DNA from: Ruania halotolerans
GTDB lineage: Bacteria > Actinomycetota > Actinomycetes > Actinomycetales > Beutenbergiaceae
Assembly: GCF_021049285.1 (NCBI RefSeq)
Contig: NZ_CP088017.1
Coordinates: forward strand, 1,685,380 to 1,749,379
DNA length: 64,000 nt
Direction: 5' to 3'
Shown: in pieces, positions 1-64,000 of the stretch
How positions within the stretch are numbered: position 1 is the first letter of the stretch
Layout: every line of letters starts with the position of its first letter
The notes under the pieces: generated by a model
Seen by the model: only the letters and a program-made list of their open reading frames with translations
Told to the model about the DNA's origin: nothing
The model's database searches: none
Made by a program: the position numbers and the translations under genes

Positions 1-569
1 GCTGGGGCTTCACGTGCTCCATCGACGGCTTTATCGCTGGACCGGGGCACGACATGAGTTGGATGTCCGCCGCGGAACCGCTGGCTGAGGGCACTCTGGA
101 CCGCATGGCGGGAGATGTCGGGGTGATCATTTCCGGCCGAGCCGGTTACGACGCGGCCAAGGCGCAGCAGGACGAGCGCGACGAGACGACGTCAGCAGCG
201 TATGGCGGTGCCTGGTCTGGGACTGAGATCATCCTGACCCATCGGCCGGAAGAGATCGCTGATATCCCGAACATGCTTGCGCTGAACTGCGACATCGTGG
301 AGGCGATCGGCCGTGCCCAGGAGATCGCCGGAGACAGGGATGTCCAGATCATCAGTGCCGACATCGCCCGCCAGGCACTCGACCACGATCTCATCGATGA
401 GTTACAGGTCTTCGTCGCCCCTGTCTTCCTCGGTGATGGCACCCGTATCTTCGACGTTCCCGGAGGGCAACGGGTCGACTGGGAACTGGTCGAGATCTAC
501 GAGGACAGTCCGCGAAGTTTCGGGCGCACGTATCGCCCGAGGCGACGTGAGAACGTCACGCCTGACTAG
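1..569 (+). CDS. Dihydrofolate reductase/RibD C-terminal family protein (5' end outside window)
   Basis: The reading frame is open from the left edge (first codon at position 3). Before the first internal ATG (54) it already encodes the typical start of this family, TCSIDGFIAGPGHDMSWM, so the gene begins upstream of the window. Later motifs fit the RibD C-terminal reductase fold: ISGRAGYDA, the NADPH-binding stretch around DRDVQIISADIARQAL, then LIDELQVFVAPVFLGDGTRIFD. Members are NAD(P)H-dependent reductases of pteridine-like or flavin-precursor substrates, but most actinobacterial paralogues have no known substrate. It is probably not the essential folA enzyme. The product ends in a basic tail. 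Confidence 0.85.
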   Translation, partial: WGFTCSIDGFIAGPGHDMSWMSAAEPLAEGTLDRMAGDVGVIISGRAGYDAAKAQQDERDETTSAAYGGAWSGTEIILTHRPEEIADIPNMLALNCDIVEAIGRAQEIAGDRDVQIISADIARQALDHDLIDELQVFVAPVFLGDGTRIFDVPGGQRVDWELVEIYEDSPRSFGRTYRPRRRENVTPD

Positions 570-722
570 GCGGTCTCGGATGGTCGTTGGCGTGGGCAAG
601 CATGCGTACATGCGCGGGCCTCCCTCTCGACGCCCGCGCGACTCACGCGGCCGCCCCGTGCTCAGCGGGAAGGAGCGCGCCTCGGCCGGGCCTGGCTTTG
701 CCGATCCTCGCGCCCCGAGGGA

Positions 723-2645
723 TCAGTTGCGGTGCGCGTTCCCTCGGCAGGAGTTGTCGGCCACGACGGAGCCGTCCGCCGTCAGCTCCAGGGTGACGAC
801 GTCGTCGTAGACCCGGCGTTCGGTCCCGGTCACGGTGTAGTCCTCATCCATGAGCGGGAAGAGGTAGACCGGGGTCAGGGTCAGTTCGGACCCGCAGCGG
901 GTGCGCTCCAGGTCGAGCTGCAGGTGGCCGTAGTGCAGGCCACCATCGACCAGCCGGGGGTTGCCGTTGGAGTCCTCGGTCCACAGTTCCGGCTCGTCCA
1001 CGGCAGCCATCCACTCGGAGTGGGTGTTGAAGCGGATCGGCTCGTAGCTGCCGTCCTCTGTCTCGTACAACTGCTCACCGCGCAGTCCGTCCGCTGCGAC
1101 ACCCACGTCGTACATCTGGACACCCACACCGTCTCCGTCGCTATCGACGAAGGAACGTTCGAACATCTCGTCGTGACCGCTGATCACTGCGGCTACGCCG
1201 TACTCCTCGAACATGGAGGTGTAGGCGCGCATGGCCACCCCGGACTGGTTGTCTGCGAACTCGTGGTTCGGCGGAGTGCCGTGAACGCCATTGGAGTAGG
1301 CCGCGTGGTGGAACTGGACGAGGATCACCTGACCCTCGTCACGGGCGTCGGCCAGCTGTTCCTGCGCCCAGTGCCACTGTTCGCTATCCGGACCCAAGTT
1401 CGGCAGGTCGGATTCCGAGACGTCGGTCTCGTAGACGTCGGCATAGGCCGAGGCGTACTCCTCGGCGGTGAAGGAGCCCTGGGTGTCGGTGGACATCCGG
1501 TCCGGTGTCAGGTTCGTGTCGTCACCGGAGAAGATCTCACCTGAGAGCGTGCCGGTGCCGGTGTCCTCGTCTGGGACCCCATTGGTGGAGTCGAGGGTCA
1601 GGATCGTCACCGGGCCGTGGTCAAGGCGGTAGTAGGAGTCCCGGAACTGCGGGTTCGCCGGGTCGCCCGGGGTGACCATGTAATCCTGATAGCGGTTCCG
1701 GGAGACCACTGGCGGCGTCCGGTCTTCGGGGCTGCCGTAGCCCCCGCTGATTCCGGCGTAGGTCTCCCAGTTGCCCAGCGCTGTCACCAGCGGCACGGTC
1801 GAGGCGAGGTCGCTGGACTCGCCGGCGAAATGCCGCCAGAACTCGTCCCACGCCGGCTGATAGCCAGAGCCCTGGGCAAGATCACCGGCGATCAGCAGTA
1901 GATCCGGGTCCTGCTCAGCGATCGTTGCCAGATTGGCGTCGAGTGCATCGGCCTGGTTCATCGGGTATCGCACGAGTTCCTCGCCGTAGCGCACGGCCGT
2001 GCCGTACCGCTGCGCCCAGAGGGAGTCGGCCGATGGGCGGTCTGCTGAGCCGTCGGCGAGGCCGGCATGGGCGGTCTCCCACTCCCGGTGCTCGAACCGC
2101 CCGGCAGGTTCGGTCTCGGTGTCGGAGAACGCGACCATTCGCACGTGGTTCCATCGGTCGGCGTCCGGAGCGGTGGTGAACCGGGCGGTGTGCTCAACGC
2201 CGTCCTGGGTGACGGTGTAGCGATACTGCTTGCCCGCGCGCAACCCGCCGATCTCAACGACGTGCTGGTAGTTACTGTCCGAGTACAACCATGAGCCCTG
2301 GTCCAGACCGTCGATGGTCTGGGCCAGCTCGGCGTCGGAGTACTCCATCAGGTCGAGGTAGCGCGGTTCACTGGTGAGCGTTTGCCGTCCGATCCCGGGC
2401 CCGTTGACGGTGACAGTGCCCGGGTTCTCCAGCTCGCTGATCCACACGAGGGTCATCGAGTCCGAGGCGGGACTCTGCAGGTAGGGCAAGACGCGGAAGC
2501 CAGGTTCTGGCGCAACCGGTGAGCTCCCGGCCGACGGCAGCGGCGTCATCGGTTGCAACCCACCACCTGGTGCAGCGGCGACTGGTGCAGCGAGCGCGGC
2601 GGTCGCACCCAGTGCGACCAGAATCGGGACGAGCTTTCTGCGCAT
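723..2645 (-). CDS. Secreted metallophosphoesterase, purple acid phosphatase-like
   Basis: The product has 640 residues. I chose the ATG at 2645 because it gives a clean signal peptide (MRRKLVPILVALGATAALAA, then PVAAAPGG) and has GGGAG upstream; an in-frame start at 2699 would bury the signal. An N-terminal fibronectin-like domain (about 60-170, with QSPASDSMTLVWI) is typical of purple acid phosphatases. The calcineurin-like domain follows: VAFSDTE, LLLIAGDLAQGSG, TALGNWETYAG, VQFHHAAYSNGVHG and VISGHDEMFERS. These match the five metal-site blocks, but GNWE stands where GNHE is usual and GHDE where GHxH is usual. It probably hydrolyses phosphate esters outside the membrane. It is transcribed alone. 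Confidence 0.85.
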   Translation of the reverse strand: MRRKLVPILVALGATAALAAPVAAAPGGGLQPMTPLPSAGSSPVAPEPGFRVLPYLQSPASDSMTLVWISELENPGTVTVNGPGIGRQTLTSEPRYLDLMEYSDAELAQTIDGLDQGSWLYSDSNYQHVVEIGGLRAGKQYRYTVTQDGVEHTARFTTAPDADRWNHVRMVAFSDTETEPAGRFEHREWETAHAGLADGSADRPSADSLWAQRYGTAVRYGEELVRYPMNQADALDANLATIAEQDPDLLLIAGDLAQGSGYQPAWDEFWRHFAGESSDLASTVPLVTALGNWETYAGISGGYGSPEDRTPPVVSRNRYQDYMVTPGDPANPQFRDSYYRLDHGPVTILTLDSTNGVPDEDTGTGTLSGEIFSGDDTNLTPDRMSTDTQGSFTAEEYASAYADVYETDVSESDLPNLGPDSEQWHWAQEQLADARDEGQVILVQFHHAAYSNGVHGTPPNHEFADNQSGVAMRAYTSMFEEYGVAAVISGHDEMFERSFVDSDGDGVGVQMYDVGVAADGLRGEQLYETEDGSYEPIRFNTHSEWMAAVDEPELWTEDSNGNPRLVDGGLHYGHLQLDLERTRCGSELTLTPVYLFPLMDEDYTVTGTERRVYDDVVTLELTADGSVVADNSCRGNAHRN

Positions 2646-2747
2646 GGCGACTCCCAGATAGGTGATGTGCCTCATCATCGGGGCACGAGGTGACACCACT
2701 ATGGCGGAGAGGGGAGGAGGAGGTAAACGCTGCGCGACCAGGTGCGG

Positions 2748-2984
2748 TCAGTCGGTTGAGGCTGGCGCGGCGTCCTCGGTGCAGAAGCCGACGACTTTGT
2801 GCGTGCCATCGCACCAGGGCTTGATCGTCGACACACCGCATCGACACAGCGCGACGGTCCGCCGTGTGCGAGGAATGGGCTCCCCGGTCGCCGAGAGGAT
2901 CGTCACGTCGCCACGAACAACGAGTGGCCCATTCGGGTACGCCCTGATGGTTGGTTCGCTCCGATCGGAACTGGTGCCACTCAT
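2748..2984 (-). CDS. CDGSH iron-sulfur domain protein
   Basis: This small protein (78 residues) carries one CDGSH-type 2Fe-2S motif, CRCGVSTIKPWCDGTHK, with the C-x-C, C and H ligands in the expected spacing near residues 46-62. The start at 2984 (MSGTSSDRSEP) is preferred because it lies just after the stop of the upstream gene (2992); the longer frame to 3050 would run into that gene. It is in one operon with the iron-containing redox enzyme 7 bases upstream. CDGSH proteins carry electrons or labile clusters, so it may supply or store electrons or iron for its neighbour. That role is inferred from context. Confidence 0.85.
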   Translation of the reverse strand: MSGTSSDRSEPTIRAYPNGPLVVRGDVTILSATGEPIPRTRRTVALCRCGVSTIKPWCDGTHKVVGFCTEDAAPASTD

Positions 2985-2991
2985 GCCGGCA

Positions 2992-4086
2992 TCATGCCGC
3001 TTCGGCCAGGGGCAGGCGCAGCGAGGATCGGCCCGCCTGCCAGGCCTCAAGGATGTGCTGACCGGCCCAGTCCTCGACGGTCAGACAGGCAGCGGCGCCG
3101 AACATGATGTCGGGCAGCAGCCCGGGGTCGTCCTCGGCCAAGCTGCCGGCGAGGTCATGGGCGGCAATCTGCTCGTGCACGGCGTCAGCCTCAACGTGTT
3201 CATCGAAGTACCAGGTGACGTCGGGGCCGAACCCGTGCCGACGGAAGCCATCACCGTAGAGTCGGCTCGGGATAGTCGACGTCATCTCAAATGCCGCCAG
3301 GTGACCGACGATCGCCCCCCGGAGGCGTCGGTTGAGCCCGAGCATCGACATGACGTTGTGCGCGGTGAGAGTGATCGCGGGGACGTAGTCCAGGTAATGG
3401 CCGTACCGGTCGCTCAGACCGGCCCCGCGCACGGTCTGGGCGAAGATCGCTGCGTGCTGTCGGCGAGGGTCGCCGCCTCCGTACTCATCGGCCTGGATCT
3501 CCACGAGTGCGGCCTTGGCGCGGCCGGTGAGCCGTGGGATCGCCCACGAGTGGGGGTCCGCCTCCCGCAGAGTGTAGATACTGCGCTGGACGAGGAACTC
3601 GCGCAGTTGTTCCAGCGTCGCCTGCTTCGCCACGAAACCCGCTAGGCCCGGCTTGCCAGAAGGAGCGGTGAGGTCGGCGAGCGCTTCAGCGACGTCGGCG
3701 GCGCGAGCAGCAGGCAGTGCCGGCGCAACGATCCGCTCGCGCAGCGCTGCCTCGAAGGCATCTTCGAGCGAGGTCCGCAGGCGAATCAGCTCAGGGGACC
3801 ACTCCCATGCGGCGCCGAACTGATCGAGAGATCCATAGGCGAGGCAGTAGAGCCCGAACAGGGTGAGTTGGACGTCCTCGTCCTGAACGATGTCAGTGGC
3901 GTTGTCCAACGTGTGATGGCCGAGTTCCACGAGGTCGCTGGCCGATGGGCCGGCATCAGTGAGCACACCGAGCAGTGCCGTGCTGAGCTCGCCGCGCGGG
4001 GTGAACAGGTCGTCGCTCGCAGTGTCACCGCGGTCCACCCGGGAGGTCGTCACCGGGGGAGCCTCTGCAAGGTTGCCATTTACCAT
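2992..4086 (-). CDS. Iron-containing redox enzyme (heme-oxygenase-like diiron fold)
   Basis: The product has 364 residues. The ATG at 4086 (MVNGNLAEAP) has GGAG five bases upstream, better than the 4221 start, which adds a low-complexity leader. The C-terminal two thirds is helical with acidic/His clusters typical of heme-oxygenase-like diiron oxidases: EIQADEYGGGDPRRQHA, HLAAFEMTSTIPSRL and YFDEHVEADAVHEQ. Characterised relatives include UndA and other N- or C-oxygenases. The substrate here cannot be read from sequence. The CDGSH protein directly downstream in the same transcript is a recurrent partner and probably a redox or iron partner. Confidence 0.8.
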   Translation of the reverse strand: MVNGNLAEAPPVTTSRVDRGDTASDDLFTPRGELSTALLGVLTDAGPSASDLVELGHHTLDNATDIVQDEDVQLTLFGLYCLAYGSLDQFGAAWEWSPELIRLRTSLEDAFEAALRERIVAPALPAARAADVAEALADLTAPSGKPGLAGFVAKQATLEQLREFLVQRSIYTLREADPHSWAIPRLTGRAKAALVEIQADEYGGGDPRRQHAAIFAQTVRGAGLSDRYGHYLDYVPAITLTAHNVMSMLGLNRRLRGAIVGHLAAFEMTSTIPSRLYGDGFRRHGFGPDVTWYFDEHVEADAVHEQIAAHDLAGSLAEDDPGLLPDIMFGAAACLTVEDWAGQHILEAWQAGRSSLRLPLAEAA

Positions 4087-4357
4087 CGGTGCTCCACTTG
4101 TCTCCTCGAGGCTGCAACTCGTCGTGATCGGTCGTGGCGTCACCTGACCCGTCCCGCTGAACACTGCTGCGCGAGGCCGATGACCGCAGTGGCGCCGCGG
4201 CCAAGCGGTGCACAGGTCCACCGGTTGCCTTCACGTTGCCTGGACGAAAGCCTAGGGTTGCTGCTCCGTCGGCGCGCGGCGAACACTGTGAGCGCTGCAC
4301 CCAATGCGAATCCCGGCGGGGGCACGACGAGGCCGGGGCGTCGTGCCTCGCGGCGAT

Positions 4358-5512
4358 CTAGTGAGCGCGCACGGGGTGCGGATACTCCGCCGCCCGGTTC
4401 TGGAAGGCCAGCACGTCGGGGTTGCGGATATGGCCGTCCTGGATCTCCGTGGCGCGGGTGATCGTCTCACTGCCAGCCCAGCTTGCCGGTCCTTCCATCA
4501 CCGTGCGCAGGAATGGCAGCAGCGCCTCACTGTTCTCCCAGGTGGCGGATTCCCACAGGTGGGACGGGCTGTGGTCCACGGCGTAGTAGTGGACGTTGTC
4601 ACCCACGGTGAACATCGGGTCCGCGAACGACGTCGGCCGTGCCCAGCCGAACCCCATCCCCTCGTCGCAGGAGACATCCACGATGATGCTGCCGGGCCGG
4701 AACGCCGCTAGATCCTCATCGCGAAGATAGGTCAGCGGCGCCAGTGGATCCTGCAGCGTGCAATTGACCACGATGTCGCTCTCCGCCAGGAACGGGGCTA
4801 ACGGAACACGCCCCTTCTCGCTGATCACGTACCGGGGATGCGAGGGGTCGTCGTCATGGTCGAGCTGGAGGATGCGCACCGAAGGAATCGGTGAGCCGAC
4901 GGCGGCGACCTCCCGATTCGTCAGCACCCGCACATCATGAATGCCCTGCGCATGCAGTGCCGTCACCGCCCCGCGTGCGGTGGCGCCGAAACCGATGACG
5001 ACGGCGCGCAGCCACCGCCCGTAGTTGCCGGTGAGTCCGCGCAGTTGCAGTGCGTGCAGCACGGACGAGTAGCCGGCGATCTCGTTGTTCTTGTGGAATA
5101 CATGGAGCCCGAAGCTGCCGTCGTGTTTCCAGTGGTTCATCGCTTCGAAGGCGATCAGGGTGAGCCGTTTGTCCACCGCGAGTTGGGTGAGTTCGCGATC
5201 CTGCACGCAGTGCGGCCACCCCCACAGCACCTGGCCGTCACGGACATCGGCCAGGTCGCCCAGTTGCGGCTTGGGTAGGACCAGCACGTCCGCCGAGGCG
5301 ATCACTTCGGCGCGCGGCCGCACTCCCGCAACGACAGTGGCCAACGTGGCATCGGCCACTCCGAAACGCTCGCCGTAGCCCGATTCGAGGACGATGCGGG
5401 CCCGCAGATCCGCGTCGATCCGGTCCAGGTGCGAGGGGTGTAGCGCCAAGCGACGTTCATCCGACTTGGTTGAGGACCCCAGAACTCCGAGAGTCAGCAG
5501 GTCGGCGGGCAC
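4358..5512 (-). CDS. N5-(carboxyethyl)ornithine synthase homologue (alanine dehydrogenase-like fold)
   Basis: The product has 384 residues and starts at GTG 5512. The N-terminal block LGVLGSSTKSDERRLALHP and the catalytic His/Lys region resemble alanine dehydrogenase and saccharopine dehydrogenase. WGWPHCVQDRELTQLAVDKR and FEAMNHWKHDGSFGLHVF match carboxyethylornithine synthases. A Rossmann nucleotide site follows at AVVIGFGATARGAV (about residues 170-183). The classic enzyme reductively condenses pyruvate with the side-chain amine of ornithine or lysine using NADPH. The actinobacterial substrate is not established, and a related opine or amino-acid dehydrogenase is possible. The start lies 2 bases after the stop of the Lys-rich small gene, so the two are probably co-transcribed. 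Confidence 0.75.
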   Translation of the reverse strand: MPADLLTLGVLGSSTKSDERRLALHPSHLDRIDADLRARIVLESGYGERFGVADATLATVVAGVRPRAEVIASADVLVLPKPQLGDLADVRDGQVLWGWPHCVQDRELTQLAVDKRLTLIAFEAMNHWKHDGSFGLHVFHKNNEIAGYSSVLHALQLRGLTGNYGRWLRAVVIGFGATARGAVTALHAQGIHDVRVLTNREVAAVGSPIPSVRILQLDHDDDPSHPRYVISEKGRVPLAPFLAESDIVVNCTLQDPLAPLTYLRDEDLAAFRPGSIIVDVSCDEGMGFGWARPTSFADPMFTVGDNVHYYAVDHSPSHLWESATWENSEALLPFLRTVMEGPASWAGSETITRATEIQDGHIRNPDVLAFQNRAAEYPHPVRAH

Positions 5513-5514
5513 CC

Positions 5515-5652
5515 TCAGCGCTTCTTCTTGGCGACGGCTGTCTCCATGGCGCTGGCGTGATCAGCGCTCTTGGCGCGCTTGTCTGCCTTGTCGGCGCGCT
5601 TCTCCTTCAGGGACTTCCCGGCGACCTTCTTGGCGTTGGACTTGTTGTTCAT
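5515..5652 (-). CDS. Small Lys/Ala-rich basic protein (45 aa)
   Basis: An ATG at 5652 opens a 45-codon frame whose product is about one third Lys plus Arg (MNNKSNAKKVAGKSLKEKR at the start, AVAKKKR at the end). It has a good ribosome site (GAGGGAG) about 6 bases upstream and stops 2 bases before the GTG of the carboxyethylornithine synthase gene. The composition resembles small unstructured nucleic-acid-binding or charge-neutralising proteins. No domain is recognised and no function is claimed. The strong ribosome site and operon spacing are the reasons to believe it is real. Confidence 0.65.
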   Translation of the reverse strand: MNNKSNAKKVAGKSLKEKRADKADKRAKSADHASAMETAVAKKKR

Positions 5653-5819
5653 GGCGAACTCCCTCGTCACCGGGCCGGAGCCGGCCCATGTGCTGACAGT
5701 AAGCCACCGCGGGCTTGGCTGGTACTGATCGGATCGCCCATTGTGGCCGCGCGGGCCGAACCTGGCCGTGCACAGGCGCGGGATAGGGTGACGGCACCCG
5801 ACCCAGGAAGAGGTGCACC

Positions 5820-6044
5820 GTGATCAAGAAGCCCGTGCTGACTGTGCTCGGTGCGATTGCGGTGGTCCTTGGCGCAGTGTGGGCCGGCCAAGGAATCGGG
5901 TGGCTGCCCGGCAGCTCGATGACCGGTGACCCGACCTGGTTGGTGATCGGACTCGTGGCGCTTGTCGCAGGCGCGGTGCTGCTTTATCTGAGTACCCGCG
6001 GTCGTTCGTGGCGCAACCCGAATGGGCCGTCCGGGCAGTTCTGA
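5820..6044 (+). CDS. Small two-helix membrane protein
   Basis: This 74-residue product starts at GTG 5820 behind AGGAAGAGG. Two hydrophobic helices are visible: VLTVLGAIAVVLGAVWAG (about 6-23) and WLVIGLVALVAGAVLLYL (about 40-57), with basic residues after the second (STRGRSWRN). It resembles the many uncharacterised small inner-membrane proteins of actinobacteria. It diverges from the Lys-rich protein/carboxyethylornithine synthase operon. No function can be assigned. Confidence 0.6.
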   Translation: MIKKPVLTVLGAIAVVLGAVWAGQGIGWLPGSSMTGDPTWLVIGLVALVAGAVLLYLSTRGRSWRNPNGPSGQF

Positions 6045-6148
6045 GCAGAGCCGAGCGGCAATTCAGCCCACTGTTCTGCCCGAGCAGTATCAGCCACGGC
6101 ATGTATGCATCCTTGCAGCCGTGCGGGTGGTCGCCGCGCGCCTACGCT

Positions 6149-7369
6149 TCACAGTGAAACGTGGCCAGTGGTGCCATCGACGGTGACCACGGACGACGGG
6201 GGGAGACGTTCGGTTGCTCGTGGGACTGACAGTACGGCGGGTATCCCGACTTCCCTGGCGACGATCGCTGCATGGGAGAGCACTCCACCGATCTCGGTCA
6301 CCACTGCCGAGGCGATCGTGAACAGCGGTGTCCACGCAGGATCGGTGTGGCGGCAGACCAGCACATCCCCGCGCTTGACCGTGGAGAAGTCGCCTGGTCC
6401 GCGGACCAGGCGGGCGGGACCGGAGGCCACTCCTGGACTGGCTGGCACTCCCGTGATGGTGACACTGTCGGCGGCCGCCGGGGACGGTGCTGTGGAGTCA
6501 GGGACGGCTGCGGTCACGGGGCGCGCTTGAAGGACCCACGCCGTGTCGTCCGCGAGCGCCCATTCGATGTCTCTGGGACCTCCCAACGTGGTGGAGATTT
6601 CTTCGCCGAGGGCGTACAAGCGCATCACGTCGTGGTCCGCGAGACAGAGCTCGGGCTGCTCAGTCGGCACGGTGAATCGGGTGAGGAGGTGCACGTCGTA
6701 GCGGTCAGTGCGCTCGGTCGTGAGTCCTGGTCGGCGGTCGACGATCTCGGAATCTCTGATGCGCCAGGAATCCGGAGTGATGTGCCCAGCGACGAGCCGT
6801 TCTCCGATGCCCCACGAGGCTTCGATCACGCTCGTGGTGCCCGTGAACATGACCCCGGAAACCCTGGCATCCACGAACCGTTGGACGAGCACGGCCATGT
6901 CGCCAGGTGGCTGTGGGGCTTGCGGGGCTTGGTGAGCGCGGTACGCCGCAGCCCGCTCGGTCCACAACGAGGCCCAGCACTTGAGGATCGCCTGGCATAC
7001 CTGTTCGGTTCCACGCACCGCAAGGAAGCTGTCATGCTGTCCGGCGGCGGATGCGTGGGCGTTGTCTTCAGCGGTCGAGGATGAACGCACGGCCACGTAG
7101 TCAGTGGGTGCCCCGGCGGTGATGCGCTCCAACGCCTGAGAGACGTCGTCGACAACGCCATCCGGGAGACGAGAGCGCAGGATTCGCGATCTAGCCTCGT
7201 CGGCGTGCTCGGTGGAGAGTTCGGTGAGGCCAAGTGCCGTGGCCGCGACCCGGTAGATCGTCGCTGGCACCACGAAACCGGTAGGTACTGTGAAGCCGGC
7301 CCGTGTCAGCTCGGCCAAGGGGGCGGCCTTGCCGCCGGCCGTCGAGTGGTCGGCGTCGATGAGATCCAT
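6149..7369 (-). CDS. Short PEP-utilising phosphotransferase (PPDK ATP-grasp plus His swivel domain)
   Basis: From ATG 7369 the product has 406 residues. A PEP synthase/rifampin-phosphotransferase ATP-grasp domain spans about 1-285 (GGKAAPLAELTRAGFTVPTG, YVAVRSSSTAEDN, LGGPRDIEWALADD). A swivel domain spans about 305-406, with the phospho-accepting His366 in GGVLSHAAIVAREVGIPAV. Rifampin phosphotransferases are about 860 residues and hold the drug-binding domain between these two parts. That middle domain is absent here, so the acceptor is unknown and could be a separate protein or small molecule. The ATG lies 5 bases after the stop of the truncated phosphatase gene; a second possible start is 7408. 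Confidence 0.75.
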   Translation of the reverse strand: MDLIDADHSTAGGKAAPLAELTRAGFTVPTGFVVPATIYRVAATALGLTELSTEHADEARSRILRSRLPDGVVDDVSQALERITAGAPTDYVAVRSSSTAEDNAHASAAGQHDSFLAVRGTEQVCQAILKCWASLWTERAAAYRAHQAPQAPQPPGDMAVLVQRFVDARVSGVMFTGTTSVIEASWGIGERLVAGHITPDSWRIRDSEIVDRRPGLTTERTDRYDVHLLTRFTVPTEQPELCLADHDVMRLYALGEEISTTLGGPRDIEWALADDTAWVLQARPVTAAVPDSTAPSPAAADSVTITGVPASPGVASGPARLVRGPGDFSTVKRGDVLVCRHTDPAWTPLFTIASAVVTEIGGVLSHAAIVAREVGIPAVLSVPRATERLPPSSVVTVDGTTGHVSL

Positions 7370-7374
7370 GGTGT

Positions 7375-7731
7375 TCACAGCGCTCTGCCGCCGGCGAAGC
7401 CTGTCCATCGCAGCTCGGCGGGCAGGTGAGACATGTCGTTGACCATCACCACGCCAGGGGGTTCCCCGTCGGTGTACTCAATCACCGTAAGCCCAGTGTT
7501 CGCGGCGCCGGCCAACGACATCCATCGGGCAGGTGGGGCGCTGAGCGCATCGCGCACCATCCAGGCGATCGGGTACGCGTGGGTCACGGCTACCTCGTGT
7601 GTCGGGCGCTGTGCCTGCGTGTTCGGTGTGCCGAATCGTGCCGCCAGGCCGTCCGCAGTCCTTCGACCAGCATCGGCTTCGCTGCGTTCGTAGCCGTCTA
7701 AGAATCCCACCCATGAGGGTGCGAGCAGCCA
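7375..7731 (-). pseudogene. C-terminal remnant of a histidine phosphatase
   Basis: The frame encodes THEVAVTHAYPIAWMVRDAL and NTGLTVIEY, the C-terminal half of a histidine phosphatase (phosphoglycerate mutase superfamily) with its second catalytic His in VTHAYP. The N-terminal half with the RHG motif is missing. Translation could start at GTG 7710, but the frame stays open to 7731 (LLAPSWVGFLDGYERSEAD also looks like family sequence). It then meets the TGA (7732-7734) that ends the upstream regulator in the same frame. A deletion removing the phosphatase N-terminus fits this best. A fragment kept as a small protein for another use cannot be excluded. Confidence 0.6.
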
Positions 7732-8379
7732 TCACCGTTCTCCCCGATGTGCTTCCACGGTACGGTCGCGACCGAGACTGGACAACAGATCTTCATGGAG
7801 TTCTGCCCACACGATGTGGCACGAGAGCCGGCCCAGCCCCGCCACCCACTGATGCTCTCCCGCGCGCGCCTTCTGCACTGCCGCCGAGAACTGCCGCGAG
7901 TACCGGCTGAATCGCGGAAGCTGGTCAGCCAGTTCTGCCATCAGGTCGCTGAGAGCGTCGGCGAGGTCCGTGAGCTCGCGCAACACCTCCACACTGCGCT
8001 CCGCACGGTCAGCGGACGAGTGAAGCTGCCAGTCGGTCACCGTTCGCACGAGGCGGGGATTGACGCTGCTCTCAAAATTCTCAGTCGTGGCGTGGAGGAC
8101 GGCTCGCGCGCCAGATGCCTCACGTTCTTCCTCGAGCAGTTCGCCGTCGCGATTCTTGCCTGCTTCGGTGAGAATCCAGCCACCGGAGTCAGCGAACCTC
8201 ATGTGCTCGATCAGCTGCTCTCCTTCGAGGACGCGGAGAGTGTCACCGACGATGTGTGCTGGCAGGTCGACGCGGTCGGCGACCGCCTCAGTGTCCGCGA
8301 ACCCGGCGAGGCGGACCGCGCGGAGCACCAGCAACTCGTCACTGGACTGCCACGGCGTATCGGATCGCTCAGTTCTCAC
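7732..8379 (-). CDS. Winged-helix regulator associated with the PEP-utilising enzyme
   Basis: This 215-residue protein has an N-terminal winged-helix region (LLVLRAVRLAGFADTEAVADRV, then DTLRVLEGEQLIEHMRFADSGGWILTEAGK), which reads like a MarR/PadR-type DNA-binding domain. A long helical region with heptad-like leucines follows (LRELTDLADALSDLMAELADQ). Its start overlaps the stop of the upstream HTH gene by 4 bases, so the two regulators are translated together ahead of the phosphotransferase. It probably controls this operon. The last residues (TVEAHRGER) end at a likely deletion junction, so its natural C-terminus may have been altered. Confidence 0.6.
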   Translation of the reverse strand: MRTERSDTPWQSSDELLVLRAVRLAGFADTEAVADRVDLPAHIVGDTLRVLEGEQLIEHMRFADSGGWILTEAGKNRDGELLEEEREASGARAVLHATTENFESSVNPRLVRTVTDWQLHSSADRAERSVEVLRELTDLADALSDLMAELADQLPRFSRYSRQFSAAVQKARAGEHQWVAGLGRLSCHIVWAELHEDLLSSLGRDRTVEAHRGER

Positions 8380-8783
8380 TCTGATTGCTCCGCGACGTCG
8401 CCGGTCTGGGCGCGAGTTGACACCCGCTGGAAGCGCTGCTGGGCAGCCTGCGGAGACTTCACTCCCAGGTGTTGGGCGATGTCGGGCCAGGTCAGTCCTT
8501 CTGCCCGCGCGATCAGTATCAAACCTGCTTCGAGGGCATCGAGGTCAGCTCGTGCCGACTCCAGAAGTGTCAGCGCGGCACGAAGTTCGTCATGGGAAGC
8601 GTCGCCGACGGTGGAGTTCGCTCGCCACATGGCAAATCGCAGCAGGGTGGCATCGCCGGGCATGGCCCCTGGTGGCTGCCAGGGGAGCGCAGGCAGTCGG
8701 TCGGCACCGGACTCGCACAGTCGTCGCCGCGCAGCGTCCAACTCGTTCAACTCATCGCGTTCATTCGGAACAGAAGGAATCAT
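8376..8783 (-). CDS. Helix-turn-helix DNA-binding protein
   Basis: The 135-residue product has a C-terminal helix-turn-helix, GLTWPDIAQHLGVKSPQAAQQRFQR cut at about residues 100-124, preceded by a helical segment (ELRAALTLLESARADLDALEAGLILIA). It is the first gene of the operon, with TGA overlapping the ATG of the next regulator. A repeat-rich AT-leaning patch lies immediately upstream (8800-8832) and is a candidate operator. The pair may sense one signal together; the ligand is unknown. Confidence 0.6.
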   Translation of the reverse strand: MIPSVPNERDELNELDAARRRLCESGADRLPALPWQPPGAMPGDATLLRFAMWRANSTVGDASHDELRAALTLLESARADLDALEAGLILIARAEGLTWPDIAQHLGVKSPQAAQQRFQRVSTRAQTGDVAEQSE

Positions 8784-8799
8784 GGAGCAACTCTGACTA

Positions 8800-8832
8800 C
8801 ATCAACATCGAGTTGTCAACACAACGTTGATG
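8800..8832. promoter_or_regulatory. Putative operator upstream of the 8376-8783 regulator
   Basis: The outer arms CATCAAC and GTTGATG form an inverted repeat with a nested GTTGTCAAC palindrome. On the minus strand a TTGACA hexamer occurs inside it. It sits 17-49 bases before the start codon, where an autoregulatory operator would be expected. No protein-binding evidence is available. Confidence 0.4.
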
Positions 8833-8952
8833 CCTAGGGTTTCCCCGGAAAAGTCAGGGTGGTAGGAGTGCTTCGTTCCCTTCTCCCACATCCAGCGCAC
8901 GTTCGGTGATCGAGAGTTCGTTGTGCGAGTGTGTCGGCACCAGCGGCGTGCC

Positions 8953-11226
8953 TCAGGCCGGCGGGATCGGGAAGTTCCCCGAGAACACGTTGCTCGGATC
9001 CCAGTCCCGCTTGAGCTGCTTCAGTCGCGGCAGGTTCGACCCGAACGCCGCCTCGAGCAGGTCGGGTCGCGCGCCGGTGTCGGCAGTGTCGAACGAGAGG
9101 TAGAGCCCCTCGCCGTGGCCGACCATCTCGCCATCCCACACCCCGTCGAGCCGTTCCTGATTGGCGCCCATCGCGCTGAGCAGGAAGTTCTGGTGCCGGT
9201 GCGGGTAGGCCGTCGCATCCGGGGCGAGATCATGCGAGGCACCGCCGGTGGCCCGGATCTGCAGGAAGTACGCCACACCCGAGTCAGCAACTCGCGCGAA
9301 GGCGTCGGCGGCACCATCGAGGTGCGTCACCAGAGTCGAACGCACCGCTGGGGTGCCGCCACCGGAGTGATTCCGATCCCCAGCGCGCACCACCTGCGCA
9401 TAGGGAAGCTGGTAGGCCTGATGCCCCAGCAGTGGGCCCGCATCCGCCAGCCGCTCCAGCTGACGTACCGCCATCTCGGTATCGTCGCTGGCCACCACGG
9501 TCATCAGCTGGGCCACGGCCGGCTGCCCACGCCGCGCGGGGGAGAGGATGAGGAAGCTGGTCAGCTCCCGCGGGGCTGACTCCACCACCGCACCCCACCG
9601 CTGCAGCAGCCCGGCCGTGTCGGTCGCATCCAGGCTCATCTGGGAGAACACCACGTCCCCGAGCGGCATCGGTTCGATGTCCACCGAGGTGACGATCCCG
9701 AGATTGCCGCCCGCGCCGCGCAGGCCCCAGAACAGGTCGGGATGCTCCTCGGGCGAGGCGTGCAGGATCTGCCCGTCCGCCGTCACCACCTGGGCGGCTC
9801 GCACCCGATCGATGGTGAGGCCGAAAGTTCGCCCGAGCAGGCCCACCCCGCCGGTGGTCGCCAACCCGCCCACGCCGACGCCGCCGTAGTCCCCGGAGCT
9901 GATTGCCAACCCGTGCGGCGTGAGCGTCTCGGCCACCTTCGCCCAGGTGGCCCCGGCCCCTGCACGCACGAGGGGAGAACCCTCGGCACTGTCGAGCACC
10001 TCGACGGAAGCGAGCGCGCGCAGGTCAAGCACGAGGCCGCCGTCGTTGGTGGATTTACCGCTGATGCCGTGCCCGCCGGAGCGCACCCCCAGGGGTACCT
10101 CCTGCTCGCGCGCGAAGGCGAGCGCGTGGGCCACCTCCACCGGCGTTTGTGGCTGCAAGATCAGCCCTGGTGAGCCCGCACGCAGATAGTTGTGCTGCAT
10201 CCCGGCATAGGCCCGGTCGCCCGGCTCGACGGCGGTCGCGGCCAGTGCGGGAGAGAGCCCGTCGTAGTCGATACCGTCCCGCCGTTTGGCTAGCGCGGCG
10301 CTCCCGCGCTGTGCCGTGGCCGGGGTGGTGCCCCGCACGCCCCGTTCCTTCCCGACGGCGTCCCGGACGGCTGGGGCGATCTCCTCACCGAAGGTCGCGA
10401 TGAAGGCGGGATCGTCCGTGCCCAGGATGAACGTGCCGATGCCGTCGGTCAGCGCGAGCGCCGTCAGTTCTTCCACCCACTGCTCCACCGGGCCGTTCAG
10501 GTAGCCCTGGGAGGTCGGGGAGACCGCGCCGTTGATGTTCAGCAGGCGCCGGATCTCGGCCGGGTGACGGCCGGCCTTCTCCGCGGCGGCATCGATGGTG
10601 GCGTTGCCGCGGGCCAGGTCGCCATCCTTCAGGTAGGCCAGGGACGGTAACCAGCCGTCCGCGCGCTGCGCGACCAGGCGGAGCATGCGGGGCTTGTAGG
10701 CACCCAGCCAGATCGGCACGTCGTTCTTCGGTGCCGGCCCACGCTTGGCGCCGGTGAGGCGGTAGTGCTCGCCCTCGATGCGCAGCGGGCGCGGGTTCGT
10801 GGTGTCCCACAGTTCGCGGATCACCTCGATGGCCTCGGTGAGGGCGTCCACCGCTTCGCCCGGGGTGCGGCGCGGGGTGCCCATGGCCTCGATTGCGTCC
10901 CAGAACGCGCCCGCACCCAGCCCCAGCGCGGCCCGTCCGCCGGAGAGCAGGTCGAGGGAGGCGAGTGACTTCGCAAGCACCGCGGGTGGGCGCAGCGGAA
11001 GGTTCAGCACGTTGCCGGCCACGGTGACTCGCTCGGTCTGCGCCGCGATCCAGGTGAGCAGCGTCCAGGTGTCCAGGAAGCTCGGCTGATACGGGTGGTC
11101 CTGCAGCGTGACCAGGTCCAGCCCCACCTGCTCGGTGAGCTGGGCAAGGGCCACCGGTGCCTGCGGATTGGCCGCCTGCGGGGTGAGGAAGGTGCCGAAG
11201 GTCAGGTCGTGACCGTAGTCAGTCAT
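8953..11226 (-). CDS. Fused LLM-class flavin monooxygenase and FAD-linked (BBE-type) oxidase
   Basis: The product has 757 residues from ATG 11226. Residues 1 to about 310 are a luciferase-like F420/FMN-dependent oxidoreductase (TFGTFLTPQAANP, LGLGAGAFWDAIEAMG, DVPIWLGAYKPRMLRLVAQR). Residues about 330-757 are a vanillyl-alcohol-oxidase-type FAD oxidase: the covalent-flavin motif VRSGGHGISGKS, GVGVGGLATTGGVGLLGR, and a berberine-bridge C-terminus ending near NVFSGNFPIPPA. Only the single His linkage is apparent. Both halves look intact with a short linker (PATAQRGSAALAKRRDG), so it reads as a true fusion, presumably performing successive oxidations of one substrate. The substrate is unknown. 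Confidence 0.85.
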   Translation of the reverse strand: MTDYGHDLTFGTFLTPQAANPQAPVALAQLTEQVGLDLVTLQDHPYQPSFLDTWTLLTWIAAQTERVTVAGNVLNLPLRPPAVLAKSLASLDLLSGGRAALGLGAGAFWDAIEAMGTPRRTPGEAVDALTEAIEVIRELWDTTNPRPLRIEGEHYRLTGAKRGPAPKNDVPIWLGAYKPRMLRLVAQRADGWLPSLAYLKDGDLARGNATIDAAAEKAGRHPAEIRRLLNINGAVSPTSQGYLNGPVEQWVEELTALALTDGIGTFILGTDDPAFIATFGEEIAPAVRDAVGKERGVRGTTPATAQRGSAALAKRRDGIDYDGLSPALAATAVEPGDRAYAGMQHNYLRAGSPGLILQPQTPVEVAHALAFAREQEVPLGVRSGGHGISGKSTNDGGLVLDLRALASVEVLDSAEGSPLVRAGAGATWAKVAETLTPHGLAISSGDYGGVGVGGLATTGGVGLLGRTFGLTIDRVRAAQVVTADGQILHASPEEHPDLFWGLRGAGGNLGIVTSVDIEPMPLGDVVFSQMSLDATDTAGLLQRWGAVVESAPRELTSFLILSPARRGQPAVAQLMTVVASDDTEMAVRQLERLADAGPLLGHQAYQLPYAQVVRAGDRNHSGGGTPAVRSTLVTHLDGAADAFARVADSGVAYFLQIRATGGASHDLAPDATAYPHRHQNFLLSAMGANQERLDGVWDGEMVGHGEGLYLSFDTADTGARPDLLEAAFGSNLPRLKQLKRDWDPSNVFSGNFPIPPA

Positions 11227-11247
11227 GGTGCCCCAATGATGTTGAAA

Positions 11248-11269
11248 GTTGAATCTCCTAGGAGTCAAC
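11248..11269. promoter_or_regulatory. Inverted repeat upstream of the LLM/FAD oxidase
   Basis: GTTGAATCTCCTAGGAGTCA plus AC reads as an imperfect palindrome centred on CTCCTAGGAG, 22 bases before the ATG at 11226. A nearby half-site GTTGAAAGTTGAA increases the repeat density. This is the sort of site bound by MarR-like or HxlR-like repressors, but no such regulator is adjacent. Confidence 0.35.
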
Positions 11270-11331
11270 GCGCGAGCGGGTTCATTGTTCCCGAGTGTGC
11301 CGACGCTGTACGCGCCCAGGGTCCTGCTGAT

Positions 11332-11360
11332 AGTGTCCCACCTATCGTTTCAGTGTCCCA
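11332..11360. promoter_or_regulatory. Direct repeat AGTGTCCCA x2 before the uronate ABC operon
   Basis: The 9-base word AGTGTCCCA occurs at 11332-11340 and 11352-11360, exactly 20 bases (two helix turns) apart, directly before the first gene of the transporter operon. GATAGT at the first copy could be part of a -10 element. It is a plausible binding site for the IclR regulator encoded later in the operon (14660), inferred from position only. Confidence 0.4.
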
Positions 11361-11396
11361 ATGAATGACACATCGACGAAGGAGTCGTACTCACCG

Positions 11397-12740
11397 ATGG
11401 ACCCCACCCTCGCCTCACCTACTCGGCGCGCCGTCCTGGGTCTGGGCGCCACGGCCTTGTCGGCAGGAGTGCTCGGCGCCTGCTCGAGCCCGGACCTGTC
11501 TGCCGTCTCGCTGCCCGACGTTCCCGCTTCCTACGACGGCCCGCCGATCACCTTGCGTTTCTGGAATGGACTCACCGGAGCCGATGGTGCGCTGATGCGC
11601 GATCTGTGCCGGGAGTTCCAAGCCGAGCACCCGGCCATCGAGGTGGAGATGTTCGCCATCCCGTGGTCGTCCTTTTATCAGAAGTTCCCGGCAGCGGTGG
11701 TCAGTGGCCTGGCGCCCGATATCGGGCTGATGCAGAACTTCCATGTCGCCACCAACGCCGCCCGGGGCGTGATCATCTCCCTCGACGAGGTGGCTGAGCG
11801 GATCGGGTTGTCCGAGGATTCGTTCTCCGCGACCGTGTGGCGTTCGGGCATGGTCGGTCAGCGGCGGTACTCGATTCCGCTGGATGTGTGGCCGGACAGC
11901 CTGTTCTACAACCGCCGGGTGCTGGCCGACGCCGGCCTGGATCCCGATGACCCGCCGCAGGATCGCCAGTCCTACGAGGACACCCTTGAGGCGCTCGCCG
12001 ACAACAACGTGGCCGGCCATTGGCTGCCCGCCATCGATCCGCAGGGCGTCGGGCGCGGGTTCGACAGCGTGCTGTGGCAGATGGGCGGTGAGTTGTACGA
12101 CGAGGAAGGCTCGCGCGCGCGTTTCAATGAACCCGAAGGCGTGGAGGCACTCACCTGGCTGGTCGAGCGGATCCGGGCCGGGCACAGCCGGCAGAACGTC
12201 AGCGGGGGAGATGCCAACGTCGCCTTCAAGAACGACCTGAACGCGTTCATGTGGGGCGGACCCGGCGCGCTCATCAATGACTTCCGGGCGGTGCCGGATC
12301 TGGACTGGGCAGTGGCGCCGCTGCCGCTGATCGGGCAGACGCCGGCCTCATTCGCCGGATCACACCAGTTCGTGGTGATGCGGCAACGCTCCTTCGAGGC
12401 CGGCCGGCTCGCTGCGGTGTACACCTTCCTCGATTGGATCAGCAGCAACTCCCTGCGCTGGGCCGACGCCGGGCCGGTGCCCGCCCGCCGGGACGTGGTC
12501 GAGAGCGCCGAGTTCGCCGCCCTGGATGCGCAGTCGTCGGTGGCGGAGGCCCTCGACCAGGTGCGGTTCTACCCGCTGATCCCGGGCATCTTCGACGTGC
12601 AGTCCACGATCCTCTACCCGGCGATCAGCACCGTGCTGCTGCAGAACGCCCACCCCCAACAGGCTCTCGACGAGGCAGCCCTCCGGGCCGATCACCTCCT
12701 CGAGGAGAACCGCCAGAAGTACGCGGAGGCCCTCGCATGA
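11397..12740 (+). CDS. Sugar/uronide ABC transporter substrate-binding lipoprotein
   Basis: From ATG 11397 the product has 447 residues. The N-terminus has twin arginines before a hydrophobic run (SPTRRAVLGLGATALSAGVL) and the lipobox LGAC, so it is probably Tat-exported and lipid-anchored. The mature part is a family 1 extracellular solute-binding protein (ITLRFWNGLTGADG, SIPLDVWPDSLFYNRRVLADAG). An upstream ATG at 11361 is in frame, but AAGGAG precedes 11397. The stop overlaps the first permease. The downstream KduI/KduD genes suggest that a uronic-acid-containing oligosaccharide is taken up. Confidence 0.85.
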   Translation: MDPTLASPTRRAVLGLGATALSAGVLGACSSPDLSAVSLPDVPASYDGPPITLRFWNGLTGADGALMRDLCREFQAEHPAIEVEMFAIPWSSFYQKFPAAVVSGLAPDIGLMQNFHVATNAARGVIISLDEVAERIGLSEDSFSATVWRSGMVGQRRYSIPLDVWPDSLFYNRRVLADAGLDPDDPPQDRQSYEDTLEALADNNVAGHWLPAIDPQGVGRGFDSVLWQMGGELYDEEGSRARFNEPEGVEALTWLVERIRAGHSRQNVSGGDANVAFKNDLNAFMWGGPGALINDFRAVPDLDWAVAPLPLIGQTPASFAGSHQFVVMRQRSFEAGRLAAVYTFLDWISSNSLRWADAGPVPARRDVVESAEFAALDAQSSVAEALDQVRFYPLIPGIFDVQSTILYPAISTVLLQNAHPQQALDEAALRADHLLEENRQKYAEALA

Positions 12741-13696
12741 GCACCACGGCACCTGCCCGCCCCACTGCACGCCCACCCGAGCAGGAGGTCCCCTCCCGCC
12801 CGCGCGACGCACGCCTGGGACACCCACTGACGCCCTACCTGTTCCTGGCTCCGTTCATGCTCGTGTTCGGGGTGTTCATGTTGTTCCCGGCGCTCTACGG
12901 GCTCTGGATCAGCCTGCACAACTGGGACTTCTTCCTGCCGAACCGGCCCTGGGTCGGCTTGGGCAACTACCTCGAACTGTTCGACCCCACGAGCCTGACC
13001 GCCGTGCAGTTCTGGGAGTCGATGCGGGCCACCGGACTGTTCGTGCTGTTCTCGGTGCCCTTCCTGATCTCGATCCCGCTCGGTCTCGCGCTGCTGCTGA
13101 ACCGCAACTTCGCCGGCCGCAACTTCTTCCGCGCCGTGTATTTCGCCCCGTATGTGCTGGGGGTGAGTGTGATCGGCCTGCTCTGGCAATACCTGCTGAA
13201 CGCCAACGTCGGGCTGGTCAACTACGCGCTCGGCCAGCTCGGTCTGGAAGAGCCGATCGCCTGGCTCACGGCGGTGCCGTGGGTCTGGGTCTCTCTCGTC
13301 GGCGTCACCGTGTGGTGGACGCTCGGCTTCAACACCGTGGTCTACCTCGCCGGCCTGCAGGACATCGACGGCACCCTCTACGAGGCCGCCCGCGTGGACG
13401 GTGCCTCGCGTCGGCACGAGTTCTGGCACGTGACCGTACCCGGGCTCAGGCCCGTGCTGCTGTTCGTGCTGACCATCACCATCCTGGCCTCCGCCAACAT
13501 GTTCGGTCAGGCGTACCTGCTCACCGGCGGCGCACCGAGCAATCAGACGCGTACCGCCATCATGTTCATCGCCGAGACCGGACTGGAGCAGTTCCGGATC
13601 GGCGTGGGCGCGGCGATGAGCTACATCCTCGCCCTGCTGCTGATCGGCGTGAGCGCATTGAACTTCCTCCTCTTTCGCCGTCAGGAGATGAAATGA
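12737..13696 (+). CDS. ABC transporter permease, MalF type
   Basis: The 319-residue product starts at ATG 12737, overlapping the binding-protein stop by four bases. It has six expected transmembrane helices, the first being TPYLFLAPFMLVFGVFMLFP. The EAA cytoplasmic loop YEAARVDGASRRHEFWHVTVPGL contacts the ATPase. The N-terminal Pro/Arg-rich stretch is cytoplasmic. No ATPase gene is in the operon, so a shared MsmK/MalK-type ATPase elsewhere is presumably used. Confidence 0.88.
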   Translation: MSTTAPARPTARPPEQEVPSRPRDARLGHPLTPYLFLAPFMLVFGVFMLFPALYGLWISLHNWDFFLPNRPWVGLGNYLELFDPTSLTAVQFWESMRATGLFVLFSVPFLISIPLGLALLLNRNFAGRNFFRAVYFAPYVLGVSVIGLLWQYLLNANVGLVNYALGQLGLEEPIAWLTAVPWVWVSLVGVTVWWTLGFNTVVYLAGLQDIDGTLYEAARVDGASRRHEFWHVTVPGLRPVLLFVLTITILASANMFGQAYLLTGGAPSNQTRTAIMFIAETGLEQFRIGVGAAMSYILALLLIGVSALNFLLFRRQEMK

Positions 13697-14607
13697 GCAC
13701 CTTCACTCGCCCCTCGACGCCTGCGGCCACCCGTGGCCCGGCCAGCCGGCACAGCACACTCGCAGCCCGGCGCCGCTCACCCCGCCGTATGCTGCGCACC
13801 GCCGGTTTCTACGCGATTCTGCTCGCACTCTCGGTGGCATTCTTCGCACCGCTGCTGTGGATGCTTTCCACCTCGTTCAAGACGCGGGGAGACGCCACGG
13901 CGCTGCCTCCGCAGTGGCTCCCGCCCGAATTCTCCACCGAGGGCTACACCACCTTGTTTGCCGACGCGCAGGCCCCGGTGCTGCGCTGGGTTCTGAACAG
14001 CCTGGTGGTGGGCCTGGCCACGACAGCCCTGGTACTGCTGACGGCGTCGCTCGCCGCGTACGCCCTGGCCAGGATGCAGTTCCGCGGCCGCAACGCGGCC
14101 TTCGCGCTGATCATCAGCACCCTGTTCGTTCCCGGGTTCGTGTTCCTGATGCCGAACTACCTGATCGTGGACGCCTTCGACTGGTTGGATTCGATGTGGG
14201 CGTTGATCGTGCCCGGAGCGGCATCCGCCTTCGGGGTCTTCTTCCTGCGCCAGTTCTTCCTCTCCCTGCCGGCCGAGCTGGAGGAGGCGGCGATCCTGGA
14301 CGGGGCGAACCGGTGGCAGATCTTCGCCCGCGTCTTGATCCCGCTGTCGAAGGCACCCCTGGCCACGCTGGCCGTGCTGGCCTTCCTCACCAGCTGGAAC
14401 GATTTCCTGTGGCCGCTGTACGTGCTGTTCAACCCGGAGAACCTCACCCTCCCGGCCGGGCTGGCCACGCTGGTGGGTTCCTATGCCACCGACTACCCGG
14501 CGATCATGGCCGGTGCCGTCCTGGCGAGTGTGCCGGTGCTCGTGGTGTACGCCTTCGCGCAGCGATACATCATCAGCGGTGTCTCACGCTCGGGGTTGAA
14601 GGGATGA
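13693..14607 (+). CDS. ABC transporter permease, MalG type
   Basis: The 304-residue product starts at ATG 13693, overlapping the previous stop. The first membrane helix is FYAILLALSVAFFAPLLWML, followed by STSFKTRGDATALPP, a hallmark of MalG permeases. The EAA loop reads EEAAILDGANRWQIFARVLI near residue 200, and the C-terminus has the usual QRYIISGVSRSGLKG ending. It pairs with the preceding MalF-type permease to form the channel for the 11397 binding protein. Confidence 0.88.
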   Translation: MSTFTRPSTPAATRGPASRHSTLAARRRSPRRMLRTAGFYAILLALSVAFFAPLLWMLSTSFKTRGDATALPPQWLPPEFSTEGYTTLFADAQAPVLRWVLNSLVVGLATTALVLLTASLAAYALARMQFRGRNAAFALIISTLFVPGFVFLMPNYLIVDAFDWLDSMWALIVPGAASAFGVFFLRQFFLSLPAELEEAAILDGANRWQIFARVLIPLSKAPLATLAVLAFLTSWNDFLWPLYVLFNPENLTLPAGLATLVGSYATDYPAIMAGAVLASVPVLVVYAFAQRYIISGVSRSGLKG

Positions 14608-14659
14608 GGCACGCGTGATCTTCGCACCGCTGGCGCCGGTGTCGGAGAGGATGTCGGAC

Positions 14660-15430
14660 ATGACACCACGCAACAACGGCGACGAGACGACCTCCGGAAC
14701 CCTGGCGCGCGGGCTGACGATCCTGGAGGTGGTCGCCTCGCACCCGAACGTGGGTGCGGCGGAGATCGCCACCCGCCTGGGCATCTCCCGCAGCGCCGCC
14801 TACCGCCTGATCGGCCAGCTCAAGGAACGCGGCTTCCTCTCCGAACGGCACGGCGGAGGCTTACGCCTCGGCGGCGGCGCCGTGCGGCTCGGCCTGCAGG
14901 CTCTCGGTGATGTGCACCTGTACGACGTGGCCGCCGATCGGCTGCGCAGCCTGGTCGAAACAGTTCAGGAGACGGCGTTCCTCGCGATCGCGGACGGGCA
15001 GGACGTGGTCTACGTACTTCAGGAGGTGGGCCCCAGTGCCGTGACCATGACCGCCAAGCCGGGCAGCCGGCGCCCGCTGTACGCCACGGCGCTGGGAAAG
15101 GCCTACCTCGCCGCGCTGCCGGAAGCCGAACTTGAGGACTTGCTGCCGACGGTCGACATGCCCGCGGTGACCCCCTCCACCATCACCACCCGCGAGGCCC
15201 TGCGTGCCGAGCTGGAGGCCACCCGCGCGCGTGGGTACGCCATCGACGACCGTGAACTCGAGCCGGAGGTGCGCTGCCTCGCGGCTGTGGTGCGCGACCA
15301 CCGCGACCATCCGGTGGCTGCCATCAGCGTGGGCGGTCCCTACCAGCGCATCAGTGCCCGCGAGGAACACATCGTGGCCGCCGTGACCGCGACCGCACGC
15401 CAACTCTCAGACGACCTCGGGGCGCATTAG
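14660..15430 (+). CDS. IclR family transcriptional regulator
   Basis: From ATG 14660 (GGAGAGG 9 bases upstream; 14651 is an alternative) the product has 256 residues. The N-terminal winged helix reads LARGLTILEVVASHPNVGAA, EIATRLGISRSAAYRLIGQL. The C-terminal IclR effector domain has MTAKPGSRRPLYATALGKAY and EVRCLAAVVRDHRDHPVAAI. IclR proteins commonly control aromatic or uronate catabolism. Its position between transporter and catabolic genes makes it the likely regulator of this operon, with the 11332-11360 repeats as a candidate site. Confidence 0.85.
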   Translation: MTPRNNGDETTSGTLARGLTILEVVASHPNVGAAEIATRLGISRSAAYRLIGQLKERGFLSERHGGGLRLGGGAVRLGLQALGDVHLYDVAADRLRSLVETVQETAFLAIADGQDVVYVLQEVGPSAVTMTAKPGSRRPLYATALGKAYLAALPEAELEDLLPTVDMPAVTPSTITTREALRAELEATRARGYAIDDRELEPEVRCLAAVVRDHRDHPVAAISVGGPYQRISAREEHIVAAVTATARQLSDDLGAH

Positions 15431-15436
15431 CGCCCC
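15419..15436 (+). terminator. GC stem-loop over the IclR stop codon
   Basis: GGGGCGC and GCGCCCC form a perfect 7-base stem around the loop ATTA, spanning the TAG of the IclR gene. There is no T tract. It may act as a weak terminator or an mRNA stability element between the transporter/regulator part and the enzyme part of the operon. Confidence 0.4.
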
Positions 15437-15457
15437 GCCCCACTCACCGAGGAGATC

Positions 15458-16555
15458 ATGCACACCGACCATCGGATCATCGCCGTCGAGGCCAGCCCGC
15501 TCACCGTCCGCTACCCACGCACCGTGGGCCGCAACGCCCGGCTCGGCAGCCACGGGTCCGGCTTCGCCACCACCGCCGTGACCGTGCGCACCGATACCGG
15601 GCACAGCGGATGGGGCCTGGTGGAAGGGAAGGCGCACGCCGAGCAGCTGCAGCGCTGGGCGGGCCGGCCACTGGCCGAACTCTTCGACCCGGCCGTGGGT
15701 GTGCTCGACCAGGAGGCGGCCCCACTCGACTTCGCGCTGCACGATCTGGCCGCCCGCATCCTCGACGTGCCCGTGCACGCGATGCTGGGTGGGCGCGGTG
15801 ATCGGACCGTCTCCTGCTACTCCGGCGCCATCTACTTCGACGATCTCGATCCGGACGAGACGCCTCGGGGCATTGCCGCGGTGCTGGAGAACTGCGCCGC
15901 CGACTGGGCGGCCGGCTATCGCGCCTTCAAGCTCAAAATCGGCCGCGGGAGCCGCTGGATGGACCACGACGCCGGGTTCGCCCGTGACATCGAGGTCACC
16001 CGGACGGTCCGCGAGCACTACCCGGACGCGCGCATCCTCGTGGACGCCAACAACGGCTACACCCCCGCCGAGACGGTCGACTTCCTGCGCGCCGTCAGCG
16101 ACTGTGACCTGTTCTGGATCGAGGAGCCGTTCCACGAGGAGGCCGGCGGCCTCGGCGTGGTGCGCGAGTACCTCAAGGAGTCCGGCTCCGGCGTGCTGGT
16201 GGCCGACGGCGAGTTCGATCCGGACGAGGAACACATGGTCGAACTCGCTCGCCGCGGACTGGTGGACGTGCTGCTGATGGACGTCGTCTCCTACGGCCTC
16301 ACCCCATGGCGGCGCCTGATGCCCACTCTGGCCGAGATCGGCGTGGCAGCCTCACCGCACGCCTGGGGTCAACCGCTGAAGACGGCCTACGCCGCGCAGA
16401 TGGCCGCCGGCCTGGGCAACGTGCTCACCGTCGAGGGCGTGCCCGGCAGCACCGACGGCGTCGAGGCCGGCCCCTACGCCCTGGCGGAGGGCCACATCAC
16501 CGTGCCGGACGACTCCGGCTTCGGCCTCACCCTGACCACCCCGCAGCGCCACTGA
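15458..16555 (+). CDS. Enolase-superfamily (mandelate racemase-type) sugar-acid dehydratase
   Basis: This 365-residue protein starts at ATG 15458 with GAGGAG upstream. It has the mandelate-racemase layout: a KxK acid/base pair in FKLKIGRGSRWM, Mg ligands in VDANNGY, WIEEPFHEE and VADGEFD, and a catalytic His in ASPHAWGQPLKTAY. That set indicates the acid-sugar dehydratase subgroup rather than muconate cycloisomerases. Neighbours KduI and KduD handle keto-deoxy uronate intermediates, so it probably dehydrates an aldonate or uronate-derived acid. The exact substrate is not predictable from the motifs. Confidence 0.82.
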   Translation: MHTDHRIIAVEASPLTVRYPRTVGRNARLGSHGSGFATTAVTVRTDTGHSGWGLVEGKAHAEQLQRWAGRPLAELFDPAVGVLDQEAAPLDFALHDLAARILDVPVHAMLGGRGDRTVSCYSGAIYFDDLDPDETPRGIAAVLENCAADWAAGYRAFKLKIGRGSRWMDHDAGFARDIEVTRTVREHYPDARILVDANNGYTPAETVDFLRAVSDCDLFWIEEPFHEEAGGLGVVREYLKESGSGVLVADGEFDPDEEHMVELARRGLVDVLLMDVVSYGLTPWRRLMPTLAEIGVAASPHAWGQPLKTAYAAQMAAGLGNVLTVEGVPGSTDGVEAGPYALAEGHITVPDDSGFGLTLTTPQRH

Positions 16556-16581
16556 CCCGCACCACCACTGAGGAGAACACC

Positions 16582-17403
16582 ATGGACGTTCGCCACTCCA
16601 CCCACCCCGACGACGCCCGCACCCTCGACACCGCAGCCCTGCGCAGCCGGTTCCTCGTGGAGAATCTGTTCGCCCCGGGCGAGGTCCGCCTCACCATGGC
16701 CCACGACGACCGCCTCGTGATCGGCGGCGCCGTGCCCGGCACCGACCCGTTGCCCCTCGATCCACCTGATCAGCTGCGCGCGCAGTCCTTCTGTGAGCGG
16801 CGTGAGGTGGCCGTGGTCAACGTCGGCGATGCGCCGGCCACAGTCACCGCCGACGGCCAGGAGTATCGGCTGGACCACTTCGATCTGCTGTACCTGGGCG
16901 CCGGCACCCAGGGCGTGCAGCTGGCCGGCGAGGGCGCGCGGCTCTACCTGGTCTCGGCGCCAGCCAGCAGCACCCACCCGACGGCGCTGGTCCGCCGCGA
17001 TGAAGCCGAGGCGCTCCACATGGGCGCCGACGAGGGCGCCAACGTGCGCACCATCCGCCGGTACGTGCACGCCGACGGCGTCGCCTCCGACCGGCTGGTG
17101 CTGGGCATCACCACCCTCGCCCCAGGCAGCGTGTGGAACACCATGCCCCCGCACACGCACGACCGGCGCACCGAGGTCTACCTGTACACCGGGTTGGGTG
17201 AGGCCGGCCGTGTGATGCATTTCTGCGGTCAGCCGGATCAGCTGCGCACCCTCGTGGTGCAGGATCAGCAGGCGGTGATCAGCCCGCCGTGGTCGGTGCA
17301 CTCCGGAGCCGGCACCGGTGCCTACTCCTTCGTCTGGGCGATGGCCGGTGAGAACCAGGCCTTTGACGACATGGACGCCGTCGATGTGGCGCAGCTTCGA
17401 TGA
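16582..17403 (+). CDS. kduI: 5-dehydro-4-deoxy-D-glucuronate isomerase (KduI)
   Basis: The 273-residue product starts at ATG 16582 behind GAGGAG. It is a bicupin isomerase that converts 5-keto-4-deoxyuronate to 2,5-diketo-3-deoxygluconate. Zn-ligand region MPPHTHDRRTEVYLYTGLGE, the VMHFCGQPDQLRTLVV block and the C-terminal PPWSVHSGAGTGAYSFVWAM are characteristic. The length matches the family (about 275). Its stop overlaps the start of kduD, so the two consecutive steps of unsaturated uronate breakdown are translationally coupled. Acts in the cytoplasm. Confidence 0.92.
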   Translation: MDVRHSTHPDDARTLDTAALRSRFLVENLFAPGEVRLTMAHDDRLVIGGAVPGTDPLPLDPPDQLRAQSFCERREVAVVNVGDAPATVTADGQEYRLDHFDLLYLGAGTQGVQLAGEGARLYLVSAPASSTHPTALVRRDEAEALHMGADEGANVRTIRRYVHADGVASDRLVLGITTLAPGSVWNTMPPHTHDRRTEVYLYTGLGEAGRVMHFCGQPDQLRTLVVQDQQAVISPPWSVHSGAGTGAYSFVWAMAGENQAFDDMDAVDVAQLR

Positions 17404-18152
17404 CGGCATTCGACCTGCACGAACGTGTCGCAGTGGTCACGGGCGCATCCTCGGGGATCGGCAGGGCCGTGGCGCTCGGCCTTGCTGAGGCGGGCGCGCA
17501 CGTGCTCACCTGGGGGCGCGCGGACAACGTCGGCTCCGTGGCCGAGGAGATCCGCCGCCGCGGCGGCACGGCCGAGGCGGTACTGGCCGACCTGTCCGAC
17601 CTGGATGCCGCGGCAGCCTGCGCCCAGGACGTTCTCGCCCGTGCGGAGGTGGACATCCTGGTGAATAGCGCCGGCATCATTCGGCGCGGCCCTTCCGCCA
17701 CCACGTCGACGGCGCATTGGCGTGAGGTGCTCACCGTGGACCTGGACGCCACCTGGGTGCTGTGCCGCGAGTTCGGCGCCCGGATGCTCAACCGAGGCAC
17801 CGGCAAGATCATCAACGTGGCCTCGATGCTCTCCTTCCAAGGCGGCCAGCAGGTGGCCTCCTACGCCGCGGCCAAGCACGGCGTGGTGGGCCTGACGAAG
17901 GCGCTCGCGAACGAGTGGGCAGGCGGCGGGGTGAACGTGAACGCCATTGCGCCGGGGTATGTGAAGACGGCGAACACCGCCCCGCTACGGCAGGACGCGG
18001 AACGGTCGGCGCAGATCACCGCCCGGATCCCCGCCGGCCGCTGGGCCGAACCGGAGGACATGGTGGGACCGGCGGTCTTCCTCGCCAGCGACGCCGCCTC
18101 CTACGTGCACGGGCACGTGCTGGCCGTGGACGGCGGCTGGTTGGGAGCGTGA
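17400..18152 (+). CDS. kduD: SDR, probable 2-dehydro-3-deoxy-D-gluconate 5-dehydrogenase (KduD)
   Basis: This 250-residue short-chain dehydrogenase has the nucleotide motif VTGASSGIGRA, NSAG, a catalytic Ser in NVASMLSF and the YAAAK pair, then the typical C-terminal VDGGWLGA. The sequence GRADNVGSVAEEIRRRGG and its position overlapping kduI make KduD the best call: it reduces 2,5-diketo-3-deoxygluconate to KDG with NADH. KDG kinase and aldolase are not in the window. Without the neighbour one could only call it a generic SDR. Confidence 0.82.
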   Translation: MTAFDLHERVAVVTGASSGIGRAVALGLAEAGAHVLTWGRADNVGSVAEEIRRRGGTAEAVLADLSDLDAAAACAQDVLARAEVDILVNSAGIIRRGPSATTSTAHWREVLTVDLDATWVLCREFGARMLNRGTGKIINVASMLSFQGGQQVASYAAAKHGVVGLTKALANEWAGGGVNVNAIAPGYVKTANTAPLRQDAERSAQITARIPAGRWAEPEDMVGPAVFLASDAASYVHGHVLAVDGGWLGA

Positions 18153-18259
18153 TTCCCGACGGCGCTCGCGGTGGCGGGGGTGGAGCACTCGGGGCACAGT
18201 GGAGGGAGGTGCCTATCAGGCGCCGTCATTGACCCCGAGCTTGAACTGAGGAGCACATC

Positions 18260-18727
18260 ATTTCTGAGCAGACGAGTGTGACCGTCTCGCGCGTCATCGA
18301 CGCCCCCGCCGCCGACGTCTTCGATGCCCTGACCAAGGTGGAGAACCACGAGCGGATCGACGGATCCGGTTTCGTGCGCTCACTGGATCAGGGTGATCGG
18401 ATCACCGCCACCGGTCAGGTGTTCACTATGAACATGGAGGGTGATCACATGGGCGGGGAGTACCAGACCGACAACCACGTGGTCGGTTACGACAAGGACA
18501 AGCTGGTGGCCTGGAAGACGGCGCCCGCCGGCACGGAGCCTCCCGGCTGGCAGTGGGTCTGGGAACTGACCCCGACGGACCAAGGCCACACCGAGGCCCA
18601 GCTCACCTACGACTGGAGCCACGTCACCGACAAGGACCTGCTGAAGAAGATCCACTTCCCGCTGGTCAAGGAAGAGGATTTGGAAGCCTCGCTCGGCAAC
18701 CTGGCAGCGATCTCGCTCACCGGATAG
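18260..18727 (+). CDS. SRPBCC family protein with apparent ATT start
   Basis: The product has 155 residues if translation begins at ATT 18260. That codon has GAGGAG 6 bases upstream and gives (M)SEQTSVTVSRVIDAPAADVF, the usual N-terminus of these proteins. The first conventional start, GTG 18278, has no ribosome site and removes the first residues of strand one. The fold is START/Bet v1-like (SRVIDAPAADVFDALTKVEN, WVWELTPTDQGHTEAQLTYDW). Members bind hydrophobic ligands or polyketides, or are stress proteins of unknown role. It has no clear operon partner. Confidence 0.75.
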   Translation: MSEQTSVTVSRVIDAPAADVFDALTKVENHERIDGSGFVRSLDQGDRITATGQVFTMNMEGDHMGGEYQTDNHVVGYDKDKLVAWKTAPAGTEPPGWQWVWELTPTDQGHTEAQLTYDWSHVTDKDLLKKIHFPLVKEEDLEASLGNLAAISLTG

Positions 18728-18925
18728 TCGCAGGACCGGCAGGTGCGAGCCCGTGACGAATGACGGGCCGCATCTGTCGGCTGTGGACGGCGTACACCCG
18801 CCGTCGCCACCTGAGTGGTAGCGGGCGGCTCTCGGCGTATTGCGCTGAGATGGTTGGCCATCAGCCCGTGATCCATGGGCAGAATGGCACTGCCTGAACA
18901 GGACCCACCAAGGATGGATGGCCTC

Positions 18926-19684
18926 ATGGAACACACCGCCACGCTCAGCGGCCGCCGCGTCATCGTCACCGGGGGAGGAGTGGGGATCGGCCTGGGAATC
19001 GCGCGACGCTTCGCCCGCGCCGGGGCGCACGTGGCCATCACCACCCACTCCCGCCCGGTTGAAGACGTGGTCGAGATGTTGGCCACCGAGGGCATCGAGG
19101 TGCTCGGTGCCCAGTTGGACGCCCGCGACAGCGCGCAGACCGACCGCGTGATCGACGAGCTCGCCGGTCGCCTCGGCGGGCTCGACGTGCTCGTCAACAA
19201 TGCCGGTGGTCTCATCGCGCGCCACCGAGTGGCGCAGATGTCGGATGAGTACTGGGACAAGGTGATGGCCCTCAACGTCGCCTCGGTCTTCTACGCGAGC
19301 CGCGCCGCACTGCGCCACCTCGGCGAGGGCGGACGGATCGTGACGATCTCCTCACTGGCGGGCAAGAACGGCGGCGGGAACGGTTCGGCTGCGTATGCCA
19401 CCGCCAAAGCCGCGCTCGACGGGTTCACCCGGGCGCTCGCGAAGGAAGTGGCACCGGATGGCATCACCGTGAACGCGATCGCGCCCGGCCTCATCCTCGA
19501 CACTCCGTTCCACGAGACGTTCACCCCCGCAGAGGCACAACAGCAGGCGATCAACGCCATCCCGCTTGGCCGGCCCGGCTATCCGGCGGACGTGGCCGCG
19601 GCCGCCGAGTACTACGCGCGGGCGGATTCGGGGTTCGCCACCGGCACCTCACTTGACCTCAACGGGGGCGCCTACTTCGCGTGA
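18926..19684 (+). CDS. Short-chain dehydrogenase/reductase
   Basis: From ATG 18926 (MEHTATLSGRRV) the product has 252 residues. It is a classical SDR: VTGGGVGIGLGIA, NNAGG, Ser in VTISSLAGKNG, YATAK, and the closing LDLNGGAYFA. An in-frame ATG at 18914 sits on top of the AAGG ribosome site, so 18926 is preferred. Substrate unknown; sugar- or polyol-dehydrogenase-like members of this size are common in such gene neighbourhoods. It ends 3 bases before the convergent ABC-F gene. Confidence 0.8.
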   Translation: MEHTATLSGRRVIVTGGGVGIGLGIARRFARAGAHVAITTHSRPVEDVVEMLATEGIEVLGAQLDARDSAQTDRVIDELAGRLGGLDVLVNNAGGLIARHRVAQMSDEYWDKVMALNVASVFYASRAALRHLGEGGRIVTISSLAGKNGGGNGSAAYATAKAALDGFTRALAKEVAPDGITVNAIAPGLILDTPFHETFTPAEAQQQAINAIPLGRPGYPADVAAAAEYYARADSGFATGTSLDLNGGAYFA

Positions 19685-19687
19685 CGG

Positions 19688-21367
19688 CTAGGCCCGTGCC
19701 ACCCGTGCCTCGTCCCAGACCGGCTCGTCACTCGGATAGACCGATCCGTCGGCGCCGAACACCAGATACCGGTCGAGACTGCGCGCGAACCAGCGGTCAT
19801 GTGTCACAGCCAGCACGGTGCCCTCGAAGGCGGCCAGGCCGGTCTCCAGTGCCTCCGCCGACTCCAGGTCGAGGTTGTCCGTGGGCTCGTCCAGCAATAG
19901 CAAGGTGGCGCCGGACAGCTCCAGGAGGAGGATCTGCAGACGTGCCTGCTGTCCGCCAGAGAGCGACTCGAAGCGTTGCTCGGCCGCCTGGGCGAGTTCG
20001 TAGCGATCCAGCGCACGCGCCCCTTGCTCCTGGCCCATGCCCGCGCGGTGGTCGTCACCGCGGTGCAGGATCTCGAGCAGGGTCCGGCCGAGCAGTTCGG
20101 GGTGGTGATGGGTTTGAGCAAACCAGCCCGGACGGACCCGCGCCCCGAGTCGAGCCCGGCCCGTATGCGGGACCGGCGTGATCTCGACCTCGCCGACCGG
20201 GAGATGCTCGATCTCCGGTTGGCTGCCCCCACCGGCGAGGAGCCGCAGGAAGTGGGATTTCCCGGACCCGTTGGAACCGAGCACACCCACACGGTCGCCG
20301 AACCAGATCTCGGCGTCGAAGGCGTGCATCAGTCCGGTCAGTTCGAGGTTCTCCACCACCACGGCACGCTTGCCCGTGCGACCACCCGAGAGCCGCATCG
20401 AGACCTTCTGCTCCTGCGGGAGCGCTTGCGGTGGCCCGGCCGCCTCGAACTTCTCCAGGCGGGTGACGGCAGCCTGCAACCGGCTTGCCATATCCGCGTT
20501 GTAGGCCGCCTTCTGCCGGTACATCACCACCAGTGCCTTGAGTTTGGCGTGTTCCTCGTCCCAGCGGCGGCGCAGTTCCTCGAAGCGTTCGAACCGGGCC
20601 CGGCGAGCCGAGGCGAATCCGGCGAACGGGCCACTGTGCACCCACAGGGTGTTGCCGGCCGCGCCCAGTTCCAGGGCCGCGACCGAGGTGGCTGCCTGGG
20701 CGAGCAGTTCACGGTCGTGGGAGACCAGCAGCACCGACTTGGTGGTGGTGCGCAGTTGCTCCTCGAGCCATCGTTTACCGGGCACGTCGAGGTAGTTGTC
20801 CGGCTCGTCGAGCAGCAGCACCTCGTCCGGTCCGCGCAGCAGCACCTCCAGGGCGAGACGCTTCTGTTCCCCGCCCGAGAGCGTGGTCACCTCGCGCCAC
20901 TTGACCCGGTCATACCCGGCCCCCAGGGCAGCAGTGCAGCAGACGTCGAAGGTGACCTCCGCGTCATACCCGCCGGCATCGGCGTACTCGGCAAGCGCCG
21001 TGGCGTACCGCAGCTGCACCGGTTCGGAGTCGTCCTCCATGAGCCGTTCTTCGAGGGCATCCACAGTGGCCACGGCCTCGCGCAGACGCTGCGGCATCAG
21101 TCCGTACAGCAGGTCCCGCACTGTGGTGGAGTCGCGGATGCCGCCGATGAACTGCCGCATCACGCCGAGCCCGCCACTGCGCGCGACCGTGCCTGCGTCG
21201 GGAGTGAGATCGCCCGCGATGACCCTCAACAGCGTCGTCTTGCCGGCCCCATTCGGTCCGACGAGGGCCACCACGTCTCCCTCGCCCACGCGGAACGAGA
21301 CCTCATCCAGCAGCACCCGGCCATCAGGCAGGGTGACGGTGATCCCAGAGAGGGCGATGTGACTCAT
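19688..21367 (-). CDS. ABC-F family ATPase
   Basis: The 559-residue protein contains two ABC ATPase domains and no membrane segment. Domain 1 has Walker A GPNGAGKTT, signature LSGGEQKRLAL and Walker B VLLLDEPDNYLD. Domain 2 has GSNGSGKSHF, LSGGQQARLQIL and LLLLDEPTDNLD. The linker (about 240-320, ELRRRWDEEHAKLKALVVM) is the helical P-site tRNA interaction motif of ABC-F proteins. These act on ribosomes as translation factors or antibiotic-protection proteins. Nothing here distinguishes the two roles. Single gene, convergent with the SDR. Confidence 0.88.
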   Translation of the reverse strand: MSHIALSGITVTLPDGRVLLDEVSFRVGEGDVVALVGPNGAGKTTLLRVIAGDLTPDAGTVARSGGLGVMRQFIGGIRDSTTVRDLLYGLMPQRLREAVATVDALEERLMEDDSEPVQLRYATALAEYADAGGYDAEVTFDVCCTAALGAGYDRVKWREVTTLSGGEQKRLALEVLLRGPDEVLLLDEPDNYLDVPGKRWLEEQLRTTTKSVLLVSHDRELLAQAATSVAALELGAAGNTLWVHSGPFAGFASARRARFERFEELRRRWDEEHAKLKALVVMYRQKAAYNADMASRLQAAVTRLEKFEAAGPPQALPQEQKVSMRLSGGRTGKRAVVVENLELTGLMHAFDAEIWFGDRVGVLGSNGSGKSHFLRLLAGGGSQPEIEHLPVGEVEITPVPHTGRARLGARVRPGWFAQTHHHPELLGRTLLEILHRGDDHRAGMGQEQGARALDRYELAQAAEQRFESLSGGQQARLQILLLELSGATLLLLDEPTDNLDLESAEALETGLAAFEGTVLAVTHDRWFARSLDRYLVFGADGSVYPSDEPVWDEARVARA

Positions 21368-21422
21368 GATCGCCTGAGCCTACGGTCGCCGGGTGGCGGC
21401 CGTCGAAGGCATTTCGCCGGTG

Positions 21423-21998
21423 CTACGTGCCCGCCGAAGCGTTTTTCCGGTGCTGACTGGCATGGAAGCGCGCCTTCTTCTGACGATTCCCGCAGGTGTT
21501 CATCTCACACCATTTCCTGGTGCGGCTTTGGCTGGTGTCGAAGAAGGCGGCCTGGCAGGTCGGTGAGGCACATAACGCCAGTCGTCCGTCCCGCTCGCCG
21601 GTGATGATGTTGATCGCGTCGGCGGCGATCACGCTGAGCGCATCCTCGACGGCGGCCGAGCTGAGCCGCCATCGCCGGTTCCGCTCGGGGGTCAGGATGG
21701 CCGCAGCCTGGCCCTGAACGCTGCAGTCATTGATGACGCGCACGGCAGCGGCCGGAAGAGCAGCGTCGATCGCGGCCGCTGTCGCGGCGGCGTGGATCGA
21801 CTCCCTCAGTTCCCGGGCGTGGTCGAGCTGGGCAGCGCTGCAGGACTCCACGGCGAGGCCGTTCACTGCCAGCCAGTCGATCAGGCGCTGCGGCGTGGGG
21901 ATGCGCTCCACTGCGTCGCCACGACGCTCTGTCAGCGTCGCCGTGAAGCTGGTCGCCAGCACGCTACCGAGGCGGAATTCGGGGTACTCAGCAGGCAT
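21423..21998 (-). CDS. CGNR zinc-finger (ABATE-type) regulator
   Basis: The 191-residue product has an N-terminal ABATE-type helical domain (TPQRLIDWLAVNGL, ARELRESIHAAATAAA) and a C-terminal CGNR zinc finger: CASPTCQAAFFDTSQSRTRKWC, then EMNTCGNRQKKARFH. These proteins are thought to be stress- or ligand-responsive regulators. Its start codon lies inside one of two operator-like repeats shared with the divergent epoxide hydrolase, suggesting it represses itself and that gene. Confidence 0.82.
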   Translation of the reverse strand: MPAEYPEFRLGSVLATSFTATLTERRGDAVERIPTPQRLIDWLAVNGLAVESCSAAQLDHARELRESIHAAATAAAIDAALPAAAVRVINDCSVQGQAAAILTPERNRRWRLSSAAVEDALSVIAADAINIITGERDGRLALCASPTCQAAFFDTSQSRTRKWCEMNTCGNRQKKARFHASQHRKNASAGT

Positions 21999-22066
21999 GG
22001 AACCACCTTAGCCGGTTGCGTCCTAGCGCCGCCTCGTGAAGAATGGAACCGTCTTAGCCGGTTCAC
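21998..22066. promoter_or_regulatory. Pair of AACCG...CGGTT operators between CGNR regulator and epoxide hydrolase
   Basis: TGGAACC-N2-CTTAGCCGGTT occurs at 21998-22020 and again at 22044-22066, 46 bases apart. Each copy contains the arms AACC and GGTT as an inverted repeat. The first touches the CGNR start codon and both lie in the divergent promoter region. This arrangement fits autoregulation plus control of the hydrolase by the CGNR protein. Confidence 0.55.
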
Positions 22067-22104
22067 ATTGTGTGCCGCCGGCTCCACGACGGCCAGGAGG
22101 TCTC

Positions 22105-23277
22105 ATGTCCCGCCCAACCAGCGACGTCCACCCATTCGAAGCCCACGCAGGCAACGCTGATCTCGACGATCTGCGGGCGCGACTGGCCGCGGCGCGGCTG
22201 CCGGAGGTGGAGACGGTCGACCGCGCCGCGCCTGGCCCGCACCGATGGGACCAGGGTGTTCCGCTCGCTGACCTGATCGATGTGGTGAACTACTGGCGCA
22301 CCGGGTACGACTGGCGATCGTTCGAAGATCGCCTCAACCGCCTCGGCCAGTTCCGCACGACGATCGAGGGACTGGGCATCCACTTCCTGCACCGCCGATC
22401 CCCGCGTGCGGACGCCACGCCGCTGATCATGACGCACGGCTGGCCCGGCAGCATCGCCGAGTTCACCCACGTCATCGACGAACTCGCAGATCCGCAGGAT
22501 GCAGACGCACCAGCGTTCCACGTGGTGGCTCCCTCGCTCCCCGGCTTTGGGTACAGCGAGAAGCCGGCCACCACCGGGTGGGGCACGGAGAAGATCGCGG
22601 CGGCATGGGTGGAGCTGATGGGAAGGCTCGGCTACGGCACGTTCCTCGCCCATGGCGGCGACTGGGGAGGCAACATCACCACAGTGATCGGCGGCCGGTT
22701 CCCGGACCACGTTCTCGGGATCCATTCGACATTCGCGGAGGGGCCACCCGGGTTGACAACGGATGGGCTGACCGCGCTCGAGCGCAGGTGGGCCGAGGAC
22801 ACTCGCGACTTCTGGAGTCAGCGCGCGGCCTACGCGAAGCAGCAGGCCACCCGGCCGCAGACGATCGGCTATTCGCTGGTGGACTCACCGGTCGGGCTGC
22901 TTGCCTGGATCCTGGACAAGTTCGCCGAGTGGTCCGATACCACCGACAGCCCGTTCGAGACGATCTCGATCGACAGCGTTCTTGACGACGTCACCCTGTA
23001 CTGGCTCACGCGCACTGGGGCGTCGGCGGCGCGCATCTACTACGAAAGCCACGCCTCACTCGATCCCGATCTGCGGGTCGACGTCCCGTCCGCGATCACG
23101 ATGTACCCCGCCGACATTGAGAAGTGCCCGCGGCCGTGGGCACAGGAGCGGTACCGGCGAATCGTCCGATGGAACGCGGCCGAGTCCGGTGGACATTTCC
23201 CGTCGCTGGAGGTTCCCGAGTACTTCGTCAAGGATCTCCAGGAGGGGCTAGCGGCAGTGCTGGCGGCTCATCGCTGA
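22105..23277 (+). CDS. Epoxide hydrolase, alpha/beta hydrolase fold (N-terminal EHN domain)
   Basis: From ATG 22105 (AGGAGG upstream) the product has 390 residues, the usual size for microsomal/juvenile-hormone-type epoxide hydrolases. It has the N-terminal EHN domain (HPFEAHAGNADLDDLRARLA), the oxyanion motif THGWPGSIAEF, the nucleophile Asp in AHGGDWGGNITT, a cap-domain Tyr region (ARIYYESHA) and the catalytic His in SGGHFPSLEVPEYF. The catalytic parts are all present. It opens epoxides to diols. Regulation by the divergent CGNR protein is likely; an inducing epoxide or xenobiotic would be consistent. Confidence 0.88.
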   Translation: MSRPTSDVHPFEAHAGNADLDDLRARLAAARLPEVETVDRAAPGPHRWDQGVPLADLIDVVNYWRTGYDWRSFEDRLNRLGQFRTTIEGLGIHFLHRRSPRADATPLIMTHGWPGSIAEFTHVIDELADPQDADAPAFHVVAPSLPGFGYSEKPATTGWGTEKIAAAWVELMGRLGYGTFLAHGGDWGGNITTVIGGRFPDHVLGIHSTFAEGPPGLTTDGLTALERRWAEDTRDFWSQRAAYAKQQATRPQTIGYSLVDSPVGLLAWILDKFAEWSDTTDSPFETISIDSVLDDVTLYWLTRTGASAARIYYESHASLDPDLRVDVPSAITMYPADIEKCPRPWAQERYRRIVRWNAAESGGHFPSLEVPEYFVKDLQEGLAAVLAAHR

Positions 23278-23460
23278 ACGGGTCGGCCTCCACTACCTCG
23301 CTCGATCTCAACAGAGGCGTCTTTGTCCGGAGCTCGAGCCTCAGGGTCGGAGATCTAGGGACCCACCAGAGGGTCCACGTCGGTGCCCATCGCCGCATGG
23401 ACGCCGCGCCGCCACGCATCGGTGAGCGTGTTCGGCTGCGGTGAGTGATACGCCCCAGCC

Positions 23461-24297
23461 CTACCAGGCCGGAACGACCTCGATCCCGGCGCGCCGCAGC
23501 GCCCGGTGGAACACCTCGTCGCGGAGCAGCCGTAGCTCCCAGCGCCGCTTGCGCGCTTCCGCTGCGGGTAGCCAGTCCGCAGCCGAGGGCGGGGACGGGT
23601 GCACGATCAGTTCGGAGGTCCCGGCGGGCAGCCGGCGCAGCTGGTGCAGCACCTCGGTGCGCAACTGCCCGTAGCCGAGCACCATCGTGCCCGGTAGCCA
23701 CGAGCTGACCAGCACCTCCGGCAGCCGCACCCGCAAGGTATCGGCTCGCTGCACGGCACTGCGGTGGGCGCGGCGAAGTCCGCGGACGGCCAGACCCAGG
23801 GTTCGGCTCAGCGTGCGAGGCATCCGGAAGTCCAGACCGTTCGCGGCGCAGAAGTCCACCGCCTGGCCTGCCATCGAGCGCCCATACAGCCCATACAGGG
23901 TGCCCGAGTGCGAGTCCAGCCCGGCCGGCCGCAGCCCGAGCTCGCGCATCCAGGTGAGCTGGGCGAGCAGTTCCCGGACCACGTCGGCCGCCGTGGCGCG
24001 CCGCTCGGCGTATGCGGGGTCGAGCGCGAACATCCCGCGGGCGTCGGTCAGTGTGCTGACTCCCGGGGTGATCGGGCGCCAGGGCGGCAGTCCCCGCGCG
24101 GAGGAGAACGTGATGTGCAGCCGGGGCTGAGTGAATCCGGCAGCCGTGAGCCGGCGAACAGCGTCCTCGGCAGCAGCGCCCACCGGGATGAGCGTGGTTG
24201 CCGAGACCACGCCCTCGCGCAGCAGCTCGACGATGGTCGCGTTCGTATCCGGATCGACGCCGAGGTCGTCCGCGGTGATCACGAGTCTGCGCTGCAT
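23461..24297 (-). CDS. ChbG/YdjC-like carbohydrate deacetylase
   Basis: The product has 278 residues from ATG 24297, preceded by GAGAAG. N-terminal RLVITADDLGVDPDTNATIV carries the metal-binding Asp pair, and LHITFSSARGLPP and GLDSHSGTLYG resemble the His-containing blocks of the YdjC family, which removes N-acetyl groups from chito-oligosaccharides or related sugars. In LHITFSSA the usual Asn or Leu next to the His is Thr. The C-terminus SELIVHPSPP matches the family HP motif. The substrate here is unknown. It is divergent from the LacI-controlled operon at 24593. Confidence 0.75.
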   Translation of the reverse strand: MQRRLVITADDLGVDPDTNATIVELLREGVVSATTLIPVGAAAEDAVRRLTAAGFTQPRLHITFSSARGLPPWRPITPGVSTLTDARGMFALDPAYAERRATAADVVRELLAQLTWMRELGLRPAGLDSHSGTLYGLYGRSMAGQAVDFCAANGLDFRMPRTLSRTLGLAVRGLRRAHRSAVQRADTLRVRLPEVLVSSWLPGTMVLGYGQLRTEVLHQLRRLPAGTSELIVHPSPPSAADWLPAAEARKRRWELRLLRDEVFHRALRRAGIEVVPAW

Positions 24298-24536
24298 GGG
24301 TTCTTCTCGCAGGAAGGAAGGGACTTCTTCAGAATACGTGGGCGATCCGCGCGAGGCTCGCCAGAGGCGTTCGCGTGCCCGGCCACCGACCGCGCCGGCA
24401 CGCCGACACATCTTCCGCGCGCCGACTCGGGTTCCTCCTTGTGTCCGTGCCCGAAACCTGTGTCGGGAGGATTCCGAGGCGCGTGCGTGCCTCCGTTCGG
24501 GTTCTTGCTCACCCCCGAACCACCGTGCTACCGTCC

Positions 24537-24566
24537 TGGAATCGTTTCCAATGGAATCGTTTCCAA
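24537..24566. promoter_or_regulatory. Tandem LacI-type operators
   Basis: The 15-base word TGGAATCGTTTCCAA is repeated exactly and without a gap at 24537-24551 and 24552-24566. Each copy contains GGAA...TTCC, a palindrome of LacI-family type. It lies 27 bases before the LacI start at 24593, which makes autoregulation and operon control likely. Confidence 0.65.
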
Positions 24567-24592
24567 TGTCGTGGATGAACCCGGAGGCACAG

Positions 24593-25729
24593 ATGGGCAG
24601 AGTGACCATCGCTGATGTGGCCAAGCGAGCCGGAGTCTCGCTCGCCTCCACCTCGCGCGCCCTGAACGGCCAGGTGGCCAGCGCCGCCACGGTGGAGAAG
24701 GTCCGCAAGGCCGCCACCGACCTCGGGTACATCCCCGATTCGGCCGCGCGCAGCCTGCGCACCCGCCGGACCGGCCAACTCGCCTTCGCCGTGGCGGATG
24801 TCGGCAACCCGGTCTACGTGGAGATGATGCGCGAGATCGAGTCCGTGATCGCCGCCGAGGACTACCGCCTCGTGGTCTCCCGCACCGGCGACGCCGCCGG
24901 CACGCTCGACCTGGTCCGCGATCTCAACCGCGGCTACGTCGACGGCCTCATCCTCTCCCCGCTGCGCGTCACCCCCGCGCTGGTGGACGCACTCGAAGCC
25001 TCCACCGTGCCCACGGTGGTGATCGGTCGCCTCCCCGAGAACACCCGCGTGGACACCGTGATGGCCGATTCCGAAGGGGGAGTGGCCCTGGCGGTGGACC
25101 ACCTCGTGGCTACCGGCGCCCGCCGGATCGCCTTCCTGAACGGCCCCGCCGATACCACTCCGGGAAAGTTCCGCCACGCCGGCTTCCTGCGCGCCACCGC
25201 CGAGGTCGGCGGCCTGACCACCGCAGAGTTCTCCGCCGAGGACTTCACTATCGACGCCGGGTACGCCGCCGCCGCGGCGATCTTCGACTCCGCCGAGAGT
25301 TCCTGGGACGCCGTGATCGCGGTGAACGACCTGGTCGGCATCGGCGTGATGCACGCCGCCGCGGAACACGGCCTCACCGTTCCAGAGGACCTGGCCGTGA
25401 TCGGCATCGACAACACCACCCTCGCCGACGTCTGCCACCCCGGCCTGACCAGCGTGGACCTCGGCTCTGCCCGACGTGGCCGCAAGGCCGCCCAGATGCT
25501 GCTCGCCCGGATGGACGATGCCGGCCTGGAACCGCGCGCTGTACGCGTCCCGCCCTCCCTGCACCTGCGCGGCTCCACTCACGCGCTGCCCAGTGCCCGG
25601 AAGGCGCCCCCGACGGCGGAGCCTCGCACCGCACGCAACCGCACCACGGGGCGAGCATCAGCAGCCCAGTCAACGCCGACGGCGAAGGGCACCTCTCCCC
25701 GAACGTCCGGTGAGGGGAGGGCACAGTGA
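24593..25729 (+). CDS. LacI family transcriptional regulator with long C-terminal tail
   Basis: From ATG 24593 (GGAGG upstream) the product has 378 residues. The HTH reads VTIADVAKRAGVSLASTSRAL, followed by the hinge and a periplasmic-binding-protein-like effector domain (LAFAVADVGNPVYVEMMREI, DAVIAVNDLVGIGVMHAA, VIGIDNTTLADVCHPGLTSV). The family is usually 330-345 residues. The last 40 or so here are a low-complexity Ala/Thr/Arg/Pro tail that runs up to the permease start. Adjacent tandem operators imply it represses the following operon until the imported sugar or a derivative binds. Confidence 0.88.
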   Translation: MGRVTIADVAKRAGVSLASTSRALNGQVASAATVEKVRKAATDLGYIPDSAARSLRTRRTGQLAFAVADVGNPVYVEMMREIESVIAAEDYRLVVSRTGDAAGTLDLVRDLNRGYVDGLILSPLRVTPALVDALEASTVPTVVIGRLPENTRVDTVMADSEGGVALAVDHLVATGARRIAFLNGPADTTPGKFRHAGFLRATAEVGGLTTAEFSAEDFTIDAGYAAAAAIFDSAESSWDAVIAVNDLVGIGVMHAAAEHGLTVPEDLAVIGIDNTTLADVCHPGLTSVDLGSARRGRKAAQMLLARMDDAGLEPRAVRVPPSLHLRGSTHALPSARKAPPTAEPRTARNRTTGRASAAQSTPTAKGTSPRTSGEGRAQ

Positions 25730-26676
25730 GCGCCCCCGCCCCAGCGCTGGCTCCGCCGTCGGGCGGCTCACCCCGCCGGAAGGCGGGCCTGGGCCCGCGG
25801 CAGAAGGCCGAACGCCGCGAGGCCATCGCCCTGGTGATCCCGGCCCTGCTGCCGATCATCGTCTTCTCGATGATCCCGCTGCTGGCGGGCGTCTACCTCG
25901 GGTTCACCAACGCCACCCTCGCGCGCAACGCCGAGATCGAATTCACCGGCTTCGACAACTTCGTCCAGCTCGCCGGGGACGAGCAGTTCTGGGACTCCTT
26001 CGGCATCGGACTGGTGTGGGCCGGGTCAGTGGCCGCACTCACCGGGATCAGTGCGATCGCGCTGGCGCTGCTGCTGAACTCCAAGCTGCGGTTCAAGTCC
26101 CTCACCCGGATCATCGTGCTCATCCCATGGGCGATGCCTCCGGTGGTGACCGGGATCTTGTGGCGGATGATCTACGACGTCAACTCCGGGCCGCTGAACG
26201 CAGCGCTGAGCTGGTTCGGGATCGACAAGGTGAACTGGCTCGGCGACTTCTCCACCGCGCTGCCGGCCGTGATCGTGGTGGGCATCTGGTCCGGACTGCC
26301 GCAGACCACCGTGCTGCTGCTGGCCGGGATGCAGTCCATTCCGGGAGAGCTGCACGAGGCCGCCGCCCTGGACGGGGCGAACGCCGCGCGCCGGTTCTGG
26401 CACGTGACCCTGCCGGGCCTGGCGCCGGTGCTGATCGCCATCACCAGCATCGACTTCATCTGGAACTTCAACGACTTCGGCATCGTCTACGTGCTCACCG
26501 AGGGCGGACCGGGCGGCCAGACCATGATCCCGCCCCTGTTCACCTATCTCGAGGCCTTCCGCAACCGCGAGATCGGCTACGCCTCGGCGATGGGCGACGT
26601 GCTCGTCCTGGCGATCCTGCTGATCCTGAGCATCTACCTGGTGAACCAGTTCCGGCAGAACAAGGAAGGGCGGTGA
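25726..26676 (+). CDS. ABC transporter permease, MalF type
   Basis: GTG 25726 overlaps the LacI stop (GTGA), with GAGGGGAGGG upstream. The 316-residue product has a basic cytoplasmic N-terminus, a first helix ALVIPALLPIIVFSMIPLLA, and the EAA loop LHEAAALDGANAARRFWHVT. It is the inner-membrane channel half for the binding protein at 27553. No ATPase gene is present, so a shared ATPase is assumed. Confidence 0.87.
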   Translation: MSAPAPALAPPSGGSPRRKAGLGPRQKAERREAIALVIPALLPIIVFSMIPLLAGVYLGFTNATLARNAEIEFTGFDNFVQLAGDEQFWDSFGIGLVWAGSVAALTGISAIALALLLNSKLRFKSLTRIIVLIPWAMPPVVTGILWRMIYDVNSGPLNAALSWFGIDKVNWLGDFSTALPAVIVVGIWSGLPQTTVLLLAGMQSIPGELHEAAALDGANAARRFWHVTLPGLAPVLIAITSIDFIWNFNDFGIVYVLTEGGPGGQTMIPPLFTYLEAFRNREIGYASAMGDVLVLAILLILSIYLVNQFRQNKEGR

Positions 26677-26683
26677 TGGACAG

Positions 26684-27529
26684 ATGAACACCAACATGAA
26701 GACGCCCTTGCCGGTGACCGTGCTGCAGTACCTGGCGCTCGGCGGCTTCCTGCTCTTCCTGGGCTTCCCGGTGCTGTGGATCGTCTCCGCCTCGTTCAAA
26801 TCCTCCGCGGAGCTGAACTCCCTGAGCGCGAACCTGATCCCGAACGAGTGGGTGTTCACCAACTTCACCACCGCACTCGAGCGGCAGAACCTGCTCACCT
26901 CGGCCGGCAACTCGTTCCTGGTGGCGGTGAGCACGATGGTGATCGCCGTGATCGTCACGCTGCCGATGTCCTACGCGCTGGCCCGGCTGCGCGGGAAACT
27001 GCGCGCCGCCGGCACCGTGTGGATCCTCGCCACCCAGGTGTTCCCGCAGATCCTGATCATCATCCCGTTGTTCCTGGTGCTGCGGACGTTGATGCTGAAC
27101 GACACCCTGCTCGGGCTGATCCTGGTCTACGTCACCTTCACGCTGCCGTTCACGCTGTGGATGATGCAGGGCTACGTGGCCGCCGTGCCGCGTGAGCTCG
27201 AGGATGCCGGCTCGATGGACGGCGCCAGCCGCTTCAAGGTGCTGGTGCACATCGTGTTCCCGCTGCTGCGCCCCGGGCTGATGGCCACCGCGATGTTCAC
27301 CTTCGTCTCGGCGTGGAATGAGTTCTTCCTCGCCCTCGTGCTGCTGCAGAGCCCGGAGCTGTTCACGCTCCCGATCACGCTGCGTGCCTTCCTCGGTGCC
27401 GAAGGGCAGACCCAGTTGGGTCCGCTCGCTGCCGGTGCCGTGCTCGCGACGATTCCCTCCCTGATCGTTTTCTCCTTCCTCCAGAAGAAACTCACCGGCG
27501 GAATGCTCGCCGGTGCCGTCAAGGGCTGA
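26684..27529 (+). CDS. ABC transporter permease, MalG type
   Basis: The 281-residue product begins MNTNMKTPLPVTVLQYLALG, with the MalG hallmark IVSASFKSSAELNSL after the first helix and the EAA loop ELEDAGSMDGASRFKVLVHI. Its C-terminus reads KLTGGMLAGAVKG. It pairs with the MalF-type permease 7 bases upstream. An in-frame ATG at 26696 is a possible alternative start. Confidence 0.87.
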   Translation: MNTNMKTPLPVTVLQYLALGGFLLFLGFPVLWIVSASFKSSAELNSLSANLIPNEWVFTNFTTALERQNLLTSAGNSFLVAVSTMVIAVIVTLPMSYALARLRGKLRAAGTVWILATQVFPQILIIIPLFLVLRTLMLNDTLLGLILVYVTFTLPFTLWMMQGYVAAVPRELEDAGSMDGASRFKVLVHIVFPLLRPGLMATAMFTFVSAWNEFFLALVLLQSPELFTLPITLRAFLGAEGQTQLGPLAAGAVLATIPSLIVFSFLQKKLTGGMLAGAVKG

Positions 27530-27552
27530 CACCCCAGAAAGAGAGATTCACC

Positions 27553-28839
27553 ATGAACAGCAAGAAGAGCATCGGCGCTCTCGCGCTGCTGACGGCAGGC
27601 GCATTCGCCCTGACCGCCTGCCAGCAAGGCAGCTCCAGCGGCGGCGGTGGTGGCGGCTCCGAGGACGGTGCCGTGACGCTGCAGTTCCAGTCCCTGTCCG
27701 ACCAGCCCGCCACCCAGGAAGCGGTCAGCTCAGCGGTGGAACAGTGGAACTCGGACAACCCGGACGTGCAGGTGGAGATCATCCAGGCCGGATGGGACGG
27801 CGCCTACGACAAGCTGATCACCCAGTTCACCGGCGGCACCGCACCGGACATCGTGCACTTCGACGGCGCCTCGATCGTCTCCTTCGCGCAGGACGGCTAC
27901 CTCGCCGACCTCTCCGGCGGGCTGAGCGAGGAGCGGATCGCGGATGTGCCGCAGGGCATCTGGGACGCGGTGACCGTGAACGAGGAGATCATCGCCTACC
28001 CCTCGACCCTGCAGTCCTACATCGCCTTCGCGAACGTCGACCTGCTCGAAGAGGCCGGCGTGGAGGTCCCCACCGGGGAGACGATGACCTGGGACGAGCT
28101 GGCCGAGATTGCCGAGGCCACCACCACCGATGACGTCTACGGCATCGGCTGGGGTCTCGGTTCCCCGGCTGCGACCGTGATGACCCTCGCGCCCGGGTTC
28201 GGGGGTGACTTCTTCTCCGGTACCGGTGAGGATGTGCAGATCGAGGTCGGCGACGCCGAGCTCGAGGTGCCCGAGCGGATCCACGAGATGGCGTACGAGG
28301 ACGAGTCGCTGGACCCGGTGAGCCTGACCCAGTCCGGTTCGGACGTGCTGGCCTCCTTCTACGGTGGCACCGTGGCGATGACCGTGCAGGGCTCCTTCCA
28401 GGCCACGAACATCGCCAATGACGCCCCCGAGGGCTTCAACTGGGTGGCGCTGCCGCCGCTGGAAGGCTCCGAGGGTGCGCTGCAGGCTGTGAACCCGCAG
28501 ACCTACTCGGTCAACATCGACTCCGAGCACGTGGACGAGGCGACGGCATTCCTGGACTTCTTCGCCTCGGGGGAGACCATGGCCGCGATCGCCCAGGCCG
28601 ATGCGCTGATCCCGGCCTCGGAGTCGGCTCGTGCGGTGGTTGCTGAGGAGACCGGTGGTGAGGACGGCTGGGATCAGATCCTGGCCTCCGCCGATGGCAT
28701 GGTCGGCGCCCCGTTCCTGCAGGCCGACGGGTACGCGGAGTGGAAGGAAACCACCCTGAACCCGGCACTGCAGCAGTACCTGGGCGACCAGATCGACTCC
28801 GAGCAGCTCGCACAGCAGCTCACCGACGGCTGGGGCTGA
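27553..28839 (+). CDS. Sugar ABC transporter substrate-binding lipoprotein
   Basis: This 428-residue lipoprotein has the signal MNSKKSIGALALLTAGAFAL and lipobox LTAC, followed by a Ser/Gly linker. The mature domain is a family 1 solute-binding protein (VTLQFQSLSDQPATQEAVSS, GGTAPDIVHFDGASIVSFAQ, YPSTLQSYIAFANVDLLEEA). It is the third transporter gene of the operon, followed by a strong stem-loop that may raise its expression relative to the genes behind it. The ligand is unknown, but the downstream ADP-ribosylglycohydrolase-fold enzymes suggest an N- or O-glycosylated small molecule. Confidence 0.87.
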   Translation: MNSKKSIGALALLTAGAFALTACQQGSSSGGGGGGSEDGAVTLQFQSLSDQPATQEAVSSAVEQWNSDNPDVQVEIIQAGWDGAYDKLITQFTGGTAPDIVHFDGASIVSFAQDGYLADLSGGLSEERIADVPQGIWDAVTVNEEIIAYPSTLQSYIAFANVDLLEEAGVEVPTGETMTWDELAEIAEATTTDDVYGIGWGLGSPAATVMTLAPGFGGDFFSGTGEDVQIEVGDAELEVPERIHEMAYEDESLDPVSLTQSGSDVLASFYGGTVAMTVQGSFQATNIANDAPEGFNWVALPPLEGSEGALQAVNPQTYSVNIDSEHVDEATAFLDFFASGETMAAIAQADALIPASESARAVVAEETGGEDGWDQILASADGMVGAPFLQADGYAEWKETTLNPALQQYLGDQIDSEQLAQQLTDGWG

Positions 28840-28846
28840 GTCCCAC

Positions 28847-28879
28847 CCCGCGGCGCCCGGACCAACTGGGCGCCGCGGG
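28847..28879 (+). terminator. 12-base perfect stem-loop after the binding-protein gene
   Basis: CCCGCGGCGCCC (28847-28858) and GGGCGCCGCGGG (28868-28879) pair perfectly around a 9-base loop. There is no T run afterwards. Its place between a binding-protein gene and downstream enzymes fits an attenuator or 3'-end protection hairpin that makes binding protein more abundant than the enzymes. Confidence 0.65.
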
Positions 28880-28927
28880 CCCGCACTCGGCGGCAGAATC
28901 AACATGACGATCGAATGGAGATCCAAC

Positions 28928-30097
28928 GTGAGTTGGCTGGAAGACCGAGTGGCAGGCGTACTCGCCGGAGCCGCCGTCGGTGATGCGCTCGGCGGAGCCA
29001 CCGAGGGCTGGACCCCCGAGCAGATCGAGGAGCGCCACGGCGGCAGGGTCACCGGCATCGTCGGCCCGTTCCTGCCCGATTGGCGCACCGCACGCCCGAT
29101 TGCGCCCTATCACAAGGGCGATGGGCACGTCACCGATGACACCTTGATGACGCACGCGCTGATCGAGGTGTACGCCACTCACCACACCCACCTGGACGCC
29201 TATCACATGGCCTCCGATCTGGTGCCGCTGATGCTCGGCGAGCGCCGCTGGGTGCCCGAGCTGGAGGATGAGGCGCTCATCCTGCAGCGGGTCTTCCTCG
29301 CTGAGAAGCACCTGGTGGCCAAGCTGCATTACGGCCACGTCGACCCGCGCGAGGCCGGGGTGGGCAACATCGTCAACTGCGGCGCCACCATGTACATGGC
29401 CCCGGTGGGGCTCGTGAACGCCGGCGATCCGGCCGGCGCTTATGCCGAGGCGATCGATTTGGCCGGGGCGCATCAGGTCTCTTATGGCCGGGAGGCCGCG
29501 GGCGTGTTCGCCGCCGCCGTCGCGGCCGCACTGGTTCCCGGCACGACGGCGGAGCGTGCCGTGGACGAGGCCCGTCGCCTTGCCCATGACGGCACCCGGG
29601 CCGCGATCGACGCGGTGCTCGAGGCCGTCGCCGCGTTCCAGGCCGCCGGGGGACTGGCCGCACACGACGAACGTGAGCTGAACCGGGTGCTGCGCGCCGC
29701 AGTGGCCCCGTTCGACACCGTGGGCGAGGAGTACCGCAAGCCGGCGATGGACGCCCGGCTACCCTCCCGCACGAAGTCGATCGAGGAACTGCCGGTCGCG
29801 CTCGGCCTCGTGGTCGCGCACGACGGGGACGCGCGCGGAGCGGTGCTTGATGCGGTGAACTACGGCCGCGACGCCGATTCGATCGCCACCATGGCCGGCG
29901 CCATCTGTGGTGCGCTCGCCGGCCGGGACGCGATCCCCGCCGAGTGGGTGGACGAGGTGACCCGGGCGAGCAAACTGGACCTGGACACCGTGATCACCTC
30001 GATGCACGCCAGCGTGCGTGCCATCGCCGCCGACGACGCCCGCCGGGCCCGGCAGCGCACCGAGGCCCTGAACGCCATGCTGGAGGAATCTGCGTGA
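28928..30097 (+). CDS. ADP-ribosylglycohydrolase-fold enzyme (DraG/ARH family)
   Basis: From GTG 28928 (GGAG 7 bases upstream; ATG 28904 is the alternative) the product has 389 residues. It begins SWLEDRVAGVLAGAAVGDAL and shows both acidic metal sites of the fold: GHVTDDTLMTHALIEVY and NYGRDADSIATMAGAICGAL. Family members remove ADP-ribose from proteins, but many bacterial members sit in sugar operons and probably cleave other N- or O-glycosides. In this operon, behind a sugar transporter, a small-molecule glycosidase role is more likely than protein de-ADP-ribosylation. It is coupled to the second such gene by GTGA. Confidence 0.82.
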   Translation: MSWLEDRVAGVLAGAAVGDALGGATEGWTPEQIEERHGGRVTGIVGPFLPDWRTARPIAPYHKGDGHVTDDTLMTHALIEVYATHHTHLDAYHMASDLVPLMLGERRWVPELEDEALILQRVFLAEKHLVAKLHYGHVDPREAGVGNIVNCGATMYMAPVGLVNAGDPAGAYAEAIDLAGAHQVSYGREAAGVFAAAVAAALVPGTTAERAVDEARRLAHDGTRAAIDAVLEAVAAFQAAGGLAAHDERELNRVLRAAVAPFDTVGEEYRKPAMDARLPSRTKSIEELPVALGLVVAHDGDARGAVLDAVNYGRDADSIATMAGAICGALAGRDAIPAEWVDEVTRASKLDLDTVITSMHASVRAIAADDARRARQRTEALNAMLEESA

Positions 30098-31572
30098 GAC
30101 TCACCTGGGCCCAGCCCGAGGACCTCGTCGCCCATGAGCTGGTGGCGCTGGCCGAACAGGGCGCCGACTCTGCGGCGCTCGAATCGGTGGCCCGCCGGTG
30201 GGAGGCTGCTGGTGGGTCGCTGCAGCCGGAGCGCTCCGGGGCGAGCGCCGAGGCGGCGGACCCCCAGCTGCGGCTGATCGCCCGCCAGGTGCTCGCCCAG
30301 CTGGCCGAGCTGGACACCACCGACCCGGCCGAACCTGATGACTGGGCGGACATCGCTGCTCAGATCACCGGGGAGATCGAAGGTACGCCCGCCGCAGGGG
30401 AGCGGGCGAGTTTCGATCGGGTGGCCGGTGCCTGGTGGGGCCGCTCCGTCGGCTGCCTGCTCGGCAAGCCGGTGGAGAAGATCCCCCGCGAGGGGATCGA
30501 GGAGATCGCGCGCGCGACCGGCAACTGGCCGATCCGCAGCTACTTCACCGCCCGCGGTCTGCCGGAGGACGTGGCGGCCCGGTGGCCGTGGAACCGCCGC
30601 TCGGCGCCCACCTCGCTGGTGGAGAACATCGACGGCATGCCCGAGGACGACGACCTCAACTTCCCGCTGCTGGCTCTGGACCTGCTGGAGACCCACGGGG
30701 ACGGGCTGACGACGAGTGACGTCGCGCAGTCCTGGCTGGCGAACCTGCCCGGCGGGCGCGTGTTCACCGCCGAGCGGGCCGCCTACCGCAACCTCCTCGA
30801 CGCCCGCGCGATCACCGAGACCGGGGCGTGCGAGACCGCCACGCATCTGAACCCGTTCCGGGAATGGATCGGCGCCCTCATCCGGGCCGACGTCTACGGC
30901 TGGGCCCACCCCGGCGACGTCTACGCCGCCGCCCGGCTCGCCTGGGTGGATGCCCGCCTGAGCCACACCCGCAACGGCATCTACGGCGCCATGTGGGCCG
31001 CCGCCCTGTGCTCGGCCTCCCTGGTGAGCACGAGCGTGGACGAGGTGCTGGATGCAGCCGAATCCGTGCTGCCCCCGGCCTCCCGGCTGCTCGAGGCCGT
31101 CCGCTCCGGCCGTGCGGCAGGTGAGGACCTGCGCGAGGGCCGCATCGACGACGAGGAAGCACTCGACGCCCTGCAGGCCCAGTACGGTCACCTGCACTGG
31201 GTGCACACGCTGAACAACGCGGCCCTGATCGCCATGGCCGTGGCTGCCTCGGGCACCGCTCCCAGTCCCGCCGCCGGCACCGGCCCCGCACCCACCGGGG
31301 GTGAGGTTGCCGTCGATGATCGGCCCATCACCGACGTCAACTTCACCCGCGGCATCACCCTCGCCGTAGCCGCCGGCTGGGACACCGACTCCGCCGGCGC
31401 CACCGTCGGCTCCGTCCTCGGCGCCCTGACTGGCAAGTCCGGTCTCGACCCTGCCTGGACCGATCCCCTGCACGGCCGCCTGCACACCTCCCTGCCCGGC
31501 CCGCAGACCCATGAGCTGGACGAGCTCGCCTCCCGCACCCACACGCTGTCTGATCGGATGATGACCTCATGA
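30094..31572 (+). CDS. Second, divergent ADP-ribosylglycohydrolase-fold protein
   Basis: GTG 30094 overlaps the previous stop. The 492-residue product has a helical N-terminal extension of about 120 residues (EDLVAHELVALAEQGADSAA) before the fold starts at FDRVAGAWWGRSVGCLLGKP. Metal-site motifs are MPEDDDLNFPLLALDLLE and AAGWDTDSAGATVGSVLGAL, so the acidic residues are kept while the surrounding sequence differs from its neighbour. Low-complexity Pro/Ala stretch near 405-420. Two unlike copies in one operon suggest two glycosidic bonds, or a complex with one subunit altered for recognition. Confidence 0.8.
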   Translation: MRLTWAQPEDLVAHELVALAEQGADSAALESVARRWEAAGGSLQPERSGASAEAADPQLRLIARQVLAQLAELDTTDPAEPDDWADIAAQITGEIEGTPAAGERASFDRVAGAWWGRSVGCLLGKPVEKIPREGIEEIARATGNWPIRSYFTARGLPEDVAARWPWNRRSAPTSLVENIDGMPEDDDLNFPLLALDLLETHGDGLTTSDVAQSWLANLPGGRVFTAERAAYRNLLDARAITETGACETATHLNPFREWIGALIRADVYGWAHPGDVYAAARLAWVDARLSHTRNGIYGAMWAAALCSASLVSTSVDEVLDAAESVLPPASRLLEAVRSGRAAGEDLREGRIDDEEALDALQAQYGHLHWVHTLNNAALIAMAVAASGTAPSPAAGTGPAPTGGEVAVDDRPITDVNFTRGITLAVAAGWDTDSAGATVGSVLGALTGKSGLDPAWTDPLHGRLHTSLPGPQTHELDELASRTHTLSDRMMTS

Positions 31573-33551
31573 GCGGCGGCTTCGACCCCCTCGTCCCACG
31601 CCCCCTCGACCTCCCCACCGAGGTCCCGCTGACCGGCGACCTCACAAGTGGCGAAGTTGCCGAGGCGCTGGATGAGGCGAAGATCCTCGCCGCCCCCGGC
31701 ACCCAGACCGACCCGCCCGACCAGGCCACCCTGGACGCTTGGCGCAAGCAGCTCCACGCCTGGCGCTCCGGCGCTCTCGCCCGGTACGGCACGCCCACCC
31801 GCTATGACGCCTCGGAAGCCCAGTGGGCCAACCGCTGCTTCACCGTGGCGCAGACCTGGCTGTGGGATGAGTTGTTCTTCGACTTCGAGCGTCAGGCCTT
31901 CACCCCGGAGCGGTTCCTCGCCGACGCCCAGGAACGCTTCGGCGGCCTCGACGGCGTCGTGCTCTGGCACGCCTACCCGATCATCGGCATCGACGAGCGC
32001 AACCAATGGGACTTCTATCGGATACCGGGCCTGGCCGAGGCCGCCGCCACCCTGCATGAGCACGGGGTCGCGGTGTTCGTCGACTACAACCCGTGGGATA
32101 CCGGCACCCGCCGCACCGGCAACACCGACGCCGAAGATCTCGCCACCGTGGTCCGCCACCTGAACGCCGACGGCGTCTTCCTCGACACCCTGAAGAAGGC
32201 CGACCCGGAGTTCGTGGCCGCGATGGAGGCGGCGCGCCCGGGCATCGGCCTGGAGGGGGAGTCGAAGCTGGTGACCGAGCGGGTCGCCGACCACGCACTC
32301 TCCTGGGCGCAGTGGTTCGCCGACTCCGAGATCCCTGGGGTGCTGCGGGCGCGGTGGTTCGAGCGCCGGCACATGCAGCACCACATCCGCCGCTGGAACC
32401 GCGACCATGCCGCCGAGCTGCGCTCTGCCTGGCTGAACGGCGTCGGCGTGATGGTCTGGGAGGTCGTCTTCGGCGTCTGGGTGGGCTGGAACGACCGCGA
32501 CGCCGCCACCCTGCGCCGGATGCTCCCCGTGCAACGCGCCATGCACCGCTGGCTCACCGACGGCGAGTGGACCCCGTTGGCCGTGTGCGAGCCGCCCGTG
32601 TTCGCCTCGACGTTCGAGCTCGACGGCGTCACCCTCTACACGTTGGTCAACACCAGCGACGAGGACGTCACCTACGCTTCCGGCCCCGGCACGTGGGTCA
32701 CCTTCGACGGCCCGCTCCAGCACGGGGAGGCCGAGGTGATCGTGCCCGCCCAGGGCGTGGCAGCGCTGGTTCATCTCTCCGAGGGCGCAGCACTACCCGC
32801 CGAGGTCGCTGATGTTCACTTTGAGCCGCCCGTTCGCGACTCCTCGTTCCCGCACCGGTGCGCGGTGCGGCTCAGCGCACCTTCCTGGACCGGCCCGACG
32901 GCGGAGCCCGCCACCGTGTCGGCGTTGCGTGCCGATGTAGTCGAGGTCCCCGCCGGCGAGCACGTCCTCACCGTCCGGCACCGCCAGCGCGAGACCGGCA
33001 TGTATGACGGCGCCCCGTACGTGGAGGAGTGGAAGCCCCTCCCGCCGCGCCTGCACGACCAGCGCACGCTCGAGCGCGTAGTGCAGATTCCCGACGGCGT
33101 CCGGGTAGCCTCCTGGGAGGTCTCGGCCGCCGAGTACGCCCAGTTCCTCAAGGCCATCGGCGAGGCACCGGACTCCGACGTCGATCCGGCTGCTGACCAT
33201 CCGGCGACGGGCGCTACCTTCGCCCGTGCCCGCGAGTTCGCCGCCTGGGCCGGTGGCCGATTGCCTACCGAGGACGAGTGGCAGTTGGCTGCGACTCGGT
33301 ACGGGTTCGAGCGCCGCACCCCTGCAGTGTGGAACTGGACCGAGTCGGAGCACTCGGATGGGCGCACCCGGTTCGTGATGCTCAAGGGCGGCGCCGAGCA
33401 CAAGAGTGAAGGCTCGGACTGGTACGTCGATGGGGGAGTGCAGTCCCCGGAGTTCGCGCTGAAGTTCCTGTTGCCCGGGCTGGGCGTGGACGCCTCGCCA
33501 TCGATCGGGTTCCGAGTCTGTTGGGACGCTGCCGAAAGGGAGCAACACTGA
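31569..33551 (+). CDS. Glycosidase-like protein fused to a formylglycine-generating-enzyme (FGE-sulfatase) domain
   Basis: The 660-residue product starts at ATG 31569 (ATGA overlap). Residues about 90-330 look like a TIM-barrel glycoside-hydrolase-like domain (LDGVVLWHAYPIIGID, GVAVFVDYNPWDTGTRRTG, DGVFLDTLKKADPEF, GIGLEGESKLV), with possible acids at the D and E of these blocks. A beta-rich region follows at about 340-400. The C-terminal 190 residues resemble FGE/SUMF1-like lectin-fold domains (VASWEVSAAEYAQFLKAI, ARAREFAAWAGGRLPTEDEW, NWTESEHSDGRTRFVMLKGG, SIGFRVC). The paired active-site Cys of true sulfatase-activating enzymes are not evident, so the domain may bind ligand rather than make formylglycine. 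Confidence 0.65.
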   Translation: MSGGFDPLVPRPLDLPTEVPLTGDLTSGEVAEALDEAKILAAPGTQTDPPDQATLDAWRKQLHAWRSGALARYGTPTRYDASEAQWANRCFTVAQTWLWDELFFDFERQAFTPERFLADAQERFGGLDGVVLWHAYPIIGIDERNQWDFYRIPGLAEAAATLHEHGVAVFVDYNPWDTGTRRTGNTDAEDLATVVRHLNADGVFLDTLKKADPEFVAAMEAARPGIGLEGESKLVTERVADHALSWAQWFADSEIPGVLRARWFERRHMQHHIRRWNRDHAAELRSAWLNGVGVMVWEVVFGVWVGWNDRDAATLRRMLPVQRAMHRWLTDGEWTPLAVCEPPVFASTFELDGVTLYTLVNTSDEDVTYASGPGTWVTFDGPLQHGEAEVIVPAQGVAALVHLSEGAALPAEVADVHFEPPVRDSSFPHRCAVRLSAPSWTGPTAEPATVSALRADVVEVPAGEHVLTVRHRQRETGMYDGAPYVEEWKPLPPRLHDQRTLERVVQIPDGVRVASWEVSAAEYAQFLKAIGEAPDSDVDPAADHPATGATFARAREFAAWAGGRLPTEDEWQLAATRYGFERRTPAVWNWTESEHSDGRTRFVMLKGGAEHKSEGSDWYVDGGVQSPEFALKFLLPGLGVDASPSIGFRVCWDAAEREQH

Positions 33552-34738
33552 TGAGTACTCCGCTCGATGACCTGTTGGTAGTGGATGCGTCCACGCTGTT
33601 CGCCGGCCCGATGGCGGCGATGCACCTGGGCGACATGGGCGCCCGGGTGATCAAGGTGGAGCACCCGCAGCGCCCGGACCCCTCGCGTGGGCACGGCCCG
33701 TCGAAGGACGGGGAGAACCTGTGGTGGAAGACTCTCGGTCGCAACAAGGAGACCGTCACACTAGACCTGCACACCCCCGGTGGCGTGGAGGCGTTCCTGC
33801 GCCTGGCCGAGCGGGCGGATGTGGTGATCGAGAACTTCCGCCCTGGCACCCTGGAGAAGTGGGGGCTCGGGTACGAACAGCTGTCGGCGAAGAACCCGGG
33901 GCTCGTGCTGGCACGAGTGACCGGCTTCGGGCAGAAGGGCCCGTACCGCTCACGCCCAGGCTTCGGCACCCTCGCGGAGGCGATGAGCGGCTTCGCCGCG
34001 ATGACCGGCGAACCCGACGGCCCGCCCACGCTGCCGCCGTTCGGCCTGGCCGACGGGATCGCGTCCTTGACCACGGCGTATGCGGTGATGACCGCGCTGC
34101 ACCACCGAGCCCGCATCGGTACGGGGCAGGAGTTGGATATCGCGATCATCGAGCCGATCCTGGCGATGCTCGGTCCGCAGATCACCCGCTGGGACCAGTT
34201 GGGCACGGTGCAGCCGCGCACGGGGAATCGGTCGGCGAACAACGCCCCGCGCAACGCCTACCTGACGGCGGACGCGAAGTGGGTGGCGGTGAGTACGAGT
34301 GCGCAGTCGATCGCCGAGCGGGTGATGGAACTGGTCGGCCGGCCCGAGCTGACGTGCGAGGACTGGTTCGCCACCGGCGCCGGGCGTGCACACCATGCCG
34401 ATGAGCTGGACGAAGCGGTGGGGGCGTGGATCGCAGAGCGCTCCCGCGATGAGGTGGTGGCCGAGTTCGAACGGGTGCACGCCGCGGTCGCGCCGATCTA
34501 CGACGCCGGCGACATCATGGCCGACCCCCACTTCCAAGAGCTCGGCACCATTTACGGCATCGAGGACCCGGTGCTCGGTGAGATGAAGATGCAGGGCCCG
34601 ATCTTCCGGATGTCCGATGCGGAGTCGCGGATCGCTTGGACCGGCCGCACGCCGGGCGCGGATACCGAAGCTCTGCTGGGGGAGTTGGGCTTCTCCGCGC
34701 GGGAGATCGCGGATATGCGGGAGGAGGGCGCATGCTGA
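33551..34738 (+). CDS. CoA transferase, CaiB/BaiF (class III) family
   Basis: From ATG 33551, overlapping the previous stop by one base, the product has 395 residues. Typical family blocks are DLLVVDASTLFAGPMAAMHL, DMGARVIKVEHPQRPDP, NKETVTLDLHTPGGVEAFL, ADVVIENFRPGTLEKWGLGY and NRSANNAPRNAYLTADAKWV. These enzymes move CoA between carboxylic acids. Its start in a sugar-type operon next to a CoA-ester lyase suggests that a dicarboxylic or hydroxy acid released from the imported compound is activated here and then cleaved. Donor and acceptor are unknown. Confidence 0.88.
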   Translation: MSTPLDDLLVVDASTLFAGPMAAMHLGDMGARVIKVEHPQRPDPSRGHGPSKDGENLWWKTLGRNKETVTLDLHTPGGVEAFLRLAERADVVIENFRPGTLEKWGLGYEQLSAKNPGLVLARVTGFGQKGPYRSRPGFGTLAEAMSGFAAMTGEPDGPPTLPPFGLADGIASLTTAYAVMTALHHRARIGTGQELDIAIIEPILAMLGPQITRWDQLGTVQPRTGNRSANNAPRNAYLTADAKWVAVSTSAQSIAERVMELVGRPELTCEDWFATGAGRAHHADELDEAVGAWIAERSRDEVVAEFERVHAAVAPIYDAGDIMADPHFQELGTIYGIEDPVLGEMKMQGPIFRMSDAESRIAWTGRTPGADTEALLGELGFSAREIADMREEGAC

Positions 34739-35553
34739 CCTCGCTCTACGTCCCCGGGGACCGCCCCGACCGGGTGACCAAGGCACTCGCGTCCGGGGCG
34801 GACTGCGTGATCGTGGACCTCGAGGACGCGGTAGCACCCTCACACAAGCAACTCGCGCGGGAGTCGTTGGCCAAAGCCTTAGGCGGCGAGTTGCCCGTAC
34901 CCGTTCAGGTGCGCGTGAACGCGTGCGGCTCGGCATGGTACGAAGACGACCTGGCGGCGCTGGGGGAGTCAAACCCAGCTATTGGTGTTCGCCTGCCGAA
35001 GGTCAACGGCCCCGACGACGTCGCTGCCGTGCAGGACGCCCTGCCCGCTCGAGACGTGCACGCGTTGATCGAGACAGCCATCGGCGTAGAGCGATCCTTC
35101 GAGATCGCCAACGCCGGCGTGGCATCGGTGACCCTCGGCGAGGCCGACCTGCGCGCTGAGCTGGGTCTCGCCGCTGGCGAGCCGGGGGAGCCGGGCCTCG
35201 CATGGGTGCGCTCCCGGCTGGTCGTGGCCGCTGCAGCCGCCGGACTGCCGGCCCCACAAATGAGCGTGTGGGCCGACGTGAAAGACATGGACGGCCTTGC
35301 GAGGAGTTGCGCCACCGGCAAGGCGCTGGGATTCGTGGGGCGCTCGGCGATTCACCCGGCACAGCTCCCGGTGATCCGTGACGCCTTCCGGCCCACCGAG
35401 GCCGAACTCGCACGAGCCCGCGAGATCGTCGACCGCGTCGGCTCCGCCGAGGCCGACCGCGCAGGCACAGTCGTGCTTGAGGACGGGAGCTTCCTGGATG
35501 CGGCGATGCTCCGTGGTGCGCTCCGCGTGCATGGATCGACGGGTCGGGGTTAG
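34732..35553 (+). CDS. HpcH/HpaI/CitE family CoA-ester lyase
   Basis: The 273-residue product starts at ATG 34732, overlapping the CoA transferase gene by 7 bases. CitE-like motifs: SLYVPGDRPDRVTKALASGA, CVIVDLEDAVAPSHK, VRVNACGSAWYEDDLAAL, ALIETAIGVERSFE, TLGEADLRAELG and VGRSAIHPAQLPVI. The metal-binding acids and the Arg in the nucleotide-CoA site are present. Relatives split malyl-, citramalyl- or 3-hydroxy-3-methylglutaryl-type CoA esters into acetyl-CoA or a short acyl-CoA plus a keto acid. Last gene of the operon. Confidence 0.87.
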   Translation: MLTSLYVPGDRPDRVTKALASGADCVIVDLEDAVAPSHKQLARESLAKALGGELPVPVQVRVNACGSAWYEDDLAALGESNPAIGVRLPKVNGPDDVAAVQDALPARDVHALIETAIGVERSFEIANAGVASVTLGEADLRAELGLAAGEPGEPGLAWVRSRLVVAAAAAGLPAPQMSVWADVKDMDGLARSCATGKALGFVGRSAIHPAQLPVIRDAFRPTEAELARAREIVDRVGSAEADRAGTVVLEDGSFLDAAMLRGALRVHGSTGRG

Positions 35554-35588
35554 CACCGGATGTCGGTCCGTCGCGCTACGGTTCGACT

Positions 35589-35660
35589 ATGAGTCCTTCG
35601 TTCGCTAATAGCACGTCCTCGAGTCTCCTAGCCCCGACGCGCTTCGGAATCGGGTCGTAA
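35589..35660 (+). CDS. Possible 23-residue leader ORF before hsdM
   Basis: ATG 35589 opens a 23-codon frame (MSPSFANSTSSSLLAPTRFG then IGS) whose TAA ends 4 bases before the hsdM ATG. TACGGT at 35577-35582 lies 6 bases before the ATG, as in leaderless actinobacterial transcripts. hsdM itself has no visible Shine-Dalgarno, so translation of this short frame could deliver ribosomes to it. The frame may also be chance. Confidence 0.3.
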   Translation: MSPSFANSTSSSLLAPTRFGIGS

Positions 35661-35664
35661 GTCC

Positions 35665-38100
35665 ATGGCACTCAAGAAGTCAGACCTCTACTCATCCCTG
35701 TGGGCGAGTTGCGACCAGCTGCGAGGCGGCATGGACGCCTCGCAGTACAAGGACTACATCCTCACACTGCTGTTCGTGAAGTACGTCTCCGACAAGGCCA
35801 AGACCGATCCCCATTCCCTGATCGACGTCCCCGAGGGTGGCTCCTTCGACGCCATGCTCGCAGCCAAGGGCGACAAGGAGATCGGCGACCGCTTCAACAA
35901 GGTCATTGGCCGCCTCGCCGAGGCCAACGGCCTGCGCAACGTCATCGACCAAGCCGACTTCAACGACGAGGAGAAGCTCGGCAAGGGCAAGGAGATGCAG
36001 GACCGCCTCTCCAAGCTCGTCACCATCTTCAACGACCTCGACTTCCGTGGCTCGCGCGCTGAGGGCGACGACCTGCTCGGTGACGCCTACGAGTACCTGA
36101 TGCGGCACTTCGCCACCGAGTCCGGCAAGAGCAAGGGCCAGTTCTACACCCCGGCCGAGGTCTCTCGGATCCTCGCCAAAGTCGTCGGCATCGGCAGTGA
36201 GACCCGGCAGGACCAGACGGTCTTCGACCCGGCATGTGGCTCTGGCTCGCTGCTGCTGAAGACTGCCGACGAAGCGCCGCGCGGCATGACGATCTACGGC
36301 CAAGAGAAGGACAACGCCACCTGGGCGCTGTCCAGGATGAACATGATCCTGCACGGCAACGAGATCGCCGAGATCGCCAAGGGTGACACGATCACGAACC
36401 CGCAGTTCACCAGTGGCACTCGGCTCAAGACCTTCGACTACGTGGTCATGAACCCGCCGTTCTCGGTCAAGTCGTGGAGCAATGGCCTGGAGAACCACTT
36501 CGACCGCTTCGAGTACGGACAGCCGCCGGAGAAGAACGGCGACTACGCCTTCCTGCTGCACGCGCTCAAGTCGCTCAAGAGCACCGGCAAGGCAGCGATC
36601 ATCCTTCCGCACGGCGTGCTGTTCCGGGGCAATGCAGAGGGCACGATCCGCAAGCGGCTTCTCAAGCAGGGCTTCATCAAGGGTGTCATCGGACTGCCCC
36701 CCAACCTGTTCTACGGCACCGGCATTCCAGCCTGCATCGTCATCCTCGACAAAGAGAACGCCGTCAGCCGCACCGGCGTCTTCATGATCGACGGCTCGAA
36801 GGGCTTCGTCAAGGACGGCAGCAAGAACCGCCTCCGCAGCCAAGACATCCACAAGATCGTCGACAGCTTCAACAAGCAGATTGAGGTCGACCGCTACTCG
36901 CGCATGGTGCCGATGAGCGAGATCGCCGATCCGAAGAACGACTACAACCTGAATATCCCTCGCTACATCGACTCATCCGAGCCCGAAGATCTGCAAGACC
37001 TCTCCGCCCACCTCTACGGCGGGATCCCGGACCGCGACCTCGACGCGCTGCACGAGTACTGGGAGCCATTCACGCAGCTGCGTGACCAGCTGTTCAAGCC
37101 GAACCGCACCGGCTATAGCGATCTCGCCATCGACGTCAGGGAAGTGCAGCAAGCCATCCTTGACGCCCCCGGATTCCACAAGCTGCGCGACGAAGTTACC
37201 GGCATCGTCGATGACTGGTTTGCCGCATGGCGCCCGCGGTTGGTCGAGATCAACGCCGACACCAAGCCCGCCGACCTGAACACCGCGATGAGCGAAGACT
37301 TCCTCGAGCGGTTCAAGCCGGTGCCGCTCCTTGACGAGTACGACGCCTACCAGCAGCTCATGACCTACTGGCACGACGTCATGCACGACGACGTCTTCCT
37401 GCTGATGAACGACGGCTGGGTCTATGCCGCCAAGCCGCGCCAGACCATCGCGGACAAGGAGCGGAAGCTCTCCGAGGATCCCGACCTCGAACTCGGAACG
37501 GGACGCAAGAAGACCAAGTACAAGATGGACCTCATCCCGCCGGCGCTGATCGTCGCCCGCTACTTCGCAGACGAGCAGGCCAAGGTCGACGATCTCAACG
37601 CTGAGCTTGAGTCCGCGTCCGCAGCAGTGACCGAACACGCCGAGGAGCACGGCAGCGACGAGGCTCTCCTCCCTGAAGCCACCAACGACAAGGGTGCCTA
37701 CACCAAGCAGCTCATAACCGCGGTGATCAAGGAGGCAAAGGTGAGCGGTGACCAGGAGATCCTTGAATGCGCCAACGCCGCCCTTGAGCTAGTGGACGCC
37801 GAGGCCGCATCCAAGAAGGCGGCTAAGGAGGCCCAGGTTGCTCTCGACACCTTCGCACTCAAGAAATACGGCGACCTCACCGAATCCGACGTCCAGTCGT
37901 TGGTACTCGATGACAAGTGGCACGGCACGATCACGATGCGGATCGACGGCGAGGTCAACGCACTGACGCTCGCCCTCGTTGCTCGGATCCAGCAACTCGG
38001 CGAACGTTATGCCGAGACCGTGGGCGACCTCGACGCCGAACTGGGGAAGCTCCAAGCCAGAGTCGCAGGACACCTTGCTGCGATGGGGGTCAAGTCGTGA
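35665..38100 (+). CDS. hsdM: Type I restriction-modification DNA methyltransferase (HsdM)
   Basis: The 811-residue product starts at ATG 35665. N-terminal helical HsdM_N region (KKSDLYSSLWASCDQLRGGM), then an N6-adenine methylase domain with motif I DPACGSGS at 188-195 and motif IV NPPF at 263-266, followed by FSVKSWSNGLENHFDRFEYG and QFYTPAEVSRILAKV. The C-terminal 250 residues are an extra charged helical region (DEQAKVDDLNAELESASAAV), longer than the usual 500-residue HsdM but seen in this subfamily. GC is visibly lower than in the upstream sugar operon. GTG of hsdS overlaps the stop. Confidence 0.92.
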   Translation: MALKKSDLYSSLWASCDQLRGGMDASQYKDYILTLLFVKYVSDKAKTDPHSLIDVPEGGSFDAMLAAKGDKEIGDRFNKVIGRLAEANGLRNVIDQADFNDEEKLGKGKEMQDRLSKLVTIFNDLDFRGSRAEGDDLLGDAYEYLMRHFATESGKSKGQFYTPAEVSRILAKVVGIGSETRQDQTVFDPACGSGSLLLKTADEAPRGMTIYGQEKDNATWALSRMNMILHGNEIAEIAKGDTITNPQFTSGTRLKTFDYVVMNPPFSVKSWSNGLENHFDRFEYGQPPEKNGDYAFLLHALKSLKSTGKAAIILPHGVLFRGNAEGTIRKRLLKQGFIKGVIGLPPNLFYGTGIPACIVILDKENAVSRTGVFMIDGSKGFVKDGSKNRLRSQDIHKIVDSFNKQIEVDRYSRMVPMSEIADPKNDYNLNIPRYIDSSEPEDLQDLSAHLYGGIPDRDLDALHEYWEPFTQLRDQLFKPNRTGYSDLAIDVREVQQAILDAPGFHKLRDEVTGIVDDWFAAWRPRLVEINADTKPADLNTAMSEDFLERFKPVPLLDEYDAYQQLMTYWHDVMHDDVFLLMNDGWVYAAKPRQTIADKERKLSEDPDLELGTGRKKTKYKMDLIPPALIVARYFADEQAKVDDLNAELESASAAVTEHAEEHGSDEALLPEATNDKGAYTKQLITAVIKEAKVSGDQEILECANAALELVDAEAASKKAAKEAQVALDTFALKKYGDLTESDVQSLVLDDKWHGTITMRIDGEVNALTLALVARIQQLGERYAETVGDLDAELGKLQARVAGHLAAMGVKS

Positions 38101-39281
38101 GCGCTGCGACGGTGCGCCTTGCCGATGTGACGACGCGGATCGGGAGTGGGATCACGCCTCGAGGCGGTTCCGCCGTCTACACGCCCTCCGGGCGACCGTT
38201 TCTTCGCAGCCAGAACGTTGGCTGGGGCGACCTTCGTCTCGATGACATGGCGTACATCGACGAAGCGACTCACTCGACGTTCCCAGCGACGGAGCTGCGC
38301 ACCGGAGACATCCTACTCAACATTACGGGTGCATCGATCGGCCGGTCAGCCGTTGCCACCCCGGAACTTGATGGCGGGAACGTAAACCAGCACGTCTGCG
38401 AGATCCGGCTTAGGCCGGGTCGGATGGACCCACACTTTGTGAACGCATTTCTCCTGTCTCGCGCGGGCCAAGACCAGATTGACATGTTCCAGGCTGGTGG
38501 CAATCGCCAGGGTCTGAACTTCCAGCAGGTCGGATCGATCAGTGTGCCCGACCTGGAGATTGGTCAGCAGCGGGCGGTCGGAGGGGCCGGCCGGGACGCT
38601 GATAACGGCATCGCTGGCTTGGAGCGGATGATCGCCAAGAAGCAGGCGATCAAGCAAGGCATGATGCAGCAGCTCCTCACCGGCACGACCCGCGTCCCCG
38701 GCTTCACCGTGCCCTGGCGCGACGTGACGCTTGGCGACGCCACTGACATCCTCGACAATCTTCGGATGCCGCTGAGTGGCGCGCAACGCGCCAACCGCAG
38801 CGGGCCGTTCCCATACTGCGGAGCGAACGGTGTGCTCGACCACATCGATGACTACATGATGGACGATGATGTCGTCCTTCTGGCCGAGGATGGCGGGAAC
38901 TTCGACCAATGGCGAACGCGCCCGATTGCGTATCGGATGAAGGGCAAGATCTGGGTGAACAACCACGCCCACGTCCTGAAGGCCACGCAGCCCGGAGACA
39001 CCGGTTTTCTCTTTTATTCGCTGCAACACAAAGACATCACGCCGTTCATCTCCAGCGGAACACGATCGAAGCTCACCCGTGGAGAACTGGTTCGCATCAA
39101 GGTTTCGATGCCCGACGAGGCGGACGAGCAGCGTGCAATCGCCGAGGTGCTTGGCGACGCTGATCGCGAGATCGGTCTGCTCCGTCAACGGCTCAGAAAG
39201 GCCCGATCTGTCAAAGCCGGCATGATGCAGGAGTTGCTGACCGGCCGAACCCGCCTGCCGATCGACGAGGGCGCAGCATGA
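38097..39281 (+). CDS. hsdS: Type I restriction-modification specificity subunit (HsdS)
   Basis: GTG 38097 overlaps the hsdM stop. The 394-residue product has two target-recognition domains. Each is followed by a matching conserved spacer: QRAVGGAGRDADNGIAGLER to MMQQLLTGTTRVP (158-201), and QRAIAEVLGDADREIGLLRQ to MMQELLTGRTRLP (345-388), both 44 residues long. TRD1 includes TPSGRPFLRSQNVGWGDL and DILLNITGASIGRSAV; TRD2 includes PYCGANGVLDHIDDY and LLAEDGGNFDQW. It determines the bipartite DNA target of the complex. The target itself cannot be read from sequence. Confidence 0.9.
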   Translation: MSAATVRLADVTTRIGSGITPRGGSAVYTPSGRPFLRSQNVGWGDLRLDDMAYIDEATHSTFPATELRTGDILLNITGASIGRSAVATPELDGGNVNQHVCEIRLRPGRMDPHFVNAFLLSRAGQDQIDMFQAGGNRQGLNFQQVGSISVPDLEIGQQRAVGGAGRDADNGIAGLERMIAKKQAIKQGMMQQLLTGTTRVPGFTVPWRDVTLGDATDILDNLRMPLSGAQRANRSGPFPYCGANGVLDHIDDYMMDDDVVLLAEDGGNFDQWRTRPIAYRMKGKIWVNNHAHVLKATQPGDTGFLFYSLQHKDITPFISSGTRSKLTRGELVRIKVSMPDEADEQRAIAEVLGDADREIGLLRQRLRKARSVKAGMMQELLTGRTRLPIDEGAA

Positions 39282-39994
39282 CCGAAGTGCGTCGCTTCAG
39301 GGAGATCCGCATGTGCGCGCACAGCGCTTGGCGCTCCACTGCGTTCGGGCTTGATGCGGACGCTCCGGACGAGCCTGCGTTTTGCGTTCCGCAGGGCTGT
39401 GCGGATCATCACATCGCTGGGCTTTGCAATACGAACTCGTACATCGAGACGATCGATGACTTCCTGGCGAGCGCTACTTGGTGTGACCTGATTGCTCTGC
39501 CCGATTTGGAACCTGACTCGGAGGAAGCGGAGGGCCTCTTCCGCTGGCACTCGATGATGCTCCTTGTGGCAGGAGAACTTATGGAAGATCTGCGCCTGAT
39601 TGTCGAGGGAGCGGGTGAGTCCTCGGACTGGCTGGACGTGGGTGACCTCCGAGACCTGCGTGGTCTGATCAACAATCTTTGGAAGCACCGCGATGGCCCT
39701 CGCGACACCAGTAAGCGCGTGACGCGAGCGGTTGTGCACCGTGACCTCCATCATGGTCCGTACTTCTTTCCGTATTCGTATCCGGACGGACTCGACGAAC
39801 TAGAGCCGCGCCTCTATGGCATGCACAACCCGAGGATCGATCCGTGCAGCATCGAGGGCGTGCTCATTCCGAGCATCGTTGAGATTGCTCACCTCCTTGG
39901 CCAGGCGGTTGCCCGAGCTTGCAAGGTGCTGGACGACCCCGAGAATCTCAACGTCCTGCAGAAGCACTGGCCGGAGATGGAGGCCGCGAAATGA
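39278..39994 (+). CDS. Unknown protein encoded inside the hsd operon
   Basis: ATG 39278 overlaps the hsdS stop and the frame ends overlapping the hsdR ATG (39991). The product has 238 residues. It is acidic in its centre (LPDLEPDSEEAEGLFRWHSM) and has an N-terminal Cys cluster (CVPQGCADHHIAGLCNTN) that could bind metal but is not a recognised finger. WLDVGDLRDLRGLINNLWKH and VVHRDLHHGPYFFPYSYPDG are its most distinctive blocks. I recognise no domain. Translational coupling on both sides means it is made with the restriction complex. An accessory or immunity role is possible but inferred. Confidence 0.75.
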   Translation: MTEVRRFREIRMCAHSAWRSTAFGLDADAPDEPAFCVPQGCADHHIAGLCNTNSYIETIDDFLASATWCDLIALPDLEPDSEEAEGLFRWHSMMLLVAGELMEDLRLIVEGAGESSDWLDVGDLRDLRGLINNLWKHRDGPRDTSKRVTRAVVHRDLHHGPYFFPYSYPDGLDELEPRLYGMHNPRIDPCSIEGVLIPSIVEIAHLLGQAVARACKVLDDPENLNVLQKHWPEMEAAK

Positions 39995-42900
39995 GCATCG
40001 TCGGGCAGATCGAGCGTAAGGCACAGGATCGCGTCATTCAGCTGTTCCGGGAGACGCTCGATTACGAGTACCTCGGTGATTGGCACGACGGCAACCGCAC
40101 TTCGGGTGTCGAGACGGATCTGCTCGCGCAGAACCTCAAAGCTCGTGGCTATGTCGACAACCTGATTACCCGCGCACTCGACCGGCTCGGCAAGGCCGCC
40201 GCTGTCGGTGCTGGTCACGACCTGTACGAGGCGAACCGGGACGTCTATCAGCTGCTGCGCTACGGCGTGAAGGTCAAGCCTGGAGTTGGTCAGCAGACCG
40301 AGACCGTCTGGCTCATCGACTGGGCCCATCCCGAGGCCAACCACTTCGCAGTCGCTGAGGAAGTCACTGTCCTCGGGCAACACAGTAAGCGCCCCGACGT
40401 CGTGCTCTACGTCAACGGCTTGGCGCTGGGTGTACTCGAACTGAAGCGGTCGAAGGTGTCGGTCACCGAAGGCATCCGGCAGTCTATCGGCAACCAGAAG
40501 CCCGGGTTCATCCGCCCGTTCTTCTCCACGGTGCAATTCCTGTTCGCCGGCAACGACGTCGAGGGTCTGCGTTATGGCCCGATTGATACCCCGGAGAAGT
40601 ACTGGCTGGAATGGAAGGAATCTTCCGAGGTCGCCGAACCGCTGGACCGGGCGCTACTACAGATGTGCGGCAAGGGCCGGTTCCTCGAGTTCATCCACGA
40701 CTTCATCGTGTTCGACGCTGGCGTGAAGAAGGGCCCACGGCACAACCAGTACTTCGGCATCAAGGCGGCCCAGGAGCGGATCGCCAAGCGCGAGGGCGGC
40801 ATCATTTGGCACACCCAGGGTTCGGGCAAGAGCCTGACCATGGTGTGGCTTGCCAAGTGGATCCGGGAACATCAGGACGATGCGAGGGTCCTGCTGATTA
40901 CCGACCGGACCGAGCTGGACGATCAGATCGAAAAGGTCTTCAACGGCGTCAACGAGCAGATCTATCGCACCAAAAGCGGCGCCGACCTGCTCGACGCCCT
41001 GAACAAAAGCCAGGAGTGGCTGATCTGCTCACTGGTGCACAAGTTCCGCGGGTCCGATGGCGAGAAGGCTGTCGACGAAGCCAGCGAGGACTTCATCGCC
41101 GAGCTCAATGCGACCATGCCGAAGGATTTCAGGGCCAAGGGCAACCTCTTCGTCTTCGTCGACGAGGCCCACCGCACGCAATCGGGCAAGATGCACCGCG
41201 CCATGAAGCAACTCCTGCCCGAGTCGATGTTCATCGGCTTCACCGGCACACCGTTGCTCAAGGTCGACAAAGCAACCAGCATCGAGACCTTCGGCTCGTT
41301 CATTCACACCTACAAGTTCGACGAGGCCGTGACCGACGGCGTGGTGCTCGACCTGCAGTACGAGGCGCGCAATATCGACCAGCATCTCACCAGTCCGGCG
41401 CAGGTCGATAGGTGGTTCGAGGTCAAGACCAAAGGCATGACCGACCTCTCCAAAGCTGAGCTCAAGAAGCGCTGGGGAACCATGCAGAAGGTCGTCTCCA
41501 GTGAGCCCCGCGCCAAGCAGATCGTCAACGACATCCTCCTCGACATGGAGACCAAGCCCCGCCTCATGAACGGGCGCGGCAACGCCATACTCGTCGGCGG
41601 CAGCGTCTATCAGGCATGCAAGTTCTATGAGATGTTCGTCGCCGCCGGATTCAAGGGCAAGTGCGCCATCGTCACCAGCTACGAGCCCAACGCTAGCGAC
41701 ATCTCCAAAGAGGACTCTGGCGCGGGCAAGACCGAGAAAATCCGCAAGTATGACATCTACCGCAAGATGTTGGCCGACTACTTCGATGAATCGGAAGACG
41801 TCGCCATGGGCAAGGTCGAGGAGTTCGAGGCTGCGGTCAAGAAGCAGTTCATCGAGAACCCCGGCCAGATGCGGCTGCTCATCGTGGTCGACAAGCTGCT
41901 GACCGGGTTCGACGCCCCGACTGCGACGTACCTCTACATCGACAAGAAGATGAGTGACCACGGCCTGTTCCAGGCGATCTGCCGCGTCAACAGGCTCGAC
42001 GGCGAGGACAAGGACTACGGCTACATCATTGACTACCAGGACCTCTTCAACTCGATTGATGGTGCCATCACCGACTACACCTCTGGCGCCCTCGACGGCT
42101 ACGAGAGGACCGACATCGACGGCTTGCTGACGGACCGGATCGATAAGGCCCGCGAGAACCTCGACGAAGCACTGGAGCGCGTCCGTGCCGTATGTGAGCC
42201 CGTTACCCCGCCGAAGGGCACGCTGCAGTACCAGAAGCACTTCTGCGCCGCCGAGTCAGGCAACGCCGAACAACTCAAGGCCAACGAGCCCAAGCGCGTC
42301 GAGCTATACAAGGCCGTCGCGGCCGTGAGCCGTGCCTACGCCAATCTCGCCAATGAGATGACGGCTGCTGGGTACAACGACGCCGAGGCGGAGGCGATCA
42401 AGAGCGAGATCGCGCACTACGTCGACGTCCGCGCAGAGGTGAAGCTTGGCGCCGGTGAGGACGTGGACTTCAAGCAATACGAAGCAGGCATGCGGTTCCT
42501 GCTTGACACCTACATCCAGGCCAGCGCATCGGAGACTGTGTCGGACTTCGAGGACGCCGGTCTGATCGACCTGATCGTCGACCTCGGTGCTGGCGCCATC
42601 GACAAGCTGCCCGAGGGCATCAAGAAGGACCCCGAAGCGGTTGCCGAGACGATCGCCAACAACATGCGCAAGGTGATCATCGACGAGCGCGCGATGAACC
42701 CGATGTACTACGACCGCATGAGTGAACTACTCGATGCCATCATCGAGGAGCGTCGCAGGCGCGCCATCGAGTACCAGGAGTACCTCACCAAGCTGCTGGA
42801 TGCGGCGAAGAAGCTCGGCAAGAAGGAGTCTGAGATCAAGTACTCAGCTTGGGCGGACAACGGCGCCAAGCGGGCTTTGGTCGACTTCTTCTTCCCTAAC

Positions 42901-43077
42901 GGGAGCCTCGCAGTGGTTGTTGACGATGCGCTCATGCAGAACAAGCCACACGGCTGGGTCGGGAATCCAATGAAGGAACGTGTCGTCCGCAACGCGATCA
43001 AGGTCAAATTGCCCGTCGACTACGAGAAGTTGGATGAACTGCTCGAGCTGTTGAAGGCCAGGCATGAGTACCGCTAG
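39991..43077 (+). CDS. hsdR: Type I restriction endonuclease/translocase subunit (HsdR)
   Basis: From ATG 39991 the product has 1028 residues. The N-terminal nuclease has a PD-(D/E)xK core: D136 in RPDVVLYVN and E150-x-K152 in GVLELKRSK. The superfamily 2 motor follows with Walker A QGSGKS (276-281), DEAH (391-394), GFTGTPL and the later helicase motifs near LLTGFDAPTATYLY and QAICRVNRLDGEDKDYGYII. A helical C-terminus for HsdM/S contact ends at ELLKARHEYR. The protein translocates and cuts DNA lacking the methylation set by HsdMS. All key residues seem intact, so the system is probably active. Confidence 0.92.
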   Translation: MSIVGQIERKAQDRVIQLFRETLDYEYLGDWHDGNRTSGVETDLLAQNLKARGYVDNLITRALDRLGKAAAVGAGHDLYEANRDVYQLLRYGVKVKPGVGQQTETVWLIDWAHPEANHFAVAEEVTVLGQHSKRPDVVLYVNGLALGVLELKRSKVSVTEGIRQSIGNQKPGFIRPFFSTVQFLFAGNDVEGLRYGPIDTPEKYWLEWKESSEVAEPLDRALLQMCGKGRFLEFIHDFIVFDAGVKKGPRHNQYFGIKAAQERIAKREGGIIWHTQGSGKSLTMVWLAKWIREHQDDARVLLITDRTELDDQIEKVFNGVNEQIYRTKSGADLLDALNKSQEWLICSLVHKFRGSDGEKAVDEASEDFIAELNATMPKDFRAKGNLFVFVDEAHRTQSGKMHRAMKQLLPESMFIGFTGTPLLKVDKATSIETFGSFIHTYKFDEAVTDGVVLDLQYEARNIDQHLTSPAQVDRWFEVKTKGMTDLSKAELKKRWGTMQKVVSSEPRAKQIVNDILLDMETKPRLMNGRGNAILVGGSVYQACKFYEMFVAAGFKGKCAIVTSYEPNASDISKEDSGAGKTEKIRKYDIYRKMLADYFDESEDVAMGKVEEFEAAVKKQFIENPGQMRLLIVVDKLLTGFDAPTATYLYIDKKMSDHGLFQAICRVNRLDGEDKDYGYIIDYQDLFNSIDGAITDYTSGALDGYERTDIDGLLTDRIDKARENLDEALERVRAVCEPVTPPKGTLQYQKHFCAAESGNAEQLKANEPKRVELYKAVAAVSRAYANLANEMTAAGYNDAEAEAIKSEIAHYVDVRAEVKLGAGEDVDFKQYEAGMRFLLDTYIQASASETVSDFEDAGLIDLIVDLGAGAIDKLPEGIKKDPEAVAETIANNMRKVIIDERAMNPMYYDRMSELLDAIIEERRRRAIEYQEYLTKLLDAAKKLGKKESEIKYSAWADNGAKRALVDFFFPNGSLAVVVDDALMQNKPHGWVGNPMKERVVRNAIKVKLPVDYEKLDELLELLKARHEYR

Positions 43078-43786
43078 TGCCTACCTGAGCGTCCGCGGCA
43101 TCGATATCGACGTCATCTATAAGGACATCAAGAACCTCCATATCGGCGTCTACCCGCCGATGGGGCGCGTCCGCGTCGCCGCACCGCAGCGGCTGGATGA
43201 CGTCCAAGTCCGCTTAGCCGTGATCCAGCGATTGCCCTGGATCCAGCGGCAACGCAAGGAGTTGCGGGGCACGCCGCGCCAGTCTGAGCGTGAGATGGTG
43301 ACGGGAGAGTCGCACTACGTGTGGGGCGTTCGACGTCGACTCAAGGTGGTGGAACGACCGGGGCGGTCCCACCTAGAGGTCGATGGCGAGAGGCTCGTGC
43401 TTTACACCCCTGCCGACAGCACTGCCGACAAGCGACGCGAGAATCTCGACCAGTGGTACCGTCAGCAACTCCGCGATGTGCTTCCGGAGGTCATCGCGAG
43501 GTGGGAAGCGAAGTTCGAAGTGTCGGTGCCCAAGTGGACGATCCGACGCATGAAGACCAAGTGGGGCTCCTGCAACCGCGAGACCCGGCACATCTGGTTC
43601 AACGTCGAGCTCGCCAAGAAGCACCCCGACTGCCTGGAGTACATCGTCGTCCACGAGATGGCCCACTACTTCGAGCGCAACCACGGCGAACGGTTTACCA
43701 AGCTAATGGACGGCCTGATGCCCGACTGGCGCCGTCGACGTGGCGAGCTGAACGGTTCGCCCCTGGCTGAGGAGACTTGGAAGTGA
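43064..43786 (+). CDS. YgjP/WLM-type zinc metalloprotease-like protein
   Basis: ATG 43064 lies 14 bases inside the 3' end of hsdR. The 240-residue product matches the YgjP (DUF45) family: IDIDVIYKDIKNLHIGVYPP at the N-terminus, the signature RRMKTKWGSCNRETRHIWFN, and a zinc-protease HEMAH motif at 197-201 followed by FERNHGERFTKLM. The family is regularly found next to type I restriction operons, where its role is not established. It might process or turn over a subunit of the complex. Strong coupling to hsdR and to the next gene supports a shared function. Confidence 0.88.
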   Translation: MSTASAYLSVRGIDIDVIYKDIKNLHIGVYPPMGRVRVAAPQRLDDVQVRLAVIQRLPWIQRQRKELRGTPRQSEREMVTGESHYVWGVRRRLKVVERPGRSHLEVDGERLVLYTPADSTADKRRENLDQWYRQQLRDVLPEVIARWEAKFEVSVPKWTIRRMKTKWGSCNRETRHIWFNVELAKKHPDCLEYIVVHEMAHYFERNHGERFTKLMDGLMPDWRRRRGELNGSPLAEETWK

Positions 43787-46602
43787 CCGCGCCCCGTTTC
43801 CCACGAGGGTCCGAGTGGCGGAAGTGGGATCTGCACATCCACGCTCCCGGCACCAAGTTGAATGACTGCTATCAACAGAAGGACGGCGAGCCGGACTGGG
43901 ATCAGTTCTGCAGGATCATCCATGATTCGGATGTGGCCGTCGTCGCCATCGCTGACTACTTCTCGCTGGACGGCTATTTTACAGCCGTTGAGAAGTTCCG
44001 ACAGGCATATCCGGACGACGACAGACTCCTTCTTCCGAATCTGGAGCTGCGGCTCCCGGTGGCGGTGAACCGGGCAGATCAGGAAGTCAACTTGCACCTG
44101 ATTTTCCGACCCACCTTGACACGTGAGGAGGCGACTAAGTTCATAGGTCGCCTGAACACCGAAGGGACAACCGGGTCGACGAGGACCAACGTCACCTGCG
44201 CCGAACTGAGCAACAGGCGCGACTTCGAGAGCGCGACCGTGTCTATCCCCAGCATCGAGGAGGCGATCAAGGCGACCTTCGGTCAAGACGCCAGTTACCG
44301 ACTCGAGCGCCACCGGCATCTCTTGGTCGTTGCGTCGGCGAAGGGCGACGGCATCCGCGCAGGAGGCAGCGGGGCGCAGCGGAAGGCTCTGCTCAGCGAT
44401 GAGATCGACAAGTACTCGGACGCCTTCTACGCCAACGTAGGTTCCCGCGACTACTTCCTCGGGACGGCAAGACTCGAGACGGACGAACTGATCGCGCCGA
44501 AGCCGGTGTTCGACGGTTGCGACGCTCACACTTTCGATGACCTGCGCAACTGCCTTGGCAAGCACGTCATCACGGAGGGGGCCAGGAAGTACATCACCTG
44601 GATCAAGGCGGACCCCACCTATGAGGGCCTGCTCCAGACACTGATCGAACCGAGCGAGCGCGTCGCGATCCAGTCGACTGAACCGGACCAGAAGGAGCCC
44701 TATAAGGTCATCTCGAGGGTCCAGTTCTCCGGAACCAACGACTTCCCGCCGGAAATCGTCTTCAATCGGAACTTGAACGCCATCGTCGGGAGCCGTTCAT
44801 CAGGTAAGTCGGCGCTGCTCGCGTTCATAGCTTACGCGGTCGATCCTGAGGAGACCGTTCGGGTGCAGGCCGAGGCCGCGGGCCGCGATGACCCGAAGAG
44901 CGCCGGCCCAGCGGCGGGTAAGACATGGCACGACGTCGCGGGCATCAACTGCCAAGTCGAGTGGGATTCAGGCGAGGCAACGCAAGGCCGCGTCATCTAC
45001 ATCCCCCAGAACTCGCTATACGCCATCAGCGAGCAGCCTGACGAGATCACGAAGAGGATCGCGCCCGCGCTGTTCCGGACCTACCCCCATTTCAAGAACG
45101 CGCATAGCCGCGCCGAGAGCAAGGTTGCTTCGGCCAACGCGGAGATCGAGGCAGCAGTCCACGACTGGTTTGCGCTTGCCGACCGAGCGGCCGCGAGGGC
45201 CCAGGAGATCAAGGACCTGGGCGACAAGGATGCGGTCCAAGCGGAGCGTGACCGTCTCCAAGCCGCGATTGACGAGATCAAGACTGCCGCCAAGCTCACT
45301 GACCAAGAAGTCGCCAGGTATCAAGAGGTCGCCGGTCAACTTGACACGAAGCGTGCCCGGGTGAAGGAGATTGCGATCGAACTCGACCTGCTCTCTCCGT
45401 TCGCGAGCTGGACCGAAGGCGCGACCGAGCCGTTGACTGTTCCGGAAGCAGTGCGGGTTACCGTCTCTGTGCGGCCTGCTGCGATGGAATTGCCTGACGC
45501 CGTCGCTGACGTCATTGATGGCATGAAGTGGGATGCCACGGCGGAGTTCTCAGCGAAGGTGGAGAAGGTGCTGTCGGACTCCGTAGCCGCAGCTGTCGCC
45601 GATCGAATGAGCTTGCTTGGCGAGATCCAGACTATTGAGATGGAGAACGCCGACCTCATCGCCAAGCACGAGGCGAACGAGGAACTGTCGGGCGTGGTCG
45701 CCGAGCGCAAGAAACAAGTCGCCACCTTGGAAGACATCGAGAGGCGCGAGAAGATCAGGGCGAAGACGATCGAGGATCAGAAGCGTGCTGCCGGCACGAT
45801 CATCGAGAGCCTCGCCAAGCGTGACGAAGCCCTGAAGGCGTTGGAGGACACCTTTGCGGCCGAAGAGCGACTCCTGAGCGACCTGAAGTTCGGGATCGAG
45901 TTTGGGGTCGTGCCTGGCGTCGTCGAGCGCGTCTCCGCGGGCTTCAGCCAGCGGAGCACCAACGACTACATCAAAGCAAAGGGTGAACCTGTCGATTACA
46001 AATCCGCACAGGCTGATCCCCCCAAGTTTTTACAGGCTCTACGTGGCCGCAATGTCACTCTGAACAAGAACTACGAAGCTTCAACCGTTGCTGCTGATGT
46101 CCTGACGGCCACCAACGAGGTCAGATTCTCTGCAGAGTTAGACAAGGACCGTATCGGTGGCTTCATTCGGTCGTCGATGACGCCGGGCAAGCAGGCACTG
46201 TTCGCGCTCACCTTAATACTGAACGAGTCCCAGGAGCCGTGGCCGCTCCTAATCGACCAGCCTGAGGACGACCTCGACAGCCGTTCGATTTACGACACTA
46301 TCGTTCCGTACCTGGTCAAGCGAAAGCGGGAACGGCAGATCATCATGGTCAGTCACAACGCGAACCTGGTCATCGGCGCGGACGCGGAGGAGGTCGTTGT
46401 CGCGAATCGCCACGGTGCCGATCGACCCAACGCGGGTGCGCAGACCTTTGAGTACCTCACGGGATCGCTCGAACACTCGCAGGCTCGCATCGAAATGAGC
46501 CCGACTGTCCTCGGTCGTCTCGGCATCCGCGAACATGCCTGCGAGATTCTCGACGGTGGTGAAGAAGCGTTCCAGAAGCGCCGTGAGAAGTACAAGATCT
46601 GA
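43783..46602 (+). CDS. TrlF-like protein: PHP-type N-terminus plus SMC/ABC-type ATPase
   Basis: From GTG 43783 (GTGA overlap, GAGGAG upstream) the product has 939 residues. The N-terminus EWRKWDLHIHAPGTKLNDCY (HIH at 18-20) and IADYFSLDGYF look like a PHP phosphoesterase-like domain. Walker A GSRSSGKS is at 336-343, a long coiled coil spans about 430-700, and Walker B LLIDQPEDDLD is at 822-832 followed by the switch His in MVSHNANL. The architecture matches TrlF-family AAA-like ATPases found beside type I restriction systems and is reminiscent of RloC/PrrC-style abortive nucleases. An invasion-sensing nuclease role is inferred, not shown. Confidence 0.8.
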   Translation: MTAPRFPRGSEWRKWDLHIHAPGTKLNDCYQQKDGEPDWDQFCRIIHDSDVAVVAIADYFSLDGYFTAVEKFRQAYPDDDRLLLPNLELRLPVAVNRADQEVNLHLIFRPTLTREEATKFIGRLNTEGTTGSTRTNVTCAELSNRRDFESATVSIPSIEEAIKATFGQDASYRLERHRHLLVVASAKGDGIRAGGSGAQRKALLSDEIDKYSDAFYANVGSRDYFLGTARLETDELIAPKPVFDGCDAHTFDDLRNCLGKHVITEGARKYITWIKADPTYEGLLQTLIEPSERVAIQSTEPDQKEPYKVISRVQFSGTNDFPPEIVFNRNLNAIVGSRSSGKSALLAFIAYAVDPEETVRVQAEAAGRDDPKSAGPAAGKTWHDVAGINCQVEWDSGEATQGRVIYIPQNSLYAISEQPDEITKRIAPALFRTYPHFKNAHSRAESKVASANAEIEAAVHDWFALADRAAARAQEIKDLGDKDAVQAERDRLQAAIDEIKTAAKLTDQEVARYQEVAGQLDTKRARVKEIAIELDLLSPFASWTEGATEPLTVPEAVRVTVSVRPAAMELPDAVADVIDGMKWDATAEFSAKVEKVLSDSVAAAVADRMSLLGEIQTIEMENADLIAKHEANEELSGVVAERKKQVATLEDIERREKIRAKTIEDQKRAAGTIIESLAKRDEALKALEDTFAAEERLLSDLKFGIEFGVVPGVVERVSAGFSQRSTNDYIKAKGEPVDYKSAQADPPKFLQALRGRNVTLNKNYEASTVAADVLTATNEVRFSAELDKDRIGGFIRSSMTPGKQALFALTLILNESQEPWPLLIDQPEDDLDSRSIYDTIVPYLVKRKRERQIIMVSHNANLVIGADAEEVVVANRHGADRPNAGAQTFEYLTGSLEHSQARIEMSPTVLGRLGIREHACEILDGGEEAFQKRREKYKI

Positions 46603-47120
46603 TCCGATCTCCTACCTGCGTGTGTCACAAGAACGGTTCTGTAGGTGCCCACTCGGAACTTCAAACATCCTGCTGTGAGTTCCAAGTATGAGGGTCTGAA
46701 TTCTTCTCCCAGCAGGCGAACGATTGGGAGGCTCTCACCGACGTCAGGTCGGCACCTCTGGGCAACCCTCCTAGCGCGATCAGGAACTGAGCGATCGTAG
46801 ATCCATCAGCAATCATCGCTACCACCTCCTTCCAGCGAGTCGAGTTGACCATTGAACATGCGTAGGCAACGAGTATCACTAGAAGCGGTATGACTAGGAA
46901 GGCCCCACAGTCAAGGACTGCCCACAGGTGCCGACCAGATGCACCAGAATATCAGCACCGCACCAGCTTCTGTGTCTCGCAGCACGATCGAACTTCGTAC
47001 GCGCAAACTGCGTCGGGGCGCAGTGCCGTCGTCGCATGTGATGGTTGGATCGAAGCGGCCACCTAGCGCAGGGACGTGGTACTTGGTCGTTCAGCGCCGA
47101 GTCTGCGAGCTTCTCTCAGT
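46603..47120. other. 518-base low-coding stretch after the defence island
   Basis: No gene is convincing in this stretch apart from one possible small minus-strand frame (46661-46816). Base composition is more AT-rich than either flank. Such a border is what one expects at the edge of an acquired island, but no direct repeat, integrase gene or tRNA 3' end that would mark an attachment site could be seen. Confidence 0.5.
46661..46816 (-). CDS. Possible 51-residue small protein with very strong ribosome site
   Basis: ATG 46816 is preceded by AAGGAGGTGG at near-ideal spacing, one of the strongest Shine-Dalgarno matches in the window. The product starts MIADGSTIAQFLIALGGLPR and ends NSQQDV, with one short hydrophobic stretch. 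It could be a small membrane-active or toxin-like peptide, or the fragment of a lost gene. No homologue is recognised. Confidence 0.3.
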   Translation of the reverse strand: MIADGSTIAQFLIALGGLPRGADLTSVRASQSFACWEKNSDPHTWNSQQDV

Positions 47121-48332
47121 TCACTTCCGGTGAGCTGCCTTCCGGAACGAGTGAAGTGCTCCGTTCGGCACCCGCTCCAACACACCCCCCGCCGTCCTCC
47201 GCAGCTCCAACAACCCGAGGTGGTTCCAGTGGTTGTCGGCGCTGTCGGTGTCGTACCGGTAGAGCCAGTCGATCAGCGAGAAGAACGGGAACCAGGTGTA
47301 ACCGGTGATGGGGACGCCGTCGGCGCGCAGGTCCTCCAACGCAGCCAACGACTCCTGCAGCCACTGGATCTTCGCCTCGGGTGACTCGTTGCGCGACGTC
47401 TCGGTGATCGCGATCGGGAACTCGTACCGCTCGTGGTAGGCCCGCACGAGCTCCACGAGTCCCTCGACCCCACCTTCCCCAGGCACTTCAGCCCCGTCTG
47501 CGTCGAAGGAGAGCGTCGTGAACCCGGGGTAGTAGTTCACTCCCATGATGTCCGGGGTCTTCGCGTTCTCCCGGAACCAGGCCAGCTTCTCCGCGCTGAC
47601 CCCGTGCTCGCGCAGATGCCCATACAGCGAGTGCTCCTCATCCACCCGCCCCAGCACCAGGTCCGTGGCGATGAAACGCCATTCCTCCAGGTGCTCGCGC
47701 GAGTGCCCCGGGAAGTGGTCGCCCACGTATCGGAAGCCGGCGTCGACGAACACAATCTCCGCCTCTGGTGCCACTGCGTGGATGGCCTCCTGCGCCCGCG
47801 ACATGCCTTCCGCCACCGCCGTCACGACCTTGACGTAGCCGTCCTCGCCGGTCAGGTACGGCGGCCAGCCGCCGTCGCGGCCGCACCACTGGGCGTTCAC
47901 CAGCGGTTCGTTCGCCGGAGTGAACGACGTGAACACGCCCCGGTAGCGCTCGGCTACGGCCCCGGCATACCTCGCGAAGTACTCGGGGTACTTGGCGTTG
48001 ATGAAGGTGTTGTCCAGCCACAGCGGCGTGCCGTAGTGCAGCAGATCCACCACGCAGTGCAGCCCGATCTGCTGCATGTGGGCGGCGACCTCGTCGATCC
48101 AGGAGAAGTCGAACTCCCCCGGGCGAGGCTCCACCTGGAACCAGGGGATGCCCCAGCGGATGAACTCCGCCCCGGCCTCCCTCGCCAGGTTCAGGTCCTC
48201 GCGCCAGTACTGGTAGTGCTGGGTGAGCTCGTACTCGTCCAGCTTGCGGTGGCCCACCCGCTCCTGCGGGATGAACGTGTCCTCGATACCGACACCCATC
48301 GCGATCCGGTCCGGGGAGAAGAAGTGCGTCAT
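47121..48332 (-). CDS. Glycoside hydrolase family 1-like enzyme
   Basis: The 403-residue product starts at ATG 48332 (a TTG at 48341 is the alternative). It is a TIM-barrel glycosidase of clan A type: the acid/base is in SFTPANEPLVNAQWCG, the nucleophile Glu probably in PIAITETSRNESPEA, and IRWGIPWFQVEPRPGEFDFS and IMGVNYYPGF are family blocks. Compared with standard GH1 beta-glucosidases the sequence is shorter and more divergent. It has no signal peptide, so it hydrolyses an imported glycoside in the cytoplasm. It is the last gene of the operon with two permeases and a binding protein. Confidence 0.8.
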   Translation of the reverse strand: MTHFFSPDRIAMGVGIEDTFIPQERVGHRKLDEYELTQHYQYWREDLNLAREAGAEFIRWGIPWFQVEPRPGEFDFSWIDEVAAHMQQIGLHCVVDLLHYGTPLWLDNTFINAKYPEYFARYAGAVAERYRGVFTSFTPANEPLVNAQWCGRDGGWPPYLTGEDGYVKVVTAVAEGMSRAQEAIHAVAPEAEIVFVDAGFRYVGDHFPGHSREHLEEWRFIATDLVLGRVDEEHSLYGHLREHGVSAEKLAWFRENAKTPDIMGVNYYPGFTTLSFDADGAEVPGEGGVEGLVELVRAYHERYEFPIAITETSRNESPEAKIQWLQESLAALEDLRADGVPITGYTWFPFFSLIDWLYRYDTDSADNHWNHLGLLELRRTAGGVLERVPNGALHSFRKAAHRK

Positions 48333-48364
48333 GAGCTGCAAACAGTCCTAACTGGTCTCGTGCG

Positions 48365-49201
48365 TTACTTGATGCCGGTGGTGGCGATACCGGTGACGAA
48401 CGTGCGTTGAATGAGGAGGAAGAACAGGATCAGCGGGATCAGCGCGAGCACCGAGCCGGCCATCAGCAGCCCGTACTCGACCACGTGCTGCCCGGCGAAC
48501 AGCGCCAGCCCGGCCGGCAACGTCGCGCCGTCGATCGAGTTCGACATCACCAGCGGCCAGAGGAGGTCGTTCCAGTTGAACTGGAAGTGGAACAACCCCA
48601 ACGTCAGCAACGCCGGTGTGGTCAACGGCAGCATCACCCGGGTGAAGATCCGCCACTCACTCGCCCCATCGATCCGCGCCGCCTCCTCCAGGTTCTTGGG
48701 CAGGGCGAGGAAGAACTGGCGCATGAAGAAGACCCCGAAGGCGTTCGCCGAGCGGGGCACGATCATCCCGGCCACGGTCTGGCCCAGTCCGAGGGAGTGC
48801 ACCAGGTCATACAGCGGGATGATCACCGCCTGGTACGGGATCATCAGCATCACGATGATGGCGATGAACGCCGCCGTCTTGCCGCGGAAGTCGAACCGCG
48901 CCAGCGCATACCCGGCCATCGTGTCGAAGGCCAGGGAGAGCACCATCACTGAGCCGGCGAAGATGATCGTGTTCCCGTACAGCTGCGCGAACGGGATCGC
49001 CGACCAGATCTCGGAGAAGTTCTCCAGCGTCCACGTCTGTGGCAACAACGTCGGGGAGGCCGAGGCCGCCTCGGCATTCGGTTTGAACGCCGTCAGGATC
49101 GACCACACGATCGGGAAGACCATCGCCAACCCGATCGCGAACATGGCCACCGTCAGCGCCACCGTCCAGGCGCGGCGCAGCGCGGGGGAAGTGGTGTGCA
49201 T
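48365..49201 (-). CDS. ABC transporter permease, MalG type
   Basis: The 278-residue product has a first helix LTVAMFAIGLAMVFPIVWSI followed by LTAFKPNAEAASASPTLLPQ, and the EAA loop LEEAARIDGASEWRIFTRVM. Its C-terminus is RTFVTGIATTGIK, as is usual for MalG-type permeases. ATG 49201 overlaps the TGA of the MalF-type gene, so both are translated together. Confidence 0.87.
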   Translation of the reverse strand: MHTTSPALRRAWTVALTVAMFAIGLAMVFPIVWSILTAFKPNAEAASASPTLLPQTWTLENFSEIWSAIPFAQLYGNTIIFAGSVMVLSLAFDTMAGYALARFDFRGKTAAFIAIIVMLMIPYQAVIIPLYDLVHSLGLGQTVAGMIVPRSANAFGVFFMRQFFLALPKNLEEAARIDGASEWRIFTRVMLPLTTPALLTLGLFHFQFNWNDLLWPLVMSNSIDGATLPAGLALFAGQHVVEYGLLMAGSVLALIPLILFFLLIQRTFVTGIATTGIK

Positions 49202-50091
49202 CAGTACCTCACCTGCTTACGTCCGAAGTAGAAGTACTGCGCCATCGAGAGCACCAGGATCAGCAGCAGGAGCACCACCGACACCGCTGAGCCGTACCCG
49301 AACTCGAGGTTGTTGATCCCCACCCGGTTGACCATCACCACCAGCGTCTCGGTGCTCATCGCCGGCCCGCCGTTGGTCATGACCTTGATCTGGTCGAACA
49401 CCTGGAAGCTGGCGATCGCGGCCAGGATGCTCACCAACATGGTCTGGTTGCTCAGCAAGGGCATGGTCACCGCACGGAACTTCTGTAGGCGACTTGCGCC
49501 GTCGAGCTGGGCGGCCTCGTAGAGGTCGCGGGGGATGGACTGCAGGCCCGCCAGGAACATCACCATGTAGAAGCCCACGTTCTTCCAGACGCCCACGGCC
49601 ATGACGGCGGCCATCGCCGTACCCGGTTGGGCCAGGGCTCCCTGCGTGGGAGCCAGGCCGACCCCGTCCAGCCAGTGCGTGACCAGGCCGTAGTTGGGGT
49701 CCAGCAGGAACCGGAACGCGATCGAGACGACGGCGAGCGAGACCACGAAGGGCACGAACACCGCCGTGCGCACCAGCCCGCGGCCGAAGAACTTCGCGTT
49801 CAGTGCCATGGCCAGGCCCAGCGCCAGGGCGATGGTCACCGGCGTCACCACGACGGCGTAGATCACCGTGTTCTGGAAGGCGTTCGTGACCTGGTCGTCG
49901 CCCAGGAGCTCACGGTAGTTCGCCAGTCCCACCCACTCCGGGGGCGTGAGCAGGCTGTACTCGGTGAAGGACAGATAAGCCGTGCGCAGCAGCGGCCACG
50001 CCGTGAACAGGGTCAGCAGCGCCAGCCCGGGGGCGAGGAACATCCACGCCGCCCGCGCCTGCCTGCCGGCAACCGTGCGACCGATTCTCAT
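49201..50091 (-). CDS. ABC transporter permease, MalF type
   Basis: The 296-residue product has the first helix AWMFLAPGLALLTLFTAWPL, TAYLSFTEYSLLTPPEWVGL as the first periplasmic loop, and the EAA loop LYEAAQLDGASRLQKFRAVT. It forms the heterodimeric channel with the following MalG-type gene for the binding protein encoded at 50163-51452. No ATPase gene is included. Confidence 0.87.
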   Translation of the reverse strand: MRIGRTVAGRQARAAWMFLAPGLALLTLFTAWPLLRTAYLSFTEYSLLTPPEWVGLANYRELLGDDQVTNAFQNTVIYAVVVTPVTIALALGLAMALNAKFFGRGLVRTAVFVPFVVSLAVVSIAFRFLLDPNYGLVTHWLDGVGLAPTQGALAQPGTAMAAVMAVGVWKNVGFYMVMFLAGLQSIPRDLYEAAQLDGASRLQKFRAVTMPLLSNQTMLVSILAAIASFQVFDQIKVMTNGGPAMSTETLVVMVNRVGINNLEFGYGSAVSVVLLLLILVLSMAQYFYFGRKQVRY

Positions 50092-50162
50092 AGGTCATCC
50101 CGTGGTCGGTGGGTGGGCCGATGCCTTGCCACACTAGGCAGGGCCCACCCTGGAGCGGATGG

Positions 50163-51452
50163 TCAGGAGCCGTCGTCGAGGATGGCCTGGATCTCCTCGC
50201 CCGCGGCGGGGAAGAGATCGGCCACCTCACCGGTGCCGTTCAGCGCCGACTGCAGCGCCGGGGTGAAGATGTCCTCGTTGATCTCACCCGATCCCGGCAC
50301 GCCCGTCAGGTAGGGGCGCACGTTCTCCAGCACCTCAGGTGCCCCGAAGACGGCGGCCCATTCGTTGGTCACCGCGTCACCCGGCATATCGGTGCGGATG
50401 GCGGGGAAGCCCGACCCGTTGGCCCAGGTGGCCTGGCTCTCCACCGACTCCCAGTAGGCGAAGAACGTGAAGGCGGCGTCCTTCTCGGCGTCGGTGAGGC
50501 GCTGGGAGATGGTCATGGAGACCACGTCACCGAGGATCGACTGGCCCTCGGGGCCGGCCATCGGCACGGTGACGTCGTAGTCGAGCCCGGCTTCGGTCAG
50601 GCCGGCCGTCATCCACGGGCCGTTGATGGTGATCGCGGCGAGCTCGGCCTGGAAGAGCTGGTCGGAGTCGGCGCCGGACATGCCCACCGGGGTGATCTGC
50701 TCCTCGCGCACCAGGTTCACCCAGTGCTCGGCGGCGGCCACGGTGGCCGCATCGCCCAGCAGGGAGGTGGTGCCGTCGTCGGAGACCACACCACCGCCGC
50801 CGTTCCACAGGAAGCTCGGGAACACCGGGACCGTGGAGTGGTCGCCCATGGCGATCGGGTACTGCTCGGGGGTGCCGTCACCGTCCTCGTCCACGGTGAG
50901 GTCCGGGATCATCTCCTCGAACTCTTCCCAGGTGGTGGGCGGGGCTTCGGGGTCCAGGCCGGCTTCTTCGAAGAGGGCTTTGTTCCAGTACATCAGGACC
51001 GGGCCGAGGTTGAGGGGCACGCCGTAGTTGACGCCGTCATAGACGGAGGCTTGTACGGCACCCTCGGCCAGGACCGAAGTGTCCATGTAGGTGTCGTCGG
51101 CGTAGAACTCGTCGGTGGAGCCGAGCACGCCGCGTTCGGCGTACTGGGGGAGCCGGGAGGCGCTCATCGCGACCAGGTCCGGGCCGTCGTCGGAGGTGGC
51201 CGCGGTGAGGAACTGCTGATAGAGGGAGTCCCAGGGGAGGGCCTCGGCCTCGATGGTGACCTCGTCCTGCGAGTCGTTGAAGTTGTCGACCACCTCCTGG
51301 AAGGCGGGGCCGTCCGGGCCGGTGAGGCCGTGCCACATGGTCAAGGTGACGGGGCCGCCGTCACCGGACGAGGCGCCGTCGCTGCAGGCGGCAACGCCTA
51401 CGAGGGCGACGGCGGCCAGTGCTGCACCGCACGTGCGTCGAATGGTCCTCAT
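50163..51452 (-). CDS. Sugar ABC transporter substrate-binding lipoprotein
   Basis: From ATG 51452 (GAGGAGG upstream) the product has 429 residues. The signal is MRTIRRTCGAALAAVALVGV with a lipobox ending in Cys (VAACSDG). The mature domain is a family 1 solute-binding protein (VTLTMWHGLTGPDGPAFQEV, YGVPLNLGPVLMYWNKALFE). First gene of the minus-strand operon, divergent from its LacI regulator across a 107-base promoter region containing an operator pair. The downstream GH1-like enzyme suggests a beta-glycoside ligand. Confidence 0.87.
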   Translation of the reverse strand: MRTIRRTCGAALAAVALVGVAACSDGASSGDGGPVTLTMWHGLTGPDGPAFQEVVDNFNDSQDEVTIEAEALPWDSLYQQFLTAATSDDGPDLVAMSASRLPQYAERGVLGSTDEFYADDTYMDTSVLAEGAVQASVYDGVNYGVPLNLGPVLMYWNKALFEEAGLDPEAPPTTWEEFEEMIPDLTVDEDGDGTPEQYPIAMGDHSTVPVFPSFLWNGGGGVVSDDGTTSLLGDAATVAAAEHWVNLVREEQITPVGMSGADSDQLFQAELAAITINGPWMTAGLTEAGLDYDVTVPMAGPEGQSILGDVVSMTISQRLTDAEKDAAFTFFAYWESVESQATWANGSGFPAIRTDMPGDAVTNEWAAVFGAPEVLENVRPYLTGVPGSGEINEDIFTPALQSALNGTGEVADLFPAAGEEIQAILDDGS

Positions 51453-51481
51453 GATGTGCCTCCTCGGGCTACATGGCTCTC

Positions 51482-51541
51482 TTGCATCGTTGAAAGACGG
51501 TGCCAACATATACAACATCCGCCTTTCATGCAACGATGCAA
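51482..51541. promoter_or_regulatory. Inverted LacI operator pair in the divergent promoter
   Basis: TTGCATCGTTG-AAAG (51482-51496) is mirrored by CTTTC-ATG-CAACGATGCAA (51523-51541). The 11-base cores TTGCATCGTTG and CAACGATGCAA are perfect reverse complements, with flanking GAAAG/CTTTC also conserved. Centres are about 43 bases apart. The pair lies between the binding-protein gene and the LacI regulator and probably controls both. Confidence 0.7.
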
Positions 51542-51559
51542 ACCGGAAAGGGGATTCCC

Positions 51560-52561
51560 ATGGCAACACTGAAGGACGTGGCACAGCTCGCGGGCGTCTC
51601 ACCACGCACGGTGAGCAACGTCGTCAACCACCAGCCGTACGTGGCGGGCGAGACCCGGGCTCGGGTGGAGGCGGCGCTCGCGGCCCTGGACTACCGGCCG
51701 AACCAGCTGGCGAAGAGCCTGCGCACCGGCAAAATCGGGCTGCTCGGCTTCGTGGTGCCGGACCTGGCACAGTCGCACTTCGCGCGGCTGGCGGCCGAGG
51801 TGGTGCAGGCCGCGACCGCCCGCGGGTACACGGTGGCCGTGGACCAGACGCATGGGGACATCGAGCGTGAACGACGGCTGATCCAGCTGGGGCCGCGCGG
51901 TGCGATGTTCGACGGGGCGATCTTCCACCCCGAGGCGCTGCGGGCTGAGGACATCGAGCACCGGGAGTCGGAGTTCCCGCTGGTGCTGGTGGGGGAGCGG
52001 ATCGCCGGGGATCACCTCGATCACGTCTACATCGACGATCGGGCGGCCGCGTATGAGGCGACGAGGAAGTTGATTGCGGATGGCCACCGGCGCATCGCCG
52101 CGATCGGGCTACGGCGGGCGGACTACGCGCGCACCGCGCACCTACGGGAGGAGGGGGTGCGGGCGGCTCTGGCGGAAGCGGAAGGAGTGGCGGGCGGGCA
52201 CCACCAGTACGTGGAGCGCTACGACGCCGAGGACGGCTACGAGGCGATGGCGAACCTCGTGGACTCGGCCGAACGACCGGACGCGGTGATCTGCTTCAAC
52301 GACATGCTCGCCATGGGAGCGCTGCGGCGACTGCACGAGCACGACGTGGACGTACCAGGGGACATGGCGCTGGTCGGGTTCGACGACATCACCGAGGCGT
52401 CGTTCTCGTTCCCGCCGTTGACGACCGTGGCGGCCGATCATGCGGAGATTGCCGAAACGGCGGTGAAGGCGCTGATCGGGCGGATCGGGGATCCGGGGGG
52501 AGCAGTGCGGGAATATCTGGTTTCGCACCGGTTGGTGGTGCGGGGGTCGACACGGGGGTGA
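51560..52561 (+). CDS. LacI family transcriptional regulator
   Basis: From ATG 51560 (GGAAAGGGG upstream) the product has 333 residues, the usual family length. HTH: ATLKDVAQLAGVSPRTVSNV; hinge: LDYRPNQLAKSLRTGKIGLL; effector domain with YIDDRAAAYEATRKLIADGH and VICFNDMLAMGALRRLHEHD, DMALVGFDDITEASF. The adjacent operator pair indicates control of the divergent GH1/ABC operon, most likely as a repressor released by the imported sugar. Confidence 0.9.
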   Translation: MATLKDVAQLAGVSPRTVSNVVNHQPYVAGETRARVEAALAALDYRPNQLAKSLRTGKIGLLGFVVPDLAQSHFARLAAEVVQAATARGYTVAVDQTHGDIERERRLIQLGPRGAMFDGAIFHPEALRAEDIEHRESEFPLVLVGERIAGDHLDHVYIDDRAAAYEATRKLIADGHRRIAAIGLRRADYARTAHLREEGVRAALAEAEGVAGGHHQYVERYDAEDGYEAMANLVDSAERPDAVICFNDMLAMGALRRLHEHDVDVPGDMALVGFDDITEASFSFPPLTTVAADHAEIAETAVKALIGRIGDPGGAVREYLVSHRLVVRGSTRG

Positions 52562-52638
52562 GGGGTCTGCGCCGATCGACTAGGGAAACGGGCCCATCGC
52601 CGGGCTCGCTGTCGGTAGTCACTCCTACGGTGGCGCTC

Positions 52639-52947
52639 ATGACGAACAACGGAACTGATCTGATCGCTGGTGAACCCAGAGCCCTGCTCATCGAGTCGCT
52701 CCGCAACCTTGACATGAGCGAAGAGCGTGACGGAATGAGGCACATGTCGGGCACCGTCGACCTTTGCGTCGTGCGGGCCCTCATGCGCGTCGAGGCGCAG
52801 CTCTTACTCGAGGACGCGGACTCGCCCGAGGTGGGTCATGTCCTCGGACGGAGCGCCGAGCAGCGACGTGCCGACGCCTTCGTGGCCTTGGTCGCCGCGC
52901 TCGCCGACGGAGCAGCCGCCGGTGCCACCGCACCCGCGCCGGTCTGA
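52639..52947 (+). CDS. Small protein of unknown function
   Basis: From ATG 52639 the product has 102 residues, largely helical and acidic: EPRALLIESLRNLDMSEERD, DLCVVRALMRVEAQLLLEDA, EQRRADAFVALVAALADGAA. The ribosome site is weak and an upstream GTG (52630) is also in frame. I do not recognise a domain. It is convergent with the hipA gene and follows the LacI gene by 77 bases, so it seems to be a stand-alone gene. Confidence 0.5.
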   Translation: MTNNGTDLIAGEPRALLIESLRNLDMSEERDGMRHMSGTVDLCVVRALMRVEAQLLLEDADSPEVGHVLGRSAEQRRADAFVALVAALADGAAAGATAPAPV

Positions 52948-52984
52948 CTCGGGTAGTCGAACGTCGGTGCCGCGGGCGTCATGA

Positions 52985-54211
52985 TCAGTCACCCACCGCC
53001 CCGGACCTGAGCAGGTTCGTCGCGGATCGGGCGACATTGGCCCGCAACCCCGGATGCGCGCTCGGGTGCGGCGCCTCCTCGCGCACCGCTGCGAGGATCG
53101 CCTCGAGCGTGCGATCGATGACCGTCCTGACATCGCGTAGCCCCCAGGCAGTCGCCTCGCTGACCAGATGCTCCCGGGTGAGCTGGCGGTGGCGATACTC
53201 CTCGGCGACGGCCAGAGCCATCTCGCCATCGGTGTCCTGATGCGCCATCGGCACCATGTCATACGCCGGCGCCATTCGCACCGACCCATCCGGGGGATGT
53301 AGGAGGGAGATGTTCTTGGCGTGCATGTCGAGATTGCCGAGAGCGACGGCGGCCGTGACCATCCTGAGCAACGTCGTCGGGGCGTCCGGACTCACGCTGC
53401 CGATCGCGGACGCCATGCGGGCCAGGCTCACTCGCCCGCCGATCCGCTGGTACTTCTGGTCGCGCGAGGCGCCGAGTGCCTGATTCATGTCCTCCTGGTG
53501 CACGCGGCCCTGCGGCATCGACGCGTCCCGGTCGTACCGCTCGATCACCAGCGCGTGCACGCCGGCGAAGGTGTCGATCCGAGTCTCGTACTCACACAGG
53601 CCGATATGCCGGGCGATCCGTGCCCCGTACTCTTCGTCGAACAGTCCGGTCGGGTTGCCCACCACCTGCGGCTTGAGGATGTGGGTCGACGGATAGCCAT
53701 CGAGCACCTGGTGCCACGCCGCGTCCTGCCACGCCAGCACGATCTTGTCCTGCACGCCGGCCAGGGACGTCTTGCCGCCGGTCGGCCGGTTGCCCAAGGG
53801 CTGGTCGTTCTCACGTTCGAGCAGGCGCGCGATCCCGGCCGCATCGATGGCTGCGAGACGCGGCTCCTTCGGCTCACCCGGCTCCTCCGGATCCCAGATC
53901 TGCAGCGCTCCGGCTACATCCCGTCCGTACCGGCGAAGCATCCCGAAGGCATCGGTCGGCCTGACTCGCGCCCGATCCGCCAAGCGCGCGAGCAGTCGGC
54001 CTTCGGGGAGGAGTTCGGCGAAGAAGTTCTGACGACGAGCCTTCGCTGAGCGCACCGGCACCGCGCTCAACGGGACTGCGAGTGAGAGCACCAGACTGTC
54101 CAGCCCGTGCCGCTCCAGCGCACGTGCGTCAGCCGCGAAGTCGTAGCTGCGGCTGTCACCCCGCAAGGTGCCGAGCGGTTCGCCGTAGAGCTCGACCTGG
54201 AGCTCACTCAT
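52985..54211 (-). CDS. hipA: HipA-family kinase toxin
   Basis: The 408-residue product has the HipA arrangement: N-terminal couple domain (LQVELYGEPLGTLRGDSRSY), phosphate-loop region TSLAGVQDKIVLAW (AGVQDK at 151-156), catalytic GNLDMHAKN (D295 and N300) and the metal Asp in APAYDMVP. HipA kinases phosphorylate aminoacyl-tRNA synthetases and cause growth arrest. The antitoxin HipB is upstream, and its 3' end overlaps the hipA start by 8 bases. All catalytic residues are present. Confidence 0.88.
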   Translation of the reverse strand: MSELQVELYGEPLGTLRGDSRSYDFAADARALERHGLDSLVLSLAVPLSAVPVRSAKARRQNFFAELLPEGRLLARLADRARVRPTDAFGMLRRYGRDVAGALQIWDPEEPGEPKEPRLAAIDAAGIARLLERENDQPLGNRPTGGKTSLAGVQDKIVLAWQDAAWHQVLDGYPSTHILKPQVVGNPTGLFDEEYGARIARHIGLCEYETRIDTFAGVHALVIERYDRDASMPQGRVHQEDMNQALGASRDQKYQRIGGRVSLARMASAIGSVSPDAPTTLLRMVTAAVALGNLDMHAKNISLLHPPDGSVRMAPAYDMVPMAHQDTDGEMALAVAEEYRHRQLTREHLVSEATAWGLRDVRTVIDRTLEAILAAVREEAPHPSAHPGLRANVARSATNLLRSGAVGD

Positions 54212-54473
54212 CAGGCGTCTCGATGGATGCCGACAGCGTCATGTGAGTTTCGCGCATCATGGCGAACAACCGGTCGGTGTATTTCGACGGCTTACCGGCT
54301 TCCATCTCCCAGATGTAGCGCTGACTCACGCCCATCCTGTTCGCGAGCTGGCGCTGGGAGAGGCCGGCAAGGAGCCGGGCTTGTTGCAGAATCCTGCCCA
54401 GGGACTCTGGGCTTGAGACAGTGCCACGAATCGCCACTCCGGCCTCCCGACCTGATGATTGTTTCGTAGTCAC
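54204..54473 (-). CDS. hipB: HipB-like XRE antitoxin/repressor
   Basis: From GTG 54473 the product has 89 residues with an XRE HTH (LGRILQQARLLAGLSQRQLA, NRMGVSQRYIWEMEAGKPSK). HipB binds HipA and represses the operon through palindromic operators. Here the sequence TAGTCA...TGACTA lies over and upstream of its own start codon, as expected for autoregulation. The order hipB-hipA is the standard one. Confidence 0.87.
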   Translation of the reverse strand: MTTKQSSGREAGVAIRGTVSSPESLGRILQQARLLAGLSQRQLANRMGVSQRYIWEMEAGKPSKYTDRLFAMMRETHMTLSASIETPDE

Positions 54474-54536
54474 GATAAGTTGACTACAGATATGTAGTCA
54501 AGATGCGTGATGATCTTTTCGTAGTCGCCAGGTACG
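54466..54536. promoter_or_regulatory. HipB operators: repeated GTAGTCA boxes
   Basis: GTAGTCA at 54466-54472 faces TGACTAC at 54481-54487, forming a palindrome over the hipB start. Further copies follow at 54494-54500 (GTAGTCA) and 54531-54536 (GTAGTC). Multiple spaced palindromic boxes upstream of hipB are typical of cooperative HipB binding. Confidence 0.6.
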
Positions 54537-54672
54537 GATCGATGACTGTAGTCGGTCGCCTCGAAGGTCGGGGTCTGACGATAGTGCTGACGCGAAACCC
54601 GCCCCTCAGGCGGCACGCAACGACGTGATCGTGCTTGGTTGTGGCACCCGTGGCGTTTTTGGTGTTTAGCGG

Positions 54673-54678
54673 TACGAT
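54673..54678 (+). promoter_or_regulatory. Candidate -10 element for a leaderless transcript
   Basis: TACGAT sits 7 bases upstream of ATG 54686 with no Shine-Dalgarno in between, so transcription probably begins at or near the start codon. No good -35 was seen. Confidence 0.35.
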
Positions 54679-54685
54679 GAGTGCC

Positions 54686-55186
54686 ATGCACAACGATTGG
54701 TTGACCACGAGTGAGGCGGCGAGCATGCTCGGCGTCTCGCGTCAGCACGTCGTCGACCTGTGTGAGCGCGGTGAGTTGAACTGCACCAAGACAGGAACAC
54801 ACCGCCGGATCCGGCGGTTCGAGATTCAGCGTCTGCTCCAGCCCCCGCTCACCCGCGAACAGGAGAAGAGTCTGTGGTTGCATCGTGTGCTGCTGGGCTA
54901 CCTCATGATCGACCCGGAGAACGTGCTCGAGACAGCGCGAGAGAACATCCGCAACTGGAAGTCAGTACACCGTGCCGATGGCATGGCGACGCGCTACCTG
55001 GAGCAGTGGGAGCAGGTCATCGACGGCGGCGTCGACGAGGTCGTCACGGTACTCATGGGCACTGATGAGCATTCCAGTGAGTTGCGGCAGAACAGCCCGT
55101 TCGCGGGTGTCCTCTCGGAGGTCGACCGACGGCAGGCGTTGCGGTCCTTCCGCGAGCACTGGGACCGCGAGCACGCGGCCGCGTGA
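54686..55186 (+). CDS. Excisionase-type HTH protein, likely antitoxin
   Basis: From ATG 54686 the product has 166 residues (54677 is a further in-frame ATG). The N-terminal excisionase/MerR-like HTH (WLTTSEAASMLGVSRQHVVD, LCERGELNCTKTGTHRRIRR) binds DNA. The helical C-terminus (LLGYLMIDPENVLETAREN and so on) probably contacts the partner. It overlaps the following nucleotidyltransferase-like gene by 4 bases (GTGA). This HTH plus DUF6036-type pair is arranged like a type II toxin-antitoxin module; the antitoxin role is inferred. Confidence 0.7.
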   Translation: MHNDWLTTSEAASMLGVSRQHVVDLCERGELNCTKTGTHRRIRRFEIQRLLQPPLTREQEKSLWLHRVLLGYLMIDPENVLETARENIRNWKSVHRADGMATRYLEQWEQVIDGGVDEVVTVLMGTDEHSSELRQNSPFAGVLSEVDRRQALRSFREHWDREHAAA

Positions 55187-55728
55187 GACGCGCCGAACTC
55201 GCCCACCTTCTGCGGGCTGCGTGCAGAATCACCGGCGATCGGGACATCCTCGTCATCGGATCCCAGGCCATCCTGGGAGCCTTCGACGAGGATGACCTCC
55301 CACCCGCGGCGACAGCGTCCATCGAGGCCGACATCGCCTTCCTGGACGACCCGGATCGGACCAAAGCCGATGGCGTCGAAGGAGCGATCGGCGAAATGTC
55401 CGCGTTCCACCAGGCTAACGGGGTGTACGCGGAGGGTGTGCACATTGAGACGGCGCTCTACCTACCGTCTGGCTGGCGCGAGCGCCTGATCACGTGGCCG
55501 CTACGGTCTTCTGAGCCTGCCGATCCGCACTTCTTGGAACCACACGATCTCGCCATCGCCAAGCTCGGTGCGGCCCGGGATAAGGACTTCGACTTCGTCG
55601 ACACACTCATCCGCGCGAACTTGCTGAATCTCGCGGTGCTGCACGAGCGGTACGTGCTCATTCCGGACGAGCACAGGCTCGTGCGCGAGAGGATCGGTAG
55701 CTTCCTGGCGCGATACTCGACCGCATGA
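55183..55728 (+). CDS. DUF6036-type nucleotidyltransferase-like protein, possible toxin
   Basis: GTG 55183 overlaps the upstream stop. The 181-residue product has a nucleotidyltransferase-like core: DILVIGSQAILGAFDEDDLP (a G-S like start) followed by ASIEADIAFLDDP, where E-x-D could be the metal-binding acids, then LEPHDLAIAKLGAARDKDFD as in AbiEii/MNT-type proteins. Such enzymes often add nucleotides to tRNA or to the partner. Coupled to an HTH gene, it resembles a toxin-antitoxin pair. Activity cannot be proven from sequence. Confidence 0.65.
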   Translation: MRRAELAHLLRAACRITGDRDILVIGSQAILGAFDEDDLPPAATASIEADIAFLDDPDRTKADGVEGAIGEMSAFHQANGVYAEGVHIETALYLPSGWRERLITWPLRSSEPADPHFLEPHDLAIAKLGAARDKDFDFVDTLIRANLLNLAVLHERYVLIPDEHRLVRERIGSFLARYSTA

Positions 55729-55800
55729 CATTCCGCGCTCGAGCCATGACCGCGTCGAAGACACGATGCCGCCCGCGGAGTGCCGGGTGCACCCCACCCC

Positions 55801-56682
55801 TCACTTGATCCCCGTGCTCGCAATCCCCTGCACGAACTGACGCTGGAAGACCAGGAACACGGCCAGCACAGGCAGCACCGTCAGCGAAGCCACCGCCATC
55901 ACCGCACCCCAGGGGGAGGCGAAGGCCGGATTGTTCGTCAGCGTCGACAATCCCACCGGCACGGTGAAGTTCTCGTTGCCCTGCAGCACCACCAGCGGCC
56001 AGAGGAAGTCGTTCCACTTGGCCATGAAGGACAGGATCACCAGCACGCCCACCAGCGGCCCGCAGGTCGGCAGCACCACCGACCTGAAGGTGCGCACCTC
56101 GCCGGCGCCGTCCAGGCGGGAGGCCTCCAGGATCGCGTCCGGAACAGCGAGCATGAACTGACGGGCGATGAAGATCCCGACCACGTCGAACGCCGTCGGC
56201 AAGATCACCGCCCACGGTGAGTCGACCAGGCCCAGCCGGGCAACGACGAGGAACGAAGGCACCAGCGTCACCTGGATCGGGATCATGATCGTGAGCAGGA
56301 ACACGGTGTACAGCAGTCCCTTGCCCCAGAACCGGAACTTCGCGAGTGCATACCCAGCGCCCAGGGACACCGTCACCGAGATGACCGTGGTGACGATGGT
56401 GATGAACAGGGAATTGCCGATCCAGCGCCATACCGGCTGGGTCGCGAACACTTCGGTGTAGTTGGTCAGGGTCGGCTCGCTCGGCCACAGGTAGAACTCC
56501 GAGCTCTGCGACTGACCTCCCGGCGTGAAGGCCGAGACGCCCATCCAGTACAGCGGGAAGACCATCAGGATCGCGACGCCGGCAAGCGTGGCGACCAGCA
56601 CCCAGGTGCCCGGGCTGGTCCAGCGACGGCGCACGTGCGGTGGTCCCGTGACGCGCCTGGTGGTCGAGCTCGTGGTGCTCAC
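55801..56682 (-). CDS. Orphan ABC transporter permease, MalG type
   Basis: From GTG 56682 (GGAGG upstream) the product has 293 residues. First helix WVLVATLAGVAILMVFPLYW; EAA loop ILEASRLDGAGEVRTFRSVV; C-terminus RQFVQGIASTGIK as in other MalG-type permeases. No MalF-type permease or binding protein lies next to it: upstream is a divergent, foreign-looking membrane protein gene. The GH4 gene at 58157 and the AraC gene at 59658 could belong to the same original locus. It may be a leftover of a disrupted operon, or use partners encoded elsewhere. Confidence 0.82.
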   Translation of the reverse strand: MSTTSSTTRRVTGPPHVRRRWTSPGTWVLVATLAGVAILMVFPLYWMGVSAFTPGGQSQSSEFYLWPSEPTLTNYTEVFATQPVWRWIGNSLFITIVTTVISVTVSLGAGYALAKFRFWGKGLLYTVFLLTIMIPIQVTLVPSFLVVARLGLVDSPWAVILPTAFDVVGIFIARQFMLAVPDAILEASRLDGAGEVRTFRSVVLPTCGPLVGVLVILSFMAKWNDFLWPLVVLQGNENFTVPVGLSTLTNNPAFASPWGAVMAVASLTVLPVLAVFLVFQRQFVQGIASTGIK

Positions 56683-56851
56683 AGGTAGGCCTCCGCTCTC
56701 TTGATGATGCGCCCCGGTTTGTGCACCACTTCACCGCTGATCGGTGCTCAGGGAACGGGAGCTAGCCGCACCTCCGCCTCCGTCGGATGTCGGCACCCCG
56801 CGATAGAACCGGTTGCGGGTGAAAAGTGACTAGGACTAGGGAGTGATGGTG

Positions 56852-58051
56852 ATGCAACAAGGAACCCTTGCGCAGGGCGAGCAGATCCTGCGGATGTTGC
56901 GAGAGGCGGCCGGTCAGCAGTGCGGACTACGCCCTGGCCGAGATAATCGGCTTCGGCTCATCCTTGGACTGGTGGTGTTGACGGCGAGCGTGGGCGTCGT
57001 GGCCGTCGAGCTCATCTCCCGTGCTCCGGTGGAATCGGAGCAAAGCGCACGCTCCTCGGCGTGGCTCATTCTCGGGGCGCTTGCAGCAATGTTATCGGTG
57101 CATGTGATTCTCCAGGGGATCGCTCCGGGAACGGTTAGCCGGATTAAGGTTAGGATGACGATTGTAGCCACAATAGCGGGCTATAGTACGGGGCTGATAG
57201 GCCTGGCGCTCGCGCTCTTCACGAGCTGCGTAATTCTCTACGGTCTAGTGATCGAGCCAGACTTTATGTCGACTTACCCCGACCTCGTTCTGAATTTGAT
57301 GGTGAGTTTCGTGCTAAGTGGTCTCCTTGCAGTACTGACCGTCCTCGATCTGGATCCGGTTGTGGCGATCAATGGTCGCTCCGGAAACAGCTCCTCCGTT
57401 TGGCGCGTCCGCCTGGCTGCATCTATCTGCAGTGTGTCACTCGCAATCTCCATCGTGCTCGCCGGTCGAACCACGACGCTGGGGGAGCTCGTCCCACCCC
57501 TTCTCGCGGCGACGGTAGTGAGCGGGGCCATGAGGGGCGTCATCACCTATCGGAGGCGCTTGGATGCCATTCGACGAGAAATCGTAGAGCGGCTGACCGA
57601 TGTGGTAGTGGCGGGGCTGAACGCTCGGGATGCGGAGGGGCGCAGAAACGTCGTAACGGCGATGATGCATTTGGAGAACGTGCTCGCGCCCTGTGGTGAG
57701 GAGAGCCGGTGGGTCCCGGTCATTCGTGCGGATGCTGAACTGCGGGGCCTGATTGGATATTTCATCGATCGTTTTCACAAGCGAGAATCTTCGTTGAGGC
57801 GCGACTTGCGCTTTGCCTATCTCGATTGCTATCACGGTGAGAGCCTCGTGCAGGCAGCAGTTGGCGTTGCGGACCGCTTGCGTTGGGGCCTTGCGGCGCC
57901 GGGTCCGTACTCCATTGGTTCGGGCCAGCCGAACGTAGTTGGCGGGCCATCTAACCGGACGGCAGGCTCGCAGCCCAGCAACTCGCACATTCGTCGGAAT
58001 GTGGCTGCTCCCGACGTTGCTGCCTCTTCACTAAGGATACGAAGCAGGTGA
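56852..58051 (+). CDS. Unknown multi-pass membrane protein of atypical composition
   Basis: From ATG 56852 (AGGGAG 8 bases upstream; GTG 56843 is an alternative) the product has 399 residues. Hydrophobic helices include LRLILGLVVLTASVGVVAVE, WLILGALAAMLSVHVILQGI, IAGYSTGLIGLALALFTSCV, LNLMVSFVLSGLLAVLTVL and a later pair near LVPPLLAATVVSGAMRGV. The C-terminal 170 residues are soluble and helical. No domain recognised. The DNA is more AT-rich and uses rarer codons than neighbours, a sign of recent acquisition. It lies where the partner transport genes of the flanking sugar locus would be expected. Confidence 0.6.
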   Translation: MQQGTLAQGEQILRMLREAAGQQCGLRPGRDNRLRLILGLVVLTASVGVVAVELISRAPVESEQSARSSAWLILGALAAMLSVHVILQGIAPGTVSRIKVRMTIVATIAGYSTGLIGLALALFTSCVILYGLVIEPDFMSTYPDLVLNLMVSFVLSGLLAVLTVLDLDPVVAINGRSGNSSSVWRVRLAASICSVSLAISIVLAGRTTTLGELVPPLLAATVVSGAMRGVITYRRRLDAIRREIVERLTDVVVAGLNARDAEGRRNVVTAMMHLENVLAPCGEESRWVPVIRADAELRGLIGYFIDRFHKRESSLRRDLRFAYLDCYHGESLVQAAVGVADRLRWGLAAPGPYSIGSGQPNVVGGPSNRTAGSQPSNSHIRRNVAAPDVAASSLRIRSR

Positions 58052-58156
58052 ACATTGTGCTCGACCCGGACCGTCCAGAATAGTCAGGACGTTCACCGGT
58101 AGGTCTCGCCCGAGATTCTTTTCCTAGCCGATCACGGTCGCGTTGAGCTCTGCGGA

Positions 58157-59566
58157 TCACACCCTCAAGCTCTCGCGTGGCCCACGCAACCGCTCCGGCA
58201 GCATGTCGCCATGCGCGGCGACCAGCTCATCGGTCATCGCCCGGATCTCCTCCAGCGTCAGCTTCGCCCCGGTGAGCGGGTCGAGCGCCACCGCGTGGAA
58301 CATGTGCTCGCGGTCCCCGGTGAGGGCAGCGTCCACGGCCAGGGTCTGGACGTTGATGTTGGTGCGGTTCAGGGCGGCGAGCTGCGGTGGCAACGCGCCG
58401 ACCGTCGTCGGCTGCACGCCACGTGAGTCGACCAGGCACGGCACCTCCACGCAGGCATCGGCTGGCAGGTTCTCGATCAGCACCCCACGGTTGGGGGTGT
58501 TGCCGTGGACGACGCTCGGGGTGCCGGTGACCAGGGAGTTGACGATCATCGCGCCGTACTCCACGGAGGCGGTGAGCTGCTCCTTCATCTTCGCCAGCTG
58601 CCCGGCGATGTCGCCCTGCTCGTCGTGCGCGGCGCAGATCTCGTAGTAGTCCCACCGCTGCGGGATGTACTCCGTGATGGTTGTGGCGTCCTTGCGGAAG
58701 TAGGGCAGGTACTCCGAGGCGTGATGGCTCGATTCGGTCTGGAACTTGCCGAAGTGCGCCATGATCGCCGTGCGGACCTGCTCGTTGCCGCCCTCGTAGG
58801 AACTCATCTCCTCGGCCGCCTCGCTGTGATCGCCCTCGTCACCGGCGAGCTGCGCGGCGCCGCGCCCGCGCTGGTGACGCTCGCCCATCACCTCGTGCAG
58901 CCGCGGGTACAGGTCCTCCTGGCCGTGGCGGAACTCCAGGATCCAGGACTGGTGGTTGATCCCGGCGCAGCGGTAGCTGACCTCCTCATACGGCACGCCC
59001 AAGGTGCGTGCGAGCATGCGGGTGGTGCCCTGCACGCTGTGGCAGAGCCCGACGGCGTTCAGCCCCTTGGCATTGAGGTACGCCGTGGCCATGGCCATCG
59101 GGTTGGCGTAGTTGATGAATTGCGCGTCCGGGCAGAGCTCGCGGGCGTCGTCGGCGATCTCGTCGTAGGCGTCCACCGAGCGCAGGAACCGGAACACTCC
59201 ACCCGGGCCGAGCGTGTCACCCACGGTCTGGTCGATGCCGTACTTCCTGGGGATCTCCACATCGTGTTTGTAGGAGGCCACCCCGCCCACCTGGAAGGTG
59301 ATGATGACGACGTCGGCGCCCGCGAGGGCCTCGCGGCGGTCGGTGGTGCGCTCGATGGTGGTGGCGAAGCCGTGGTGAGCGACGAGTTCCTCGCCGGCGT
59401 CAGCAACGGGGTCCAGCCGCGTGGGGTCGATGTCCATCAGGCACAGGGTCGACTCGCGCAGGGCGGGGAAGCTGAGGATGTCGCCGATGAGGCGGAACGG
59501 GAAGACGAAGCCTCCGGCTCCGATGATGGCGATCTTCGGGTTCGTGACGAACGTCGTTGTGCTCAT
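58157..59566 (-). CDS. GH4 family alpha-galactosidase/alpha-glucuronidase-like glycosidase
   Basis: From ATG 59566 the product has 469 residues. GH4 enzymes use NAD and Mn in an oxidation-elimination mechanism. Seen here: the NAD site KIAIIGAGGFVFPFRLIGDI, the metal-binding stretch NYANPMAMATAYLNAKGLNA, then GLCHSVQGTTRMLA (Cys/His ligands) and CAGINHQSWILEFRHG. Length is typical (about 450-480). The exact specificity (alpha-galactosidase, alpha-glucosidase or glucuronidase) cannot be resolved. It is divergent from the AraC regulator, which probably controls it. Confidence 0.87.
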   Translation of the reverse strand: MSTTTFVTNPKIAIIGAGGFVFPFRLIGDILSFPALRESTLCLMDIDPTRLDPVADAGEELVAHHGFATTIERTTDRREALAGADVVIITFQVGGVASYKHDVEIPRKYGIDQTVGDTLGPGGVFRFLRSVDAYDEIADDARELCPDAQFINYANPMAMATAYLNAKGLNAVGLCHSVQGTTRMLARTLGVPYEEVSYRCAGINHQSWILEFRHGQEDLYPRLHEVMGERHQRGRGAAQLAGDEGDHSEAAEEMSSYEGGNEQVRTAIMAHFGKFQTESSHHASEYLPYFRKDATTITEYIPQRWDYYEICAAHDEQGDIAGQLAKMKEQLTASVEYGAMIVNSLVTGTPSVVHGNTPNRGVLIENLPADACVEVPCLVDSRGVQPTTVGALPPQLAALNRTNINVQTLAVDAALTGDREHMFHAVALDPLTGAKLTLEEIRAMTDELVAAHGDMLPERLRGPRESLRV

Positions 59567-59657
59567 GCCTGCCAACGTACGCAGTCGTATTCTCGGAATC
59601 TCGCGGCGTGGTGCGCTGTTCTTCCAGGATCCTACGGTGCTCGGTAGGGTTCAGCGT

Positions 59658-60617
59658 GTGGGCACCGACGATCTCCGGGACAGACCGCGAACCCGCGAGG
59701 AGGGGCGCGGCTTCGGCCGCGTCGTCACCGAGCAGCCGGCACTGTGGTGCCGCCGCGGGGAACCGCCGACGATGCTCACGCTGCACCGCCACGATGACCT
59801 CGAGGTCAACATCGTCCTGCGCGGTGAGCTGCGCTACCTCTACGCCGGCCGCCCGCTGGTGCTGCGGGAGGGGCAGATCGCCATGTTCTGGGCCACGCAA
59901 CCGCACGGCCTGGTGCAGGAACGTACGGAGGCCGACGCCGCGGGGGAGACGTGCTGGGTGCACGTGCCGTTCGCCACCGTGCTCAGCTGGGGCCTGGCCG
60001 AGGCGGATATGCAGCGGCTGATGCAGGCGATGCCGCTGGTCACCGACGAGCCGGCCCTGCGCGAGCGCCTCGCGGCGATGGTCTCCACCTGGTTGGAGGA
60101 GATCGGGGATCGGGCCACCGAGGGCATCGCGCTGCTGGAGATCCAGGCAGCGGTGCGGCGCATCCTGCGCGCCGATCCTGTGCCCTGGCCCTTCACCGAC
60201 GGCGCGACACCCTCTCCCGAGGCTGCCCCCGAGGCCGCTCATGAGGCCCCGGAGCCCGACGGCGCACACTCGCGTATGGCCGGACGTGCCGGCGATGCGG
60301 GGCACGCCCTACGGATGGCGCAGTTCGTCGTCGACAGATTCCGCGGCGAGGTGAGTGTGGGCGACGTCGCGCGCTCGGTCCACCTGACGCCGTCGCACGC
60401 GATGACGGTGTTCCGCCGGGCCGTGGGCGTGACGATCGGGGAGTACGTGACCATGTGCCGGGTGGCGGAGGCGCAGCGGCTGCTGCTGACCTCGCGGCTG
60501 TCCTCCACTCAGATCGCGGAGGCCGCCGGCTTCGGCTCGCTGTCCAGCTACTACGCGCACGTGAGGCGGGCGTGCGGGATGACGCCGCGGGAGTACCGCC
60601 GTCAGGTGGAGGTGTGA
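59658..60617 (+). CDS. AraC family transcriptional regulator
   Basis: Start GTG 59658 gives 319 residues. The N-terminal cupin sensor includes LTLHRHDDLEVNIVLRGELR, YLYAGRPLVLREGQIAMFWA. An Ala/Pro/Glu-rich linker (about 180-205) is followed by two HTH motifs at the C-terminus: VSVGDVARSVHLTPSHAMTV and SSTQIAEAAGFGSLSSYYAH, with the closing MTPREYRRQ. It is divergent from the GH4 gene and is expected to activate it in response to a sugar. An internal ATG at 59772 would truncate the cupin and is less likely. Confidence 0.87.
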   Translation: MGTDDLRDRPRTREEGRGFGRVVTEQPALWCRRGEPPTMLTLHRHDDLEVNIVLRGELRYLYAGRPLVLREGQIAMFWATQPHGLVQERTEADAAGETCWVHVPFATVLSWGLAEADMQRLMQAMPLVTDEPALRERLAAMVSTWLEEIGDRATEGIALLEIQAAVRRILRADPVPWPFTDGATPSPEAAPEAAHEAPEPDGAHSRMAGRAGDAGHALRMAQFVVDRFRGEVSVGDVARSVHLTPSHAMTVFRRAVGVTIGEYVTMCRVAEAQRLLLTSRLSSTQIAEAAGFGSLSSYYAHVRRACGMTPREYRRQVEV

Positions 60618-60708
60618 GGCTTCTCGCGACTGGTGAGCACTGCTACGGTCGTACAGCCCCGCTGGCGGTTGGCCGGCAGCCTAGCGCCAGATTGGGAGAT
60701 CGACGTCG

Positions 60709-62367
60709 ATGAATCGTGCACAGAAGCCTGCCCTTGTCGCTCTCGGCGCCCTGGTGCTGACCGCCGCACTTGGGCCGGTCTCCGCCATGGCAGCGCCCCC
60801 GGAGGAGTGTGGTGAAGCGCCGAGCTGCACCGAACGGTTCGAGGTGACCGGTGTGCCGGAACTGTGGACCGTCCCTGAGGGTGTCGACGAGCTCTCGTTG
60901 ACCGTCGCCGCAGGCGCCGGCGGGAGTTACTTCTCGGACGGCGGTGCCGGCGGGCAGGTTGAAGCCACGGTGTCCGTTGAACCCGGTGACCAGTTGGCCT
61001 TCATCGTCGGCGACCGAGGGCAGAACAGTAACCTCGGTGGAGCCGGCGGGTACGGCGGCGGCGCCGGCAGCTTCGGCAACGGGTATGGCGGCGGCGGTGG
61101 CGGAGGCAGCTTCGTCTTTGCTGAGGACGCCGGGTCGTGGAGCCCGATGCTAGTTGCAGGTGGCGGCGGTGGAGGTGCCGGGGACGAGAACGCGCCGGGC
61201 ACCTACGACGGCGCGGGATTCGGTGGCGCGGGCGGGTTCGTCGGTGACGGGGCCGACGCCGCTGCCGCGAGTACCGGCAACCACGTGGCAGGAGCGACGG
61301 TCTCCGCTGCCGGCTATTCCGCCGGCACAGTCGCTGCGTTCGACGGCGCCGCGCTACTCGGGGGGCAGGGGCAGGGCGGCGCAATCAACAACGGAGGTGG
61401 CAGCGGCGGGGGCGGTGGTGGCTATTACGGCGGCGCGGGTAGTCAGCAATCCTTCCGAGGTGGTGGTGGCGGCTCCGGGTTCGCCGCGACCGGAGCCACC
61501 GTCATCGGTGAATCAGCCAATGAGGCAGCGGCTGGCTTCATCGAGGTCAGGTACGCGAACCTCCACACGGCGGCCACGGTCACGGCCTCCACGGAGGCCC
61601 CGCTCGCCGGTGATCCGGTGACGCTGACGGGCCAGATCAGCCAGTTCGACGTCACCGGCGGCTCGGGCACACTAGCCTTCCTCGTCACCTCTGGCGGAGA
61701 ACAGACCACCATCGGCACGGTCCCCGTGACAACTGCTGGTTCCGGACCCTTTACGGCAACCGCCGAGGTCGAGTTCGTTCCGCCCGCGTCGGGGGAGTAC
61801 TTCATCGACCTCGTCTACACCGACGACGGCGGCCATTACGACACCAGCGCTGCGGCGATCACGCTCGAGGCAGGCCAGCGCGCCACCGCGACCACGGTCG
61901 CCATCGACCCCGAGTCGCCGGTCGAGGGCGATGAGGTGGTGCTGACGGCGACGGTGACTGACGCTGAAGAAAGCGCGGCGCAAGGTGTCGGACCGATCTC
62001 CGGCACGGTGACGTTCTTCGACGGTGAGACGCAGATCGGCAGCAGTGACGTCGTCGACGGCGTGGCCGCCCTGACCTGGGAGCCGGGTGCGGGGGATTAC
62101 GACCTGCGCGCGAGTTACGCGGGTGACGCGACCTACACCGCATCGGAGGCGGAGGCGGCCCTCACTGTGACAGCACCGCCGACACCGACGCCGAGCGAGA
62201 CGCCCTCGCCGAGTCAGACACCTGAGCCGAGCGAGACTCCGACCCAGACCGAGGATCACGAGCTTGCTGAGACCGGTGGTGAGGCGATGGTTCCGGCGCT
62301 GCTCACGCTCGGTTTGCTCGCTGCCGGCGCTGTGCTCCTGATGGCACGTCGCCGTCGAGTGAGCTGA
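60709..62367 (+). CDS. Sortase-anchored surface protein with glycine-rich domain and Ig-like repeats
   Basis: The 552-residue product has a signal peptide (MNRAQKPALVALGALVLTAA to SAMAAP) and a beta-rich region. A glycine-rich domain with GGAGGYGGGAGSFGNGYGGG type runs spans about 70-285. Two Ig-like domains follow (TVTASTEAPLAGDPVTLTGQ and TVAIDPESPVEGDEVVLTAT), then a Pro/Thr/Ser/Glu linker. The sorting signal is LAETGG, then a hydrophobic helix and RRRR, the LAxTG type of class E sortases common in actinobacteria. No sortase gene is in the window. It is probably displayed on the cell wall for adhesion or ligand binding. Confidence 0.82.
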   Translation: MNRAQKPALVALGALVLTAALGPVSAMAAPPEECGEAPSCTERFEVTGVPELWTVPEGVDELSLTVAAGAGGSYFSDGGAGGQVEATVSVEPGDQLAFIVGDRGQNSNLGGAGGYGGGAGSFGNGYGGGGGGGSFVFAEDAGSWSPMLVAGGGGGGAGDENAPGTYDGAGFGGAGGFVGDGADAAAASTGNHVAGATVSAAGYSAGTVAAFDGAALLGGQGQGGAINNGGGSGGGGGGYYGGAGSQQSFRGGGGGSGFAATGATVIGESANEAAAGFIEVRYANLHTAATVTASTEAPLAGDPVTLTGQISQFDVTGGSGTLAFLVTSGGEQTTIGTVPVTTAGSGPFTATAEVEFVPPASGEYFIDLVYTDDGGHYDTSAAAITLEAGQRATATTVAIDPESPVEGDEVVLTATVTDAEESAAQGVGPISGTVTFFDGETQIGSSDVVDGVAALTWEPGAGDYDLRASYAGDATYTASEAEAALTVTAPPTPTPSETPSPSQTPEPSETPTQTEDHELAETGGEAMVPALLTLGLLAAGAVLLMARRRRVS

Positions 62368-62375
62368 CGAGCACC

Positions 62376-62413
62376 GGTCCGCGGGGCACGCTCAGCAACG
62401 AGCCCCGCGGACC
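62376..62413 (+). terminator. Strong hairpin after the surface protein gene
   Basis: GGTCCGCGGGGC (62376-62387) pairs perfectly with GCCCCGCGGACC (62402-62413) around a 14-base loop, just after the stop at 62367. Convergent with the methyltransferase gene, so it may serve both directions. No clear T run. Confidence 0.65.
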
Positions 62414-62449
62414 GTGGTCGCACTGGCCGACAACGCACGGCGCCAGTCG

Positions 62450-63058
62450 CTACGCCGAGCGCTCCAGGATCGCCACCAGGAAGCCGGCGTCGGGCGTCCA
62501 CGGCCGCAGGTCCCAGGTGGCGAGGCGCACGGACTCCGCCAACCCGGCGTCGCGGGCGTCGTCGAAGAACTCTTCTTCGGTGTAGCCGCGGCCTGTGCCG
62601 AAGCCGACCACGAGGCGGCCGTCGTCGGCGAGTGTCCCGGCCAGGTTGGTCAGTACAGTCCGCCGGGTGCTCGGTGCCAGGAACGCCATCACGTTTCCTG
62701 CCGCCACTGCCACATCGAAGCTGCCGGTGACCCCCGCCGCGGGAAGATCGAGTTCTGCCAGGTCCTGCAGCACCCACGTACAGTTCTCGAACTCCGTGCG
62801 CGCGGCCTCGATCAGCACCGGGTCGACATCCATGCCGACGACGGTGTGGCCGCGACGGGCAAGTTCGCCGCCCAGCCGGCCCGGTCCGCAGCCGGCATCC
62901 AACACGCGCGCGCCGCGGTGGAGCATCGCATCGATCATCCGCGCCTCACCGTGCAGGTCGGCGCCCTCGGCGGCCATGTCCTTGAAGCGCTGCACGTACC
63001 AGTGCGAGTGATTCGGATCGCGCTCGACCTGCTGGGTCCACAAGCTCTTCTCCACCAT
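62450..63058 (-). CDS. Class I SAM-dependent methyltransferase
   Basis: From ATG 63058 (GGGAGA upstream) the product has 202 residues. Motif I VLDAGCGPGRLGGELARRGH binds SAM, then VVGMDVDPVLIEAARTEFEN (motif II acid), and DVAVAAGNVMAFLAPSTRRT (motif IV region). The N-terminus NHSHWYVQRFKDMAAEGADL resembles small-molecule methyltransferases of the UbiE/SAM type. Substrate unknown. It is the second gene of a minus-strand pair with the alkaline-phosphatase-superfamily gene upstream. Confidence 0.85.
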   Translation of the reverse strand: MVEKSLWTQQVERDPNHSHWYVQRFKDMAAEGADLHGEARMIDAMLHRGARVLDAGCGPGRLGGELARRGHTVVGMDVDPVLIEAARTEFENCTWVLQDLAELDLPAAGVTGSFDVAVAAGNVMAFLAPSTRRTVLTNLAGTLADDGRLVVGFGTGRGYTEEEFFDDARDAGLAESVRLATWDLRPWTPDAGFLVAILERSA

Positions 63059-63179
63059 CGCACCAGTCTCCCTCACCGCCCGTGGACGCCCACCGGGAAC
63101 CGCCGCGGAGGAGGCGCCGCTACCGCGCTCCCGCGTGACGTGCCGGTCGCATCGAAGGGGCCGCGGAATCCGCTGGGGG

Positions 63180-64000
63180 TCACCGGAGGAATGCCTCCCG
63201 GAGATGCCGACCGTGGGCGCTTGAGGGCGGGCCGACGTCCAGTATCTGGCAGATCGTCGGCGCGATGTCCAGCAGCGACGGGCGGCGGAGGCGGCTGCCT
63301 CTCCGTACTCCGGCGCCGGCGATGATCAACGGCACCTCGGCCTCCTCGAGTCCGCCGTGCGAGGCGCGTCGGACGCCGTCCTGCAGGGTGGAGAAGTGGA
63401 ACGGTTCGATCGGCTCCACCACAAGATCCCCATGTTTGTCGGATGCCCCCATCCGGCCGAGCTCCCGTTCGTCGTAGACCTTGGCCACTCCATGGATCCG
63501 TTCGATCCGGCGGGCGAGCCGGGTGAGTTCGCCGCGCCCGAACGCGGCACGCACGGTGATGTCTGCCGTGCGTGGTGCACAGTAGACGACGATCTCCGCC
63601 TCGGGATCGGCAGTGCCGCCCGCGCTGACGTAGGAGACCGAGGCGCCGGTCGACTCGAGCACGCTCTGGAGTTCCGGCAGCAGCGGCTGCGTCCACTCCC
63701 GGAGACCGTGGTCGCTGGTGAGGATCACCGTGGTGGTGTCTGCGAGGCCCAGATCGGTGATCGTGTCGAGCAACCGGCCCACCTGGGTGTCCGTCTCCTC
63801 CAATGCATCCGCGAGACCGGCCCTGGCGAACCCGTTGCTGTGGAGGTAGCCATCGACTTCGCTGCTGTAGACCGCGAGGAAGTCGGGCACCTGTGGCACG
63901 GTGACCTGTTGCCCTCCTGAGAAGACGGGCTCACCGGAAAGCAGTGCGACGGCGTCGTCCACCCGGTCCGAGATGGTGCCTCCCGGCTGCGTGTACAACT
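63180..64000 (-). CDS. Alkaline-phosphatase-superfamily phosphodiesterase/nucleotide pyrophosphatase-like (5' end outside window)
   Basis: The frame is open to the right edge, so only the C-terminal 273 or so residues are seen and no start can be chosen. Motifs: DTTTVILTSDHGLREWTQPL with the metal ligands D and H of the superfamily, and the C-terminal block IIAGAGVRRGSRLRRPSLLD, IAPTICQILDVGPPSSAHGR, typical of type I phosphodiesterase/alkaline phosphatase-like enzymes. RASHGGLEEAEVPL is the last metal-site His. Relatives hydrolyse phosphodiesters or phosphonates. The N-terminal catalytic Thr/Ser region is not in the window. Confidence 0.8.
   Translation of the reverse strand, partial: LYTQPGGTISDRVDDAVALLSGEPVFSGGQQVTVPQVPDFLAVYSSEVDGYLHSNGFARAGLADALEETDTQVGRLLDTITDLGLADTTTVILTSDHGLREWTQPLLPELQSVLESTGASVSYVSAGGTADPEAEIVVYCAPRTADITVRAAFGRGELTRLARRIERIHGVAKVYDERELGRMGASDKHGDLVVEPIEPFHFSTLQDGVRRASHGGLEEAEVPLIIAGAGVRRGSRLRRPSLLDIAPTICQILDVGPPSSAHGRHLREAFLR

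Follow-up and report, generated by a model that had tools for sequence, protein, structure and literature searches.

Actinobacterial oligosaccharide ABC operons encode a LacI regulator, a binding protein, two permeases, and glycosidases. The Rip itaconate pathway comprises a CoA-transferase, a hydratase, and the citramalyl-CoA lyase RipC. In Streptomyces coelicolor, SCO2028-SCO2031 are given as putative, uncharacterized ADP-ribosyl hydrolases in excerpts of two of three papers (PMC5087735, PMC9411070, and PMC13036486), and an excerpt of the third reports no detectable activity of SCO2028 and SCO2030 on U-alpha-ADPr. PMC5087735, as excerpted, covers SCO2028-SCO2030 only. The gltB gene of S. coelicolor is SCO2026 (PMC9282665, excerpt). 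In these excerpts, CoA genes and a ribokinase go unmentioned.

We analyzed a 64,000-nucleotide stretch of the Ruania halotolerans genome (contig NZ_CP088017.1), here called the window. Checking its ORFs, we found nine on the plus strand at positions 24593 to 35553, preceded by a tandem operator:

24537..24550, no strand, LacI-type operator copy 1, TGGAATCGTTTCCA (genome motif search)
24552..24565, no strand, LacI-type operator copy 2, TGGAATCGTTTCCA (genome motif search)
24593..25729, + strand, LacI-family regulator (PF00356, PF13377; start codon tentative)
25726..26676, + strand, sugar ABC permease A (PF00528; NCBIfam favors UgpA and MalF, neither reaching its cut-off)
26684..27529, + strand, sugar ABC permease B (PF00528; NCBIfam favors GlcU and MalG, neither reaching its cut-off)
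27553..28839, + strand, substrate-binding protein (PF01547; relatives in the PDB bind sugars, e.g., GacH)
28904..30097, + strand, DraG1, ADP-ribosylglycohydrolase fold (PF03747, 3e-48; VTDDT, GRDADS)
30094..31572, + strand, DraG2, ADP-ribosylglycohydrolase fold (PF03747, 1.4e-39; PEDDD, GWDTDS)
31569..33551, + strand, GH-FGE fusion, 660 aa (PF03781, C-terminal; N-terminal domain unclassified)
33551..34738, + strand, CaiB, class III CoA-transferase (PF02515, 6.5e-114; Asp168 at the catalytic position)
34732..35553, + strand, CitE/RipC-type beta-hydroxyacyl-CoA lyase (PF03328; Glu114, Asp139, and Asp256 conserved)

The original prediction, made from the sequence of the window, was of nine consecutive genes joined by stop-start overlaps. 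The genes are present at these coordinates, and the profile matches agree (LacI, two BPD_transp_1, SBP_bac_1, two ADP_ribosyl_GH, FGE-sulfatase, CoA_transf_3, and HpcH_HpaI). From lacI to the CitE gene, the intergenic distances are -4, 7, 23, 64, -4, -4, -1, and -7 bp; overlaps are found at five of the eight junctions but not at the other three (7, 23, and 64 bp). Further in-frame ATGs lie upstream of the lacI start at 24551, 24566, and 24575, and the gene 3' of the operon, 111 bp away, is a type I restriction-modification methylase. We read the two permeases as CUT1 type, and the 27553..28839 protein is probably a lipoprotein, judging from an LTAC lipobox spotted by eye.

The locus shares its regulator and importer architecture and its tandem CG-centred LacI operator with the oligosaccharide ABC operons. 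Unlike those operons, its hydrolases are DraG-fold proteins and CoA-ester genes lie downstream. It resembles the Rip pathway in having a CoA transfer followed by a lyase, and RipC is the top NCBIfam model for CitE; it differs in lacking a hydratase, in a CitE score below the RipC cut-off (139.9 bits versus 375), and in carrying a sugar importer and DraG-fold genes. In S. coelicolor, as excerpted, a run of four DraG-fold genes with successive numbers lies near gltB and recalls a four-DraG form of the operon, whereas the window combines GH-FGE with two DraG genes. One such form (genome G499, locus L116) reads gltB-like ORF, DraG3, DraG4, DraG1, DraG2, RbsK, CaiB, CitE, lgt-like, and trpA/trpB-like, the gltB-, lgt-, and trp-like ORFs being assigned by eye. 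The four-DraG form appears to match SCO2028-SCO2031, judged by synteny and gene numbering.

We found all nine genes in 74 of 80 named loci and the order kept in 73 (the best 80 of 180). GH-FGE was the criterion by which these loci were chosen, and this selection accounts for part of their uniformity; in L034, GH-FGE matches as two overlapping pieces. Because the genes keep their order in many families, the set is more than chance. We concluded that the nine-gene set is a conserved operon, common to many actinobacteria, which bears out the view that it is a real unit and not a feature of one strain. No paper listed in literature searches for the gene combination could be recognised as a description of it. 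The tandem operator just 5' of lacI is the sole match, at up to one mismatch, in the 4.27-Mb genome, and a like motif (two patterns) lies 5' of lacI in 40 of the same best 80 of 180 loci. A scan found no promoter-like sites, and terminator-like sites were no more numerous than in shuffled sequence.

That the CoA genes belong to the operon, as also predicted, held for the window and for most relatives. In an even sample of the class (394 genomes), CaiB lies within 10 kb of 56 of 59 DraG2 orthologues, where random placement in a 7.5-Mb genome would give about 0.3%; the single operator locus in the window's genome also favors one operon. Orthologues were defined by a score of at least 250 bits, a cut set after the list was seen (252.2 in, 232 out), and CaiB is near none of the 25 DraG2 matches below it. 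Fragments of DraG2 (G010 and G427) and GH-FGE (G391) were left out of these counts. Against the claim, three genomes of family f35 (G439, G262, and G483) have no CaiB within 10 kb of DraG2 and carry it on another contig, and CaiB-CitE pairs occur without DraG1 or DraG2 in the fetched stretch at L119, L124, L129, L162, L166, and L169. At L166, a DraG3/DraG4 pair lies about 8 kb from the CaiB-CitE pair. In the even class sample, 56 of 112 CaiB matches have no DraG2 within 10 kb. At L152, L154, and L156 (Nonomuraea), we found no CaiB or CitE at an E value of ≤1e-5, although the stretch continues for about 9 to 10 kb.

Mutual exclusion of GH-FGE and DraG3/DraG4 was ruled out by the even sample, in which GH-FGE and DraG4 occur together at 13 of 59 loci (GH-FGE only at 6, DraG4 only at 40, neither at 0; second fragments and rows that are DraG3 were also omitted from this tally). 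It had first been suggested by a set of loci, none of them with both, that was selected either on GH-FGE identity or for the absence of GH-FGE. G220, counted as GH-FGE only, has DraG4 divided over two contig ends and hence really has both, and L160 is the full 12-gene form.

Proteins of the ADP-ribosylglycohydrolase fold hold their metal site in two acidic motifs, x-D-D-T/D and D-x-D-S. We found that both DraG proteins are PF03747 members (165.4 and 137 bits versus a gathering threshold of 26.2) and that the acids of their metal-site motifs are invariant, in 29 aligned rows for DraG1 and 33 for DraG2 (alignments A1 to A5 were built from a subset of the loci). The prediction of two DraG-fold proteins was confirmed, with intact metal-site motifs. 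DraG2 has an additional ~100 aa at its N terminus, and the second metal motif of DraG4 is degenerate.

The next gene had been called a glycosidase/FGE fusion. The FGE-like domain (PF03781) is present. Formylglycine-generating enzymes need a conserved catalytic Cys pair; the C-terminal domain of GH-FGE lacks it, with no Cys column above 23 of 43 rows, and we ruled out a sulfatase-activating enzyme. The glycosidase half did not hold up as a family assignment. In five sequences, the N-terminal ~400 aa had no Pfam match at an E value of ≤10, and the domain matched no PDB glycosidase at the same threshold; its PDB matches, both short, are a designed protein (E value, 0.001) and a phosphodiesterase (E value, 0.98). 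Since neither Pfam nor PDB gives a glycosidase match, the label is putative.

The class III CoA-transferase and CitE-like lyase stood, with profile matches and key residues kept. Class III CoA-transferases have a catalytic Asp, and Asp168 of CaiB (PF02515, 381.3 bits), aligned to 4ed9, is invariant in 20 rows. In CitE/HpcH lyases, Glu and Asp are metal ligands and a C-terminal Asp also has a role; Glu114, Asp139, and Asp256 of CitE (PF03328, 104.7 bits) are invariant in 20 rows, and its closest PDB relatives are acyl-CoA lyases. CaiB reached no NCBIfam equivalog (top, 209.7 bits versus a cut-off of 700). Since CaiB and CitE fall below all NCBIfam cut-offs, profiles do not fix the acid, and we rejected the known itaconate enzymes as their identity. 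At L124 (by Pfam) and at L119 and L169 (by eye), pairs without DraG1/DraG2 lie next to MmgE/PrpD, Asp/Glu-racemase-like, and flavoprotein genes, suggesting that the acid is handled as its own unit; the neighbors of these loci gave no pointer to the identity of the acid.

A PfkB, ribokinase-like kinase is encoded in 65 of the 80 named loci (best 80 of 180). Since most named relatives carry it, the sugar half is probably ribose. The operon in the window has no kinase, and the top ribokinase match elsewhere in the genome scores 278.8 bits, below the cut-off of 299.65.

Taken together, these data suggest, at a probability of about 0.5, a catabolic operon for a glycoside that joins D-ribose, or a similar pentofuranose, to a beta-hydroxy acid of the malate or citramalate type; the substrate, the regulation, and every catalytic step are inferred from the genes. 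The binding protein and two permeases would bring in the intact compound, with an ATPase encoded elsewhere. Cytosolic DraG-fold enzymes, aided by GH-FGE, would hydrolyze glycosidic or 1-O-acyl bonds. Ribokinase, operon encoded in most relatives and here perhaps C1:504533, would phosphorylate the ribose. CoA transfer would activate the freed acid, and the lyase would split the hydroxyacyl-CoA into acetyl-CoA and a 2-oxo acid. The sugar and the acid would both end up in central metabolism. LacI on the tandem operator would repress the operon until an inducer comes. As candidate substrates we weighed GlcN-malate of the bacillithiol type, apiose, HMG glycosides, and methanopterin fragments, and we claim none of them.

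A wider proposal, which we hold tentatively and rate somewhat below even odds, is that an entire actinobacterial branch of the DraG/ARH superfamily, made up of DraG1, DraG2, DraG3, and perhaps DraG4, SCO2028-SCO2031 included, comprises metal-dependent catabolic ribosidases and not ADP-ribosylation erasers and that, with a new GH-FGE glycosidase family, they degrade a ribosylated hydroxy acid that is common in the environment. If so, genes assigned to ADP-ribosylation signalling would be catabolic enzymes, annotation would be corrected in many actinobacteria, Streptomyces included, and the operon would point to a widespread, yet unnamed natural compound made of a pentose and a hydroxy acid.

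The DraG proteins could instead be true erasers, with ADP-ribosylation regulating sugar and CoA metabolism as DraG does for nitrogenase. PF03747 membership, the intact motifs, and the excerpted descriptions of the syntenic S. coelicolor genes agree with this, but in some relatives as many as four DraG-fold genes share an operon with importer, kinase, CoA-transferase, and lyase genes; the annotated genes (annotation only) include no ADP-ribosyltransferase; and SCO2028 and SCO2030 were inactive, as excerpted, on U-alpha-ADPr, one of many possible substrates. We consider regulatory erasers improbable. Scarcely more probable is a pair of loosely related substrates, an ABC-imported sugar and a free acid entering elsewhere, with the CoA pair cotranscribed for convenience. 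The six CaiB-CitE pairs without DraG1/DraG2 and the three DraG operons without CoA genes (L152, L154, and L156) fit this, as does a CaiB tree that needs four changes of DraG label, two of them forced by starred branches (quick mode, the midpoint root being determined by one long row). Against it, CaiB accompanies 56 of 59 DraG2 orthologues, and the CaiB-CitE pair closes the same operon in 73 of the 80 named loci (best 80 of 180).

With a single glycoside as the preferred reading, the sugar might still be a furanose other than ribose (apiose or arabinofuranose, for example), on which the PfkB kinase would act. Against this, ribokinase (TIGR02152) is the top NCBIfam model for all 12 operon kinases scored, and three (L133, L140, and L160) pass its cut-off; in its favor, the other nine, all from named GH-FGE loci, fall below it at 228 to 280 bits, and 15 of the 80 named loci (best 80 of 180) have no kinase, some being contig-end fragments. 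A relative on a Sphingopyxis sp. FD7 plasmid (L157) bears on both readings. Its adjacent genes for a ribokinase (43% identity to the L036 enzyme), a GH-FGE relative (36%), a GH127-type protein, and a class III CoA-transferase speak for the riboside-acid operon, although the CoA-transferase has only 31% identity; the likeness of the GH127 protein to beta-L-arabinofuranosidases and the lack of an annotated DraG favor another furanose. The locus further differs in having a TonB receptor and a nearby PEP-mutase/ICL-family protein and in having no CitE annotated. Remote DraG2 paralogues also speak against another furanose, two of five lying near a ribokinase-like gene (L155 and L159; not L177 to L179), and we regard such a sugar as unlikely. 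The Mycolicibacterium arabiense plasmid locus (L159) has a single DraG gene and an ATPase gene, and the annotation of its stretch includes neither a CoA-transferase nor a lyase; it resembles the window in its LacI, DraG2 relative (36%), substrate-binding protein, permeases, and ribokinase.

We found nine consecutive genes on the plus strand at window positions 24593 to 35553, as the original prediction had described, and assigned Pfam families to all nine. Their junctions, 5' to 3', are -4, 7, 23, 64, -4, -4, -1, and -7 bp. The genes and the type I restriction-modification set downstream (35665-43077) are as follows.

24593-35553, plus strand, in order: lacI, permease A, permease B, binding protein, DraG1 and DraG2 (ADP-ribosylglycohydrolase fold), GH-FGE (fusion protein with an FGE-like C-terminal domain), caiB (class III CoA-transferase), citE (CitE-type lyase)
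35665-38100: HsdM, type I restriction-modification methylase, starting 111 bp after the operon
In the ORF at 37917-39281: HsdS
39919-43077: HsdR

After the restriction-modification set come genes for a YgjP-like peptidase and for an SMC/AAA-type protein that weakly matches defence models (43777-46602), and G+C in the stretch holding all of these is lower, about 0.61. A YdjC-like gene of the carbohydrate deacetylase family (23461-24297, minus strand) is divergent from lacI. The host genome is one contig of 4,270,413 bases, of which the window is 1685380-1749379; a profile search of it gave PF03747 matches in two genes, both within the operon.

We found TGGAATCGTTTCCA twice immediately before lacI, at 24537 and 24552. 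No further site occurs in the genome at up to 1 mismatch, and a reversed-pattern control gave none. We kept the best 80 of 180 relatives from a search of genome contigs with GH-FGE. Sites of two related patterns occurred upstream of lacI at 40 of these 80 loci and, in those 40, solely there; the remaining 40 had no site under the two patterns, and some had weaker palindromes. This placement fits LacI as a putative dedicated regulator of this operon alone.

The operon is real and conserved. All nine genes were present at 74 of the 80 loci, in the same order at 73, and the gene set is not confined to this strain. Loci L041, L061, L080, L085, and L113 are incomplete and lie on short contigs or close to contig ends; lacI is displaced at L098, and LacI, DraG1, CaiB, and CitE were not found at L059. 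The 80 loci come from genera such as Ruania, Occultella, Microbacterium, Arthrobacter, Cellulomonas, Amycolatopsis, Nocardiopsis, Glycomyces, and Kribbella. To avoid selection bias through GH-FGE, we queried an even sample of 394 genomes of the class with CaiB, DraG2, GH-FGE, and DraG4. CaiB lay within 10 kb of DraG2 for 56 of 59 DraG2 matches of at least 250 bits and for 0 of 25 below 250 bits; DraG2 was within 10 kb of 56 of the 112 CaiB matches. GH-FGE was found in 20 of the 394 genomes, and both CaiB and DraG2 were within 10 kb at 19 of its 21 places.

The proposed linkage of DraG and CoA genes thus holds at nearly every DraG2 locus, but not at three (G439, G262, and G483), all of one family (f35). 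In all three genomes CaiB sits on a different contig, and in G262 DraG2 is close to a contig end. Over about 9 kb further, we found no CaiB or CitE match (E ≤ 1e-5) at the G439 and G483 loci (L152 and L154) or at Nonomuraea locus L156. Since these three stretches continue without such a match, the DraG and CoA parts can be separated, at least within f35. CaiB-CitE pairs without DraG1 or DraG2 neighbor genes of MmgE/PrpD, Asp/Glu-racemase-like, and FAD_binding_2-type flavoprotein types at L124 (Pfam assignments) and at L119 and L169 (assigned by eye); these genes may form a distinct acid pathway. In a quick tree, with four label changes of which two are forced, DraG-linked CaiB rows nested inside the wider family that includes the CaiB of such pairs, so the acid module could well have been an independent unit; the rows closest to the window CaiB were Ruania and Occultella, of the family Ruaniaceae. 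Locus L127 shares the L119, L124, and L169 neighborhood in part. A branched-chain-amino-acid-type ABC importer also occurs at L119 and L124, a cyclase-like ORF at L119 and L127, and an amidohydrolase-like ORF at L124 and L127. At L178 and L179, a CitE-like ORF with a weak score of about 127 bits lies roughly 5 kb from the remote DraG2 paralogues of these loci (266 and 273 bits).

The operon also varies in gene content. A PfkB kinase is present at 65 of the 80 loci (best 80 of 180), between DraG2 and GH-FGE wherever both occur. Ribokinase was the best NCBIfam model for all 12 operon kinases tested; three (L133, L140, and L160) passed its cut-off of 299.65 bits, and the nine from named GH-FGE loci scored below it, at 228-280 bits. 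Many even-sample loci carry two extra DraG-fold genes, DraG3 and DraG4. Among the 59 DraG2 loci, 6 had GH-FGE only (including G220, although DraG4 pieces sit at its contig ends), 40 had DraG4 only, 13 had both, and none had neither. The fullest form, L160, reads LacI, PermA, PermB, SBP, DraG3, DraG4, DraG1, DraG2, RbsK, GH-FGE, CaiB, CitE. Two small genomes, of 1.8 and 1.3 Mb, hold a form with GH-FGE (L118) and a form with DraG1, DraG3, and DraG4 that lacks DraG2 (L120). Metal motifs are kept in DraG1 and DraG2, in the window and in alignments, and are intact in all 24 DraG3 copies examined; in DraG4, the second motif has degenerated. DraG3 and DraG4 may be a module of their own. At L164, L165, and L166, a DraG4-DraG3 pair runs divergently to a LacI gene of its own and to sugar ABC genes; CaiB was not found in the L164 and L165 stretches, and CaiB-CitE lies about 8 kb from the pair at L166.

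One DraG3-DraG4 locus (L116, genome G499) reads, end to end, gltB-like ORF, DraG3, DraG4, DraG1, DraG2, ribokinase, CaiB, CitE, lgt-like ORF, and trpA/trpB-like ORFs, the gltB, lgt, and trp assignments being read from translations by eye. In Streptomyces coelicolor, SCO2026 is gltB according to PMC9282665. From synteny and gene numbering, we infer that L116 corresponds to the SCO2028-SCO2031 region. SCO2028-SCO2031 are given as uncharacterised DraG/ARH homologues in PMC9411070, SCO2028-SCO2030 are listed in PMC5087735, and PMC13036486 reports SCO2028 and SCO2030 without detectable activity on synthetic U-alpha-ADPr. Among the literature matches listed for the gene combination, none was recognisable as this operon, most subscription journals being outside the scope. 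It is apparently a hitherto undescribed catabolic operon, its novelty being a new combination of known families.

The original prediction proposed import, glycosidic cleavage, CoA transfer, and a lyase step, and this flow is plausible. The ABC importer belongs to the sugar type, and among solved structures the relatives of its binding protein are proteins that bind sugars. Because the binding protein has a lipobox and the window DraG and GH-FGE proteins have no visible signal peptide (both by eye), hydrolysis is probably cytosolic. Judging by the operon kinase, the sugar would be ribose or a pentose like it. CaiB keeps its catalytic Asp and CitE its metal ligands. Given CitE-type lyase chemistry, the acid should have the form R-C(OH)(COOH)-CH2-COOH, as malate and citramalate do; HMG is another possibility. 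On a Sphingopyxis plasmid (L157), in another phylum, four genes adjoin one another and encode a ribokinase, a relative of GH-FGE, a protein of the GH127 type, and a CoA-transferase that is 31% identical and not an orthologue. This arrangement is a hint that a pentofuranose is paired with an acid activated by CoA. A sharpened form of the predicted flow, in which the substrate would be a hydroxy acid conjugated to a pentose (probably ribose), is plausible.

The first ~400 residues of GH-FGE gave no Pfam match at E ≤ 10 (five sequences) and, against PDB, only short matches, one to a designed protein at E 0.001 and one to a phosphodiesterase at E 0.98; this region is possibly a new glycosidase domain. 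A second GH-FGE, 51% identical, lies about 10 kb beyond the window (C1:1759610-1761583; L114:8611-10584), beside LacI, ABC, PfkB, and GH4 genes and a DUF3604 protein. DraG, CaiB, and CitE had no match in that 20-kb stretch, and the motifs of this copy resemble those of GH-FGE in the 12-gene operon L160. The nonactinobacterial relatives, on the Sphingopyxis plasmid and a Spirosoma plasmid (L158), share 33-36% identity across roughly half the query and are annotated as SUMF1/EgtB/PvdO nonheme iron enzymes. The Spirosoma gene adjoins a GH28 gene, and the surrounding region also contains GH36 and Gfo/Idh/MocA genes.
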